Source: Hexactinellida sp. DTS-2022 | Taxonomy: Eukaryota; Porifera; Hexactinellida | Direction of reading: 5' to 3' | Length of the DNA: 64,000 nt | Assembly (NCBI GenBank): GCA_028753945.1 | Contig: JAPNXP010000004.1 | Coordinates: 4,464,001-4,528,000, forward strand | Part shown: positions 1 to 64,000 of the stretch, one piece after another | Layout of the letters: each line of letters opens with the position of its first letter | How positions within the stretch are numbered: the stretch's first letter is position 1 | The notes under the pieces: generated by a model | Databases searched by the model: none | What the model saw: only the letters and a program-made list of their open reading frames with translations | Told to the model about the DNA's origin: nothing | Position numbers and translations under genes: made by a program

Positions 1-360
1 TAATGGATTTGGATTATGATTTTGATCCATCTGGCCCCTCTGATTCTAATATTAGCAAATTATTTTCATTTTCTCGCAGTTCTTTAGACTCGAATTTTAC
101 ATTTTTGTATACAGTCAGGTTCTTTTATTATGAACATTCAAGGGACCAAAAATTGTGTTCATAATAGAGAGACTTCATAATAAGCGAACGCCACTTAATA
201 CAAACCCTATGTAAGTTGTTAAATTGGGACCGTAGGGTTTGTTCATAATAAAAAATCTTCATATTAAGCTGACGAAATCTTGTTCATAATAAGCAGACCT
301 GACTGTATTTGTGGTGTCATCATTAAATGGCGATTTGAATATCTTTTTAGATATTGAACT
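1..360. repeat. Copy of a dispersed repeat split by a TA-target element
   Basis: Bases about 50-108 and 307-340 match, in reverse complement, the centre of the palindromic element at 33325-34109 (around 33520-33605). In that other copy the two halves are adjacent, so the 194-bp element at 112-305 was inserted here. This gives an in-window filled versus nearly empty site comparison for that element. No coding potential seen. Confidence 0.7.
112..305. mobile_element. Non-autonomous TA-target element, CAGTCAGGT family, copy 1
   Basis: It starts CAGTCAGGTTC and ends in GACCTGACTG, giving imperfect terminal inverted repeats of about 24 bp flanked by TA on both sides. The interior repeats motifs such as TTATTATGAAC and TTCATAATAAGC. 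Copy 2 is the inverted sequence at 6290-6473. CAGT ends and a TA duplication are typical of pogo/Tigger-like Tc1-mariner elements. No transposase is present. Confidence 0.85.
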
Positions 361-727
361 TGTTTGTACATACAATACTAGTATTCCCCACCCCACTGCC
401 AAATTTTAGGTCTGTAGCTTTTACCAATTCCTCAATCAATTCTGAACAAACACACAAACAAACAAACACAAAAACATTGTGATTTAATATATAAGATAGA
501 CTAAATATAGCCTTTCTAAACTTGAGTAGAATTTACTGAAAAGTTGAGTAGAATTGGAATTATTTTGAAAAACTTGAGTAGATTCGGAAAGATCTAGTTT
601 TATATTTGAGTATCAGTAAAAAGTTGAGTATATTTGGAAATTTTTAAAAAACTTGAGTATTTTTGGAATTTTCCCTATAATAAATACTATTATAAATATG
701 TGAGAAGGAAAAGGTAGACTATCAATA
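361..727. other. Intergenic AT-rich sequence with repeat ends
   Basis: Bases 405-500 match the sequence near 59440-59490 and, at TTAATATATAAGAT, the one near 61005-61025. This is the end of a dispersed Helitron-like family with an (AAAC)n tract. Bases 510-680 hold a short degenerate tandem of 'ttgagtagaatt'-type units. No gene seen. Confidence 0.5.
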
Positions 728-1308
728 TCAAACTGTAGTGCATCTTCTACAATGCCATTTAAAGTTTTTGTCCTTCATTTGGGCATCTGTTATAGAAACG
801 CATGGTCCAATGTGGAACCATTCTGTACAAGTGGAGCACTGAATCATGGGATTGATCTGTGGCATCCTACAGTAGCAAAATACACAGATATTTCTTTCCA
901 TGCTTATTATATCGCCCTTTCTCCTCTCTATAATTATAGGGAACATTGTAAAATGCTCAAGTTCTAAGCAGGTTTGCAAATGTTTCCGAAATAGCTCTTG
1001 TTTGAAGCGATACTTACCAGTTTTTACTGTGCCGACTATACTATATTCTTATTACCTTTAGCATCTTTGTTCGCATAGATGAAAACATCGCCAGCTTTCG
1101 GTTTTACTGGAGGCAGAACTATCGTATCTTCAATATTTATTCTATGAAGCAGATTAGCCGCTTCACGAGGACTATACGCTGTGTAGCGAACAATATATGG
1201 TTGCGGTAATTCCATCTTTATTAGATCGGAATTGATTAATTTCCTTATATATCCAATTTTTTCGGCGACCAAAATTTCGTGACTACCATTTTGTAAATCA
1301 ATAACATG
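728..1308 (-). CDS. PHD-finger protein, two exons, 5' end incomplete
   Basis: Exon A (open from about 1308 to 1056) and exon B (963-728, TGA stop) are joined by a 92-bp intron at 964-1055 with donor AAAG|GTAATA and acceptor CTGCTTAG|AAC. This splice keeps the frame, completing a GAA codon. Exon B encodes a compact Cys4-His-Cys3 PHD finger: CVFC, then QCSTC, EWFH, GPC and a final WHCRRC, with the protein ending three residues later. PHD fingers read histone H3 tails in the nucleus and also occur in some retroelement and transposon proteins, so a mobile-element origin is possible. No start codon was found in exon A, whose frame opens after a TGA at 1309-1311; an upstream exon is likely. A second donor-like CTG|GTAAGT lies inside the intron at 1017. 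The intron also contains the recurrent TATAGTATAGTCGGCACAGT motif. Confidence 0.6.
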
Positions 1309-1928
1309 TCACGAATTGTAATTTCACGAATTGTATGTATTCCATCCAAGTCAACCTGTCAAGTAATGTCAAACATTAAAAAGTACCAACCAAATATTGT
1401 CAGAAGTATATTAATGTGTCAGGAAGAAACCATTATGTCAAGAGTATATGAGCTGCCCCCCCCTAAGTGTCAGGTGTTCCCCACTCGGACTATTCACCCT
1501 AGGGCCAGATGTCCTCTGGACAGCAATTATCCCATATCCTGACAGCTGATCCAGATTCATGTTGAGAACTATAGAATCGCTACTATAACTACATGTATTA
1601 CTTACAAATCTATTTAACTAGCATCATCTCTTTAAAGCCCATTTTCCGTGGCATTTTTGATGGAGGAAACATAGTTACTAAACTAAAGTGATAAAAATGT
1701 ATAGTATTGGGAAATATGCAACACTTAAATAAAGAATATAATACTAGTAATGTACATTGTGACATTAACTATTCTGGGATCCTAGTGTTGAGGAGCCCGA
1801 GGACATCTGGTCCAAGGGGGAGATCTAACCCTATAGCCACATGTCTCGGGGACCGCTGGCATTCCGACACCGGAACTAACCATGTTTATAACCAGAACCT
1901 ACCATACTTATACCAATGTTCAGATCAG

Positions 1929-2062
1929 AGACTCAGAGTGGACCATGGGTCGATGGGTCATGGGTCATGGGTCAGATGGGTCACCTAAATCGATGGGTCA
2001 GATGGGTCATGGTCACGGCTCTGTGACCCATGACCCATGACCCATGACCCATTAGGAATTTC
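1929..2062. repeat. ATGGGTC tandem array with inverted half
   Basis: Seven-base units of the type ATGGGTC/CATGGGT run to about 2012, followed by their reverse complement (TGACCCA units) to 2055. The block can fold back on itself. A further patch of the same units lies at 2249-2296. The 93-codon open frame crossing it is a repeat artefact. Confidence 0.8.
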
Positions 2063-2299
2063 AATGTCATCTTCAATTAAAATACGTTTCACTCATCATC
2101 ATCATTATTATTATAACATTGATAAGCATTGATATACTAAACATATTCGACATTGCAACAAGTAGGTTTGTTGAGGTATTTAAACCGTTATTCTGTTATT
2201 CTGTTAATGTTACATTATAGTACGTATTTAGATATTTAAAATTGTTTGATGGGTCAATGGGTCAATGGGTCATGGGTCAGATGGGTCATGGGTCACCAA

Positions 2300-2900
2300 T
2301 GTTAACCCATGGTCCACTCTGGTTCAGATGCGGTTAAATCATGGTCACTGGGATAAAACTACGGAAATAACCGGTTCTACAAATACGTAGTTACATCCCG
2401 ATTGATAAGGTAAAATTACTATTGTTCTACATAGGGTAATGACACAGTTTTAATCATGTATATGGAAATTCTGTAACTGGAGTCAATAGCAAATTGTTTC
2501 ATGTTGTCAACTATGTATTGTTAGTTAACATTCATATTAAAAATTAGTTGTCAGTATGTAATAGTAATGCTACATAAGTGACATCAGAAAATAATCACAA
2601 AATCGGACACTTAGATATAAAAATTCGTTACTCAGTATTATAATTTGTGTAAATTGTATTGATCCTTAATTAATAATAAATTATAATAATAAAATACTAT
2701 ACTATAACGAAGGTTAAGTTAATTCGAATCGTATAAATAAATAATAATTAAATACGTGTATGAATGAAAAGTAAGAGCTTGGATGATCTTAATTAACTGC
2801 TTAATAATAGCCTCTAATTACCACATCAACGATAAATAGCATATAGTGATTTCAATATTTCTAATAATAGACACCCAATGATGATTATATAAAAATGGAA
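2300..2900. other. Gene-free AT-rich interval
   Basis: No coding frame, RNA gene or clear repeat boundary was recognised. It lies between the TGACCCA repeats and the truncated NHL gene. Confidence 0.5.
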
Positions 2901-2904
2901 ACGC

Positions 2905-2983
2905 TCATGGCCTAGGCGAAACGCGTTTGGCGTCTTTTCTCAGGCGAAACGCGTTTCGCCTGGAAACGCATTTGGCCTGCAAC
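2905..2983. repeat. AGGCGAAACGCGTTT repeat cutting off the NHL gene
   Basis: The unit AGGCGAAACGCGTTT appears twice and in partial form (GGAAACGCATTTGGCCT). Bases 2941-2962 are a perfect 22-bp palindrome. Its junction with NHL homology at about 2983 marks the breakpoint of the truncated gene. Confidence 0.7.
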
Positions 2984-3798
2984 ATATATATTATATCTTT
3001 GTCAGTGGAAATATCAAGTCCTTTTGGTTGGTTAAACTCTAATTCATTCTTTCCTTTCACTCCAACTGAGTTAAGGTATTTCCCTTCTGTAGAATATACA
3101 TTGAGACAATGAGAGCTCCATTGTGTGACATATGCCTTGTTCTGTTCGATACAAATACCAAGTGGTGGTGTGTTCATTTTTTCACTGAATTGGAATACAA
3201 ATTCAAATGAATGGTTATAAACTTGTACACGATTATTCCCTCCATCACAAATGTAAATACAATTATTCACAGGATTAATAGCAATACCATTTGGATAACA
3301 GAACACACCAGGTGAAGAAGACTGTATATTGTTATGTTTCCCAAATACCGCAACAGGATCTCCTATCTGCTTGTAGTCTCGTATTCCTTCTTTCACAGCA
3401 TTAAGTCGTATCTCACCTGCTACACTCAGTTTCTTCTCCAGCTCCACATTCCATTCCAATGATACACTCTTGTAGCTATCTTTTGATGTTCGGAGTTTAG
3501 TTTCTAGTTCTTTAATGCGTGTATTAATAGGACCCAAAGACTGATCGAGAACTTCTTTATTTATGTTTTTCGTAAGTGCGCTCTTAAGAGCTTCTTTAGA
3601 AACAGTTAACTCCTTGATTTGCAGAACTAATTCTTCTCCCATGGACTCGTCTACCAATCTCTGTAACTCTGTTAACAGATCGGCTTCTCTAGCCTGTAGC
3701 AGCTCGTGAGCTCTTATGAACTTAGTGCGTATCTCGCTACGCACTCTCTCCACGTGAGAGAGGAAGCTCTCTTCTCCCACACCATAAGCACTAGCCAT
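2905..3798 (-). pseudogene. Coiled-coil + NHL propeller gene, 3'-truncated copy
   Basis: The start ATG at 3798 lies 12 bases after TTTGTAG|AAC, the same position as in the two full copies. Residues 1 to about 272 align with the full 415-residue proteins at 10607 and 39793: an N-terminal helical coiled coil (about 1-130), the shared linker with EWNVELEKKLSVAGEIRLNA (about 113-133), then the first NHL-type blades with YICDGGNNRVQV and LGICIEQNKAYVTQ. Homology stops at about 2983 within the blade beginning GLDISTD. The last 25 residues (LQAKCVSRRNAFRL...) come from unrelated repeat DNA rich in AGGCGAAACGCGTTT, including a perfect 22-bp palindrome at 2941-2962. The protein would lack roughly the last third of the propeller, so a folded domain is doubtful. 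Upstream sequence to about 3930 resembles the other copies, so the promoter region was duplicated too. NHL propellers bind RNA or protein partners; the partner here is unknown. Confidence 0.75.
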
Positions 3799-4144
3799 TG
3801 TATAGTGTTCTACAAATGAATAATAAATTCAATGAATACAAAAACACAGAATTGAAAAATAGAGTAGCTATTCTAGTTAAGAACTTGTTTATACTCTGAA
3901 TAGAAAATAAAAAATGTAAACAAGATTTTAAGCACTCTCTATTTGCACCTTTTGTACCCAACATAAATACATATCGCTATCACATAAAATAAAATATTTA
4001 TATTCGATGTAAGCTCGTTTTGAGACCCTAGGTTTTGGGCTCCTTTCTATCCAGAGATTGCTACTAATGTAGCAATCCAGGAATCAATCCAGTGATTTAG
4101 GGACCCCTACAAACATAATCTTGTGCTCACATATTACACAAGGG

Positions 4145-4553
4145 CAGTGGTTCCCAACCTGGGGTCCACGGACGGCTGTAGGGGGCCCACGAGGGGTTTA
4201 TCTAGGATTTTCGTGGCTGGCACTTTATTATGGAGATAGAAATTTCCGGCACCCAAATGTATTAGCCATAATACATAATCAGTATAATTCATTGATGCGG
4301 GATTATTTTAAGGAGGTAAAACTGCTACGGTGCACAAACAGTTGTTTATTCAAGCATTTCTGGACCAGAAAATCTGGCCATACACCCGGACATATTTAAG
4401 TGCCAACCCGGCACCTAAATCGAATCGCAAATCACGCACTTTTTGACCACAACTGATGGCTGGCCGGCACCTTTAAGTGCCGGCCACCTAGATAAACATA
4501 TGTCAAATATTTACTATAAGGGTTCCACGTTTGGAAAAGGTTGGGAATCGCTG
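4145..4553. mobile_element. hAT-like element with a nested second element
   Basis: Ends are CAGTGGTTCCCAACC and GGTTGGGAATCGCTG. The flanking octamers CACAAGGG (4137-4144) and CACTAGGA (4554-4561) match at 6 of 8 positions, as expected for an aged 8-bp hAT duplication. Inside, about 4196-4498, a second element has its own inverted ends GTTTATCTAGG and CCTAGATAAAC next to GGCCGGCACTT. The open frames here are non-coding. Confidence 0.75.
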
Positions 4554-4559
4554 CACTAG

Positions 4560-5215
4560 GACCTGCCAACTCACTTTTGCCCAAAGAAATATATTTTCGA
4601 ATTTACTTGCCAGTTGTATTTGAATATAGCATAAAGTAGCATACAAAACAATTATTGAAGAGCAGTGAAATGCCAAATCTAAGTTTAACATAGGGACAGA
4701 ATAAACTCTCATTTAAATTGCTAAATGTATTTGGTAGTGCAGATATTTTACTGGTTGCAGTAATACCATTAATGCTGTATTAAGTATAAAGATCATAAGT
4801 GGTTTAATCAGAAACACGTGGACATTCGAGGAGTAATTAGATCGACTCCAAATATGGGAATATGGGAACTTTTACACAATTTGGAAAGGAAAGATTCATA
4901 ATATAAATTTATAATTGTGAAATTCGTAATCGGCATACTTGTTACCTATAATACCCGTTGGAAGCTAGACTTATTTCAATTATAATTGCGTTTTCTATTC
5001 CCATCAAAACGATGAACTCACCGTGTGCAAAATCACTAGCAATTCCTTAATAAAGCTTAATTCATTATTGTAGATTAATAATTAGACTGACATGAAGTTT
5101 GATAGAGCAAGATGTGTAGAAGAAATGTTTGAAACGAAAGTCTAGAATTGAATAAGTTGACAGAGCAGAATAAGACAAGAGGATATACTATTGCTAATAT
5201 TTATAATATTTAATG
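4560..5215. other. Gene-free interval with dispersed-repeat fragment
   Basis: Bases 5040-5205 match part of the long repeat found at 14590-14760 and inverted at 31230-31400 (TTAATAATTAGACTGAC... GAAACGAAAGTCTAG). The remainder is unclassified AT-rich DNA. Confidence 0.6.
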
Positions 5216-5218
5216 GTA

Positions 5219-5358
5219 CAGTAGATGCCGGATACAAGAACACCGGTTAAAAGAACATTCTATTGGAAAACTTTCACCATATATTCTATATAATTTATGC
5301 CGCTTACAAGAATCTTATATCCAGTTCCCGATGATGTTCTTATAACCGGCATCCACTG
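5219..5358. mobile_element. Non-autonomous TA-target element, CAGTAGATGCCGG family
   Basis: Ends CAGTAGATGCCGG and CCGGCATCCACTG are flanked by TA on both sides (5217-5218, 5359-5360). It is 140 bp with no coding capacity. The interior repeats the idea of the ends (ACAAGAACACCGG, TTCTTATAACCGG). An isolated relic of the right end sits at 41366-41380. Confidence 0.85.
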
Positions 5359-5568
5359 TAATCAAGAGTAGACTCTCGTTAATAAGAAGACGAAAAAATC
5401 GAAATATCAGTTAAGGCGAACAAAGTTTAATTCCCTAGCCTATAAAAATGTATGCAATTGATTCCGGTTAATACGAATTTCGGGAAAATATGAACAATTT
5501 CGACGGTCCCCTGAGGTTGGTATTAAGGAAGAGTAAACAGTTAATTTCCATTCAAATTCTAGAGAAGT

Positions 5569-5635
5569 GATCGGCTTGCGGCATAAGATTTTGCGACATT
5601 AGTGAGCCGCAAAATCTAAATACCGCAAGCCGATC
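5569..5635. repeat. Two-stem foldback
   Basis: Arms GATCGGCTTGCGG (5569-5581) and CCGCAAGCCGATC (5623-5635) are perfect. Inside them AGATTTTGCG and CGCAAAATCT form a second perfect 10-bp stem. The whole 67-bp block could form a stable cruciform or RNA hairpin. No other copy was seen in the window. Confidence 0.8.
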
Positions 5636-5703
5636 TAAATAGACAGTTTCTAGGAGCGAAGAGTTAGAAAGACGTACCAAAGTGTATCTTGTTGACTTCG
5701 GCT

Positions 5704-6639
5704 TCTATATATATAAAGTAGTAGGTTTGTGTGTGTGTGTGTATGTCTGTCATCACATCTCCTCCGAGAGTTCACAACAGATCTGACCAAATTTTGTATG
5801 TCACTTAGGAGTTACCCCACCACCCTGAATAAAGAGTTTTTAAGAGATATTTACATTCCTCGCGAAGTTAACTCAAAATATGTGAATTTTTGGCACCTTC
5901 CCATACATTTCAATGGGAATTATCAAATATTCACAGTGCTGCTAGAAAAACATTCCAAACTTGCAATCTAGGTTTTAGTGTAGGAAGAATCCAAATATGA
6001 TATTTTAAAGTCAATATAATGCATAATTTGCAATTTACCACATGCATATTTTTCACACTTTGCGAGGGTACCGACCTTGACCTATCAGATTGCAGAGTTT
6101 TCACATTATTCTGACTCGAGTTTTATTGTTCTATAGTTCAATGGGTTAATTGTGTATGAAAGAAAACAACAATTGAATGTCCCTTGCTATAGCTGACATG
6201 ATTTAACCAATAAAATTTCAGCTTGCATTGAGTTGTCAATAGTCTCATTCCTATTGTCCCCGTAATATTAATACAACTACAGTCAGGTCTGCTTATTATG
6301 AACAAGATTTCGTCTGCTTAATATGAAGATTTTTTATTATGAACAAATCCTACGGTCCAAATTTAACAACTTACATAGGGTTTGTATTAAGTGGAGTTCG
6401 CTTATTATGAAGTCTCTCTATTATGAACACAATTTTTGGTCCCTTGAATGTTCATAATAAAAGAACCTGACTGTATTTACAATATTTTTAAGTTCTGTCA
6501 CATCCGTCATATTACACATCCGTCATATTTCATATTACACATCCGTCACATTACACATCCGTCATATTTCAAATCATAAACTCATTATAAGACATCCCGT
6601 GAATTCGAATACCGCGGCGAAGCGCGGGCACCCGGCTAG
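5704..6639 (+). mobile_element. Helitron-like non-autonomous element, copy 1
   Basis: It starts TCTATATATATAAAGTAGTA followed by a (GT)n run and ends with a GC-rich hairpin (ACCGCGGCGAAGCGCGGG) shortly before CTAG at 6636-6639. It is flanked by T on both sides (T|TC ... CTAG|T), as for Helentron/Helitron2-type insertions. The inverted copy at 16049-16589 shares both termini and the interior CCTCCGAGAGTTCACAACAG segment. A CAGTCAGGT element is inserted at 6290-6473. No Rep/helicase is present. Confidence 0.8.
6290..6473. mobile_element. Non-autonomous TA-target element, CAGTCAGGT family, copy 2
   Basis: Inverted relative to copy 1 at 112-305 and flanked by TA (6288-6289, 6474-6475). It lies inside the Helitron-like element, so it is the younger insertion. 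Confidence 0.85.
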
Positions 6640-6914
6640 TACTAAGATAATCCTCCATGTCTGAGTAGAATCGAGGGTGCTTAGTTTCAAGTTTGGATCG
6701 GAGCAGGTGGGGTTGATAGCTAACTAGCGGGTTTTACCAGTTCGCTATTAACTAACAAAATGCTTAGGTCACTGGTAATAGAGCTGAGAAGTCCCCCATG
6801 ATGGGACTTGTAGCTTGGGATGTTGTCAAAGTCCGTATCCATAGGTGTGTTGCGGGAGGCGATGATGTATATAAATAATCTCAAAGTAATGCACACTAAT
6901 AGAGAAATCTAGCA
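6640..6914. other. Gene-free interval
   Basis: No gene, RNA or repeat boundary recognised between the Helitron-like end and the inverted-repeat element. Confidence 0.5.
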
Positions 6915-6922
6915 AAGTATTT

Positions 6923-7616
6923 GGGGGCAGACTGAATAGTGGAATCCAGTGGAATCTAGTGGAATTACTAAATTTTAGTGGAATTGACTGAACGGTGGAA
7001 TCGAGTGGATTTTCTAAAAACCGACTGAACAGTGGAATCGAGTGGAATCTTTGACTGAAATCTTTGACTGAATAGTGGAATCGAGTGGAATTTGATTAAA
7101 TTGTTAAATACTAGGTATATGCTATAAGTGTGTATCATATTACGTTAATTTTCGCCCATGTGAAATTGTTTGCAACGATTGAACTAGTGTTGTGCATGAA
7201 GTGACACAATATGATAGTATACTATATTAGAATTCTTACTAATCATCTCTATTGAACTGCTCAATGAATACCAACTGGATTTGATAAGGAATTGTTGATA
7301 AATAATGTTAATAAGATGTGTCTAAATAACATGGTAACAAAGCCTAACAAATAAATACTATTGTGCCACTTCATGCACAACACAAGTTCAATCGTTGCAA
7401 ACAATTTCACATGGGCGAAAATTAACGTAATATGATACATACGTAGCTTATAGCATATACGTAGTGTTTAACAATTTAATCAAATTCCACTCGATTCCAC
7501 TATTCAGTCAAATTCCACTCGATTCCACTGTTCAGTCGGTTTTTAGAAAATCCACTCGATTCCACCGTTCAGTCAGTTCCACTAAAATTTAGTAATTCCA
7601 CTATTCAGTCAGCCCC
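6923..7616. mobile_element. Inverted-repeat element with perfect 8-bp duplication
   Basis: The 694-bp element is flanked by perfect direct repeats AAGTATTT (6915-6922 and 7617-7624). Ends GGGGGCAGACTGAATAGTGG and its complement continue into arms of about 290 bp that repeat 'GACTGAAYAGTGGAATCGAGTGG'-type units. The 8-bp duplication fits hAT or P superfamilies; the ends do not clearly match either. No coding sequence in the short centre (about 7200-7360). Confidence 0.85.
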
Positions 7617-7740
7617 AAGTATTTGTATACAAAAGCTAACGCCTAATCAATTGTATAAGCCTAATTGTTTAAGTTACTAATGGTTGGATAAGATCTGCTA
7701 ATATCAATAACCGTAACAGGTGTGCCCGAACATATAACAA

Positions 7741-7850
7741 AAAGTACACAGATCATGATCCTTAGGAAGTACACAGATCATGATCCTTAGAAAGTACACA
7801 GATCATGATCCTTAGGAAGTACACAGATCATGATCCTTAGGAAGTACACA
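7741..7850. repeat. 25-bp tandem array, left arm
   Basis: Four units of AAGTACACAGATCATGATCC followed by TTAGG/TTAGA. Each unit contains the palindrome GATCATGATC. It is the shorter partner of the array at 9535-9797. Confidence 0.9.
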
Positions 7851-8435
7851 CATCGTATACCATTATAGGCTCAAGACATAAGTACAAATGTTTTTGTTTG
7901 GTATGTCACGAAATATTCGGTCCGGGGTAAATTTGTCCGGCCGGACCAAATATATCAGAAATATTTGGTCCGGCCGGACATAAAATTTCCTGGACCGAAT
8001 ATTTCAGACATTTTTGGTCCGGGTTTGCAAAATGTCCGGCCGGACTAAATATTTCAGATGTTTTTGGTCCGGGCTATTTTTCGGTCCGGCCGGACCAAAT
8101 ATATCAGAAATATTTGGTCCGGGTTGATTCTTGATATTATTTTAGAAAATAGACAGTTAATTGAATTTACTAAGAATTATTTGAAAATCTACTATAGTAC
8201 GCATTTAGTAGGGTCTTCATACAATGGCTCGCGAGTTGAACGTGGCTCACAAGTATGTTGTGTGTGACTCCATTAACTTGTGTATATTCTTGTTATGAGT
8301 ATATAATAGACTAATAGTTAGTGCAGTGCCTCTCAATTTATTTACTAAGCAAGGATTGATGTCTGTCTGTCTGTCTGTTTGTAGCACAGGCTCCAGGGGT
8401 GGTGAATCTGCTGCTAACAGCTAAGAATTCGTCCC

Positions 8436-8572
8436 CATAGGCGTCGTAACCCGCCTGGGTGCCCGGAAGGGTTGCCCCTATGCTACTAATACTATACCCG
8501 GAGTTTACCCGGACATTACCCGGAATTTCCGGGCGGCCCGAAGGATTGACCTTTGCATTTACGACGCCTATG
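8436..8572. mobile_element. hAT-like MITE with perfect 8-bp duplication
   Basis: The element begins CATAGGCGTCGTAA and ends TTTACGACGCCTATG, flanked by perfect TTCGTCCC octamers (8428-8435, 8573-8580). The 81-codon frame spanning it is chance. Confidence 0.9.
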
Positions 8573-8635
8573 TTCGTCCCCAATTGGCATTAACCTTAAC
8601 TGCATTTAAGTCGCCTTTAAGTTGTTAATTAACGC

Positions 8636-8752
8636 CAATTTAAGCTGTTAACAGCCCATTTTGAGCTGTTAACAGCCAATTCTAGCTGCTAACAGCCCAA
8701 TTTAAGCTGTTAACAGCCAATGTGAGCTGTTAACAGCCAATTCAATAATTGT
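8636..8752. repeat. AGCTGTTAACAGCC tandem repeat
   Basis: Five units of about 20-24 bp carry the palindromic core AGCTGTTAACAGC. They lie in the centre of the long inverted-repeat element at 7736-9800. Confidence 0.8.
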
Positions 8753-9534
8753 ATCAGTAAAATTAAGGAAAAGGGACAAGCAAAGAAAATTATACTCAAA
8801 AATGTTTAAATTCGAATTGTATATCGTATTTAAATAACAGTGAAATTTGAAACTAAATGATTATATAACAATATTTCAATTATTGCATTGGTCAGCATCT
8901 AGCTGTCAACAGCTTCGATTTTCCTTTGCTGTTTCCATCCCTGAGCACAGCACGTTCGGTATGAACCAGTGACTGTAGAAAGTCGAGACTGGTACCAAAA
9001 TTGTGCAATACGTATTATAAACCTGTGACCTGAAAAACAGCATACTCCGCTTAAAAGATCTACCGGACGAAAAAAATAATGTTAAACTAGACAACTCTTC
9101 CCGTCAATTTTCTAACGGAACACATTACATTCTGTCTATTTTCTGTTATACAATGCATATTCGAAGAATATATATTATCTTTTCAGTGGGGTTGAATTGG
9201 GGCAATCAAGTGCAAGATATCTTAACATTCTAAAACAATATTAAGAATCAACCCGGACCAAATATTTCTGATATATTTGGTCCGGCCGGACCGAAAAATA
9301 GCCCGGACCAAAAACATCTGAAATATTTAGTCCGGCCGGACATTTTGCAAACCCGGACCAAAAATGTCTGAAATATTCGGTCCAGGAAATTTTATGTCCG
9401 GCCGGACCAAATATTTCTGATATATTTGGTCCGGCCGGACAAATTTACCCCGGACCGAATATTTCGTGACATACCAAACAAAAACATTTGTACTTATGTC
9501 TTGAGCCTATAATGGTATACGATGTGTGTACTTC

Positions 9535-9797
9535 CTAAGGATCATGATCTGTGTACTTCCTAAGGATCATGATCTGTGTACTTTCTAAGGATCATGATCT
9601 GTGTACCTAAGGATCATGATCTGTGTACTTCCTAAGGATCATGATCTGTGTACCTAAGGATCATGATCTGTGTACTTCCTAAGGATCATGATCTGTGTAC
9701 TTCCTAAGGATCATGATCTGTGTACTTTCTAAGGATCATGATCTGTGTACCTAAGGATCATGATCTGTGTACCTAAGGATCATGATCTGTGTACTTT
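9535..9797. repeat. 25-bp tandem array, right arm
   Basis: Eleven occurrences of ATCATGATCTGTGTAC separated by either CTAAGG or TTCCTAAGG/TTTCTAAGG, giving 22- and 25-bp steps. It is the inverted, longer partner of the array at 7741-7850. The mix of spacings suggests unequal exchange within the array. Confidence 0.9.
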
Positions 9798-10063
9798 TTG
9801 TTACCTCGCCCGAAAGAGAAAGTGGTTTGTGAAAGAAGTTGTCGTAGAGCTGAGGTTTGGAGCTGGAGTGGGACTGCATTGTTTCGGTGGATAAAGAAGA
9901 GTCGCAGCGAATGAGTGTGTAGAGGAGACCTGACTCTTTATTCGGGTTCTCAACAGGATTCGAACTGCAGAAAATATTTTCCCAGCGACTACTACGTAGT
10001 TGTCCTATATTTAATTGTCTTAGTTTATGTAATAATTGAGGTGTTAATAATAATAATAATATC

Positions 10064-10300
10064 ATAGGCGTCAAGTTTTGGAAAATATAATCAAAGACAC
10101 TGGGAGGTTAACCAAATATTTCCAGATTTGTTTCTTCAGAAAAAAAATCTGGATATATTGAGTAAACAAACGTGATTTTCACCCTCTATCATCACTTGTT
10201 CGATCAAAAGGACCACTTTCATATAAAAATTAAATCCACCGACAGGCCCGGGAGTCGCCCCGGCCCAAACCCCAAACTTGGTGTTAATATACAACAAGAA
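10064..10300. repeat. Dispersed repeat, ATAGGCGTCAAGTTTTGG family, copy 1
   Basis: Matches 27546-27845 closely over most of its length (ATTTCCAGATTTGTTTCTTC, CGTGATTTTCACCCTCTATC). The end CCCAAACTTGG is roughly inverted relative to the start. Probably a non-autonomous DNA transposon. Followed at about 10316 by a hAT-type terminus (CAGTGTTTCTCAAATTGGGGG) lacking a visible partner. Confidence 0.65.
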
Positions 10301-10606
10301 TAATACTTTTAGGGCAGTGTTTCTCAAATTGGGGGTAGCGGCCCCTTTGGGGTCTTGGAACAATTTCTAGGGGGTCGAGAGATATAATTAAGTTCCGAAA
10401 GGTCATTAGCAAGTTAAAGTGTATTCCCTCCTTCCTATGTCAGGCTTTTTTCACCATTTTGTGAAAAAAATTGAATTCAATTCAAAGTTCTATAAATAAT
10501 GGATAGCTACTATACTTGTTAGGAATAGAATATGAAAAGTATAAATAAAATTGTAGAGGGAGATGTGAATAAATAGAAATGTTAAATAATGATAATGTGT
10601 TACAAA

Positions 10607-11854
10607 TCAAAATGCTTGAAAGCAATGTTCTGGGTTCAAAGATGCAACTATAATCCTCCCTTCGCCATTGATTGCTATTCCCCTTGGCCATATGAACTCT
10701 CCTCTCTTCTCCCCTTCTCTACCGAATCTGTGGATCAACTTTCCTTCAAAAGAGAAGATAGAAACACAGTGCCTAGTAGAGTCGGTAATGAGAATATTTG
10801 AGGATTTATCGAGAATGAAAGAAGAAGGTTTAACAACTGGATTACCTTCACCCAAAGGAATCATCTCCCGAATCAATTGGTGAGAATATGTGTATAGAGA
10901 CACACAGAGATTACGAAAGGACAATATTACAATCTCATCAGAAGTTAGTTTGACATCTAAAGCTCCAGAAATATCATTGATAAAAGAGTTGAATTTGAGA
11001 TTTAAATTCAAACATTGAATTCTAGCATTTCCATATTCAGCTATATATATTCTGTCTCTGTCAGTGGAAATATCAAGTCCTCTTGGTTTGTCAAACTCTA
11101 ATTCAATCTTTCCTTTCACTCCAACTGAGTTAAGATATTTCCCTTCTGTAGAATATACATTGAGACAATGAGAGCTCAATTGTGTGACATATGCCTTGTT
11201 CTGCTTGATACAAATACCAACTGGTAAGTTCATCTTTTCACTGAATTGGAATACAAATTCAAATGATTTGTTAGAAACTTGAATACGGTCATTCCCTCCA
11301 TCACAAATGTAAATACAATTATTCACAGGATTAATAACTATACCTATAGGATAACAGAACACACCAGGTGTAGAAGACATTTTCTTGCTATGTTTCCCAA
11401 ATACCGCAACAGGATCTCCTATCTGCTTGTAGTCTCGTATTCCTTCTTTCACAGCATTAAGTCGTATCTCCCCTGCTACACTCAGTTTCTTCTCTAGCTC
11501 CACATCCCATTCCAATGATACACTCTTGTAGCTATCTTTTGCTGTTCGGAGTTTTGAATCTAGTTCATTAATGTGTGTATTAATTAAAGTTAAATTCTCA
11601 TCGAGAATTTCTTTATTTGTCTTCTTCGTAAGTGCGCTCTTAAGAGCTTCTTTAGAAACAGTTAACTCCTTGATTTGCAGAACTAATTCTCTTCCCGTGT
11701 ACTCGTCTACCAATCTCTGTAACTCTGCTAACAGATCGGCTTCTCTGGCCTGTAGCAGCTCGTGAGCTCTTATGAACTTAGTGTGTATCTCGCTACGCAC
11801 TCTCTCCGCTTGAGAGAGGAAGCTCTCTTCTCCCACACCAGAAGCACTAGCCAT
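10607..11854 (-). CDS. Coiled-coil + NHL beta-propeller protein (415 aa)
   Basis: An intact single-exon frame from ATG 11854 to TGA. Residues 1-130 are charged and heptad-rich (LLQAREADLLAELQRL, then KELTVSKEALKSAL), predicting a coiled coil for oligomerisation. A linker with SVSLEWDVELEKKLS precedes a propeller from about residue 165 with NHL-type blades: CYPIGIVINPVNNCIYICDG, LPVGICIKQNKAYVTQ, RGLDISTDRDRIYIAEYGNA, FILDKSSNILITD and a closing RGIAINGEGRIIVAS. There is no RING or B-box, unlike TRIM-NHL proteins, and no signal peptide, so a cytoplasmic adaptor or RNA/protein-binding role is inferred. The copy at 39793 is clearly homologous along its whole length and shares about 180 bp of upstream sequence. 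TTTATAG|AAC, 12 bases before the ATG, looks like the 3' splice site of a 5'UTR intron. Start choice is supported by three aligned paralogues. Confidence 0.9.
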   Translation of the reverse strand: MASASGVGEESFLSQAERVRSEIHTKFIRAHELLQAREADLLAELQRLVDEYTGRELVLQIKELTVSKEALKSALTKKTNKEILDENLTLINTHINELDSKLRTAKDSYKSVSLEWDVELEKKLSVAGEIRLNAVKEGIRDYKQIGDPVAVFGKHSKKMSSTPGVFCYPIGIVINPVNNCIYICDGGNDRIQVSNKSFEFVFQFSEKMNLPVGICIKQNKAYVTQLSSHCLNVYSTEGKYLNSVGVKGKIELEFDKPRGLDISTDRDRIYIAEYGNARIQCLNLNLKFNSFINDISGALDVKLTSDEIVILSFRNLCVSLYTYSHQLIREMIPLGEGNPVVKPSSFILDKSSNILITDSTRHCVSIFSFEGKLIHRFGREGEKRGEFIWPRGIAINGEGRIIVASLNPEHCFQAF

Positions 11855-11999
11855 TGTACAGTGTTCTATAAATGAATATTATATTCATTGAATACACAGA
11901 ATCGAAAAATGGAATCAAATATGAAGCAATTCTAGTTAATAATTTGTTTAAACTCAGAGTTTTAAGGGCTTAAGCTCTATGTGCACTCATTTTAACAAC

Positions 12000-13440
12000 C
12001 GAAAAATTGTCTCATCTTGTATGATAAAACACAAAATTCCAGTAGAACTTAGTTAAGATGTACCATCCTGTGAAAAGTACGTACTAACCGGGTACTTCTT
12101 ATCTAGTGTATTATACAGCTATTTGTAAATACGCTCCTAATCCTACTCTGATCCAATTTTCATACGCCTAAATCACAAATTAATGTTACGGTAATGCTGG
12201 ATTCGGTTAACCGGCTAATCGGTTAACCGTTGCTGACCTCAGTTAACTGTTATAGAGTTTATTAACCAGTTAGCCGGTCTGTTGAATATCAGCAGAGTTA
12301 TTGGGAAATTAATGTAAAAGTATTAAACTTTTGAATTTTATCAGAATATGTTAGTCCTAAATCCATTTCTCATCACCACTTAATAAATTTTCTTAGACAA
12401 CATTGATTTACATTTACCTAAAGCACGAAATGTATCAGTTAATATACTTATGCGGTTATACTTTATACAGCTGAGTCTTATTCTGTAGTATAATCAATTT
12501 TTATAAAGGATTTATTGTATTGAGTAGGATGGGCGGTTAACCGGTTAACCGTGGCGAGAAATCGAATTGTATCCGTAGCCTCAGATCGGTTAACCAACCC
12601 CACCCTTGGTAATTTACGGCATAGGAGAAGATTCCAAATTTTCGCGCTCCTAAATTCAAATTTTCCCCAAAAATCATGCTCCAAAAGGAGCGTCTCGCGC
12701 TCCTGGATAATTCCTTGGTCTTATCCGAAGGGATAATCCAAAAGTCGAAATACTGAATTATTCATTGAAATGAATGTATGGTGTTTAACATACTTAAAGA
12801 TAGGATTAAAGTATTTTAGTTGTCACCTACTCACTTAAACCAATTACTAAGCGAGTTCTCTGCTGATTGTAATCTAGAGTACGTACTACATGTAACTTAA
12901 TTAAAATAAATATATTTTATATAGTATGTACTTGAGAATAGAAAATGGTACTTCTTATCCGAGGTACGTCTTTTCCGAGTCCGTATTAACCGAATCATTT
13001 ATAATGGATGAGATAGGAGAAAAAAATCGGTTATTAGAGAACAGTACGTGTTATCCGAGAGACTGCGAGACTACGTCTCAAGTCGAGTACGTTCTAAGCG
13101 AGTTCCACTGTATGACTGTTTATGTTTGTCCACAATTGGTTTAGGAACCGAAAAGAACTAGAGCCTGTAAATTGTGTGAGAGGGAGGGGGCAATTCCTTA
13201 GAGAGATGATAAATTCGCCATATTGCGAGTAATGGGCTCCTAAAGTCTCATAAACCAGGGGCGTGGGTGGTGGTCGCAGCTGAAACAGACTTTCCCCCGA
13301 AACTCCGTTAACTTACTTTGTTGGATGACAAGTTGACAACCTGTCAGGAATACTCATAGTATGATTTTAATTAAAGCTCTTTAATCTATTCGTTTCTTAA
13401 TAGGTTACAAATTAAAAAAAACTATCACAATTACAGCACT
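12000..13440. other. Gene-free interval of degraded repeats
   Basis: It contains GGTTAACCGGTTAACC-type palindromic patches at about 12206-12270 and 12535-12600, a fragment with AGGAGCGCGAGA-type repeats near 12630-12710, and TA-target element ends (CTAAGCGAGTTC...) at about 12846-12860 and 13096-13113. Bases 11960-12040 match the region upstream of the NHL gene at 39610-39690. No gene seen. Confidence 0.55.
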
Positions 13441-13740
13441 GTAAGGAAAACTTACCTGTGGCAACTATCAGGGGTGGTAAAACACCCCAGGGCCACATTT
13501 GGTGTCCAAGGGTAGAAATTTAGGGAATATTATTTCCGTAAATACACAAAATGGTTTGAAGAAGTATAATAAATACCCAATCAACCAAATTACACAAAAC
13601 TCGAACCGCGGGAATATCAACTACGATCAGGGGAGGCGTTATACCCTCCTAACTAGCGACGGTGTCGTTGCATGGACAGGTCCATCCCCTTTCGGATCTT
13701 AAATACAGGAAATTCTATGCTAAAACTAGCATCAGTATTA
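13441..13740 (-). repeat. Dispersed repeat shared with 31613-31732
   Basis: Bases 13441-13553 match, inverted, 31613-31732 (TACACAAAATGGTTTGAAG, CAGGGCCACATTTGG). The other copy ends exactly at the LTR at 31733, so this is the host sequence into which the gypsy element inserted there. Confidence 0.7.
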
Positions 13741-14379
13741 ATTACTATTCAACAACATCTGTGATCAATGGGTTAGTATTCTACCCGGCCAAAAGTATTT
13801 CAACAACAATAATTTGTATTACATTCCAGCTTCTAAAGGCATAATAACATTTGTAGATGCTTCAACATCAATGTTTTAGATAAAACGATAGGTTAAGCAT
13901 AAAAATACACAACATTTTTGAATTTAAATTTCTGCTGAGGTGTTTAACTCAATATCTATATATTGAGCTAATATAGCTAATTAGATAAATAATTTCTGAT
14001 TTCACTTTTGAATTCCATATTGTCGAATCACTCTTCAAATCGTTACGGGTTTCATAGATATTGACTAAATGATATGAAATCACAATATTTTTCTGTCTGC
14101 ATTATAATCTTTGTTCTGGTTAGTGTATACTCCAATTAATTAATGTACTATGGCCACTCACAGTGATGTTCATGTAATAGCAAATCGGAATTTGCTTGCT
14201 AATAGACCAGCCTGGAGTGTTCGGATGATGGAAAAGTTTGGTTAATTAATTGAAGTTTCATTATGTTCCTTTTAAAATTAAATGTCGGGTATTTTTAAAA
14301 CAGCATATAACTTGTAACGTAGCAATAAAATTCTAGATCAGGGAACCGTAAACCTTTTGACCTGTGGACCCCACAAGGC

Positions 14380-15060
14380 GTCTCCCAATGTTGTCATATA
14401 ATTAGTTTAGCCATAAATTATCCGAACTTGTTTGATTGGTCCCAGCGAGTCAGGGTTAAAATGGAAATGTTATAAACACAAGCGGGCCTTAGGCCTGAGG
14501 ACAAATGTAATGACCAACAGTTACAATCAATAAATCACAAAATTGTTAGTATCAAAATAGTGCGCACTCCAGTGTACATTCAAAAATGGAGCGAGCTCCT
14601 TAATGCTCTGTTTATAGCATTATTGTAGAATAATAATTAGACTGACCTCAAGTTTGAAGATTGACAGAGCAAGTTGTGTAAAAGGAATGTTTGAAACGAA
14701 AGTCTAGTATTGAATTAATTACCAGAGTAGAATAAGATAAGAAGATATACTGTTGCTATTTATACTCACAGTCACAGAACTATACAACTTATTGCGCAGA
14801 AGAAATATGATATGCCACAAACTAATAATAGAATAGAATGAAAGAATGGGATTAGGAAAAGCTTGAAAGAATAAAATTTAAACGCATTATAGTATATCTA
14901 TCGGGGACATATTTCTATATAAAAACCTGACTTCGCAAAGGTGATTTCTGATGTCGAAAATGACCTTGCAGATTTAGGAAAGGTGTTAACTGATATACAA
15001 GCAATTCCAATTTTAAATTACAGGAACTCGTTGTCCACAACTCCAGGCTATGGACCTCTG
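14380..15060 (+). repeat. Long dispersed repeat, copy inverted at 30890-31620
   Basis: The segment from about 14400 (TTATCCGAACTTGT) to 15060 (CTCCAGGCTATGGACCTCTG) has an inverted counterpart at 30890-31620, about 0.7 kb. Shared landmarks are TTAGACTGACCTCAAGTTTG, GAAACGAAAGTCTAG and AACTCGTTGTCCACAACTCC. A fragment also occurs at 5040-5205. No coding frame is conserved. Confidence 0.75.
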
Positions 15061-15417
15061 TTGTAAAGATTTTGTGATTTTGTATGGCCAACATTTGCCC
15101 ACTTTTATTCTGTTCTTGAATTTCTATAGTCTATTATTGGAGCCAGAAATATTTTTGAACGGCTCTTATATAAATAGTGGATAATCACAGCAAAGACACA
15201 GTTTGGTTAACAACGAGTCTACAGTATAATATAAACCTCAACATATTAAATCGAGACTAATCCATATATCCATTCTACTTTCTTGACACTATGATTAGTT
15301 ATTGAATTCACAAAGGAAATAAACTGCATTTCAAATAGTGGGGTTCTCCCAAATAGCAAGTCGTGCTTGCATAAATTTTCTTCCTATAGATAAACATCAG
15401 ATGGATCTAATAAATCA

Positions 15418-16000
15418 TAGTGCAACCTCGATCATCCGAACTTGTCGGGTCTGTCACGAAATATTCGGTCCGGCCGGACCAAATATTTCAGTAATATTCT
15501 ATTTTAGACTTTTTGGTCCGGGTTTATTTTTCGTCCCCCGGCCCAAATTTAAACCCGACCAAATATTTCAGACTTTTTTGTCCGGTTTACATTTGGTCCC
15601 CCCAAGACGAAATATTTTATACGTTTTTGGTCCGATTGTATATTATTGTGTTCAATAGGGTAGATTATGAGAGCAATATTTCTAATAAATATGCATTTTA
15701 TTAAACAGATAAATATAGAGTTAATTTAACAACAACATTGATTTTACCATTAGTGACCTACTTAGCCATTAGTGTACCTACATGCCATGTTCTAGCTCTT
15801 TATTTATAAAGGTGTGGGCAGGGCACCGTCTACGGAGAATATAATAATAAAGGCAGTGATTTCAATACTGGGCCGCTGTATAGTCGGCACAGCAAAATAT
15901 GGTAATTTAAGCTGAACTCATTTATGGAAGACTTGAGACCAGTTCGGATAATCGAAGAGTTCAAATAATCGAATTTCGTATAATCAATGTTGCACTGTAT
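15418..16000. mobile_element. TA-target element with nested insertions
   Basis: The left end AGTGCAACCTCGATCATCCG (about 15418) and right end ending GTTGCACTGTA (about 15998) with internal TCGGATAATCG are inverted, like the related pair at 33300 and 34115-34230. Inside, from about 15452, is a TGTCACGAAATATTCGGTCC block of the GGTCCGG family (to about 15640), and at 15865-15895 a degenerate copy of the TATAGTCGGCACAG motif. No protein is encoded. Confidence 0.6.
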
Positions 16001-16048
16001 TTGTGCTGGAAATGTGGTTGCTGTATTTACCGAACTCTTTATTAATTA

Positions 16049-16589
16049 CTAGCCGGGGTCCCGCGCTTCGCCGCGGTATTCATATTCAGTTTTCCTCTCC
16101 AGGACATTCAATTGTTGTTTTCTTTCACACACAATTGACCAATTGAACTATAGACCAATAAAACTCGAGTCAGAATAATGTGAAAACTCTGCAATCTGAT
16201 AGGTCAAGGTCGGTACCCTCGCAAAGTGTGAAAAATATGCATATTGTAAATTGCAAATTATGCATTCTATTGAATTTAAAATATCATATTTGGATTCCTC
16301 ATACATACACAGATACACTAAAACCTAGATTGCACGTTTGAAATGGTTTTCTAGCAGCACTGTGAACTTTTGATAATTCCCATTGAAATGTATGGGAAGG
16401 TGCCAAAAAATAACATATTTTGAGTTAACTTCGCGAGGAATGTAAATATCTCTTAAAAACTCCTTATTCAGGGTGGTGGGATAACTCCTAGATGGCATAC
16501 AAAGTTTGGTTCAGATCTGTTGTGAACTCTCGGAGGAGATGCGAGGACAGACACACAGACAGACAAACCTACTACTTTATATATATAGA
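16049..16589 (-). mobile_element. Helitron-like non-autonomous element, copy 2
   Basis: On the minus strand it begins TCTATATATATAAAGTAGTA and ends with the ACCGCGGCGAAGCGCGGG hairpin and CTAG, followed by T. It is shorter than copy 1 (5704-6639) because it lacks the nested element and some interior sequence. Confidence 0.8.
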
Positions 16590-18260
16590 AGATAAGAATT
16601 TGTTGAGATCGTTATAATTGATTTGTATAATACGTAATCCCTAATTCTCACTTTGATAATACAAACATTTGATTCAATTCGTACTTTCGTGTGAAAATGC
16701 TATGCAGTAATCTCTATTTTGCGCACCAAGAAAGGTTTCAGGTAAAATTAAGCGGTTCCAAACGTGTGGTGTGGCATGCCTGGATAATATATTTCGTGCT
16801 TGAGTCAGCTAGTCCCGCTTCTTAAGATTGATTAACGGCTCGCAAGTTTAACTTATTATCTGTAGATAGTGTTTTTCATTAGACCGTGTTCTTACGTATT
16901 GCTATCCATGAAAAGCTAATGGAATGACCCAACATAGGTAAAGTAAATTTATAGATTCATATAGTATAGTATTCATAAGGAATAGATACTCTATACTGAG
17001 ATAATAGCAATATACTGCCTAGCCTAAATATACTGATTATAGCCTAAATTAGTGAATAAAGCATAAATTTCTGATTATAGCCTAAATTACTCATTATGGC
17101 CTAAATTACAAATTTGAGAGCAATAACTTCAGCCTTTATGATCACTGAAGTGAATAGCAGGAACGTACGCACTTGGCCTTTATCCCACCACTCCTAAAAC
17201 ATAAAGTTAACCTATAACGAGGTGTAACAAAACCTATAACATTATTAAGACTATAAATAGTTCTTGTAATCAGTATAATTCGTGAATAACAATGTGAGGA
17301 CTTACCTTACGCAACTAATAACACAGTAATTAAATGCAGCGTAGTCACTACAACAAATGAAAATAGGTTAACCATATACAAAATATCATTAAATGATTGA
17401 TCAATTACCCAAGTGTTATTAAGTCCATTTCATTGCCATACATGTCTTCTCCCTGTCCATATTCTTCCCTACAAACACAAGTAGAGTCACGCCACTTAAT
17501 TAGGCATTCTAACCTTTTAGTGCAACTTTAATGCACTCTTTTTGCATGTTTTAATTCAAAATGGTGATAATAATTTCGGTAATTTGCTTTTTGTCCGTGT
17601 ACACGATATTGTACAGATTAAACGGTTTGCCGATTACAGAAGTTGAAAGGATTTGTGCAACTAAGCATATTTAGAATATTTAAGATAACATCATGCACCT
17701 TGGTAAATGTATACTATATTAATTTATCCTATCATTTATTATCATGGCAATTACAACGTGTTGCCTATGTTTAAAAGTTTGGTTGCAATTGGGTGATACA
17801 TTTAACTCTAATAAACATAAGTCTGGAATGATTTGTTTGATTACAATATATTAGAGTAGAAAAATTTCTAAATAATAGTCAAATATAATATGCATTTGAC
17901 GGAAGGTTATATCGAAAGATAGGAAGTCTCCAAACCTAAATGTTTGCTATAAAGTTTTATTTTAAGCCATGGATCAGCGACATAAAAATTGCGCGCATAA
18001 TTTTTAAGGATTTCCCTCGGTTGTACAAAACATCATTACTCACTTCCCTAAAAAACACTAAGCAGTGTAATATGACAAAGCATTCACGAATGGAGACTTC
18101 TTATCTTTAAATAACATATTTATAGATTCCGAGGTATAGGCAAAATACCTTTGTGGAATTTGTGAAGTTCCTTATTCGCCAGAACAGTGAAATTTTAAAT
18201 TTAAATTTTCAAGAAAGTTATTTGAAAATTTACTAGGTAGGAGTTCAGAATTAGATGGTT
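16590..18260. other. Gene-free interval
   Basis: AT-rich, without a coding frame of note. Bases 17010-17110 hold a loose tandem of 'tgattatagcctaaattact' units. Nothing else recognised. Confidence 0.5.
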
Positions 18261-18265
18261 CAATT

Positions 18266-18446
18266 CGAATTAAATTCCCATTCCATAATGTCTACATTTG
18301 GGATTTAAGTTCCATTCCATAATATCTACATTTGGGATTTAAGTTCCATTCCATAATATCTACATTTGGGATTTAAGTTCCATTCCATAATATCTACATT
18401 TGGGATTTAAGTTCCATTCCATAATATCTACATTTGGGATTTAAGT
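18266..18446. repeat. 34-bp minisatellite
   Basis: Five consecutive units reading AAGTTCCATTCCATAATATC plus TACATTTGGGATTT. The first unit differs slightly (AAATTCCCATTCCATAATGT). Units 2-5 are virtually identical, so the expansion is recent. Confidence 0.95.
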
Positions 18447-19194
18447 TCCATTCCCATTCATTCACCGATTTTTTCAGATGTTAAAATTATTTGTTATAAA
18501 TTATAATTGTATGTACTATTCCTAGTAAAGATAAGTACGTAAATGAAAAATTTGGCGTATAAGTTAACAAATACATAAGGAATTTTTTAACTCACATTTC
18601 AGGAATTCTTGCACCTTCTAAACAAAAATATCATAATATTTTATAACACACATGTATGGTATAGGTGTATATCAAAAGTATGATATGTATGTTTCTTAAA
18701 TTAATTTGGAAATTAAAATTTCAGAAATAACATGCTAGTGTAGAATTTTACAGTATTCGAAACTGGTTCGGCGATGACGCACCAGGTATCTGAATGTAAT
18801 TACTCCTAGTCAAGATTAGTGAAGAGTAACGGTGGAGTTATACTTACAACCTGTCTACAATGTGTACAGTTTTATAGATATCAAAATCGTTAAATCGTCA
18901 ATGAATTGTTCAATTTCGAACAGATAGGGGTGGTACTGGTACAGCAAAGCTGGCCATCCTGAAAAATGCTTCCCCTGGATTATTTATAAGGGCTTGCAAA
19001 GTATTATTATATGACACGTCACACGTCGCAATATCAAGTTAAACAAATGTGATATCATAAACAAGGCATTAAGATATTTATTAGAACCGTGTCACAGAAT
19101 AGTGATTGGATTTTCGATCATTTTTCTGGATTGTTCTACGTCAACATATTTATTAATTATGCTTAAATACAAAGGTATTCAATCTAAAACTCAC

Positions 19195-19290
19195 CAATAT
19201 CTTTGGATGATCGGGCATTGAGCAGTGCCACCATCGCGACAACTCCGAACACGATAAGTACTTTGGATATCTTCATAATGTATTGATTTT
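19195..19290 (-). CDS. First coding exon of a secreted peptide
   Basis: ATG at 19276 starts 27 codons plus one base ending at donor ATATTG|GTGAGT (exon end 19195). The residues MKISKVLIVFGVVAMVALLN form a textbook signal peptide, followed by ARSSKDI. The 5'UTR is split by a 60-bp intron (19291-19350; donor AAAAAG|GTGAGG, acceptor ATTCTGTAG). The next exon is uncertain. A strong acceptor TTTTTCAG at about 18953 opens a frame of 33 codons in the matching phase; in another phase the same DNA reads a short Cys-containing stretch. Function unknown; a small secreted peptide is the best description. A broken paralogue of this exon lies at 26035-26095. Confidence 0.65.
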
Positions 19291-19402
19291 CTACAGAATA
19301 AATAAAGTTAATAAATTCCCAAAAAAATTATTGTGCAATATATGCCTCACCTTTTTCGTTGCAATTAACTGATAATCTTTGTTGTCTCAAGTGTTTATAT
19401 AG
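19291..19402 (-). promoter_or_regulatory. TATA promoter and 5'UTR intron of secreted-peptide gene
   Basis: On the minus strand GCTATATAAACAC (about 19391-19403) lies about 45 bp before the 5'UTR donor, so transcription probably starts near 19365. The leader exon is short and is followed by the 60-bp intron at 19291-19350. The arrangement of TATA box, short leader exon, intron and signal-peptide exon is internally consistent. Confidence 0.55.
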
Positions 19403-19710
19403 CTTTTTTATCTTGAATTACTATGGTTGGATAGTCTGGAAATTTACAAATCGAGTTATCCGTATCAGAAACTCGAGGTGGGATTTATAAATCATCCCAT
19501 TGATCATGCAAATATGATATTGTAATTCTTCAATTACCTATTTGTTAAAAAAAATAGCTTTGTATTGCTCGATAATCAGTGGGATAATCAGGGCCTGATC
19601 TACCGTGTGATATAGAGTTAGCCATGCATTTAAGGACCTTCTCCAGTGTTATTTCGTTCTCCATCAAAACAAGACCATTCTATTCCAATTCAGGAACCAC
19701 GAACGTCTTG

Positions 19711-20307
19711 CAGGGCCGTGCGAGCCTATTTTTACCTGACCAGGTCAAACCTAATTAGAGTAAACATCTGTCCCCATGAGTTAATGAGTTTCTCATTGAC
19801 ATACTTTTAGCAAACATTATCAAAAAAATTCTATTTTTAGTGCGCAGCACTTTTTGATTAATGATCCGAAATAAACGTATTTGAATGCATTTCTTAATAC
19901 TGCAATCTCTTAATTCCTCTTAGTATAAGGGTACAGGGATTCCCAGGACGAGCTAGCGAAAAAGAAAATTTTGGGCATCCATGTATTTAGGCCACTGTAC
20001 AGGGTAAGATTGAAACCACTTACTGGGAATTGACTCATATAGGTTGGCAGGTATAATTATAACAAATTTAATTAAATGTACATAGTACGTATTTGACGTA
20101 ATATTTAGATTCTCGATGGAGTCCCCTTTTCAGCGCTTTATTCGTATATAACAATAATAATTGTTTTGAAACTCATCAGTTAGTGAGAACCTGGTTTAAT
20201 GACCAAGTTGACCTGGTCATATGGCCAGGTCAACCTGGTCAGAACCTGGTCTGGATAAATCCTACCCAGGTTTGACCTGGTCAGTTTGCATTAGTGGCAC
20301 GGCCCTG
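19711..20307. mobile_element. hAT-like element with ACCTGGTC repeats
   Basis: Ends CAGGGCCGTGC and GCACGGCCCTG are exact inverted repeats, and TCTTG occurs directly outside both ends. Subterminal regions repeat GACCAGGTCAAACC/GGTTTGACCTGGTC. No transposase. 597 bp. Confidence 0.8.
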
Positions 20308-21400
20308 TCTTGGATACCTTAATACTCTCTCCATCAACAACAACAGAGAAAGAAGAGCCAACATCGATCTCGGGGAAATAGTCGATAGCTACGCAAGTAA
20401 CTCAGATCGAAGAATAGAAGTGAAATAGATTGTAATTAAATACTTAAGTCGGTGTAAACTTGTGAACTATTCTTTGTACTAATTTTTGTCTTAAGAATTG
20501 GTCCCACCTGGCTTTGGCCACATCTTCCCTATTCTAGGTGGGTAAAGTTTTAAGCTTCCATCGTACAAATGTATTTACAACTCAAACAGTGGTCAGTTGA
20601 AACCGAAGAAAATGTAACGGTTGCTATGGCCTAGCTTTATGCTTTCTGTCTTCAATATTTGTTATTTCCTTTATATTTTATCTTGTGAATGTTGTGAAAT
20701 ATAGTTAAATGGATGTTAACCAACTTCTTTAGTTTGTCAACTATATTCCCAGCCGTCAGCCATCCACGTAGCAGCACCAGTATTTACTCACCACCCGGTT
20801 CCACAGGAGCCCGTCCCGCCACTGTCTATACTACTCCCATAATGCCATATTTGTGACTTAATACGTAGACGTCTGTAGCTTTAATTCACAATTAGTGAAC
20901 AATTTTACTAATATTTAACCACTTGTTTGGGCGCCTGATTCTGTGTTTTCCTACAGATTCACTAGATACACACATGGAAATATTTACATAAATATGTGTT
21001 TCCTAACTATAGTAGCATTAGAGCTTCTTCCTTGTATTGAGAATAATATTTAATATATATTCTTTATTGTTTTGAATGTATTCAACTATGTTTAAATGGA
21101 AACTATTGTTATAAAGATTCTACAAGATTTGATACCAAACCGTTTCCATAGAATTCACATGGTATACCATCTATAGTTTCAAGGAATTCAACTTATGTTA
21201 GGTATTCTAATTTGTAACTTGGGAATTGGATCATCTTAGAAAATATGATCGCGATTCCTTCCAGTACTCCATGGCTTTATGATCTGCTATATATGACCTA
21301 GGAGATATTATAGAGCTCAATAAGTTGGGTTCCATGGTTTACAACTTACAGATGTCTATACTATTACATACAAGCGAATGACAGAATAGAAATACACAAA
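20308..21400. other. Gene-free interval
   Basis: A weakly open frame crosses the hAT insertion if the element and one TCTTG are removed, but it is short and shows no recognisable domain. No other feature seen. Confidence 0.45.
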
Positions 21401-21404
21401 CACA

Positions 21405-21463
21405 TTCTAGAGTATTACTTCAATATTTTGACAATACACAAATATTGAAGTAATACTCTAGAA
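21405..21463. repeat. Perfect 24-bp hairpin
   Basis: Arms 21405-21428 and 21440-21463 are exact reverse complements with an 11-nt loop. The arm core is CTAGAGTATTACTTCAATAT. No other copy seen. Confidence 0.9.
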
Positions 21464-21774
21464 GACAGAATATATCAATATTGATTCATTAGAAATACTT
21501 CACACCAGTCTATAACTAATGTTATTTATGTTTACTTACATAAGTTATGAGGATATACTTAAGTTATGAGGTCATATATAATTAGCTTACATGTTTGTAG
21601 TACTATCTGTACCAGCTCTATGGTACTGTTCAATGTACTTCTAATAATGCAAAACTTGTGAATAAGTATGCTCATACTGCTCATAGCTCTGAGTGCATAC
21701 TGAGTATAATACTTCGATTATTAGAAGTCTTAAGAAATTAAACGCTAATTCAACTGTAACAACAAACTCAAAAA

Positions 21775-22320
21775 TCAAAAATTACACCTGTGCCGACAGC
21801 ATGTTCCTTGGAGGTACTACTAATAAGCGACCAATCAAAAAAAGATAGTGCCTTCAGAGGAACATGTTGTCGGCACAGTTTTAATTTTAGACTTTTTATC
21901 CGTATCCTCTCCACAGAACAGCATATTATTTACCAAGAACTGAAATTTTCAGGATAGATGTCTCATGGGTTACAGATGTGCACCTGGGGTCACGATTTCT
22001 GATAATTCACATTTCCATCCCAGAAGGTGACAATCTTTAACCAATTATAATTCGATGGTTTATCGAGTAGCATTCAATTATTATAAAAGGATTTTCTATC
22101 AACTGTTAAGTGTGCATTATGGTATGCCTAACAGAGTGTGTAATTCTTTTGGTCGAGAGCATATTCATGCATCCAATCAGTTATTTGTATTCCATCAGTT
22201 TTTTCAATCAGTTATTTTACAGCATTTTCTTTTGGAGACACTATTAATCAACCAACCACCAAACTATAGTGCCTTAAAAGGACATGCTGTCGGCACAGCT
22301 GTAATTTTAGATTTTTTAGT
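21775..22320. repeat. Composite repeat with GTGCCGACAGCATGTTCC hairpins
   Basis: Two hairpin modules (21780-21895 and 22230-22318) flank a spacer that includes GGTTACAGATGTGCACCTGG. The same order occurs inverted at about 55000-55600, and the middle part again at 29385-29470. Probably a non-autonomous element of about 0.5-0.6 kb. The 110-codon frame at 22055-22387 is repeat sequence. Confidence 0.65.
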
Positions 22321-22399
22321 TTTGTTTTACAAGTCGATTACCGCCTGCCGCGTGATTAAGCTCTTTGAAAGTCCTTTTATAAATTGATTCCTGGCAGTT

Positions 22400-23290
22400 C
22401 CTTCTTAAACCTCAAGTTAAGTAGAAAGTAAGTTTGGGCTAAGTTTTGGGAATTTTAGAAAACTTAGCCAAAACTAAGTTTAAGTTTAAGTTTAAGAAAT
22501 GTTAGTGAATGAGGCCCCTGGACAAATATACCAAAAGTAGAGTGCTCCATTCTAGAAATAGATAACATAGACACAAGTAATTTCGCAAAGAATCAGATAC
22601 TTGTGAGGCATAAGAAAAGCCATACCTCTGTACTCTAGTATTTTAGCAGCACATGGTGAATACCGAAACCCATCTTTATGAGGTATCGGCAGAATTACAT
22701 TTCCCAATACTGCAATTACAAACAGAATCTATAGGTTTGTACAACAGAATGAGGGAACTGAAATTGCAAGGGTGGACAGGGAGGGTAGAATTAATCAGAG
22801 GATCATGAGAGGGTCTGGGATCAATTACAACTCATGGAGTTTTAATGCCCTTTTAATACTCAAATTTATACAGTCGCCACATAATTGGAATAACAATTAG
22901 TCGGGAAAATCCCTAGGAACGTTGTGTACTAACTGAATACTGATGAGGGCGTAAACACGGGACAACTATAGCAAGCGAGAAAAATTATTTTTGGTGTGTC
23001 CAGGGGTTTACCAATGTACAGGGGAAAATTGGAGCCCCGTACAGGATATGACACAAATAAATTGGCATGTATGGGAATTAAATAAATCAAATCCTGTGTG
23101 GTATAATAATGAAGCAAGTCCATAATACATTTTGACTATACTACATGCATAATAACCCAGAGGCCTAGAGTATTCCAAATAAAGAAACAAGACATCACGG
23201 TTAGAACATCTGAATGCAATGTTCGGGGATTCGGAACACAACTATAATTCTACCTTCTCTATCCGTAGCTTTCCCAGTAGGAGAGATATG
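22400..23290. other. Gene-free interval upstream of the NHL pseudogene end
   Basis: Bases 22970-23050 match a dispersed repeat also seen at 34960-35040 (CCAATTTTCCCCTGTACATTGG). No gene seen. Confidence 0.5.
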
Positions 23291-23310
23291 GTCTCCTCTT
23301 CCACCTCCTC

Positions 23311-24386
23311 TCATCCCAAACCCCCTCTGCTAGAGAATATCAGAGCAGAATGAGATGAGAGGTCAGTCAATAGAATATTGAATTCTCTGTCGAGACAGAA
23401 GTAACAAGGCTTGATCACCTGATTGCCTTCTCCTCGTATTATTATCTCTCTAATCAGCTGATGAGAGTAGTCAAAGAAATGAATGCATGGATTTCCAGCT
23501 GTCAGTACAACAATATTATGTGGAGCTAACTTGATATCAAAGGGAAAGCTACTATTAGGGATGGATGAATTGAAAGTTAAATCCGAATTCAAACTTTGAA
23601 TGCGATGGTTGTTGAATTCACAAATGTAAATATGATTCTTCACAGTTGATATAGCTATCCCTCTTGGATTTTGAAATTCCAGTTCTTTCTTGCCTCCTCT
23701 CCCAACCGACTGTATTTATCTACCTTCAATAGAGTATACAGTGATAGAATTAGTTCCATACTGTGTGACATAGACTTTGTTAAGATGTATACAGATACCA
23801 AGTGGTTCATTCATCTCGCCACTGAAGGTGAATAAGAATTCTAAAGATTCATTAAATACTTGCACGCGATTATTATCTCCATCACAAATATACATATTAT
23901 TCGTATCAGAGTGAATAGCAATAGAACGAGGCCGTTTGAACTCTCCGAGAGTTGGAGAGGCATCCTTTCTGTATTTTCCAGCTACCTTTATAGGATCTCC
24001 TTTCTCCTTATAGTCCGCTACTGCTCTCACTCGAATCGATCCTTTCCTACTCAGTATTCCTTCTACGATTGTATCCCCACTCCAGCTCCACTCGTCTCAT
24101 CCTACCTCTAGCTGTCTCTAGACCATGATCTAGCTCTCTCATGCGGGCATCCATCTGTGCTATTAATATGTTGGAGAAATTCTTGATTTTCAGTATCCGT
24201 GAGAGTAGCAATGTTTTGTTCTTTTGATATTCTCAGCTGATCGATCTGTTTACCAACTCCCTCTCCCCTGTTAAGGCATCCTCTAGCTGCTGCAGCTCTG
24301 ACAGCAGTGCTGTCTCTCTCTCTTGCAGCACCTGATGAGATCTGGCTACTCTCTCCCGTAGCTCTACTCATTTCGGCGTTTATCAT
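23311..24386 (-). pseudogene. Coiled-coil + NHL gene, frameshifted
   Basis: Three open segments align in order with the 415-residue paralogues. 24386-24108 holds the coiled coil, readable only by switching frames (one frame gives RSHQVLQERETALLSELQQL). 24030-23716 gives the linker and first blades (MYICDGDNNRVQVF, LGICIHLNKVYVTQYG). 23643-23311 gives later blades (HIYICEFNNHRIQSLN, REIIIRGEGNQVIKP). At least two frameshifts and premature stops separate them and the C-terminal blade is degraded. The divergence places it as an older duplicate. Confidence 0.8.
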
Positions 24387-24606
24387 TGAATCGAAGAGGA
24401 ACTTGACATTTATTTAATTTTCGGGTAGTGTCAAAATTGTGACTGGGCGTGTAGAATAAGGATGAATTTGGAGAAGATTCCTTCACATAAACTACCTTCT
24501 TTATTTTGAATCGAATTAATTATAAATCCGAATAATAAAAAGTTCTTAGTTGAGAGGTCGGGATTCGGACATACCTGTTGATAAACACGATGACATCCAG
24601 AACCGT

Positions 24607-25330
24607 CTAATCCATCGAAAACACTTTAATCTTAAGAGGATAGTCAACATCGCTAAGATTAATGATGGATACAACCCGATCAACAGTCTGGATAAGTATT
24701 TTACGGTAGGAAATTCCAACTCCAACAGTACATTCTCTAGTTATGAAATGTACTTCATCTATTAGATTAATATGAGGATGGTGGGCTCCAACCTTATTGT
24801 ACCATGGCAAAGTGAAATTTTCTGATAACAAAGTATGACGCAGTTCTAAAATATTGTTTCTTGCCTATCTCAAGAGAGTCTAAAAGGAAGGTGGCCTTGT
24901 CAATTGGGAGCATAGAGGTGAGTACACTGAGTAGTTACCCTTTTCAAGTATATATCGACTCATTTTTGCACTATTAAAAGTCAGATTCCTGATTAGAACA
25001 AAGTAGCAATAAGTAACTTGCTACTGTCTTCGGTGTTACATCCTCGTTTTCTGCAACAAAGTCAAGATGGGATTTAAGAGAAGAGGCCGCTTTTTCAAAC
25101 CTTTGATGGTCAAATCACTAAGTACCTTGCGTTACGGTTGACTAGAATCTTCTTCCAAACTTAAAATACGAGTATCTGCATGAATCCTTGGCCGTTTTGG
25201 AAGAGGACAAAATAGCATAGACTTCCAAGTATCTATGTCATAATGTTTTGAAAGGATTAGTAAACTTCAAACGAAAGTGATTCAATTGATCTGTATCAAG
25301 ACCATGAACACCGATGAAATCTCAGTAACT
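24607..25330 (-). pseudogene. Unidentified decayed coding region
   Basis: On the minus strand several protein-like stretches occur in changing frames: near 25330 FIGVHGLDTDQLNHFRLKF, near 25200 LFCPLPKRPRIHADTRILSL, near 25070 SSLKSHLDFVAENEDVTPKT, and 24831-24607 with LPWYNKVGAHHPHINLIDEV. Stops and frameshifts separate them. I do not recognise the family; a decayed host gene or transposase are both possible. Confidence 0.35.
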
Positions 25331-25905
25331 GACACTGAGCCAATACTCTGTGATGTATGCTCACAATAAAACTGATAAGCTTCTGAGTTATTCTTAATCT
25401 AAATTAAAAGTAGGTTAAAATTGTGGATTTTTATCGTGTTTATTATGATTATATTAATTATATTAAAGAACCACAATATTTTATAGAATATTTTGAGAAG
25501 CGAAATATAGGCAATTTTATGTCAGGTAATGAATGTAAAATTTTCAGGCCACTTCAGACCACAAGGTGATAGATAGTCATCAAATGAAGATATTAAAATA
25601 CTCTAAAATAAAACTTACGTTAAAGTTGACAGAGCGCGACAGATGAAGTTCGTAGGGTTCGAAGTTGTGATAATGCAGAAAATGTTTTTCCAAAAATAGC
25701 GATAGTTACAATTAATATATTGGTTGGGATACTGAGCTATTCTTTCAAATCTGCAACATTCCTTCGAATGTTACTAATTATACAGCCTTTAAATCTTTCA
25801 ATAACATGCTCTGTTTACATTTAACACTTACGTATAATCTTATCAAAATAATAAATATATTACCAAATATTGTCGACTCCGATTAATATGGTCAGTTTTC
25901 TTCCA
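25330..25905. other. Gene-free AT-rich interval
   Basis: No coding frame or repeat boundary was recognised. Confidence 0.45.
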
Positions 25906-25910
25906 GGACA

Positions 25911-26033
25911 GTTTGATCCAAATAAGCGGAGAAATCTATTAAACGAGAATATGTGTAGTCGAGCTGTAATTCCGTGCTATAAATGCTGTGAAATTTTGAG
26001 CGCATTAAGCGGTGAGACCTATTAAGCGGAGAT
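25911..26033. mobile_element. Fragment of the CAGT...AAGCGGAG TA-target family
   Basis: The left end CAGTTTGATCCAAATAAGCGG and right end CCTATTAAGCGGAGATCAGTG match, in degraded form, the element at 55073-55255. It abuts and probably disrupts the broken signal-peptide exon. Other relics of the family lie at about 42745-42812, 54268-54290 and 54690-54745. Confidence 0.65.
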
Positions 26034-26096
26034 CAGTGCCACAATCGTGACAACTCCCAATACGATTAGTACTTTATACGTATATCTTCATATTGT
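26033..26096 (-). pseudogene. Broken paralogue of the signal-peptide exon
   Basis: From ATG at about 26092 the minus strand reads ATGAAGATATACG and, after a few inserted bases that shift the frame, KVLIVLGVV-TIVAL, matching the exon at 19195-19276. The upstream context AATCAATACA(A/T)TATG is shared, so the 5'UTR was duplicated too. The 3' part runs into an AAGCGGAG-family element. Non-functional. Confidence 0.65.
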
Positions 26097-26204
26097 ATTG
26101 ATTATCTAATGAATGGAAAAAGTGAATAAATATCCCAAAGAGACCTATTCTCTAATTACATCAATTCCAGAGTTGGCATTTCAATAAAGCTATTCATGGC
26201 CTTC

Positions 26205-26620
26205 CTACTGTACTGCCGGGTTTGAGTCATGCAATACTGGCTGTAAGTCAAGCATTGCCATGTATGATTGAAAGAGTTGACTTTTTGTGTCAACCAATGG
26301 CTAGGTGTCCCAAACAATGCCGTATGTTGGTTAATCAATAACGGAGGTTGATCAACCAATGCCGTGTGTATATCAAGCAATGACGGAGGTGTGTCAAGCA
26401 ATACCGGGTGTATATCAAGCAATATCGGATGTGTCTCACCATTACCGGGTATTTATAAAGCAATGACGGAGGTGTGTCAAGCAATACCGGGTGTATATCA
26501 AGCAATATCGGATGTGTCTCACCATTACCGGGTATTTATAAAGCAATGACGGAGGTGTGTCAAGCAATGACGGGTGTATATCAAGCAATATCTAGTGTGT
26601 ATCAAACATTACCGGTTATA
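26205..26620. repeat. CAAGCAATACCGGGTGT minisatellite
   Basis: Units of about 20 bp (TCAAGCAATNNCGGNTGT) form a higher-order period of about 82 bp: GCAATGACGG recurs at 26378, 26460 and 26543. Units left of 26340 are more degenerate. Open frames on both strands here reflect the period. Confidence 0.85.
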
Positions 26621-26919
26621 ACGGAATGCTGTGGGCAGTATTCAATCTCCATTGAATGTTACATTTTGTAATAATTCACGTATCATTATTCTGGTTGTGC
26701 AAATGTCACCGTCAAATATAAAGGCAGATCAAAGTATCTAATTAAATGGCGACCGGAAATAATTGATTCAAGTAGCCCTCATATAATAGGATGTTTGTGA
26801 TGACGGGCTGACAGGAGTGCACTAGAGGGATCCTAGTGTAGGTGGGTTATGCTTAGTACCTGTGGTAGGAGAACGGCATGGCTCACTGGCAACTAGAACT
26901 GGAGTAGACCAGTTGTAGT

Positions 26920-26969
26920 GTGGTCGAGGGTTACCCTCCTGATGAGTCCTTGTGATAGGACGAAACCAC
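26920..26969 (+). ncRNA. Hammerhead ribozyme, type III layout, copy 1
   Basis: All core elements of the self-cleaving hammerhead are present in order. Stem III pairs 26920-26924 (GTGGT) with 26965-26969 (ACCAC). The cleavage triplet GTC ends at 26925. Stem I is GAGGG (26926-26930) with CCCTC (26934-26938), loop TTA. The conserved CTGATGA is at 26939-26945. Stem II is GTCCT (26946-26950) with AGGAC (26957-26961), loop TGTGAT. GAA at 26962-26964 closes the core. Cleavage is predicted after C26925. The 44 nt from the cleavage site to the end of stem III are identical to copy 2 at 53314-53363. In animals such ribozymes usually belong to retrozymes or Penelope-like elements. No reverse transcriptase was found beside it. 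Confidence 0.88.
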
Positions 26970-27194
26970 TTCCACCACATGTAGTATCCCGGTGGGTGTG
27001 AGATACATTTACGGTGTCTCATGCTCACCACATGTTTATTGTAGTCCAGAATTTAACTAGCATTCCACACAACTACGCATTCACATCCTGCATAGAGTAA
27101 TGCAATGTGATCATTAGAACTATACATGCTAGTAATCATGGTAAGACCATCTAAAATCAGCCGCTGATAGTGCCCGGAATGATAACTAAGCTCT

Positions 27195-27335
27195 AGAGGT
27201 TTTTACTGTGCCGAGTATACTATAGTATAGTGGCCCAGTATTGAAATGACTGCCTTGGTATATTATTATTACAAGCTGCTCGTCCACGCTACGCGCGTTC
27301 TTACAACTTGCACTCGGGCCTGCGGTCCTCGCTTG
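27195..27335. repeat. TATAGTATAG motif followed by GC-rich foldbacks
   Basis: Contains ACTGTGCCGAGTATACTATAGTATAGTGG in two overlapping recognisable parts, then at 27270-27335 the fold-back pair CGTCCACGCTACGCGCG and CTCGGGCCTGCGGTCCTCG. The same foldback block occurs at 56418-56485 and in short form at 58858-58915. Confidence 0.65.
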
Positions 27336-27545
27336 TATTTCAAACACATGCCTTTTTAGTTGTATTTTATTACATACTCCAATAGACGTAATGCAAATTG
27401 AGTATGTATGTGCATGATTGAGCACAAACTGAATCTAGGCGCCCATAAAAAACTGTCGGTTATGTAACGAAAAATTAACAAAAATTATATACCACTTCCC
27501 TACATCACGCTTTTGCCAATTTGTAATAAAAAGGACGGGCTGTAA

Positions 27546-27845
27546 CCATAGGCGTCAAGTTTTGGAAATATAATCAAGGATGGGGGGCCACTTGGGGGGG
27601 TCTGGGGGGAGGCCACTGGGACGTTTACTAAATATTTCCAGATTTGTTTCTTCTGAAGCAAAATCTGTATATATTGAGTAAACAAACGTGATTTTCACCC
27701 TCTATCATCCCTTGGTCGATCAAAAAGGACCACTTTCATATAAAAATAAAATCCACTGACAGGTCCGGGGGGTCGCTCCCAAAGATCCCCCCCAATAAGC
27801 AATATGGGGGGAGCGGCACCCCCAAATCCCAAACTTGGCGACTTT
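27546..27845. repeat. Dispersed repeat, ATAGGCGTCAAGTTTTGG family, copy 2
   Basis: The fuller copy of the sequence at 10064-10300, with extra G-rich and C-rich tracts (about 27575-27615 and 27770-27835) that could pair. Ends GGCGTCAAGTTTTGG and CCAAACTTGGCGAC are roughly inverted. Confidence 0.65.
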
Positions 27846-28089
27846 GGCTGTAACACTTACCCCTTGAGCATTACTTAATATTTAAAGGCCCTATACACAG
27901 GTTGATTATATTACGGGGAATCATATGGGTAATATTTAGGTGACCGCTAGTGACCCACATAACTAATGCTATTGTTTCAGAGTAGTGCTGTGCCCCCCTA
28001 AGCTGTCTATTTATATCCGTGGGAAATTATTAATTATTATCATTAATTAACGCTTTGTCGTATCTAATACACGTCTATTTATATAAGGA

Positions 28090-28580
28090 CAGAAGAAACA
28101 AAATCCAAAATTGCAGCTGTGCCGACACATGCTCCTTTGGTGGCACTATATTTTGGTGGTGGTTTATTGATAGTGCCTCCAAAGGAACATGCAGTCGGCA
28201 CAGCTGCAATTTTGGGGTTTTTTTCGCCATGTCATCATCACTATAAAGGTGTCAAATTATTTCATAAAGTGTTTAAAAAGGCAACGACTCTTAGTGAGTT
28301 GGAAGTTTCGTTTTAGCTCACTTCATTTCAAAGATATTCAAGTTTCAGTAGAATATAATAAGTGATGAGTCAGCATTTTTTATGTGCGAGTTGGGTGATC
28401 ACCCAACACCAACCATCCCATTCGAAATATAGAATTCACAAAATTGTTAAAACACCTTTTTTGAAGATGTCATCATCACCTCAAGGTGTCAAGACCCATT
28501 TGTAGAGGTGTTACGTGGCATAAGGAACAATTGATAAATTTGAAATTTGTTTCTATCTTCTATAATCTCTGAGATTAATG
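28090..28580. repeat. Hairpin repeat, AAAATTGCAGCTGTGCCGAC family
   Basis: Bases 28096-28217 form an inverted repeat: AAATTGCAGCTGTGCCGAC, GCTCCTTTGG, TAGTGCCTCC, GTCGGCACAGCTGCAATTTT. Related copies are at 30066-30195 and 59494-59625, each followed by GTCATGA(A)...-containing sequence. Confidence 0.7.
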
Positions 28581-28950
28581 ATATTTACATAATTAGTATA
28601 CATAATTATTAATATTATTTATAATTTAACATCAATTTCAATGTCAACTTACATTTATTAAGTTAAATTATTTGTCATAAATAATTAATTAATTAATTTG
28701 GCCATCAAATTTCAATTTCGCACACTCGATAACCCTTAATAAACAAATTGGAAGCATCTATATAAGTCAAAATACGGACTGAAATAAATATACGTGTATA
28801 ATTAATTTCGTCAGTCTATTAATAGTGCAAGAGTATTCTTGCAGATGGAAATATAATCACATAATTTGTCGTTGTTATGGAATGTAAAATCTCGGTTTTC
28901 AATTGGAAAATAGAAGCCTACTCGATCTCACAAGTTGAATCAATATAATA

Positions 28951-29135
28951 CAGTAGAGCCTCTGAACAACGGACACCTTGGGACCGGAACCGTTGTCCGT
29001 TATTTAGAGGTTGTCCGCAATTTGAGGTTGCTTTTCTATTAGACATATGCTAAATAAATAAATCCGTGCCACGAGGGTTATCCGTTATTTAGAGGTTGTC
29101 CGCTATTTGGAGTGTCCGTTATGGGAGGCTCCACT
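28951..29135. mobile_element. TA-target element, CAGTAGAGCCTC family
   Basis: Starts CAGTAGAGCCTCTGAACAAC and ends GGGAGGCTCCACTG, flanked by TA (28949-28950 and 29136-29137). Interior repeats TTGTCCGTTATTTAGAGG. Typical pogo/Tigger-like MITE, 185 bp. Confidence 0.85.
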
Positions 29136-29214
29136 GTAATCAAAAGTTGAAACAATAGAATTAGATTTAAAACTTTCAATTGTACTGAAGTGTTAGCAAA
29201 CAAAGGAAACTTGC

Positions 29215-29805
29215 AAGTCAATTATGTCACGAACGAAGCCCAATTAAAAAAAGTCGTGCACTGTGAAAAGGTGTAGAATTAGATTCTCTATCGAATGCTT
29301 ATAAATTGAATTTTCGCGGACTATTTATTGTTCCTTTTCTAACATTGAATAGTTGTAAAAATGTGTCCAAAAAAATGTAATCAAAAATCGTGACCCCAGG
29401 TGCACATCTGTAACCCATGAGACACATATCCTGAAAATTTGGGCTCTTAGATAGTAAAACTCTGTTCAGTAGAGAGGCTACTAACCAATAACCAAAGCAC
29501 TAAGACCAATATGGGCCACTATACTATAGTATAGTCGGCACAGTAATAATATACCAAAGCACTAAGACCAATACTGGGCCACTATACTATAGTATAGTCG
29601 GCACAGTTAATAATATACCAAAGCACTAAGACCAACACTGGGCCACTATACTATAGTATAGTCGGCAAAGTAAAAAAGGAACAATAAATAGTGCGCGAAT
29701 ATTCAATTTATATCATTCGATAGAGAATTTAATTCTACACCCTCTCACAGTGCACGAATTTTCAAATTGGGCTTCGTTTGTGCCACAATTGCGAGCTGGC
29801 TTCTA
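29215..29805. mobile_element. Inverted-repeat element with triple palindrome-motif core
   Basis: Arms 29225-29335 (ACGAAGCCCAATT ... GTTCCTTTTCTAAC) and 29680-29800 are inverted copies. The centre carries three tandem 62-64-bp units (29491-29672), each with ACCAAAGCACTAAGACCAA and ACTATACTATAGTATAGT then CGGCACAGT. A related arm occurs at 54850-54975. No protein. Confidence 0.75.
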
Positions 29806-29819
29806 TTTAATTGTTGTAC

Positions 29820-30235
29820 GTATTACTATACAATGGATTAAAGCAAATTAAATTAAATAAGGAATTTGTTGACTTAACTCAACTCACCGTTAATAACATC
29901 GCTAAATAAATGACTATTTATATAATCTATTATTAATACACAATTAATGAATGGCATTAAACAGAAGATGGTTTAAGATAGAAAGAAGCTTGTACTTTAT
30001 CAATCGTTCCTTTGTCCCGTAACAACTTGATAAATGGGTGTAAACACCTTGAGGCATTCATGACATGTCAAAAAAATCCAAAATTGCAGCCTGTGCCGAA
30101 AGTATTTCCCTTTGGAGGCCCTACTAGTTACCCAACCACAAAATGTAGTGCCTCCAATGGGAAATGCGTCGGTACAGGCTGCAATTTTGGATTTACTATT
30201 GCTTACGTCATGAAATTGTGCCAAATGACACTTCC
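29820..30235. repeat. Inverted copy of the repeat at 59480-59880
   Basis: Landmarks GACTTAACTCAACTCACCGT and the GTGCCGAAAGTATTTCCC hairpin occur in reverse order and orientation relative to 59480-59880. It contains a hairpin module at 30066-30195 whose arms start TCCAAAATTGCAGCC. Confidence 0.7.
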
Positions 30236-30260
30236 ACATATGGTAAACAATATCCTAGTT

Positions 30261-30403
30261 CAGTGGTTCTCAACCTTTAATGCTCCGTGGCCCCCCTACC
30301 GAGACCTTCAGTACCCGTGGCCCCCTACCCTTCAATAAAAAGCCTCGTGGCGAAGGGCTCGTGGCCCCCCAGGGGGGCCACGGGGCCCGGTTGAGAAACG
30401 CTG
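30261..30403. mobile_element. hAT MITE, CAGTGGTTCTCAACC ends
   Basis: Ends CAGTGGTTCTCAACC and GGTTGAGAAACGCTG with flanking octamers TCCTAGTT (30253-30260) and TCCTAGAT (30404-30411), 6 of 8 identical. The interior is GC-rich with GTGGCCCCC repeats. 143 bp. Confidence 0.85.
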
Positions 30404-30411
30404 TCCTAGAT

Positions 30412-30885
30412 ATTAAAGCTTCAGATATGTAGTCCCAGTTTGTTGCCCATTGAATTTGTGTTGATTAATAGATATCATTCCATGGTTAGAGCTAGTCGCC
30501 ACCTCATTCGTGAGATAAATAATTGCTGCGTCATCAAAAGTGGCACATCCATATGACCATATATGGTTTAAAAAAATTAAAATTTGCAAAATTTTGAATT
30601 TAGTGTCCCAAATGTTTAGAATCATCCTAATTGGTCCAAATCCAAATTTTGAGAGGAATATGAATGAATTTAGGGACTTATAGCTTCTGGCCCTTTTTTG
30701 CCCCCTGCTGGGGTTGTTTTTGGACGTTTTGATTTATCCTGACAAGAATATACCATAGAATCTTGTAGAATAACATCTGAGCGACTTTTATGGACTTCCA
30801 GTCACGGGCATAGAAAAATTAGAGCGTTCTGAATAACTTTGTAAGGACATACTATAGAAACCTGGCTAAATATTTAGGTAATATA
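30412..30885. other. Gene-free interval
   Basis: No gene or repeat boundary recognised; the short open frames lack coding character. Confidence 0.45.
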
Positions 30886-30889
30886 CTAT

Positions 30890-31620
30890 ACACATTCAAG
30901 TGGCTGTACTAAGGTGTGTAAATGTCGGCCCTACAAAATCACAAAATCTCCACAACAGATGTTCATAGCCTGGAGTTGTGGACAACGAATTCCTGTAATT
31001 TCTAAATTGGAATTGCTTCTATGTCAGTCAACACTTTTTCTAATGTAATTAAGGCACTTGCAAGGTCATTTTTGATATCATAAGATAACCTTAGCGAAGT
31101 CGGGTTTTATATGGAAATATGTTTCCCATAGATACATAAGCCCTTTAAATTTATTCTTTCAAACTTATCCTAATCTCTTTTCTTTCATTATATTCTATAA
31201 TTAGTTTGTTCCATATCATATTTCTATTTTGCAATAAGTGTATAGTCTTACTTTAAATAGCATTGTAGTATATCCTCTTGTCTTATTCTGCTCTGTTAAC
31301 TTATTCATTTCTAGACTTTCATTTCAAACATTCCTTTTACACAACTTGCTCTATCAAACTTCAAACTTCAGGTCAGTCTAATTATTATTCTACAATAATA
31401 CTATAAACAGAGCAATACGGAGCTTGCTCCATTTTTGAACGCAAACTGGAGTGCGCTACTAATTTAATACTAACAATTTATGAGGTTTATCGGTTAAAGC
31501 TGTTAGTCCTTACATTTGTACTCGGGCCTACACCTTGCTTGTACTTAAAACATTTCCCTCTTAACCCGAAATTGCTGAGACTAGTCAGTGGTCACACAAG
31601 TTCGGATAAATTAAATCTTC
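30890..31620 (-). repeat. Long dispersed repeat, inverted copy of 14380-15060
   Basis: Contains the same landmarks as 14380-15060 in reverse orientation, e.g. GGAGTTGTGGACAACGA at about 30972 and AGACTTTCATTTCAAACATT at about 31313. It adjoins the repeat at 31613-31732. Confidence 0.75.
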
Positions 31621-31732
31621 AAACCATTTTGTGTATTTACTGAAATAATAATCCCGTAATTTCTACTCATGGGCACCAAAGGTGGCCCTGGGTGTTTGAC
31701 CTTTCCTGATTGTTGCTACAGGTAATTTTCCT

Positions 31733-32012
31733 TGTTATGATGTGTTTTGCTGCAAGCGGGCACAGTGGTGTTCACCGAATAGCAATACTTCTGTATCAGC
31801 ACGTGTTACGTCCTGATTAGTGAACTAGAGCGATTTGTAAACAAAGAACACAATTGAGGATCTGAAAAATATAACGTAAATACAACCGATAGGTGAATTA
31901 CTAACACTGTAAACTAAAGTAGTATATTTAAGTTGAACTGGACTATTAATAGCTAAGCCTATCGAACTAGACTCCTAAGGTGAACTAACTGGGAGGTGGA
32001 TAGCTCATAACA
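31733..32012 (-). mobile_element. LTR (3') of Ty3/gypsy retrotransposon
   Basis: The 280-bp segment has 8-bp inverted termini (TGTTATGA at 31733-31740, TCATAACA at 32005-32012), with the canonical TG...CA. On the minus strand it lies just after a purine-rich GTGGAGGCGA tract, as a 3' LTR should. The outer neighbour (31613-31732) is a repeat also found at 13441-13553, confirming the boundary. A matching 5' LTR was not found beyond 38050. Confidence 0.7.
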
Positions 32013-32139
32013 TCGCCTCCACATCATCAGCTTTCGTGTCTTCTAATAGGTTATGTCTCCTACGTCTACACTAGATTCTTCTTTACCTTTGTCGTGACAT
32101 TTCTTCATCTTGCTCCTGGCTTGTGTCAGGTTTTCTTCC

Positions 32140-32900
32140 ACCTCGTCGTTAATCATCCTTCCAATTCCTCCATTTCAATCACCCAATCGAGTACCGAATA
32201 ATATTGCTCCTGGCCTGCAAATTCGGATCCAACACTGAACCGGAAAGTGGTTTGGGGTCCGCTCCGTAGATAATTCGAAATGGAGTGAAACCTGTGCTTA
32301 TGCTCGGCATTGAATTCATTGTGTCGCCGACTTGAGGAAGGAGGGTTGGCCAACTGTCTTTAGCGACCTCCTTTTCTTGAAGCATACAACGCATAATTTG
32401 TTTGACAGCCTGGATGCCTCGCTCGCTCTGACCGTCCCCTTCTTGGTGGTATGGGGAGCTTCTCTTCTTTTTGATTCCGTATCTTGCCAAGGCGTTCCTA
32501 ATTTCGGCTTTTGGACCTTGGACGCTCAACATATAGTCGGTGGTTCGTGTCTGTGAACTCACCCGTCCTTAATAACTGCGACTATTATGGGCGACTCCTG
32601 ATTTGTCATAAGGAAAACATATTTCGAAAATGTATCTATGAGGAGTCAAAAATATGTGTTGGATTGAAGCCCATGGTGAAGTGGCTACATCGAAAGCTAC
32701 AAACTCTCGTGGTTTCTTCGCGGCGCAAAGGAGGACTAACTTTTCTTTTGCTTGTTTCTTGGATTTGTTCTTGTGACATATCAGGCATCCTCTACAAAGA
32801 GTTCAACTGCTTTTAGTAGAGTTGATTCCTATGGGACGTGTTGTCTTGCCAACGCCTGGATGGCTTCGCAATGTACTAAATAAATAATGTCCTTTCTCAT
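32140..32900 (-). pseudogene. pol: Gypsy integrase domain, frameshifted
   Basis: Minus-strand reading gives a zinc-binding end (CRGCLICHKNKSKKQ near 32790), then AFDVATSPW, and after a shift the catalytic-core C-terminal half SSPYHQEGDGQSERGIQAVK (about 32450), which holds the third acidic residue of the DDE triad, followed by GDTMNSMPSISTGFTPF and IIYGADPKPL. Frame changes and stops occur between blocks. It follows RNase H in the usual gypsy order PR-RT-RH-INT. Confidence 0.8.
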
Positions 32901-32989
32901 ATTTCCAGGGAGAACGACTTCCCTTTCCCTGCAAAGTAAATTTTACGTATAGCCATTCCTAATTGGTCCCTGAATTGGCCATGAGTAAT

Positions 32990-34325
32990 TTCATTGAGTT
33001 TTCAAGTTGGTTTGTTTTGACAAAAAGTGTCCGGCTACAAAAAGTGTCCGGCCGGACAGTTTTTGTCAAATTTAGCAAAAAATGTTGTTTTGACAAAAAG
33101 TGTCCGGCTACAAAAAATGTGCCCCGGATAGTTTTTGTCACATTTAGCAAAAAAGATTTGGCTACAAAAACTTAATATTTTTCTTATATTTTTCAGCATA
33201 TTACGCAAGAAAGAGAATCTGTGATAATACAGTAAATACGTATACTAGAAAATGACAAGTGAGAATCTAACTTTGTTTTAACACATCTAATAATCTAATA
33301 CAGTATAACCTTGATCATCCGAACCATGGCCTACTTAATATACGGCCGTGTATGTCACCGAGATGGCCAAAAAAATAGAAGGCCAGATTATAAATTTAAT
33401 TCTAAGCTAAACTATGCCTCCTATTGTTATTATTTGGGTTGTATATGGGGTAATCAACCATTGCGAGTCCAATGGAACCACTTTTGAGAATCTCAGATTT
33501 GTGGTTAAGCTGTTTAGGCGCCATTTAATGATGACACCACAAATATACTATATATACAATTCGAGTCTAAAAGAACTACGAGAAAATGAAGATATTTTGC
33601 TAATATGCTTAGTATACATTTCCGAATATATAATGAGAATGAATATATATAAACCAGCACTTATATACGTTTTATGGACAAAAATAGTAATTTGTAACTC
33701 GGATACTACTTGTATTTTAGCATGTGGTTGCTTTATAATTTTTTAGAATTTTTAGAATGTCGCCATTTTGTGATTTAGTAGCCTTTGGAGTGTGAAATTA
33801 TCCTTATTTTAGTATTCCTGTTATAAAATCATTAGAAATAATTAAGAAAATGAAATTTAGGATATTTGAAAATATTTTCATTTTACGATAAATTGTTACC
33901 GTCACCATTAAATGCCGCCTAAACAGCTTAACCACAAATCTGAGATTCTCAAAAGTGATTCCATTGGACTCGCAATGGTTGATTACCCCATATACAACCC
34001 AAATAATAACAATAGGAGGCATAGTTTAGCTTAGAATTAAATTTATAATCTGGCCTTCTATTTTTTTGGCCATCTCGGTGACATACACGGCCGTATATTA
34101 AGTAGGCCATGTCCGAACTCTTTGGGATTACTCAAAACAAGTTGGGATAATTAGGATAAACACATTGTATTAAATTAGCCAAGGGTTCCGGATAATCGAA
34201 AAATCCGGATATTCAGGATTGTATTTAGTGTTTGACAAAAACTGTCCGACCGGACAGTTTTTGTCAAAACAACATTTTTTGCTAAATTTGACAAAAACTG
34301 TCCGGCCGGGAAGTTTTTGTCAAAC
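32990..34325. mobile_element. Nested block of GTCCGG inverted-repeat elements in gypsy
   Basis: Outer blocks at 33005-33175 and 34225-34325 consist of TTTTGACAAAAA and GTCCGGCCGGAC units in inverted arrangement. They enclose a TA-target element (CAGTATAACCTTGATCATCC at 33300; TCAGGATTGTA ending at about 34227) that is itself split by the palindromic element at 33325-34109. The whole block separates gypsy RNase H from integrase. Confidence 0.65.
33325..34109. mobile_element. Palindromic element with ~215-bp arms
   Basis: Arms start CATGGCCTACTTAATATACG and are inverted at 33904-34109. TCCGAAC lies directly outside both ends (33318-33324 and 34110-34116), a 7-bp duplication. The centre (33530-33610) matches the start of the window. 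The 110-codon frame on plus and its 72-codon mirror on minus are the same arm read twice, not genes. Confidence 0.75.
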
Positions 34326-34329
34326 GCTC

Positions 34330-34791
34330 GGAGCTGCCTGCAAGTACTTCCAAAATTTTATACTAGCCGCGATTATTGCTCAACATTCGAGCTCCCATGC
34401 TGAATAGTTTTTCTGGGAAAATGTGAGCCCAGACGAAAAATATGCGATAGGTTTTAACAAGCCGGTTCCGTCCTCTTGGGATAGTATACCCTCAGCTGCT
34501 GTCACGGAAGCGTCTACCTGTAGCACAAACTCTGAACTCCAATTGGGGACAGCGCGAGTCACAGGTAGCTCAATCAGTTTATCCTTAAGTCCATGAAAAG
34601 CTCTCTCCTCGGCTGAGTCCCAAGTCCATTCGACAGAATCTCGCATTAGGCGGTGCAGCGACTCTGAACTGTCTGCAAATCCTTCATCGTGTTCTCGATA
34701 TCAATTCACTATCCCGAGAAATCTCGATAGTTCTTTCTTCGTCCTACGGCTGTCCACGTACTTATATTTTCGACGAGTCTGGGGTTGGACG
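34330..34791 (-). pseudogene. pol: Gypsy RT thumb/RNase H domain
   Basis: The minus-strand frame 34646-34380 reads WDSAEERAFHGLKDKL, FVLQVDASVTAAEGILSQ (the D of QVDAS is the first RNase H acidic residue), PIAYFSSGLTFSQKNYSAWE. Upstream, RTKKELSRFLGIVN with a following stop gives the usual RT-connection motif. Interrupted on the 5' side by the hAT element 34792-35810 and on the 3' side by the block at 32990-34325. Confidence 0.85.
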
Positions 34792-35810
34792 CATGGACGT
34801 CGCCACGGGGGGGCATAGGGGGGCTATGCCCCCCTGGTAGAAATCCTCGCCCCGGGGCAATGCCCCCCTTGGTAAAATATATTGAACTATTTTATTCCTC
34901 TGATTCATTGATGCTATTGAATTCAATTTAATGAGTTCCACTTTCCAACCCATTTGAGTCATATCCCTGTACGAGGCTCCAATTTTCCCCTGTACATTGG
35001 TCAAGATCCCTAGACACCTCAAATCTTTTTCTCGCTCGCTCTAAAATATAAATCTACAATTATATTGAAACGAATTACACTAACCAAAGCATTTATTATG
35101 TGTGTGTCATTATTCGACAAACAATCATAATTTATCCAAAACTAGTAATGCAAATACAAATTTATTATATCCCTGTAAGCCTGGATAGAACATCCAAAAT
35201 GGTTGAAATCCCTTTCCGCATGGGCGTAGCCAACAAAAAAACTTTGGGGGGACTCAAAAATCTTTGGGGGGGCCACTATTCAGATGAGTCATTACAATAC
35301 AGTGAGCGAACGCTCAATCTATCCTTATTCAAAGTTATTGTAGAAAATTTGGGGGGGGGCCCATGTAAAATTTTGGGGGGGGCCAGGCCCCCCCATGACT
35401 ACGCCCATGCCTGTACGGTTGACAGGGATGGACTGTTAGTAATCTAGATACGCCTTGTAGGATATTCCTAGTTATTTTGGCAACTTTTGTTCTAAATTCT
35501 AATCAACTGTTTTACAAACCCAATACACCTTTTACTTTAGAATGGTTACCTGACAAAATTGACTTTTTACTATCATTATAGCTAGAAGTTAAGCTATAGT
35601 ATTTGCTGTGGTTGCAAAATTTTATTGTCAATGTATTGATTTTTGTAGGCTACTTTTCATACTCTGCAGGACATTAAATTAGAAAGCTCCATTTTTATCG
35701 CCTAGTTTTTGGTAACTTAAACTGCTAGATCTAACACCAATATAATGTTTGCCCCCCCCCCTGGAAATTTCTATGCCCCCCCTAGATGAAAAATCCTGGC
35801 AACGTCCCTG
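34792..35810. mobile_element. hAT-like element in gypsy pol with perfect 8-bp duplication
   Basis: GTTGGACG occurs at 34784-34791 and 35811-35818. Ends CATGGACGTCGCCA and TGGCAACGTCCCTG are inverted. Removing the element and one duplicate rejoins the gypsy frame between RT and the RNase H connection. A second MITE is nested at 35219-35409. 1,019 bp with no recognisable transposase. Confidence 0.88.
35219..35409. mobile_element. hAT-like MITE, CATGGGCGTAG ends
   Basis: Ends CATGGGCGTAGCCA and GACTACGCCCATG. Flanking octamers CCTTTCCG (35211-35218) and CCTGTACG (35410-35417) agree at 6 of 8. The interior has runs of G (CTTTGGGGGG). 191 bp. Confidence 0.8.
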
Positions 35811-35818
35811 GTTGGACG

Positions 35819-36330
35819 GTGAGCTTCCTTTGAAATGATGAGTCGACAAACTCTCCTTCTGGATATCCAAAGGCGCACTTGTCTCGCCTAAGCTGGACAT
35901 TTGCATTTCTCAGTGCTTCTAAAGTTGCCATCAGGTTTCGAGAGTTGGCCCTTAAAATCTGTGGCTATACTCATATGTCATCGACGTAATGATCCGCTCG
36001 ATCGACGAGCTTGAGCGTCTCGTTCATTATACGCTGATAGGTTGATCCACTGTTTATATATCCGAAGGGCATTCTGTTAAACTCGAAAAGACCTTTTGGA
36101 GTAGTGAATGCAGTTTTATGCTTGTCCACTTCGCTTATCTCTATTGCACTATATATGCAGAAGCGCCGTCCCAAAAGAGATATAAGTGTCTTCGTACTTT
36201 CTCTCAAGAATATATTTTGGGTGAGGCATGGGATAAGAATATGTACGGGTTACATTGTTCGATTTCCTGTAATCGACGCAGAAACTTCTACTCCCGTCAT
36301 GTTTAGTAACTAACAGGACTCTACTTGCCC
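35819..36330 (-). pseudogene. pol: Gypsy reverse transcriptase core
   Basis: On the minus strand: VTKHDGSRSFCVDYRK, then KTAFTTPKGLFEFNRMPFGY, and the catalytic YVDD at 35977-35988, followed by NANVQLRRDKCAFGYP-like sequence to 35819. A frameshift lies near 36150-36200 and a stop follows YVDDI. Both ends are cut by insertions with visible target duplications. Confidence 0.88.
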
Positions 36331-36988
36331 TGTCACGAAAAAATTGGTCCGGGCCAAAACTGGTCCGGTCGGAACAATTTTGGCTCGGCCAAAAATGGTC
36401 CGGGACCAATTTTGGCCTGCCATAAATGGTCCTAGCTTGCTAAAATAGGTCCGGCCTAAACTTTTTGCCAGATCGCACTAAAGTTGCTATAACAAACCTC
36501 CCACTAGTGCGAAATTGTATAGGACGATCAATTATTAAATTGAAAATGTATCTTTTTCTAATTGTCTACTATGGTTCAGGGGAAAAAGGAGTCCCTTATA
36601 AGTATGAAGGCATGAATAATAGTGAAAAGAATTGGTTTTGTAATTGTGATATATGGAGTTACGGTGTAAAGAATCAACTTTGTAATTGTGTATTATTGAC
36701 TATTGTGAAAACATTTGCATCTCTATGTATTCTTGTGTTGATGAATGATAAAAAGCTCTATGATTATTGTCTTGGAATGGCTGCCAAAAACTGGTCCGGC
36801 GGGGACCACCTTTGGCCAATGGGGATCGCCTTTGGCGACCAAAACTGGTCCGGCCGGACCATTTTTGGCGACCAAAGCTAGTCCGACCGGACCATTTATG
36901 GCCGGCCAAAATTGGTCCCGGACCAGTTTTGGCAGTCAAAAGTGGTCCGGCCGGACCACTTTTGACCCGGACCAATTTTGGCGTGACA
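36331..36988. mobile_element. TGTCACG-ended element of the GGTCCGGCCGGACC family
   Basis: Terminal repeats TGTCACGAAAAAATTGGTCC and GGACCAATTTTGGCGTGACA. A 4-bp duplication GCCC flanks it (36327-36330, 36989-36992). Deleting it with one GCCC rejoins gypsy codons ISPWA|SRVLLVT, which confirms both boundaries. The arms are tandem GGTCCGGCCGGACC/TTTTGGC units. The 138-codon plus-strand frame and its neighbours here have no recognisable domain. Superfamily unassigned. Confidence 0.88.
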
Positions 36989-37320
36989 GCCCAAGGTGAG
37001 ATCGATCTTCGAGAGATTGGATTGGAAAGCATTTCCGATACTTGGCGCATAAGTTCCTCTTCGAACGAAGGCGCCGCTGGGAAGATGTTATGTTTTATTG
37101 GTTGAGCATTTCCAGTATTAATAATGTGTAAAACTGCCTAACCCGGAGTGGGCTTTTGGGTTGGCTGCGAAGACGTCAGAATATTCGAGCAAAAGTGTTC
37201 GCAGTGAGTTTCCTGGAACAGTTGTTAGATCAGGGTTGAGATTCTCACTCAATTCTTCAGGTGCCACGTTTCTCTTTACAGTATATCAAGTTTATATTCT
37301 GAGTGATTATAAGAAACATG
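36989..37320 (-). pseudogene. pol: Gypsy PR-RT linker region
   Basis: The minus strand reads VAPEELSENLNPDLTTVPGN, LRTLLLEYSDVFAANPKAHS (a typical 'L..Y.DVFA' linker before RT) and, after a stop, RQVSEMLSNPISRRSISPWA. It links the protease piece beyond the hAT element at 37329-37820 with RT. Confidence 0.8.
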
Positions 37321-37328
37321 CTCTAGTG

Positions 37329-37820
37329 CACATCGGGGCAAAGTGCGGCTCGCTGGACAAATTTCTGCAGCCCGCGAGAGTTGTTTCAAATTATACTGAA
37401 TGCGGCCCGCTGAACTTTACATAGCACTTTTAGAATCAATCCCTCATAGCTGATGCGTTCACCACGCCGGTACACGGTTAATACTTAGTGTTCAGACATG
37501 CTAAATTTGCCATCCCTTGTCACCTACTACAATGAATAGTTCGTGATGAATAGTTTATAATCAATAGTCACCCACGATTAATTGGTGGTAATGAATTGTT
37601 CGTGATGAATGGCCTTGCTTCCGCTAAAGTTGGGTCAATTTTATTTGTATAAATAACAGACTAACCGACTTTGTTAATATAACATTTATAATTTTATCTC
37701 TTTGTGTATTAGCGAAAATGAAGATGATAGTAGCAGAATATACCCTCAAATTTTTTCGGCCCGCTAAGTTAGCCTAAAATTTCACAACGGCCCGAAACAG
37801 AACCTTTTTTCCCACCCCTG
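37329..37820. mobile_element. hAT-like element with perfect 8-bp duplication in gypsy
   Basis: CTCTAGTG flanks both sides (37321-37328, 37821-37828). Ends CACATCGGGGCAAAGTGCGG and TTTTTTCCCACCCCTG are only loosely inverted; sub-ends share GCGGCCCG/CGGCCCG. It interrupts the gypsy protease reading frame. 492 bp. Confidence 0.85.
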
Positions 37821-37828
37821 CTCTAGTG

Positions 37829-38050
37829 GGTGGTTCGCCTCCTTGAATAGCAATTTGATGGTGTTTCCAAATGTCGCCGATACGGATTTGATTATCCAGC
37901 CAATTGAATTTCACTATTCCAAATTTTGAAAGTAAATCTCTTCCCAATATACAAGTGTTTTGAGCTCCGAGTAGCACATATTCAATTTCACGGGTACCTT
38001 GACTGGCTCCTGAGATAAACGTATATTTCACTTGTCTCAGGTTGCGAACA
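37829..38050 (-). pseudogene. pol: Gypsy aspartic protease, C-terminal part
   Basis: The minus strand reads FISGASQGTREIEYVLLG, then CILGRDLLSKFGIVKFNW, the flap and ILGRDxL motif near the end of retropepsins. The catalytic D[TS]GA lies upstream and is not visible, so the 5' part of the element, including gag, is missing or unrecognisable beyond 38050. Confidence 0.75.
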
Positions 38051-38780
38051 GTTTATATGTCGAGTCCCCCCCCTCCCTTCAAGAATTAGCAAAGTGTATT
38101 TACTCGCATACCTGCCAATCTAGTTGAGTTATATCCCTGTTCGCTGTTCCAGTTTCCTCTGTATATTGCCCAAATTCCCTCAGAACCTACAAAGTTTTTT
38201 CTCGCTCGCTAAGCTCGCTCTTCTGTAGAATCCATATACACTTATATACAAAGTAATACACTGACAAATACATTGCATTCACGTTGTGACAATACAAAAT
38301 GCATATGGCAAAGTTATAATTATTAAGTTTGACATTAATCAAATTAATCACTTAGATTGGAGAAAACATGGAGTCAATCCGAGAAAATCTTTATAATTAA
38401 AACTCGATTGTTGTGTGTGTGTGTGTTTGTGTGATAAACTAACTTCCAATCGTAATAATAGGTAAACAGGTATGCTGAATACGAATTTCGCATTTACACA
38501 TTTCTTATATGAGTAATAATTGTTGTTATTTACAAAAATCGGTAAACAAATTATTGAAAATGAACCTAGAGCCCAACTTCACAGAAACTTAGAAAAGGGA
38601 GCCAAGTATGCTGATTACAAATTCAATTTTTTTAAATTTTTAATGTAAATTTCATTGTCTATTGAAAAGAGCGAGATCGAAGGGCTCGTAGTACTGTACA
38701 GCTGAACTAATAGTATTTTTTGGCGACCAAATAGTAGTAAATTTGGTTGAGATATTCGGTTGAACTTTAGGTCCACCAGA
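38050..38780. repeat. Dispersed-repeat fragments
   Basis: Bases 38110-38225 match a repeat at 34950-35045 (ATATCCCTGT... CTCGCTCGCT). Bases 38398-38570 are a single copy of the start and 145-bp unit of the Helitron-like element at 51792-52740 (CTCGATTGTTGTGTG, GGTAAACAGGTATGCTGAA). No gene seen. Confidence 0.6.
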
Positions 38781-38782
38781 TA

Positions 38783-39530
38783 CAGGCATCCCTCTTTTTA
38801 CGCGGTAGATGCGTTCCTTGAAAAGCCCGCGTAAAACGAAATCGCGTAAAAAAAACGGTCTATTCTCATAGTAACACATATTAAACCAATAGATGCGTTT
38901 CCAAATATTATCAACATAGAATAATATTTTAAATACCTAGTGATTAAACACTGAAACCTCCAACATCCGGACCTCTCAGATAACCAAGGTTTCCGTGTGT
39001 ATGTTAATCCCATATTAATTCCCATGAGATTTCCAATATGGGATTGGAATGGAAATTATTTAAACCTATGGGAATCCTGATATAAACCAACTTGTGAGAA
39101 TACTTGGGAATTCCCATAGAAAGGGTATTGTGTTGTGAAGGGAATTAAAATTAGCTTCGCACCGCAACCCTACACCTTCGGATACCTCCCACAACGGGTA
39201 TCTTTAGTGTGTTTAGTGAAGCAAATATGTATTCATTTGACCAATAATATATTTGGATGAACTTACTATATGACAAATACAAATCCCTAACTATCTACTA
39301 TCCATAAATCATCATTTTTTGTTTTTATGGAAATGTAGAACCGCTTTGTTACAACTAAATATTATATATTATCTAAATCTCCATAAAAAAGAGAATTAAA
39401 CGTATTAAAATAATAGATAAACCGCGTAAAACGAGTTGAGGATCGCGTAAAAAAAGTTTTGGTCATAAAAAATTCTCCCGCGTAAAACGAAAACGCGTTA
39501 AAAAAAACCGCGTAAAACGAGGTATTACTG
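38783..39530. mobile_element. Tigger/pogo-like element, CAGGCATCCCTC family
   Basis: Ends CAGGCATCCCTCTTTTTACG and CGTAAAACGAGGTATTACTG are flanked by TA (38781-38782, 39531-39532). Motif CGCGTAAAACGA recurs near both ends. The middle (about 38965-39320) holds foreign sequence. No transposase frame survives. Confidence 0.8.
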
Positions 39531-39599
39531 TAGTTATATTTCGTAAACAAAATATATTAGGACAGCAAAATGTCCACAAACTGATGTTTGAAATATTTA

Positions 39600-39792
39600 G
39601 GTGCAAACTGGGTTTTATCATACAAGATGAGACAATTTTTCGATTGTTAAAAGGAGCTCACATAGTTTAAGCCCTTAATGCTCTGAAGTTTAAACCAGTT
39701 ATTGACTAGAATAGTTACAGATTTGATTATATTTTTCGATGTTGCGTATTCGTGTTAAATGAATTTAATATTCATTTGTAGAACACTGTACA
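39600..39792 (+). promoter_or_regulatory. Conserved upstream region of NHL gene
   Basis: Bases 39612-39700 (TTATCATACAAGATGAGACA, CCCTTAATGCTCTGA) match the minus-strand region upstream of the NHL gene at 10607-11854 (about 11955-12040). Just before the start codon, TTCATTTGTAG|AACACTGTACA looks like a 3' splice site and is conserved in three copies, suggesting a 5'UTR intron. No clear TATA box was identified. Confidence 0.5.
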
Positions 39793-41040
39793 ATGGCTAG
39801 TGCTTATGGTGTGGGAGAAGAGAGCTTCCTCTCTCACGTGGAGAGAGTGCGTAGCGAGATACACACTAAGTTCATAAGAGCTCACGAGCTGCTACAGGCT
39901 AGAGAAGCCTATCTGTTAGCAGAGTTACAGAGATTGGTATATGAGTACACGGGAGAGGGAATAACTCAACAAATCAAAGAACTTTCCCATTCGAAGGAGG
40001 TTCTCAGAGACGCTCTCAAGGGAAATGAGAACAAACTTATCTTTGAGCAAAGTGCTGCTCCTATTGATGCATGCATTAAAGAATATGAAACAAAACTCCG
40101 AAAAGCAAAAGATAGCTACAAGAGTGTGTCATTGGAATGGGATGTGGAGCTGGAGAAGAAACTGAGTGTAGCAGGTGAGATACGACTTAATGGTGTGAAA
40201 GAAGGAATACGAGACTACAAGCAGATAGGAGATCCTGTTGCGGTGTTTGGGAAACATAACAAGAAAAGGTCTTCTTCACTTGGTGTTTTCTGTTATCCAG
40301 CTGGTATAGCTGTTAATCATGTGAATAATAATATTTACATTTGTGATGGAGGTAATCATCGTGTTCAAGTTTATAGCAAATCGTTTGAATTTGTATTCCA
40401 ATTCAGTGTAGAGATGAACACACCAGTTGGCATTTGTATAAAGCAGAACAAAGCATATGTCACACAGTATAGCTCTCATTGTCTCAATGTATATTCTATT
40501 AAAGGGAAATATCGCAACTCAATTGGGAAGAAAGGAAAGAAAGAATTATACTTTGACAGACCAGGAGGACTTGATATTTCCACTGACAGAGATAGAATAT
40601 ATATAGCTGAATATGGAAATGCTAGAATTCAATGTTTGAATTTAAATCTCAAATTCAACTCTTTTATTAATGATATTTATGGAGCTATAGATGTCAAACT
40701 AACTTCTGATGAGATTGTGGTATTGTCTCTTCGTAATCTCTGTGTGTCTCTATACACATATTCTCATCAATTGATTCGGGAGATGATTCCTATTGGTAAA
40801 GATAATCCAGTTGGTACACCTTCTTCTTTCATTCTCGATAAATCTTTGAATATTCTTATTACCGACTTTACTAGGCATTGTGTTTGTATCTTCTCTTTTG
40901 GAGGTGGGTTGATCCACAGATTCGGGAAAGAAGGAGAAAAGAGAGGAGAATTCATAATGCCAAAGGGAATAACATTCGACATAGAAGGAAGAATTATAGT
41001 CACATCTGATAACCCCGAACATTGCATTCAATTATTTTGA
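39793..41040 (+). CDS. Coiled-coil + NHL beta-propeller protein (415 aa)
   Basis: Intact single-exon frame, the same length as the copy at 10607-11854 and similar throughout. Residues 1-130 are a charged coiled coil (LLQAREAYLLAELQRL). The segment from about 60 to 110 (QQIKELSHSKEVLRDALKGN) is the most different between copies. The linker SVSLEWDVELEKKLSVAGEI is nearly invariant. The propeller starts at about 165 with blades CYPAGIAVNHVNNNIYICDG, TPVGICIKQNKAYVTQYS, GGLDISTDRDRIYIAEYGNA, FILDKSLNILITDF and PKGITFDIEGRIIVTS, ending CIQLF. No RING, B-box, signal peptide or membrane segment, so a cytoplasmic oligomeric propeller is inferred. Contrast between a variable coiled coil and a conserved linker hints at diversification of pairing specificity. 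Function unknown; NHL propellers of other animals bind RNA or partner proteins. Confidence 0.92.
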   Translation: MASAYGVGEESFLSHVERVRSEIHTKFIRAHELLQAREAYLLAELQRLVYEYTGEGITQQIKELSHSKEVLRDALKGNENKLIFEQSAAPIDACIKEYETKLRKAKDSYKSVSLEWDVELEKKLSVAGEIRLNGVKEGIRDYKQIGDPVAVFGKHNKKRSSSLGVFCYPAGIAVNHVNNNIYICDGGNHRVQVYSKSFEFVFQFSVEMNTPVGICIKQNKAYVTQYSSHCLNVYSIKGKYRNSIGKKGKKELYFDRPGGLDISTDRDRIYIAEYGNARIQCLNLNLKFNSFINDIYGAIDVKLTSDEIVVLSLRNLCVSLYTYSHQLIREMIPIGKDNPVGTPSSFILDKSLNILITDFTRHCVCIFSFGGGLIHRFGKEGEKRGEFIMPKGITFDIEGRIIVTSDNPEHCIQLF

Positions 41041-43100
41041 ATACTGACATTAGCTACATTTTTACATTTCCTTTCCTTACCTTTTTCTACTTTCCTATTC
41101 CTTACCTAAATTGTACTTGTATTGAGACCACCTGAATTCTTTATAATTGTTTGTTAACTTTGAATTGGATTAGTTGTGTATGCTATTCGAAAAATATTTG
41201 TGTAAACTCTAAACTTGATGCAACGTGTTCTGATGTACGCATAGAGTTCTATAGGAGGTGTATTATGCAAAACTAAGCACTCATGTAATTACTGGCTCAC
41301 TACTGTGTTATCGGCACAATAAAACATGTTTGTAACCAGTAATGTTATTTGTCAGTTTTGTTCTTATAACCGATATCCACTATTTCACATATTATTCCTT
41401 CGAATTATATGGTCACCACGATACTTTGCCTTACCCGTTCAAACACACTCCTAATATTAATTAATTAATTACTGTATTGTAAAATTTTATTTTAAGTAAG
41501 CTTATTCTATTTTGCAACCGAGTTACTCATTTCCTATTTATTAATGCTTGTGCTATGTGAGTGTGTTAATGTCCTAAACACCAGCCCCCTAATTAAGCTT
41601 AATGTTATACATATGTACATTAGATGGGCCAACTCATTGTTTCAATTGTATAACATTATTAGAATTGCCCTGACTCGAAAATCCTCCAAAAATCTTAACT
41701 TTTAAGAGGCCATATCCTATACAATTTGGACCAGATTAGGTGTTCAAAAGTTGGAGGGTAGACACTGTAAAACAATGGGAAATTTGGGGAAATTAACCAA
41801 CAATATAGGACATCTCTTCATGAATAAATTCAATTAATTTGATTTGTCCATATAAAATCTATAGCTAGGGTCCACAAGATATATATAGAGTGCTGTATGC
41901 GTACAAATTAAAAATAAAATACTCGCTTGTGGACTGCAAATATATTATAGAGCCATATTGTGGCTAGAACAATTGCTATTAGGAAAGCACCACTGTATAC
42001 GCCTTAGGGGTCCAAATGTGTTGGGATTGCCTAATACAGATGCGGATCTAGCTTCCTGGAATAAAGGAGCGGGTCAATTCTAATTTAGCGAGCAGACTGC
42101 CATGTTCATTATTTTCAAAGATTCAAAGCATTTAATATATTGAGAGATCTATTCTGGCAACGCCTGGAGCGACACTGCTATGCTCTAAATTAATAGTTAC
42201 ACGCTATTCTCTCTAATAGTCCACCGGTGGGTAACTATTAGACTATTAGAGATTATGGACTATTACAGGATGAGATATATAAATAGTTGATTTGGACAAG
42301 TAAATAAATAGGACTATTATAAAAGTGGAGATGTTGTTTCAATTTAGGATTGCCGTGATTCAGAGGCGGCGCCAGGGGGGGGGGGGGAGGGGGGGGAGCT
42401 CGAGCCCCCCCTGGAGGTGCAATAGAATATCATCCTCATAAGGATGTTACAACCTCTCAACGAGCTTGTGATATAGAAATTACATTTATGTTGCCCCTGT
42501 ACCTTTGAATTAGAATGAATATTTGAAAAATGAAAGCATATACATAGTAATTGGAATTCATTTGTTTTCATTTGAATCATTTCGTAATCACTAATTCGCT
42601 ATCTAAATTATATAATTCATTAAAAAATGGCGAATAATTTTTATTTATTCTAATTATGAAATTTTCAAGTATTCCTAAATGCCTTCACCGCTGTACCAAT
42701 CGACAATTCCCTCCTCTGCTGTAGCTCCTTTATTACTAAATTACTACTTTTGACCCCATTTAGCGGAGTAATCTATTAACCGGTGGCTCTATTAAGCGGA
42801 GTCGACTGTATTAATTAATTGCGCTGAAACAACTTAAACTTTAATAAACTCTTAATTAATTACAACTAGAAATATTCAAGTTTCGGTAATTCTCTTTGCC
42901 AACTTTCACTACTGTCTTTGCCATTCTAAATAAAATATTTATGTTTGCATATCATATTTCCTTTACATGAATTTTGTAATTTCTTCGCCTAATGATATAT
43001 AAACTGAATTAATATTATTTAATTCAACTTTCCAGGACCATTATAAATATTTATTTAATTACAATACACATAATACGTATATTTAAGTTACGAATATTAT
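41041..43100. other. Gene-free interval with repeat relics
   Basis: Bases 41366-41380 are a relic of the CAGTAGATGCCGG element end. Bases 42358-42412 carry a lone hAT-like end (CAGAGGCGGCGCCAGGGG) running into long G tracts, 42745-42812 a right end of the AAGCGGAG family (ending GTCGACTGTA). The rest is unclassified AT-rich DNA. Confidence 0.5.
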
Positions 43101-43146
43101 TAATAAACTCTCCTATTATTATTCTAGTGTTTGTTGTGCTAATTTA

Positions 43147-43290
43147 ATAACACATAATCTGTATGCCATTTTCCACTATAAATCTCGTTCCATTCAGAAT
43201 TGAAATAGTGTGGAGATACCAAATATTCATTAGCTTCTCCAAGATAAGAAGTTGACAAAGGTTGTACAGATTCTGAATAGAAACTGAACC
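43147..43290 (-). other. Possible terminal exon
   Basis: One minus-strand frame reads SFYSESVQPLSTSYLGEANE, YLVSPHYFNSEWNEIYSGKW, HTDYVLLN then stop, with a protein-like composition. An acceptor-like TTTGGTTCAG precedes it. It may be the 3' exon of the glycosyltransferase-like gene at 43536-43988, with a Helitron-like insertion in the intron between. No domain recognised. Confidence 0.3.
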
Positions 43291-43339
43291 AAACCGATAT
43301 TTATTGTTCAAACCAGTTTGTATAGTAACCATAGAAACA

Positions 43340-43550
43340 GTGATGGTATGCAGGTGCTTTTTTAACTATCTCAAGATTGGATTTGTCATGCTGCATCTTC
43401 TTAACCCAAGTGATGAAGTTTTTCCAATAAACAAAATAACCCCTGTATACAAATTTTTAGCTTTCTGGGACTCGTAGACTTTCCAATTAATTACGAACAA
43501 ACATCCACACAAACACACAGACAACAATTCCGCTTTTAATTAGTATACAT
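43340..43550 (-). mobile_element. Helitron-like 5' end, AATTAAAAGCGGAA family
   Basis: The minus strand reads GTATACTAATTAAAAGCGGA followed by a (TGTG)n run and GTCTACGAGTCCCAGAAAGC. The same terminal block occurs at 58251-58320 and 58590-58735. It lies where the glycosyltransferase-like frame stops. Confidence 0.6.
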
Positions 43551-43988
43551 GTAGAACGGGGTTTTAACTGTTTGCATTGTATTCAAAAACAAATGTTTTA
43601 ACATTGAGACAGTAAAGCCACTAACTTTTGGTTCGCTTTTGAGAATAACATTTGGATAATACTTCTCAATGTATTTCCTCATTTCTTTCGAATCTGTGTA
43701 AATACTAAAGTTCATATTATCCCGTAGCACTATAAACTGTGTTGATTTAAGGAAATTTTATTGTACAAATGCCCTGTAGTCATCTTCTGTTGAATTATTG
43801 ACGTCTTCAAATGTTGTAATTAGTGTCATCATCAACTTACCATTAATTCTATGAGGATTCCTTTCAATATTAATTTGAAAAGTTCTAATATCTTTTCGGT
43901 TGTTGGATATAAATATTAACGCCAAATACCCCGTAATTAACCATGCTAGTAGATAAGTGAGTTTCATTAATATCAGTAGAACATACAT
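43536..43988 (-). pseudogene. Glycosyltransferase-like type II membrane protein, interrupted
   Basis: ATG 43988 begins a frame with a single strongly hydrophobic N-terminal segment (MKLTYLLAWLITGYLALIFI), a signal anchor as in Golgi glycosyltransferases. After a lumenal stem a single in-frame TAA (about 43758-43760) follows DDYRAFVQ. The same frame then continues NFLKSTQFIVLRDNMNFSIY, TDSKEMRKYIEKYYPNV, SMLKHLFLNTMQTVKTPFYM. The order 'queue of N-x-L-K ... TD ... LKxxF ... M ... FY' resembles nucleotide-sugar transferases that end in 'FYxYxNGDIL'; here the frame stops at the expected N-G-D position, where a Helitron-like end begins (43550). So the catalytic aspartates are not visible. A pseudogene is most likely; an exon boundary at that point is the alternative. 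Confidence 0.5.
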
Positions 43989-44604
43989 TTCCTAATTTAT
44001 AATTCCCTTTGTTAAAAGTTGTAATTGCAGATTATATTATACTGTGACAATTATAACAATAATTTAAAGAGATACTAAATGTACACTAGACATGATATAC
44101 AATCCTATTCAAATTATAGTCGAAACAGAGGTTTTTTAACTAATTCTTTGCATGGAAATAAAGTAAGAACAACCGCTCGTTAGAATAAACCATTGAAATA
44201 TAACAAAATTGGAATTTCGAATAAATAGTTAGTTAGAAAAAAACCGATTAGTCAGAAAATACCGATGTTAGAAAAACAGGTTTCGACTGTAAATCCAGAC
44301 GTATACATTGTCAACTAAAGCTTTGTTCAAGAGCTACTTAACGCTTCCAAGGGGGGGTCTACCATTGTGTGACAGACCATGCTTTTTGTACTACAAAATG
44401 GTACAAAAGCGTCACAAAGGTGTCTAATTTCCTGGAATTTGTGTAACCTGAACAGCACATTAGATGTATTCATTATTGAAAGTTAATCAACTGAGTAGAT
44501 TATAAATTAGTGGCTTATCCGTCTTATTAGTAAGCAACCACTTTAATTACAATGGTAAGATATACTTCATACAAGTTTGCATTTGAGTCTCTATACGAGA
44601 TACT

Positions 44605-45804
44605 ATGGCAACTCAATACCCCAAAGGTGAAAATCCAGATATATTCCTGACTGTAGAACGACAGATAATAGAAACATTCGATAATCTCATTGGTCGCATT
44701 ACAAACAGGAAAGATGAACTACTCGAAGAATTACGAAAATTGAAATTAACTTTTCAAGAAAAAATCAGATCTCAAGAGAAAACACTAAAAGAGCTTGAGA
44801 ATATCCGTATACAGCTACAAGATATTAATCAGAAGGAAAACACAACTTCAAACATACTTCAGTCCACTCTAGGCCCAATGGAACAACAGATATATAATCT
44901 CAAAACTTCGATTATTCAACCGCCTAACTTACGCCTCTCTTGTCAAACTCAAATAATAAGTGAACTGATTGGGAATCTAGGAAAGTTGGATTACGGAGGG
45001 AAGGCTATTGACTATGCTAGCAAGAGCAAGGCTAGACATTTGATTGATATCTCATGCGTAGATAATTTGCATATCGACGATACACATCTTTATACTATTG
45101 ATGGGAGAACGATCTCTAGGTATAATATAACCAATTGGAAACTAATGCAAACCTATAATCCCATGAAATCTAATATAGAAGCTGTAGCAACAACAGATAA
45201 TCATTTCTATTTAACAACTACCTATTTATATTCAACTGGCTTTGAGTATAATCAATACTATGAAATAATCAAACTAACTAAAGATACATTTACAACTGTG
45301 AAGACTCAACGAGCAACTGGAGGATCAAATAGTAAACCTTGCGCATTAATTAGTATTGCAGTTGCATCTGAAGATGAACTATTCGTAGCGGATAAGAATA
45401 ACAACAGAATTTGTGTGTTTGACTCAAATCTCCATTATAGAAAGGAATTTGGAACTGAAACTTTAAAGAGTCCCACTATAATTCTCATAAAAGAAAACAG
45501 AGTTATAATTAAAGATGAGTCCAAGCAATTACACCTCTTCAACAGAGAAGGAGATCACATAGGGAATCTTCCAGAATACGAGGGAATTACTTTCATTAGA
45601 TGGTTTTGTTTCGATACAGCTGAAAATATTATATACACATTTAACAATTGTGTCAGGATAATGTCCCCAAAAGGAGAGCTATTGAAGATAATTGGAAGTG
45701 GAACCAAAGGAAGTGAAGATGTAACTGGTTGTGGCCCTATAGCTCTATATAAGGACAATATAATAGTGGCTTGTAGAGATATCAAATGTATCAAGATATT
45801 CTAG
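44605..45804 (+). CDS. Divergent coiled-coil + NHL-like propeller protein (399 aa)
   Basis: Intact single-exon frame from ATG 44605 to TAG. Residues 20-105 form a strong coiled coil (ITNRKDELLEELRKLKLTFQ, IRSQEKTLKELENIRIQLQD). A short linker leads to propeller-like repeats from about 145: LHIDDTHLYTIDGRTISRYN, DNHFYLTTTYLYSTG, the best NHL-type blade SEDELFVADKNNNRICVFDS (about 252-272), LHLFNREGDHIGNLPEYEG, and CVRIMSPKGELLKIIGSG, closing with DIKCIKIF. Only the general layout is shared with the 415-residue paralogues 5 kb upstream on the same strand. The intergenic region has no conserved promoter. No RING, signal peptide or transmembrane segment. Function unknown; its intact frame amid decayed DNA suggests it is or was recently expressed. 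Confidence 0.88.
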   Translation: MATQYPKGENPDIFLTVERQIIETFDNLIGRITNRKDELLEELRKLKLTFQEKIRSQEKTLKELENIRIQLQDINQKENTTSNILQSTLGPMEQQIYNLKTSIIQPPNLRLSCQTQIISELIGNLGKLDYGGKAIDYASKSKARHLIDISCVDNLHIDDTHLYTIDGRTISRYNITNWKLMQTYNPMKSNIEAVATTDNHFYLTTTYLYSTGFEYNQYYEIIKLTKDTFTTVKTQRATGGSNSKPCALISIAVASEDELFVADKNNNRICVFDSNLHYRKEFGTETLKSPTIILIKENRVIIKDESKQLHLFNREGDHIGNLPEYEGITFIRWFCFDTAENIIYTFNNCVRIMSPKGELLKIIGSGTKGSEDVTGCGPIALYKDNIIVACRDIKCIKIF

Positions 45805-45899
45805 AAACAAATTCTTAGACTTGGATATCTGTGAGCCTATTTGTTGTAGTTATGTACGTATCAAGTATTATCTCAGGATTTCCTTTTAGGGGCAATCCA

Positions 45900-46110
45900 A
45901 GAGGAGGGGGGGTTAACCAATGTGTGACAGACCTATATTTTTGAATTCAAAAATTGTCAAAAAGCGTGACATAGGGACAGAGGCGGATTAACCAAGGGGC
46001 ACCTGCCCCAGGGCCCCAAAGCTTCAGGGGACCCCACTCAAGATATGAAACGAAAAATTATCCCAAATATAGAGGGAATTTTGATTATTGGAAATAATCT
46101 TTATATAAAA
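45900..46110. repeat. Transposon-end fragments
   Basis: Contains GTGTGACAGACC...AAAAAGCGTGACATAGGGACAG, related to 44355-44430, and a CAGAGGCGGATTAACC terminus like the hAT element at 61435. No partner end was found. Confidence 0.5.
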
Positions 46111-46322
46111 TATCACTAATAGTCCAGCAATATGGTGAAAGATTGTGCATTTTCGAGATAAAAGTACCAAATTTTGCACAATTGTAGTATTATAGGTTCA
46201 TATCAACTTCAGCTATGGTACATAGCAGAATTTTTGGAAGATTTGTTTTTTCAGGGGGTCAAAAATTGGTGGCCAATCGAATCCCCGGAAGTATAAATAC
46301 AGGATAACTCATTCAAATGTAT

Positions 46323-46679
46323 TCTTAACGACTTTATATTGTCAGATTCGTGCTCAGCACTTAATTTCCAGCATTTTGATAGGTATATTGACTATATTTG
46401 GTGAGAATATTTTTTGGTTTTCCATAGCAACGGTAAGAATGTGTTGAACATTCCGATCTCCCAATTTGGAGTAACCATATCGAGTGACCCCTTGTTTTTC
46501 TCGGGTATGCGTACTGAGTGCGAATATACTATTAGAAACACTCTAAATATTAATTGTCAAGCCAAAAGTATGCATTTAACATATTCCAGCTCAAAGCCAA
46601 GATTTATCCAAGATGAAAAGTAGTAGTTGCTGGAAATTAAGTGCTGAGCACGAATCTGACAATATAAAGTCGTTAAGAA
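46323..46679. repeat. Inverted-repeat module inside P left arm
   Basis: Begins TTCTTAACGACTTTATATTG and ends with its complement, with about 48-bp ends. The mirror copy is at 50704-51061 in the right arm. A 69-codon frame in both copies is a by-product of the duplication. Probably a MITE present before the arms became long, or spread by gene conversion. Confidence 0.75.
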
Positions 46680-47268
46680 CGTGTCTTCGTACTTGTACTA
46701 CTTCTAGGCAGGCTTGGACCGGCCATAGTTCCATAGTGCAATGCACATGCTTCCCCATTTATTCGTCCCTGTGTCAGGCCAGTAGCTAGGGGGAGGCTCG
46801 CCGGCTAGGTTAACTTTTGTGATATATCTGACCATAGCCTACTATACATAAGGCCTCACAGTAACAATTGAAATTTGGACCAGGGATGAGGTCGCCGATC
46901 GATTATGAAAATGACGACTTATTCTTCCGATTGTCAAATTTGGTCAATCATGGTCTACCAAACATAAGACTTCACTTTTTTAAGAGAAATGTGGACCAAG
47001 TATGCAATAGTTGATGAAATACGAAATTGATTTATTCTATTTAATTGCCAAATTAAGTGAATCAGAAAGGGAAGTTCTTAAGGAATATGAACAATTAGCA
47101 CTTTAATTGTTAATAAAATAAACAAATACTATTAGAATTACACAGTGGAGGATGTTAAAACAATTAATCTAATTATTACAAATAGTAACAAAATGCTTAA
47201 TCTTCCTTGAACGTGAACTTAAGTAAGAAAAACGTAGAAATGTAGGATCTGTACTGCCAATGAAAGAA

Positions 47269-50129
47269 CTAAGAATTAAACTTTTTCAATTTTCGTTTCT
47301 CTAATCCTTTAGAAATAACCTTAGAATTGTAATTTTTCACTTTATTAGCTATTAAACAATTTACTTCAATGAATACAACTTTGCGAAGAATCAAAGACAT
47401 ATTTAATTTGCAAGAGGGACATTGTTCTCTCCAACTTCCATCAACAACTGAACAAACAAGATCCAGTAGAATCTGCCTAGATGGTCCTTCCACAAATATG
47501 CGCATCAATTCTGTATTTCCTTCGATAATAGTTAACATCTTCCAAACAGCTATTATGGAATCCAAGAGTAGCTCAGAGGGATATTTCAGACCTCCACGAT
47601 CAGTAAGTTCCAATAGCCTATACTGAGATCCGGCTGATTCATCAAGTAGGAAATTTTTATCAATGATTAATATATCTTGACATATGTGGCATGGTGGACT
47701 ACGTTTAAAGTATTGGTGTGCGGCATATCCGGCTATAAAAGCTAATGATTGAAGTATTTGGGCATCACACTCAATGTTGGATAGATCTGAAATTTCATTA
47801 AGGAAAGGGTCAAGATCAAAATCAGTATCCGAAAATGCCTTCTCTTCAGAAGAAAAGGATTGGATAAATTCTTGTAAAGAATAACTACAAGATTCAGACT
47901 GATAGGAAAATAGATTTAAAATATTTGAAATTTTCAGACGTCGCTCAGCTTCTAATATTTGCAGATAAGAAATGTGGTAATTGGCACCTGACATCATACG
48001 ATAAAGTCCGAATCGATGTTCCAAAGGGTCCGTCTGTAAGAAAGAGGTTAAAAGGTATGAATATCCACATGTGCCCGCCAGATAGTTAGTTATTTGTGGT
48101 AAAACAAGGCAGGCATGTCTTAAGCTTGTGAAAGTTTGTTTGCTTAATTTCCCATCTTTCCCAGGAAGTGAATCCCAAGCGGCTAACCAACAAACTATAC
48201 GATCTAAAAAGGCAAAGCGGTCGTCATTAAATGTGAATGGTTGAGAGGGTGGATCGTTTAAACGAACATGCTTGTATGGAGCATTTACATTGAACATTTT
48301 CCATAAAGATAAGATAATGTCAAGAAAATCTGTAGTATTAGATTTATATGCAAGCACAACGTTGGTCATTTTGAATGGTTAAAGCAGATATTGTGGATTC
48401 ATGTATGACCTTTAAAACTAATTTCACATTCTGACGTTCTAAACAAGAAGGAAAACATGCTTTAAATGTTAACCTTGGAGCTAGTTTTGCCAATCTTTCT
48501 TTCTCAGAAAGATATAAGGTACGGACATCGCGGAAAGAAGCTGTGCACAGTCTCAAAGGATAGGAACAATAATTGGTTTGTATATCTTCTAAATTAGGGT
48601 AAATAAAACTCTTACTCTCTGACTTTAGATTCAACCAGTTATTTCGTATTGTCTTCAATATGTGCACAAAATCAAAGGTGAGAAATAGGATCCGATTTGG
48701 ATCAGAAGGATGCGGTACTTGAGTTTCCAGCTTACCATTTTTAGAGAAGAGTTTGAATAATTTTACATTGAGAGGATAGTTGTCGGTAGAGATAATATCT
48801 ACAACTAAACCACAAAGCTCTATATCTCGAATACATAATACCACTATAGCGAATATCGTTTCCGCTGAAAGAGAAGCACAGGGTAACAAACGAACAATAC
48901 AGGACCATTTTTTCTGAAGACTAGAGACCATGATAGCGAATACAGTTTTGACCGGATCTTCTGGTCTTAAACTAGCACCAAATATCTTACCACCAATATA
49001 TGAAATATCCGATTTGATATGAATTTCGTCCATTTGGACAATTACATGTTTTTCAGGATCAGAGAAAGAATGAGTCGCTTGTTTGAGGAAGGGAAAATAG
49101 TAACTTTCAAGGCCAGATGAAGAATATAACTTGAGTAGAGTATTGACATGAGGAAGAGTTAGACAAAGCATCTGCTGGAGATATTTATAACAGGCTGGAG
49201 AAATTAAATGTGTTTTAAGAGCCAAAACTTGTGTTAGTACATTATATCTACGCCTTGTTTTGAGGGACGAGGCTGTTTTCTAACTGGCATTGTATGAACT
49301 GCAGTCTTGAAAGTTCTGGATAATCAGTTGATTCTAAATCGGATTCATTAGTTTGCAAAGTATTGATGGCTTGTTGGATATGGTCTTTCGCTAAAGAGAT
49401 ATGTGAACCAGTCGTCTCAGAAACAAAAGATTCACAGGGATGTGTTGATTTAGAAATTTCACCAAGAATCGTTTCAAGTTGTCGTATATCAGTAATTGAG
49501 TTTAGCGAAAGCGAACAAGGTTCTCCATTACAATTGGCTCTAACAGATAGATCAGAATGTACTATCAAGTACTTATTTACTAGGATATCGCTATTTATTA
49601 GACTAGGGCGCATAAAAATTATACTCTTTTCGTCAGGATACCATAATGACCATGTTTTTGGCAAGGGAAGCAAAGATAACTTGTCAGGAATATCATGTAA
49701 ACTGTTAATCTTGAACTTCTCTACCTCTTCAGCTTATGAATTCAAGCTAAGTGTTAAAGTTTGGTTGAATAGTTCATATTCTCTTAAGTCGAGGGGACGC
49801 CTGCGTTTAGCACTAGATTGATAGTATGATGGACAACCGGGTAGATAAACTGGTACAGCGCCATCTTTCAGCTTTGGGCTGACTCGAGGGATTTCACGGA
49901 AAGTTCCATCTCCATTTGGAACTTTGTGGCTGTATTCTATATCTTCTTCGCGGAAATGTTTCACGCAAATATAAACAGCCTTCAATTCATCTAAATCATC
50001 CCTCCGAAGAGCCCTAAACCAGGAGTGTCTGAGTTCAGGTGGATTTTGTGGTAATTTGAAAACTGGTACAATTTCTGAAGAAGATTTGTAGTTGCTTTTG
50101 CAGCCAGGAGCCGAGCAGCAATTAGGCAT
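47269..50129 (-). pseudogene. P-element (THAP9-like) transposase with one stop and two frameshifts
   Basis: ATG 50129 starts a THAP zinc finger: MPNCCSAPGCKSN (C2), FRALRRDDLDELK, CVKHFREEDIEYS (C-x2-H) and the PVYLPGCP tail. One in-frame TAA at 49734-49736 interrupts it; the same frame continues to a stop near 49248. A shift near 49255 leads to the next frame (48344-49225), beginning YNVLTQVLALKTHLISPACY, with IVQMDEIHIKSDISYIGG holding a likely first catalytic Asp, IISTDNYPLN a second, and DFVHILKTIRNNWLNL. A second shift at about 48380 leads to the last frame (to 47269) with DPLEHRFGLYRMMSGANYHI, which holds the probable catalytic Glu. The order matches P transposases: DNA-binding THAP, helical region, RNase H-like core with insertion. 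Total about 950 codons. The element cannot make its own transposase as sequenced, but the damage is light, so a close active relative is likely. Confidence 0.88.
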
Positions 50130-50703
50130 TTTTGAAAATTAAACAATACTAAAAGCTAAGGTAGAACAAGTAAACAAAATTAAGTATGGTTAAAACAAAG
50201 TTTATACACCAGAAGCGAAGAACAGAGACTGAATATCCACTGATTACATGACTTACTAAAAACATTATACAATCAAATTATATATTCAAATGAATTTTCT
50301 ATTGTTTTGGTAAATTAATAATTACTAAACACTAACTATTTAACATTGTGGTTCATTTAGAAATTACGGCTGCAACCGTATCCTTGGTCCAAATCTCCCT
50401 TAAAAAAGTGAAGTCTTATGTTTGGTAGACCATGATTGACCAAATTTGACAATCGGAAGAATAAGTCGTCATTTTCATAATCGATCGGCGACCTCATCCC
50501 TGGTCCAAATTTCAATTGTTACTGTGAGGCCTTATGTATAGTAGGCTATGGTCAGATATATCACAAAAGTTAACCTAGCCGGCGAGCCTCCCCCTAGCTA
50601 CTGGCCTGACACAGGGACGAATAAATGGGGAAGCATGTGCATTGCACTATGGAACTATGGCCGGTCCAAGCCTGCCTAGAAGTAGTACAAGTACGAAGAC
50701 ACG

Positions 50704-51061
50704 TTCTTAACGACTTTATATTGTCAGATTCGTGCTCAGCACTTAATTTCCAGCAACTACTACTTTTCATCTTGGATAAATCTTGGCTTTGAGCTGGAAT
50801 ATGTTAAATGCATACTTTTGGCTTGACAATTAATATTTAGAGTGTTTCTAATAGTATATTCGCACTCAGTACGCATACCCGAGAAAAACAAGGGGTCACT
50901 CGATATGGTTACTCCAAATTGGGAGATCGGAATGTTCAACACATTCTTACCGTTGCTATGGAAAACCAAAAATATTCTCACCAAATATAGTCAATATACC
51001 TATCAAAATGCTGGAAATTAAGTGCTGAGCACGAATCTGACAATATAAAGTCGTTAAGAAT
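50704..51061. repeat. Inverted-repeat module inside P right arm
   Basis: Mirror of 46323-46679, with the same TTCTTAACGACTTTATATTG ends and the same interior frame on the opposite strand. Confidence 0.75.
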
Positions 51062-51105
51062 TCATTTGAATGAGTTATCCTGTATTTATACTTCCGGGGA
51101 TTCGA

Positions 51106-51361
51106 TTGGCACCAATTTTTGACCCCCTGAAAAAACAAATCTTCCAAAAATTCTGCTATGTACCATAGCTGAAGTTGATAAGAACCTATAATACTACAAT
51201 TGTGCAAAATTTGGTACTTTTACCTCGAAAATGCACAATTCGACCATTTCCTGCACCATATTGCTGGACTACTGTGTTATGCTCTTACAATATAATAATC
51301 AGGTATTATATTGTAAGATAGCAGGCAGCCTCCGGTCCCTACGACCATGGCCCAGCACCCT
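51106..51361 (+). repeat. 256-bp direct repeat, left copy
   Basis: Begins TTGGCACCAATTTTTGACCC and ends ATGGCCCAGCACCCT. It is identical to 53030-53285 except for a handful of bases (e.g. in the A-rich run near 51125 and C/T near 51222). It covers the last ~170 bp of the P right arm plus 86 bp of flank, including a TTACAATATAATA hairpin. It directly abuts the LINE. Confidence 0.9.
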
Positions 51362-53029
51362 TTGGGATAGTAATCTATCAATGAAACAGCATGTGAGCAA
51401 GGTTTGTAGTTCAGCTGCCTTGTATCTAAGCAGGATTGGACATATAGCTGAATATCTAGACAAAAAATCAAAAGAGAAACTAGTTCATGCTTTTATTACA
51501 AGTAAACTTGATTATTGTAATTCCTTATTACTTGGACTACCCGATAAAGAATTGAATAGACTTCAAAGGATACAAAACTCTGCGGCCCGCTTAATTTCTG
51601 GAGCCAGGAAATTCGATCATATTACTCCGGTGTTAGAGAGCCTTCATTGGTTGCCGATTAAAGCTAGAATTCAATTTAAGATCCTCTTGACAACTTTTAA
51701 AGTTATTCAGGGCTGTTGTCCTCTATACTTGTGTGATTTAATTCATCTTTGTCGAAACTCATATAATCTTAGATCATCTAATACAAATCTATATTATTAA
51801 ATCTCGATTGTTGTTTGTTTGTTTGTGTGTGTGTGTGTGTTTGTTTGTCCGGATTGTATTAAAGTTATGGGGGAATAGAAACCGCAATTAATATTGGGAT
51901 ATAAACTAACTTTCAAATGTTATAATAGGTAAACAAGTATGCTGAACACGAATTTCGCGTTTATAAATTTCTCATATTAATATTTGTTGTTGTTGTTTAC
52001 ACAAAATAGGTAAACAAATTAATGAAAATTCAAAATCAACCTAGAAGTTAGCTTCCAACGGGTATTATAGGTAAACAAGTATGCCGAACACGAATTTCGC
52101 GTTTATAAATTTCTCATATTAATATTTGTTGTTGTTGTTTACACAAAATAGGTAAACAAATTAATGAAAATTCAAAATCAACCTAGAAGTTAGCTTTCAA
52201 CGGGTATTATAGGTAAACAAGTATGCTGAACACGATTTTCGCGTTTAAAATTTTCTAATATGGATATTTGTTGTTGTTGTTGTTGTTTACACAAAATAGG
52301 TAAACAAATTAATGAAAATTCAAAATCAACCTAGAAGTTAGCTTTCAACGGGTATTGTAGGTAAACAAGTATGCTGAACACGAATTTCGCGTTTAAATTT
52401 TCTAATATGAATATTTTTGTTGTTGTTGTTGTTTACTCAAAATAGCTAAACAATTTAATGAAATTTCAAAATCAACCTAGAAGTTAACTTTCAATAGGTA
52501 TTATAAGTAAACAAGTGTGCTGAACACGAATTTCGCATTTATAAAATTCTAATATGAGTATTTGTTGTTGTTGTTGTTTACACAAATAGGTAAACAAATT
52601 AATGAAAATCAAAATCATAACGTCCCTATCTACCATTTCCATGGTAGAAAATGTGAGGAGCAAGGCCGCACAGCGGCTGTTAACTTGAGGTGCGTAGCAC
52701 CGATCTGTCGCAAAGCGACCGAGACCGAAGGGCTCATATACTTAAACAGCCCAAATCTAGACTACAGAACTATGGAGATCGGTCATTTTCCACTGGTGCC
52801 CCAAGATTGTGGAATTCTCTTCCTGATAATATCAGAAAGTCAAATACACTAGACATTTTCAAAAAAGATTTGAAGACCTATCTCTTTACTAAGCATTACA
52901 ATATTTGATTTTTGTTTGTATATATTATGTTTTTTTTTTTCTCTTGTACGTACTTAACTTTGAACTGTAAACGCTTTGAGACATCTGTGGAAAGCGTCCT
53001 AAATGCTGTGATTATTATTATTATTATTG
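51362..53029 (+). mobile_element. CR1/jockey-like LINE, 5'-truncated, 3' (ATT)n tail
   Basis: The C-terminal part of a LINE reverse transcriptase ORF starts abruptly at DSNLSMKQHVSKVC and continues through LVHAFITSKLDYCNSLLLGL, LQRIQNSAARLISGARKFDH, ITPVLESLHWLPI, typical of CR1/Rex-group ORF2 ends. The frame breaks at codon CTA (to 51791), where a 949-bp element is inserted. It resumes at 52741 with LKQPKSRLQNYGDRSFSTGA and RLWNSLPDNIRKSNTLDIFK to a stop at 52908. The 3'UTR contains GTAAACGCTTTGAGACATCT and ends with (ATT)6. Lacks the polymerase and endonuclease domains. Flanked by a 256-bp direct repeat. Confidence 0.88.
51792..52740 (+). mobile_element. Helitron-like non-autonomous element with five 145-bp tandem units
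   Basis: It lies between LINE codons CTA and CTT, so both ends are known to within 2 bp. It starts TATTATTAAATCTCGATTG followed by (TGTT)n/(GT)n, has five units of 142-148 bp (from about 51902; GGTAAACAAGTATGCTGAAC in each) and ends in small GC hairpins (GGCCGCACAGCGGC, TGCGTAGCA, GTCGCAAAGCGAC) then CCGAGACCGAAGGGCTC. Microsatellite start, tandem core and 3' hairpins resemble HINE/DINE and bivalve 'pearl' elements of the Helitron group. The same 3' end occurs inverted at about 56690-56720, and a single unit lies at 38440-38570. Confidence 0.8.
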
Positions 53030-53285
53030 TTGGCACCAATTTTTGACCCCCTGAAAAAAAAATTCTTCCAAAAATTCTGCTATGTACCATAGCTGAAGTT
53101 GATAAGAACCTATAATACTACAATTGTGCAAAATTTGGTACTTTTATCTCGAAAATGCACAATTCGACCATTTCCTGCACCATATTGCTGGACTACTGTG
53201 TTATGCTCTTACAATATAATAATCAGGTATTATATTGTAAGATAGCAGGCAGCCTCCGGTCCCTACGACCATGGCCCAGCACCCT
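53030..53285 (+). repeat. 256-bp direct repeat, right copy
   Basis: Immediately follows the LINE (ATT)n tail and repeats 51106-51361 at near identity. The sequence after it (ACCTTACAGGGCATAAC) differs from the sequence after the left copy. Confidence 0.9.
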
Positions 53286-53313
53286 ACCTTACAGGGCATA
53301 ACATATTGTATGT

Positions 53314-53363
53314 GTGGTTTCGTCCTATCACAAGGACTCATCAGGAGGGTAACCCTCGACCAC
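53314..53363 (-). ncRNA. Hammerhead ribozyme, type III layout, copy 2
   Basis: On the minus strand: stem III GTGGT (53363-53359) pairs with ACCAC (53318-53314); the cleavage triplet GTC ends at 53358; stem I GAGGG/CCCTC with loop TTA; CTGATGA; stem II GTCCT/AGGAC with loop TGTGAT; then GAA. All 44 nt after the cleavage site match copy 1 at 26926-26969, while sequence outside the ribozyme differs. It lies 29 bp beyond the LINE-associated direct repeat. No partner ribozyme in tandem was seen. Confidence 0.88.
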
Positions 53364-53875
53364 CATGTCTAGGCACCACCGTACTTCCGTATTTACCGTA
53401 CTGCCGCTACCTACATACTCCAGTAGGCACTCCTGTAGTGTATACAAGTGCAGACTATCTAGTAGACTCTCTACAGTCTACAGTGTGTACTTGTAACAAT
53501 ACTGTTAGCACCCCCGGCTAGCCCCCAAATGTGGCACAGCTGTGATCGCTTACAGAGTCCGTTTACCGTAGGTATACTCGAGAGCTATCTTCGGATTGGC
53601 GGACTCGTCGCGGTCTGGAAAACTGAGAATCAGAGGTTTTCCCGAAAAACCGGCTACCAGAATGAAAATAGAAGATTCTAGACTCTTTAGGAGTTGATCT
53701 GTAAATGGACTGCAATATTTCCCACAAGTCATCACCCTCTTGGAAATTCATTCGGAACCAAACTATACAGTAGAACTTCGTTAGTACGGACATGGTTAAT
53801 ACGAATTCCTGTGAATATGAACACTATTTAAGTCCCCTTCAAAGCCTTTTCATTACAAATGATATTGGTTAATAT

Positions 53876-54161
53876 CAGGGAATGAAAGGTTCACGAACGG
53901 ACTGAATAAACCCAATTCAGTTCATTTCAAATTAACGCACGTTCAGTTCGTTCAACGGGCTGACCGCCGTTCGTTCAGTTAGTTCAATTCATTCAGTTCG
54001 TTCATTCAGTTCGTTCACTTCGTTCATTCAGTTCGTTCAACTGCCGTTCAGGAAACCGTTGGCGTTCATTCAGTTCGTTCAGCGAAAATGCCATAAAAGT
54101 CCTGAGTTCAGTTCGTTCAGTTCAAGTTCAAAAAGTTCGTTCGTGAACCTTTCATTCCCTG
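53876..54161. mobile_element. hAT-like MITE with TTCAGTTCGTTC repeats
   Basis: Ends CAGGGAATGAAAGGTTCACG and CGTGAACCTTTCATTCCCTG are exact complements. Flanks GTTAATAT and GTTAAGGC agree over the first five bases. The interior is a tandem of TTCAGTTCGTTC units. No protein. Confidence 0.85.
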
Positions 54162-54164
54162 GTT

Positions 54165-54760
54165 AAGGCAACGGTAACTGATTAAAAGTAAACGGATTAA
54201 CTGAACAAAAGTAACGGAGTAACGGTAACAGAGTAACGGAAGAATTAGTAACGGAGCACATCACTGCTATTAAGCGGAGTCGACTGTATTTTAAATAAAT
54301 TTTCCATGTTTTTTTAGTGTGCTTCTTCTAGTAGAAAACGTTATAGTGGGGTCGTACTATAGTTTATACTATAAGATGCACAGTACTAAATTTATTAGTT
54401 CCCCTCTCTACATCAAAACTATTATTTCAGTAGCACCTCGTTAGTAGGAAGACCAGGGGACCGTCAAAATGCGTTCGCCTTAACCGCAAATTAAACAATT
54501 CGTATTAATGTAAGGGTAACTGATTAAAAGTAACGGCAATTGAATAAGTTTATAATAGTAACGGTAACAGTCTTACGGTAATGTAATTAAAGATACGGTA
54601 GGTAGTTAAAGGTAACAGAAGTCCGTTACAGTAAGTTACCGTTACTCGGCTACGCCCGTTACCGTTACTGAGTAACGGAGCACATCAATGCTTAATAGAG
54701 TCACCGATTAATAGATTTCTCAGCTTAATCGGGTCAAAATTTTCAGGATTTATATCAAAA
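54165..54760. repeat. GTAACGG-rich repeat and TA-element relics
   Basis: Many GTAACGG/CCGTTAC units in inverted arrangement (54170-54260, 54510-54690), resembling a degraded inverted-repeat element. AAGCGGAG-family relics lie at 54268-54290 and 54690-54745. Confidence 0.55.
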
Positions 54761-54839
54761 GTTGAATCAATATAATAAGCACGAGTTAAAACAATAGAAT
54801 TAGTTTAACACTTCAAATGAACAGACGTGTTAGTAAATA

Positions 54840-55610
54840 AAGGAAATTAACAACTCAAATTGTGGCACAAACGAAGCCCAATTTTTTAATTCGTGCACTG
54901 CAAAAGGTGTAGAATTAAATTATATATCGAATGCATATAATTGCAATATCCGGGCACTATTTATTATTCTTGTTGTGACATTAAACAGTGTAATAAAATC
55001 TAAAATTACAGCCGTGCCGACAGCATGTTCCTTTGAAGGCATTATATTTTGGTCGTTGATTGATTTATGGTACAGTCAACTCCGCTTAATAGAGTCACCT
55101 CGGGACCATGTCGCTTTGACCCTATTAAGCGGAGAAACCGATTAAAGGAAAATATTGTAAGCCAAACTGTAATTCTGTCCTATAAATCCTGTGAAATTTT
55201 GACCCGATTAAGCGGAAACCGATTAACCGGTGGCTCTATTAAGCGGAGTTGACTGTATCCTTACAAAAGAAAATGCTGTAAAATAACTGATTAAATAACT
55301 GATTGGTTGCATGAATATGCTCTCAATCATTTAAATTACAACCTCTGTTAGGCATTCTATTATGCCCGCTTAACAATTGATAGAAATTCCTTTTATAATA
55401 ATTGAATGCTACTCGATAATCCATATTGGGACAACGCTCGAATTTAATTGTTTAAAAGTTTTGTCACCTTCTGGGATGAAAATGTGAATTTACAAAATCG
55501 TGACCCCAGGTGCACATCTGAACCCATGAGACATCTATCCTGAAAATTTATGTTCTTAGTTAATAAAACTCTGTTCTGTGGAGAGGATACGGATAAAAAA
55601 ACCAAGGAAG
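54840..55610. repeat. Composite hairpin repeat, split by a TA-target element
   Basis: An arm with ACAAACGAAGCCCAATTTTT (54866) is shared with 29222-29335. Then the GTGCCGACAGCATGTTCC module and, inverted, the same series seen at 21785-22320 (GGTGCACATCTGAACCCATG at about 55508). The element at 55073-55255 interrupts it. Confidence 0.65.
55073..55255. mobile_element. TA-target element, CAGTCAACTCCGCTTAATAG family
   Basis: Exact ends CAGTCAACTCCGCTTAATAG and CTATTAAGCGGAGTTGACTG flanked by TA (55071-55072, 55256-55257). The best-preserved member; relics at 25911, 42745, 54268 and 54690. 183 bp, pogo/Tigger-like. Confidence 0.92.
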
Positions 55611-55723
55611 TGAGATTAGAACTGGGTCACTATATTATAGTATAGTCGGCACAGTAAAAAAATCCAAGTTGATGTTTGTGTCCCTTCGAACAAACAATAT
55701 TAGAAGTATAGGAAACATGCATC

Positions 55724-55916
55724 CAGGGGTTTATCCAGGAGCGCGCCATACGCCTAGAGGCGTATAAATTTGGCTATGTTTGCGTTTAGGAGCGCGAAAA
55801 CTGCCGAAACTCCCCGTAGAGTAATACAAAACTAACCTTTTAGGCGTACAAAATACATACTCTAGTGACCTTAGGGCAATTAGGAGCGTTCAATTTGAGT
55901 CCTGTATAATTCCCTG
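55724..55916. mobile_element. hAT-like MITE with perfect 8-bp duplication
   Basis: CATGCATC flanks both sides (55716-55723, 55917-55924). Ends CAGGGGTTTATCCAGG and CCTGTATAATTCCCTG are inverted. Interior carries GGAGCGCG units as in 57564-57748. 193 bp. Confidence 0.9.
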
Positions 55917-55991
55917 CATGCATCTACAATAAATACTGAAGAAAATAATGGAATAAATATGAAAAAAGTTCGTGAATAACACGTGTAATAT

Positions 55992-56321
55992 CTAAAATAA
56001 TTGCAGTTTGTGAGAATCTTTCCGATCAACAACAACAAGTCCCTTCTTTTTTATTATTATGCCTTGAGGAGATTGGAATTCTCCAGGTCCTGTCCCTATG
56101 TGTCCCATAGTACCGACAAGCTGTCCCTCTCTGTTAAACACTTTAACATTATCAGCTCTGAAGTCACTAATTATAATATTCATGTGTCTGTCCAGACAGA
56201 AATTTCCAGGTCTAATCAGCTGTTCCTGTGACACAATTAAATGGATTAGGTTCCCATCTCTGGAAAATGATTGGACAGGATAGGGACAGCAATCAAACAG
56301 GACTACAAATAGAGAGGGAGC
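55992..56321 (-). pseudogene. C-terminal NHL propeller fragment
   Basis: Open from 56321 to a TAA-type stop at 55992 (109 codons). Reads SRDGNLIHLI, RPGNFCLDRHMNIIISDF, VKVFNREGQLVGTMG, GEFQSPQGIIIKKKGLVVVD, HKLQLF: two or three final NHL blades with the family C-terminal '..LQLF'. No coiled coil or start codon upstream, so it is a 5'-truncated copy or a last exon. It is closer to the general NHL consensus than to the local 415-residue pair. Confidence 0.7.
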
Positions 56322-56399
56322 TCATTTTAAGTCCCATAGCAAAGTGACATCTGTTATATGTGGAGAGTTAAGTGGAGTAATATCGACAGACCGCAATTC

Positions 56400-56830
56400 C
56401 TCAACACTTAAATGAAACAAGCTGCTCGTCCGCGCTACGCGCGTTCTTACAACTTGCACTCGGGCCTGCGGAACTCGCTTGTATTCATGGCAAATACATT
56501 TTCAAATGTTATGCCAGTTGTATTTAGATACTGTGGAGTGTAACGGAAATTTAACGAAAATTATACATCCCTTTCCTTACGTCACGTTTTTTGCCATTTT
56601 GGAATAAAAAGTACGATCTGTGACATTCGTAATCCTTCTCCTCCCTCGAAAGCGTTACGTAACGTTCGAAAGCCTCATTCGCAGGTTAATTATACGAGCC
56701 CTTCGGTCTCGGTCGCTTCGCGACGGATCACTCTCTCACAAAAGTCGCTTCGCGACTTTTGTTTGTTCGTGTTAGGCACTACGCGATAATTAACGGCCGC
56801 TTCGCGGCCTTTCCCTCCCCAAAAGCAATA
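56400..56830. repeat. Cluster of GC hairpins
   Basis: Foldbacks include CGTCCGCGCTACGCGCG (56426), GTTACGTAAC, GGTCGCTTCGCGACGG (56708), AAAAGTCGCTTCGCGACTTT (56739), ACTACGCGAT and GGCCGCTTCGCGGCC (56795). Read on the minus strand, the series ending CCGAGACCGAAGGGCTC matches the 3' end of the Helitron-like element at 51792-52740. Confidence 0.75.
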
Positions 56831-57132
56831 ATATTATTAATGAGTTCACCTGTGGCTAGTAAATTATACACTATGACTTAATAACCCGTGCCTAAAATTC
56901 ATTTTGGGTTGTGATTAGTAACTATAATTAGTTTGGGAAATTATGTTATGTAAGTTATTCTTATTGCTCATTAAATATGAATTATTAGTTAATTAATAGC
57001 TCAATAATTCTTAAGGGTCGCTCGTTCAGTTATATTAAAAAGTTAGCTTGTTAGCTCAAATAAATTGAGACCTGTGTTGGTAAATTCTACGCAATTAATT
57101 TATTTCAGTAAATTGTATTGCAAAGTAATTTA

Positions 57133-57246
57133 CCAACTCTGGATTTAATCTCTGCTTAATAATGGTTTAAAGATGAGAATAAGACCGCTTCGCGGTCTTA
57201 TTCTCACCATTAAACCATTATTATGCAGAGGTAAATTCAGGGTTGT
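57133..57246. repeat. ~110-bp imperfect palindrome
   Basis: Arms of about 54 bp meet at AAGACCGC|TTC|GCGGTCTT (centre about 57190). Arms include ATGAGAAT/ATTCTCA, GGTTTAA/TTAAACC and GCAGAG/CTCTGC, with roughly nine mismatches. It is a GC core inside AT-rich arms, able to extrude as a cruciform. Confidence 0.85.
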
Positions 57247-57563
57247 AAAATATTTGATTTATTAGTAATAAACATTTATACATCTCACCATAAACAATTC
57301 ATTTTGCAGGAGCTGGGTTAGTGAATTATTTAATTCAATTGATAGCAACAATTAACATAAGAAATATCATCGTTGGGCAGAACCAAAATCCTAGATTACT
57401 TAACTTAATTCATTTCTAGTAGAAATCCTAGGTTCCATTGATAGTCTTATTATACGTAGAAGCCAATATACTAATATAGGTGTAATAAATAAACAATGCA
57501 TTAGACTCTAAGCGCATTCTTGTTAACAAAACAAATCAGATTGATAGTAATATTATACATACT

Positions 57564-57748
57564 CAGGCTTTCATCCAGGCAAAATTTCCCGCGCGCCTAG
57601 ATAAAGATTGAGCTCGCTCACACGCGCCTAAAATGCTCAATTTGTATTACGTCTATGGGAGCATCTCTCGATTTTCGCGCGCCTAGAAAAGTTTTCTTTT
57701 GAAATTACGCGCCTGGAGGCGCGTCGCATACGCCTGGATGAAACCCTG
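57564..57748. mobile_element. hAT-like MITE with perfect 8-bp duplication
   Basis: TACATACT flanks both sides (57556-57563, 57749-57756). Ends CAGGCTTTCATCCAGGC and GCCTGGATGAAACCCTG. Interior repeats GCGCGCCTAG units. 185 bp. Confidence 0.92.
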
Positions 57749-57759
57749 TACATACTTAT

Positions 57760-60700
57760 GTCATTGACGTAAGCTAAATACATCACGAATAGAAATAAAC
57801 TGATGGAAGCCAAACTGGATTATAATCAAGTATGCAATTTCGGAAATAATGTAGGTGAAGATTAAATCGTCAAACCTCAATATGTGCAATGACGCAGCAA
57901 TTGTAGGTTACACTTTTGTAAGTGCCTGGCTCAAATTAAATGCGAAAATTACAAAAAATTCTAGAGTCATGCAATACATTCTGTTTTATAATGTGACAAA
58001 ATTATTTGACGATTGAATCAAAAATGTAATAGCTATATGCAAATTAGTTCCTACGTGACGTCACAATCCCATAAATCGGTATACGTGTCTCTCTTATTGT
58101 ATGTTGTGTTATCATCTAAAATTGTGGGCAAATCGAATAAAAACTGAAAGAGTTATTCCCAAATATGTGCGTTTATGACGTCATAATCCCGTTATTTCGC
58201 TTAGAAAACCAATAGATCGTTATCAGCGTGTAAAATTACCCCTGTATGCCAATTTTCAGCTTTCTAGGACTCGTAGTCTTTCCTATTAATTATGGACAAA
58301 CACACACACAAACACACACTTGCACTTTGCTATACCTGTGTTGGTACGATACACTATTTATGGTTGATTAGTGCAGGGACTAATTAATTAACTGTGTCAC
58401 AATCAGAAGTAAAATGGGAATTCGTGAACTGCTATCAGGTGTAGAAATTTAGTGTACGTCTAATGATTTGAATTTTCTACAGATCGGAGCAAAATTGGGA
58501 AGCTAGTACAAAATATCTGTTTTTCGAAACTGTGACGTCATAAACGCATTATTTTGTTTCAAAAACCAATAGATCGTTGTCGCAGTACAAAATAACCCCT
58601 ATATACAAATTTTCAGCTTTCTGGGACTCGTAGTCTTTCCAATCAATTACGGACAAACATCCAAACAAACAAACAAACAAACAAACAAACAAACAAACAC
58701 ACAACAGTTCCGCTTTTAATATACAGATTATGGAAATCATTTAGGAATTATAATAGCTGTCCGCTAGCCTATGTACAAATGACCGTGTATAGAGTAACAT
58801 TTAGCAGATTCTACTATACAGTATGTAGGGCCGCCTAAGCAGTATATTTAAGCTGAACAACCGCGCTACGCGCGTTCTCACAACTTATTCTCGAGCCTTC
58901 GGCCCTCGCGTAAATTTACAACAATTTTGATTCCTTAATTAGAATAGACAAATTTGTTATTTCAGAAAGAAATACTTTTAGACTAAATCATAATAATATA
59001 TGCTCATGATCCTCGGTAAATTAATACATTAATTCTTGCTAAAAGTCATTGATACGAAATTTATTCCTAACTAACAAATATATCTTTTTTCGGGTTTATG
59101 AGTAGCAAATCTGAAATCTAATTGATTAATTAATCAAAAGTTTGGAAATGAAGAGTTTATAAGGTGGAATGAAAGGTTTGAGTTTAACTTTTACTAAATA
59201 GATTATTTATGCGATTAATTGAAGTACTAACTAACTTATAGGGTAAAATTTATTGGTCAAATGTACTATTGGCCCATAATTATTAGTTTTATTTTTTCAG
59301 CCAATTAAATTACAGTCTCAGTTAGGCTTTCTATAATGCATACTTAACAGCTAATAGTTTTGTCACCTTTAGGGAGGGAAGATGTGAATATTTTTCTTAG
59401 ATATTAGAATTTGTTTCTAGATACACTATTTCCCACCCCCCTGCCAAATTTCAAGTCTGTAGCTCTTACCAATTCCTCAATCAATTATGAACAAACAAAG
59501 AAAATCCAAAATTGCAGCCTGTGCCGACGCATGTTCCTTTGGTGGCACTATATTTTGGTGGTGGTCTATTGATAGTGCCTCCAATGGAACATTCTGTCGC
59601 ACAGCTGCAATTTTGGATTTTTTTTTTCACCATGTCATGAACGCCTCATGGTGTTGAGACTCATTTAACAAGTTGTTACGGGACAAAGGAACGATTGTTG
59701 AATTTGAAGTGTATTTCTATCTAGAACCATCTTGAGTTTAATGCTATTCATTCATTATGTATTGATAATAAATTATATTATTTAGTTAATTATTTTAGCA
59801 ATGTTATCCACTGTGAGTTGAGTTAAGTAAATAAATTCCCAATTTAATTTAATTTGCTTTAATCCATTGAATATTAATACACTGTTAAAAATTGGAAATC
59901 AGCATACTTGTTTACTTCGAATACAAAAGGGATTAAGTTTATATTCCCATTATAACCCCCTATCACTCTAATACAATTCGGGCACCAAACACGCACACAG
60001 TCGAATAGTCATTTAATAGATATTCAATTTCATTAATCCATTGTTTGTATATCAGTCATCTTTTTAAAATTGAAATCAGCATACTCGCTTACTTTGAATG
60101 ACATATGGGATTAAGTTTATATTTCCATTATAAATGCGTTATAAACCCCCCCCTTACACTCTGATAAATTTCGGGCACCAAGCACACACATAGAAAAATA
60201 TTTATACAAATAGATATTCCATCTCATTAATCCAATGTTTGAATATCAGAAATCGTTCTGAAATTGAATAATTGTTGAGTGAAAATGAATTTTCATATAG
60301 GAGAAAACTTCAATACAACTAGTATTAGAAATCGATTTATATAGTAGCAGCTATTGAATCAAATTGAATTATTCATTTACAATATAATAACTTATTGTAA
60401 CTTTGATATCAGAAATAGATTTGTATAGTAATAGCTATTGAATGTAAATTAGTTATTCATATATACTAGAATTCTTTATTGTGATTATAATATCAACAAT
60501 AACTTGAATCGAAATAACACTGAATCTAATTGAATTATTCATAAATATTAAATAGTAGTTATTCATCGAAACCACGAAATAATTGCATAATTGAATATTA
60601 ATGAATTTACGATTTTAGAAAGTTAAGGGTGAATTGTGGCAACTTTGAGCCTAATTCTCAGGAAAATGAGGACGGATTAAAAAGATCGTGAAGAGCTATC

Positions 60701-60900
60701 AGTTGCAAAATACTTTTCTGATACTAATGATTCTAAAAAATTTCTTGTTATTGCATTTATTTTCTTGTGGGACAAAAAAGCTAAAAGTCCCGTTAAAAAT
60801 TTTCTCAAGTCGAAATTGAAAAATCAGGCCACGAAGTGCACATTAATCAACAACCAGACACCTATTCTGAAAATCTCAGAGCTCTAGCACTTATGGTTTA
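57760..60900. repeat. Stretch of Helitron-like and hairpin repeat fragments, no gene
   Basis: 58251-58320 and 58590-58735 carry the GGGACTCGTAGTCTTTCC ... (AAAC)n ... CCGCTTTTAAT terminal block. 58858-58915 holds a GC foldback. 59480-59880 is the repeat inverted at 29820-30235, with its hairpin at 59494-59625. 59890-60250 has two units of about 170 bp (AATCAGCATAC, GGGATTAAGTTTATATT, TTCGGGCACCAA). No coding frame of note. Confidence 0.6.
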
Positions 60901-60947
60901 GCCTGGGGAGGCGACACGGAGAAAACAAAAAAAAAACATCCAAGGCA

Positions 60948-61250
60948 CTAAGACCAATACTGGGCCACTATACTATAGTATAGTCGGCACAGTAACAAAA
61001 AATCTTTGTGATTTAATATATAAGATATGCTATTAGTTTCCCACATTCCTACATACAGTGTGTCTGTGTCAACTGACAGAAAACATATGACATACTCTGT
61101 TTTAACACAACACAGAATGTCCCCAGACACTTTATCTAGCTTGCAGATACTACGTGTATAAACACAGCTAACAAATAGGTGATGGAGTGAGACAGTTATG
61201 GAAAGAAGACCAGACATACCTTGTGGCTTAATTGTTCTCGAATAATTGCC
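60948..61250 (-). pseudogene. NHL-type propeller fragment cut by a repeat end
   Basis: Open on the minus strand from 61250. Reads GNYSRTIKPQGMSGLLSITV, SLHHLFVSCVYTRSICKLD, KVSGDILCCVKTEYVICFLS, VDTDTLYVGMWETNSIS: a propeller blade pair. At about 61018 it runs into TCTTATATATTAAATCAC, the end of a Helitron-like family also seen at 480-500; the residues after NSIS are repeat-derived. A stop lies immediately upstream. Probably an inactivated copy of another NHL subfamily. Confidence 0.55.
60955..60995. repeat. ACTATACTATAGTATAGT palindromic motif copy
   Basis: GGCCACTATACTATAGTATAG followed by TCGGCACAGTAA. Other copies: 1025-1045 (partial), 15870-15895 (degenerate), 27200-27240, three at 29491-29672, 55627-55655. 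Confidence 0.8.
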
Positions 61251-61434
61251 TTATTTGCTAAACATCTGAATCCTATGAGCTCTCTCATAGGATTCACTCT
61301 CTCTAATGACTCTAATACTATTATTGAGATGTAGAGGACCCTTACATTCGTCCGTGCAAACCATGTTGGGCATCACTGGCCTGGTATTCCCGCCAGGGGT
61401 CTTCGCGGCTTATAAATAGACACATCGGCTCTAT

Positions 61435-62226
61435 CAGAGACGGATTAAGGGTATAATGGGCCCCAGGCGGACATCAACCACGGGCCTTTAGGAGTTTTTT
61501 TGAGGATACCCCTGAATATAATCCTACAGGGTCCTTACAATTGTTTCTACAATCTTCACTACCTTTTGCTATCCAACGATTTCTTAAGTATTCTGATATA
61601 TTGTCCCACAACCCAATGTCATACTCAAGTTGTATTTCTTTCTGAGTTAAAACCGTGTTGCTCTTCTACAACCTCTGGAACTTGATACTCTGACTCGATA
61701 AAACTGGAGTCCCATACTGCAACTATTCGTTTGAATTATATACAAATTAATTGCCAAGAGGTGCAAAGGAGGATGTTGAAGTAGAAAGCGCATAATCTTC
61801 GGCTGGCAATTCTTGGGATTGTGATTGTAAGTTAGAGAATGTGTCTAGTTTAGGAATTTTAGACGTTTCTTATTTAGTGTTCTTCGCGAAGGCGACTTTC
61901 TTTACTATTAGTTGCCCCCGACTTGTGAATAGAATGCATATAATTACTTAGAAGTGGAGAATATATTTAGACTCGAAAAATTCAATGTAAAAGTAGATCA
62001 GGACTAGGCTTGTTACTTTTAAGGTGTACAGTCTAATAATTGTATCATTGTTATTGCTTCACTGTTCAAACTCAATTAACTATCAATATCATGTTATTGC
62101 TTCACTACTCCAACATTATAAAGCAACACATTTCTCAATACTAATATTACAGCTTTGTATTGGGCCCCCTTTATGCTCGGGCCCCGGGCGACCGCCCCAT
62201 CCGCCCCCCCCCTTAATACACCACTG
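61435..62226. mobile_element. hAT-like element with perfect 8-bp duplication
   Basis: GGCTCTAT occurs at 61427-61434 and 62227-62234. Ends CAGAGACGGATTAAGGG and CCCTTAATACACCACTG are inverted. 792 bp without a recognisable transposase; the open frames inside are chance. Confidence 0.88.
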
Positions 62227-62731
62227 GGCTCTATCGAGCTCCGCAATAAATCTGAAAAGCGGCCATATTCTGTGAGTAGCAGCAGCGCAGGTTGTGTGCA
62301 TGAGACAAAATGTAATATTGTGTATCGGAAGTATTTAACAGCTATGCTGCAATCCGTAGATAATATAAATAAACACATTCGCTTTAGCAACTATAATTTG
62401 GGATCGCAATCCTCTAGTTTTCCGACTATTCGAAGGCACAGTGTAATGGCGACTAATTCGTCGCATGGAGATGGGTCAATGGCTGGTAGATTAGAATAAC
62501 TGTAAAATAATTTGACGCACAGATAAATACACAAAATAACAGTTCGCATCACCTATTTCGCACATTTTCCAGGGTAAGAAACCTAGAGAAGCTCTGTCAT
62601 TCTTCATAGATAGCGAATACCCATGGTGTGCCTCGTACAATCATGCGAGTAATTCTAGCATAGGCAAATGGTCACTTAGCCAAAGGAGAAAAATTGCAAT
62701 ACTTTGCTGTGATGTTTCTATTTATTTATAG

Positions 62732-62824
62732 CAGCGGTTCCCAACCTGGTCTACACAGAATTAAAAAATTATATTACGGTCTATGGAAAGGGGTTCTACA
62801 AATTAAAAAGGTTGGGAACCATTG
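62732..62824. mobile_element. Short hAT MITE
   Basis: Ends CAGCGGTTCCCAACC and GGTTGGGAACCATTG. The flanks do not show a clear duplication. 93 bp, same end family as 4145-4553. Confidence 0.75.
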
Positions 62825-62869
62825 ACTTACTCTTAGAGAGAAGCCACAAAAAAATGTAATTGTCTAAGT

Positions 62870-63003
62870 CAGGCGTGTCAAACTGGTGGCCCGCCGGTTG
62901 CTCAGATGTGGCCCGCAATCCATTAAAATATCTGGAATATGGCCCGGGTAAGGGCTGGGGTTATGAAATTGGCCCACTATTCGAATCGAGTTTGACACAC
63001 GTG
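62870..63003. mobile_element. hAT MITE with perfect 8-bp duplication
   Basis: GTCTAAGT flanks both sides (62862-62869, 63004-63011). Ends CAGGCGTGTCAAACT and AGTTTGACACACGTG. Interior rich in TGGCCCGC. 134 bp. Confidence 0.93.
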
Positions 63004-63046
63004 GTCTAAGTGAACTAAGGAACTTTTTAATGTGAAAACAAGCATC

Positions 63047-63255
63047 ATCTATACTATTAATAGAGCAGTGTCTGTGTGTGTGTCCGCAACCGATCTCAAA
63101 TCACATTTTGATTGGCCCAATTCAACCACTAATATTTATCTCCTAATATGCATTGTTGACATTCATTTTTGATACTGCTGATCGAAAATTGATTGGCCCA
63201 ATTCGACCACTAATATTTATCTCCTAATATGCATTGTTGACATTCATTTTTTTGA
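63047..63255. repeat. Helitron-like start with 80-bp tandem pair
   Basis: Starts TCTATACTATTAATAGAGCA and a (GT)n run. An ~80-bp unit (GATTGGCCCAATTC, TTATCTCCTAATATGCATTG) occurs twice (63109-63170, 63190-63250). Confidence 0.65.
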
Positions 63256-64000
63256 ATAAATACCACATACGGGAACAAAAATTATTTTGTTAAACATTCA
63301 ATGGAACCTTCTACAAACCCGGGCAACTCATCGGAAATACCACACAGTCCTAAGGCAATATGTGCCATAAAGCGTTTATTTCGCAATAAAATGTTGAAAA
63401 GAAAAACACGCCTTAATCCCGAAGTTCGCGCAGCTGAAAATGTCTCAGATAGGGAGCACTAATGTAAAATACACTCAAATGTAGTATACAAAGAACTTTT
63501 GTAGGTGGGCTTGCTATAATGACTGATATATATAAATTATCAGTAATCTGTACATAGCCACTACCACTATATCCAGTGATGTTTTTTTTTTGGGGGGGGG
63601 GGGGGGGCTCGGAGGGGCGCGCCACCCACTTATTTCGCTAGGGGGCGCGCTCCTTTTTTCCCATCAGTTATCTATAGAATTCATTATTGGGGGCCGTTTT
63701 ACCTATGTTTTCTAAGAAATGCTAAATTTTTAAAGGGAGCGCCCCCCCACATCTTTTTTTGGCAAAACACCACTGACTATATCCATATCAAATGTATCAT
63801 GCAAATTTTTCCATATTACGTCAGCAAAGCGACGGGAAATTGACTAGTCATGATTAATAGAGCGTGCATTCTAGCATAGATAGTGAATACCCATGGTTAG
63901 TATCATTCGAGTATGCGAGTCATTCTGAAATACAACAGGGTTATTCGTGTATGAAAATGTCGGTATTAGTGTAGTTATAATGGTCAATGAATGTTAATGT
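63256..64000. other. Gene-free end of the window
   Basis: Contains T- and G-runs at 63582-63607, a G/C-rich block with GGGGGCGCGC (about 63610-63660) and a short repeat (AATACCCATGG near 63885) also seen at 62618. No gene recognised. Confidence 0.45.

Follow-up and report, generated by a model that had tools for sequence, protein, structure and literature searches.

A type III hammerhead ribozyme present twice, letter for letter, in putative structured, retrozyme-like units of a hexactinellid sponge contig

In animals the usual hammerhead ribozyme is of type I, while type III is found mainly in plants and viroids (PMC7229834, PMC7761336, PMC7936874). The vast majority of hammerheads in eukaryotic repeated regions are likewise of type I (PMC3088659). 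The animal non-LTR retrozymes of coral, jellyfish, mussel and axolotl are non-coding, self-paired units with one hammerhead each, of type I, arranged in tandem and with a GC content below 45-50% (PMC7229834). Coral repeats measure 220-240 bp and jellyfish units 233 and 227 nt; the multimeric RNA of animal retrozymes is cleaved into unit lengths, which are then ligated as circles, and RtcB circularised more than 80% of the axolotl unit in vitro (PMC7229834). Plant LTR retrozymes combine a type III hammerhead with a length of about 600-1000 bp, LTRs, a primer-binding site and a polypurine tract (PMC7761336, PMC7229834). The retroelement-linked hammerheads of Penelope-like elements and Terminons, which also occur in animals, are described as minimal type I forms without helix III or loop contacts (PMC7761336). 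Type III does exist in animals: it is known from toad and termite deltavirus-like RNAs and from termite and dipteran genomes, with longer helices I and II and a loop pseudoknot, and the termite genomic examples are isolated motifs without recognisable ORFs (PMC7936874). Deltavirus-like RNAs carry the ribozyme in both polarities (PMC7761336), and mammalian Clec2 genes harbour a discontinuous type III hammerhead (PMC6155905). On hammerheads in sponges, no paper was found by title in the open-licence literature; the one match for sponges was a review of the RECK gene.

Here we describe two hammerheads in a stretch of 64,000 nucleotides from a contig of Hexactinellida sp. DTS-2022 (JAPNXP010000004.1), referred to as the window. 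Copy A, on the plus strand, reads GTGGT, C, GAGGG, TTA, CCCTC, CTGATGA, GTCCT, TGTGAT, AGGAC, GAA and ACCAC in direct succession. These letters form a stem III of 5 bp, a GUC triplet, a stem I of 5 bp with a UUA loop, the CUGAUGA box, a stem II of 5 bp with a 6-nt loop, and GAA, exactly the layout that an earlier note on this DNA had written down. That note had also proposed a search with covariance models, and the outcome bears it out: when the whole window was scanned with cmscan against Rfam 15, Hammerhead_3 (RF00008) matched 26918-26971 (+) from the first to the last of its 54 model positions, with 58.3 bits and an E of 2.2e-10. The score lies above the gathering score of 48.5 and the match covers the full model, which is more than chance would give. 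Taken alone, the 50-mer has the full hammerhead as its minimum-energy fold. Sequence, covariance model and fold thus all support a complete hammerhead core; at the level of sequence the ribozyme at 26918-26971 is real, and cleavage after GUC is predicted.

According to both the covariance model and the fold, stem III is the open helix and stems I and II are closed by loops, which makes this a type III hammerhead. The core of that class is present, with CUGAUGA, GAA and a cleavage triplet of the NUH form (GUC). The loops, UUA and UGUGAU, lie near the Rfam consensus as judged from the model alignment only: loop I is the consensus itself and loop II compares with UGAaAu. This removes an oddity that the earlier note had pointed out. 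A 5-bp stem I closed by UUA is the Rfam type III consensus and a 5-bp stem III is near the same model, and neither is now regarded as unusual. What is unusual lies elsewhere: the type III topology of a hammerhead in animal DNA, together with an identical second copy whose flanks cannot be aligned with those of the first.

This second copy, B, had escaped the earlier note. RF00008 matches 53365-53312 (-) with 56.5 bits (E 7.4e-10), and the two matches, both over the full model, are the only ones that Rfam returns at gathering score in the whole window. A comparison of the window with itself by blastn, together with a direct comparison, found 50 of 50 letters identical between 26920-26969 and 53363-53314. 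The identity stops exactly at both ends of stem III, and the letters directly outside differ. In fixed register the next 80 nt agree at 30% upstream and 31% downstream. Local alignment of the flanks revealed no significant homology in 16 tests, which covered lengths of 150 and 400 nt in both orientations under two scoring schemes, with 300 shuffles per test; the lowest of the 16 counts was 31 of 300 shuffles. For the 150-nt sense flanks, the natural score was reached by 35 (upstream) and 46 (downstream) of 300 shuffles under the stricter scheme, and by 166 and 204 of 300 under the looser one. An identical ribozyme between unalignable flanks is what one would expect if the ribozyme is what selection keeps.

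Further hammerheads were sought throughout the window. A lower Rfam threshold added none; its 15 extra rows, all below gathering score, were set aside (13 rows of microRNA families, blv_FSE and SCARNA7). A pattern for degenerate hammerheads gave five matches with 3.53 expected by chance, and of these only A and B match Rfam.

Putative boundaries for a larger unit come from the flanks. Their best short matches between A and B are ACAGGAGTGC upstream and GTAGTCCAG downstream of the ribozyme, and these two motifs are complementary to each other at 6 of 7 positions. They delimit units with a common plan, in which the two motifs stand at the ends and an outer helix, an inner helix around the hammerhead, and a hairpin lie between them (Table 1). 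The GC content is 50% for unit A and 48% for unit B.

Table 1. Positions of the ribozymes, the putative units and their parts in the window.
Feature	Positions	Strand	Basis or remark
Hammerhead ribozyme type III, copy A	26920-26969	+	RF00008, fold; predicted cut 3' of C26925
Hammerhead ribozyme type III, copy B	53314-53363	-	RF00008, fold; predicted cut 3' of minus-strand C at 53358
Putative structured element A, 239 nt	26811-27049	+	Fold z, motif pair; putative ends
Putative structured element B, 249 nt, plan as A	53188-53436	-	Fold z, motif pair; putative ends
5' motif ACAGGAGTGC of A	26811-26820	+	GGAGUGC pairs with 3' motif
3' motif GTAGTCCAG of A	27041-27049	+	Motif search, fold
5' motif ACAGGAGTGC of B	53427-53436	-	GGA pairs with UCC of 3' motif
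3' motif GTAGTCCAG of B	53188-53196	-	In or at end of P-like TIR
Inner helix of A, 18 bp, around two hairpins and hammerhead	26827-26990 (about 26827-26846 with 26971-26990)	+	Dot-bracket by eye
Inner helix of B, 11 bp, around further stems and hammerhead	53242-53410 (about 53410-53400 with 53253-53242)	-	Dot-bracket by eye
Hairpin H of A, 16 bp, loop 7	26990-27030	+	Hairpin search
Hairpin H of B, 15 bp, loop 6	53206-53243	-	Hairpin search
Copy of last 98 nt of element B: hairpin H and 3' motif, without ribozyme	51264-51361	-	Inside 256-nt direct repeat

How readily such motifs arise by chance was estimated from random locus pairs of the same window with 250-nt flanks, skipping overlaps and leaving out as repeats those pairs with more than three common words. 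Sharing of a 10-mer and a 9-mer with unit lengths within 20 nt of each other occurred in 142 of 40,000 draws, and in 25 of 40,000 once complementarity was added, figures that serve as a guide only, the test being post hoc and the random loci having the window's lower GC. Only two copies are at hand, and the unit ends were chosen after the motifs had been seen. The 3' boundary of B is uncertain because TAGTCCAG occurs in both ends of a neighbouring P-like transposon, which allows two explanations: insertion of the transposon where the element ends, or a match of A and B at this place that is due to chance. With the 3' motif of B in or at a P-like TIR, the motif common to A and B may be coincidental.

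A search for a third unit with the motif pair, allowing up to two and one mismatches, returned five pairs and no new unit: A, B, a variant of locus B that starts from a different 5' word, and two more (45670-46127 (+) and 53199-52757 (-)) that hold no Rfam hammerhead. A further occurrence of TAGTCCAG at 31938 (-) has no 5' motif by eye and no Rfam match. Neither the window's repeats nor blastn revealed a tandem unit holding the ribozyme beside A or B. A second unit in head-to-tail arrangement is likewise absent, the alignment scores of the 200-nt outside flanks against the element being reached by 262, 229, 34 and 172 of 300 shuffles.

The units are more strongly structured than shuffled sequences, and for A this depends on the strand. 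Unit A has a minimum free energy (MFE) of -97.9 kcal/mol (z -4.20; equalled by 0 of 200 shuffles) and its antisense a z of -1.30 (21 of 200). Unit B reaches -90.0 kcal/mol (z -3.12, 1 of 200) and its antisense a z of -3.20 (0 of 200), about as structured as the sense, so that B has no strand preference. In wider context the effect weakens, to z -2.83 for A at 281 nt (1 of 200) and z -2.09 for B at 351 nt (3 of 100). In the MFE folds of both units the 3' motif takes part in an outer helix, the hammerhead is enclosed by an inner helix, and a hairpin of 15-16 bp lies between the 3' strands of the two helices. In A, GGAGUGC pairs with GUAGUCC at probabilities of 0.99-1.0 except for a G-G mismatch. 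Unit B forms only the GGA/UCC part of this register (0.88-0.90, the rest at most 0.03), and CUACUG/CAGUAG replaces the remainder. Circular folding of A and B retains the linear structure, and the two ends meet in a short loop. Hairpins of at least 14 bp (one mismatch, loop 3-10) are frequent in the window, with 27 on the plus and 26 on the minus strand, and one beside each ribozyme is therefore suggestive only.

The natural surroundings also appear to suit the ribozyme. For A, the free MFE fold contains the complete hammerhead at lengths of 239, 281 and 581 nt; for B, it does so at 249 and 276 nt. At 351 nt the best fold of B is without the full hammerhead and the centroid has it; at 564 nt the hammerhead fold lies 0.9 kcal/mol above the best. 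When the ribozyme was kept and the flanks were shuffled, 38 of 200 units for A and 54 of 200 for B still had the hammerhead in their best fold. The natural stem III probabilities, 0.73 (A) and 0.91 (B), were reached by 12 and 13 of 200 flank-shuffled units, and 0 and 1 of 200 attained the energies of the natural units. These results indicate that, in the units as chosen, the flanks promote the fold of the ribozyme, to a moderate degree for each copy.

How does this arrangement compare with the described systems? If their putative ends lie at the end motifs, the units would measure 239 and 249 nt, against about 150-450 bp for the non-coding animal non-LTR retrozymes, and their self-paired bodies with one hammerhead each recall these. 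The retrozyme or Penelope tie that the earlier note had brought up is thus supported in part. The hammerhead, however, is type III and not type I, the units are single and have the higher GC content given above; RF00008 is the sole hammerhead family reported by Rfam with the best match per clan kept, and no type I hammerhead is among the matches. Since hammerhead type and tandem arrangement both differ, the units are retrozyme-like and not members of the animal retrozymes. With plant LTR retrozymes they share the topology, but no LTR-like direct repeat holding the ribozyme is present in the window, and the two copies lie on opposite strands. A Penelope-like element would have type I ribozymes in pseudo-LTRs beside a gene for reverse transcriptase and GIY-YIG; here the ribozyme is type III, and a Pfam scan of 26 translations, which represent 25 of the 48 stop-to-stop ORFs with at least 90 aa, found neither a Penelope-type reverse transcriptase nor GIY-YIG. 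The ribozymes of the window are compact, in contrast to the animal type III forms with their longer helices. They differ from the general run of RF00008, despite the full-length match, in residing in animal chromosomal DNA with no Rfam ribozyme on the opposite strand. Avsunviroids carry the ribozyme in both polarities; the Rfam scan of both strands reported sense-strand matches only.

Copy A sits between an 83-nt tandem array (26371-26619) and dispersed repeats that begin at about 27200. Copy B adjoins a P-like DNA transposon (46110-51280), whose ORFs between 47269 and 50138 (-) encode, by Pfam, a TNP-like RNase H domain (48344-49225) and a THAP domain (49737-50138). Its inverted ends of about 900 nt (46110-47003 and 50380-51280) are 97.5% alike by blastn; an 8-bp target duplication was not seen by eye, and a PDB sequence search with the ORF 48344-49279 found nothing. 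Also beside B, at 51362-53029, a LINE-like 3' fragment with a terminal (ATT)n was recognised by eye, and its ORF has no Pfam match. It is framed by a 256-nt direct repeat (51106-51361 and 53030-53285, 98.8% identical), an unusually long target-site duplication if it is one at all. Within this insertion, 51910-52617 holds about five tandem copies of a unit of about 142 nt, with related sequence at 38434-38561 and 4890-5002. The statement in the earlier note that no reverse transcriptase is nearby stands for the first few kb, as far as Pfam on 25 of the 48 ORFs goes; for the window as a whole it has to be amended by the LINE-like fragment and by a Ty3/gypsy-type RNase H fragment at 34383-34700 (-) (PF17919, E 1e-16).

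Other features were noted along the window. NHL-repeat ORFs lie at 2905-3798, 10607-11854 and 44605-45804 (Pfam) and at 39793-41040 (88% match to 10607-11854); those at 2905-3798, 10607-11854 and 39793-41040 are related, 84-93% alike in stretches and in both orientations, and form a local gene family. A PHD finger is also encoded (Pfam); like the NHL-repeat proteins, the THAP/P-type transposon and the Ty3/gypsy RNase H fragment, it agrees with an animal source. A long inverted repeat at 7742-9797 (7769-8147 and 9228-9606, 99%) with outer 25-nt tandem arrays gives very stable folds. The most stable 200-nt fold of 639 windows on both strands (-110.7 and -114.4 kcal/mol) is that of 36801-37000, which overlaps a 33-nt tandem array with GGTCCGGCCGGACC.

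Relatives elsewhere were searched for in viral and prokaryotic collections, so that absence from them says little. A 28-nt ribozyme pattern had no match in viral contigs. A loosened pattern led to two viral contigs and another pattern to six prokaryote contigs, and none of these eight loci holds a hammerhead at Rfam gathering score. A 21-nt stem I pattern hit a single viral contig, inside an ORF and with no Rfam match.

From these observations an element around the ribozyme, known from two sequences, is likely. Its best explanation, to which we give about an even chance, is that A and B are two dispersed monomers of a self-cleaving, retrozyme-like element of about 240-250 nt that is non-autonomous and non-coding. 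The two full-model Rfam matches, the identity of the ribozymes between unalignable flanks, the common end motifs, folds beyond those of shuffles, flanks that favour the ribozyme, circular folds like the linear ones, and a size and self-pairing in line with animal retrozymes speak for such an element; single units, the type III topology, the GC content, the lack of a target-site duplication by eye, a 3' motif of B in or at the P-like TIR, flanks that align no better than shuffles, the context dependence of the folds of B and its equally structured antisense speak against it. Observed are two copies of the ribozyme sequence, its predicted fold and flanks that favour this fold; transcription, cleavage, circularisation, reverse transcription, insertion and mobility are inferred. 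The sense RNA would fold to a closed structure that presents the type III hammerhead in a junction, and the hammerhead would cut after GUC to leave a 2',3'-cyclic phosphate and a 5'-OH. Head-to-tail transcripts would in this way yield unit-length RNAs, which a tRNA ligase might close to circles, and the reverse transcriptase of a host retrotransposon might convert the circles to DNA copies. A lone unit, having one ribozyme, could not by itself free a circle.

Can the two loci be explained without a retrozyme-like element? They might be two ribozyme remnants, one 50-nt hammerhead having been dispersed by duplication or gene conversion, with the architecture and motifs of the flanks arising by chance. 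Flank alignment scores inside the shuffle range, the abundance of long hairpins on both strands (27 and 26) and the loss of the ribozyme from the best fold of B in its 351-nt context are all compatible with this. It fits poorly with an identity that stops exactly at both stem III ends, with units that are more stable than shuffles and favour the ribozyme, and with a joint agreement of motifs and length that random loci, as a guide, reproduced in 25 of 40,000 draws; we think it rather unlikely. Another mode of dispersal would be by DNA: the units could be short MITE-like elements, moved perhaps via a P-like or other transposase, whose end motifs are short imperfect inverted ends and whose cleavage only trims read-through transcripts. 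By eye, the ends of A (CAGGAGTGCA and, reverse-complemented, CTGGACTACA) are indeed 7/10 alike and those of B 6/10, and B adjoins the P-like element with its long TIRs and TAGTCCAG in both TIR ends. Yet no target-site duplication, of 8 bp or other length, was recognised by eye around A or B, P-like TIR sequence does not follow the 3' end of A, and we know of no DNA transposon that carries a hammerhead. Dispersal of this kind seems improbable to us.

The topology itself could point to an RNA agent, A and B then being genome-captured DNA versions of a circular RNA, similar to viroids or deltaviruses, that replicates from RNA to RNA. Type III is the form of plant viroid-like agents and has the animal occurrences in toad, termite and dipterans cited at the outset, but the hammerheads of toad and termite differ from those of the window in their long helices I and II (PMC7936874), and Rfam reports no opposite-strand hammerhead in either unit, which leaves this origin very improbable. 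Hardly credible, finally, is a domesticated hammerhead, in which a host non-coding RNA gene or UTR element is processed by self-cleavage. Such hammerheads are known in amniotes (PMC6155905) and the 50-nt ribozyme is fully kept in both copies, but these are found near repeats and transposon remains, in opposite orientation and 26 kb apart.

The retrozyme-like reading can be taken one step further, to an animal family of such self-cleaving RNAs with a compact type III hammerhead of the viroid type as its core. The 50 nt of the ribozyme would be fixed to the letter, and the body would keep only its fold and two end motifs. We regard such a family as possible, though doubtful. If it exists, its members would lie beyond the reach of ordinary sequence search. 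A compact type III hammerhead in short structured animal units would extend retrozyme-like elements to another topology, and type III units in an animal genome would bear on the origin of viroid ribozymes. They would also offer a case of a sequence-frozen ribozyme within a drifting RNA body.
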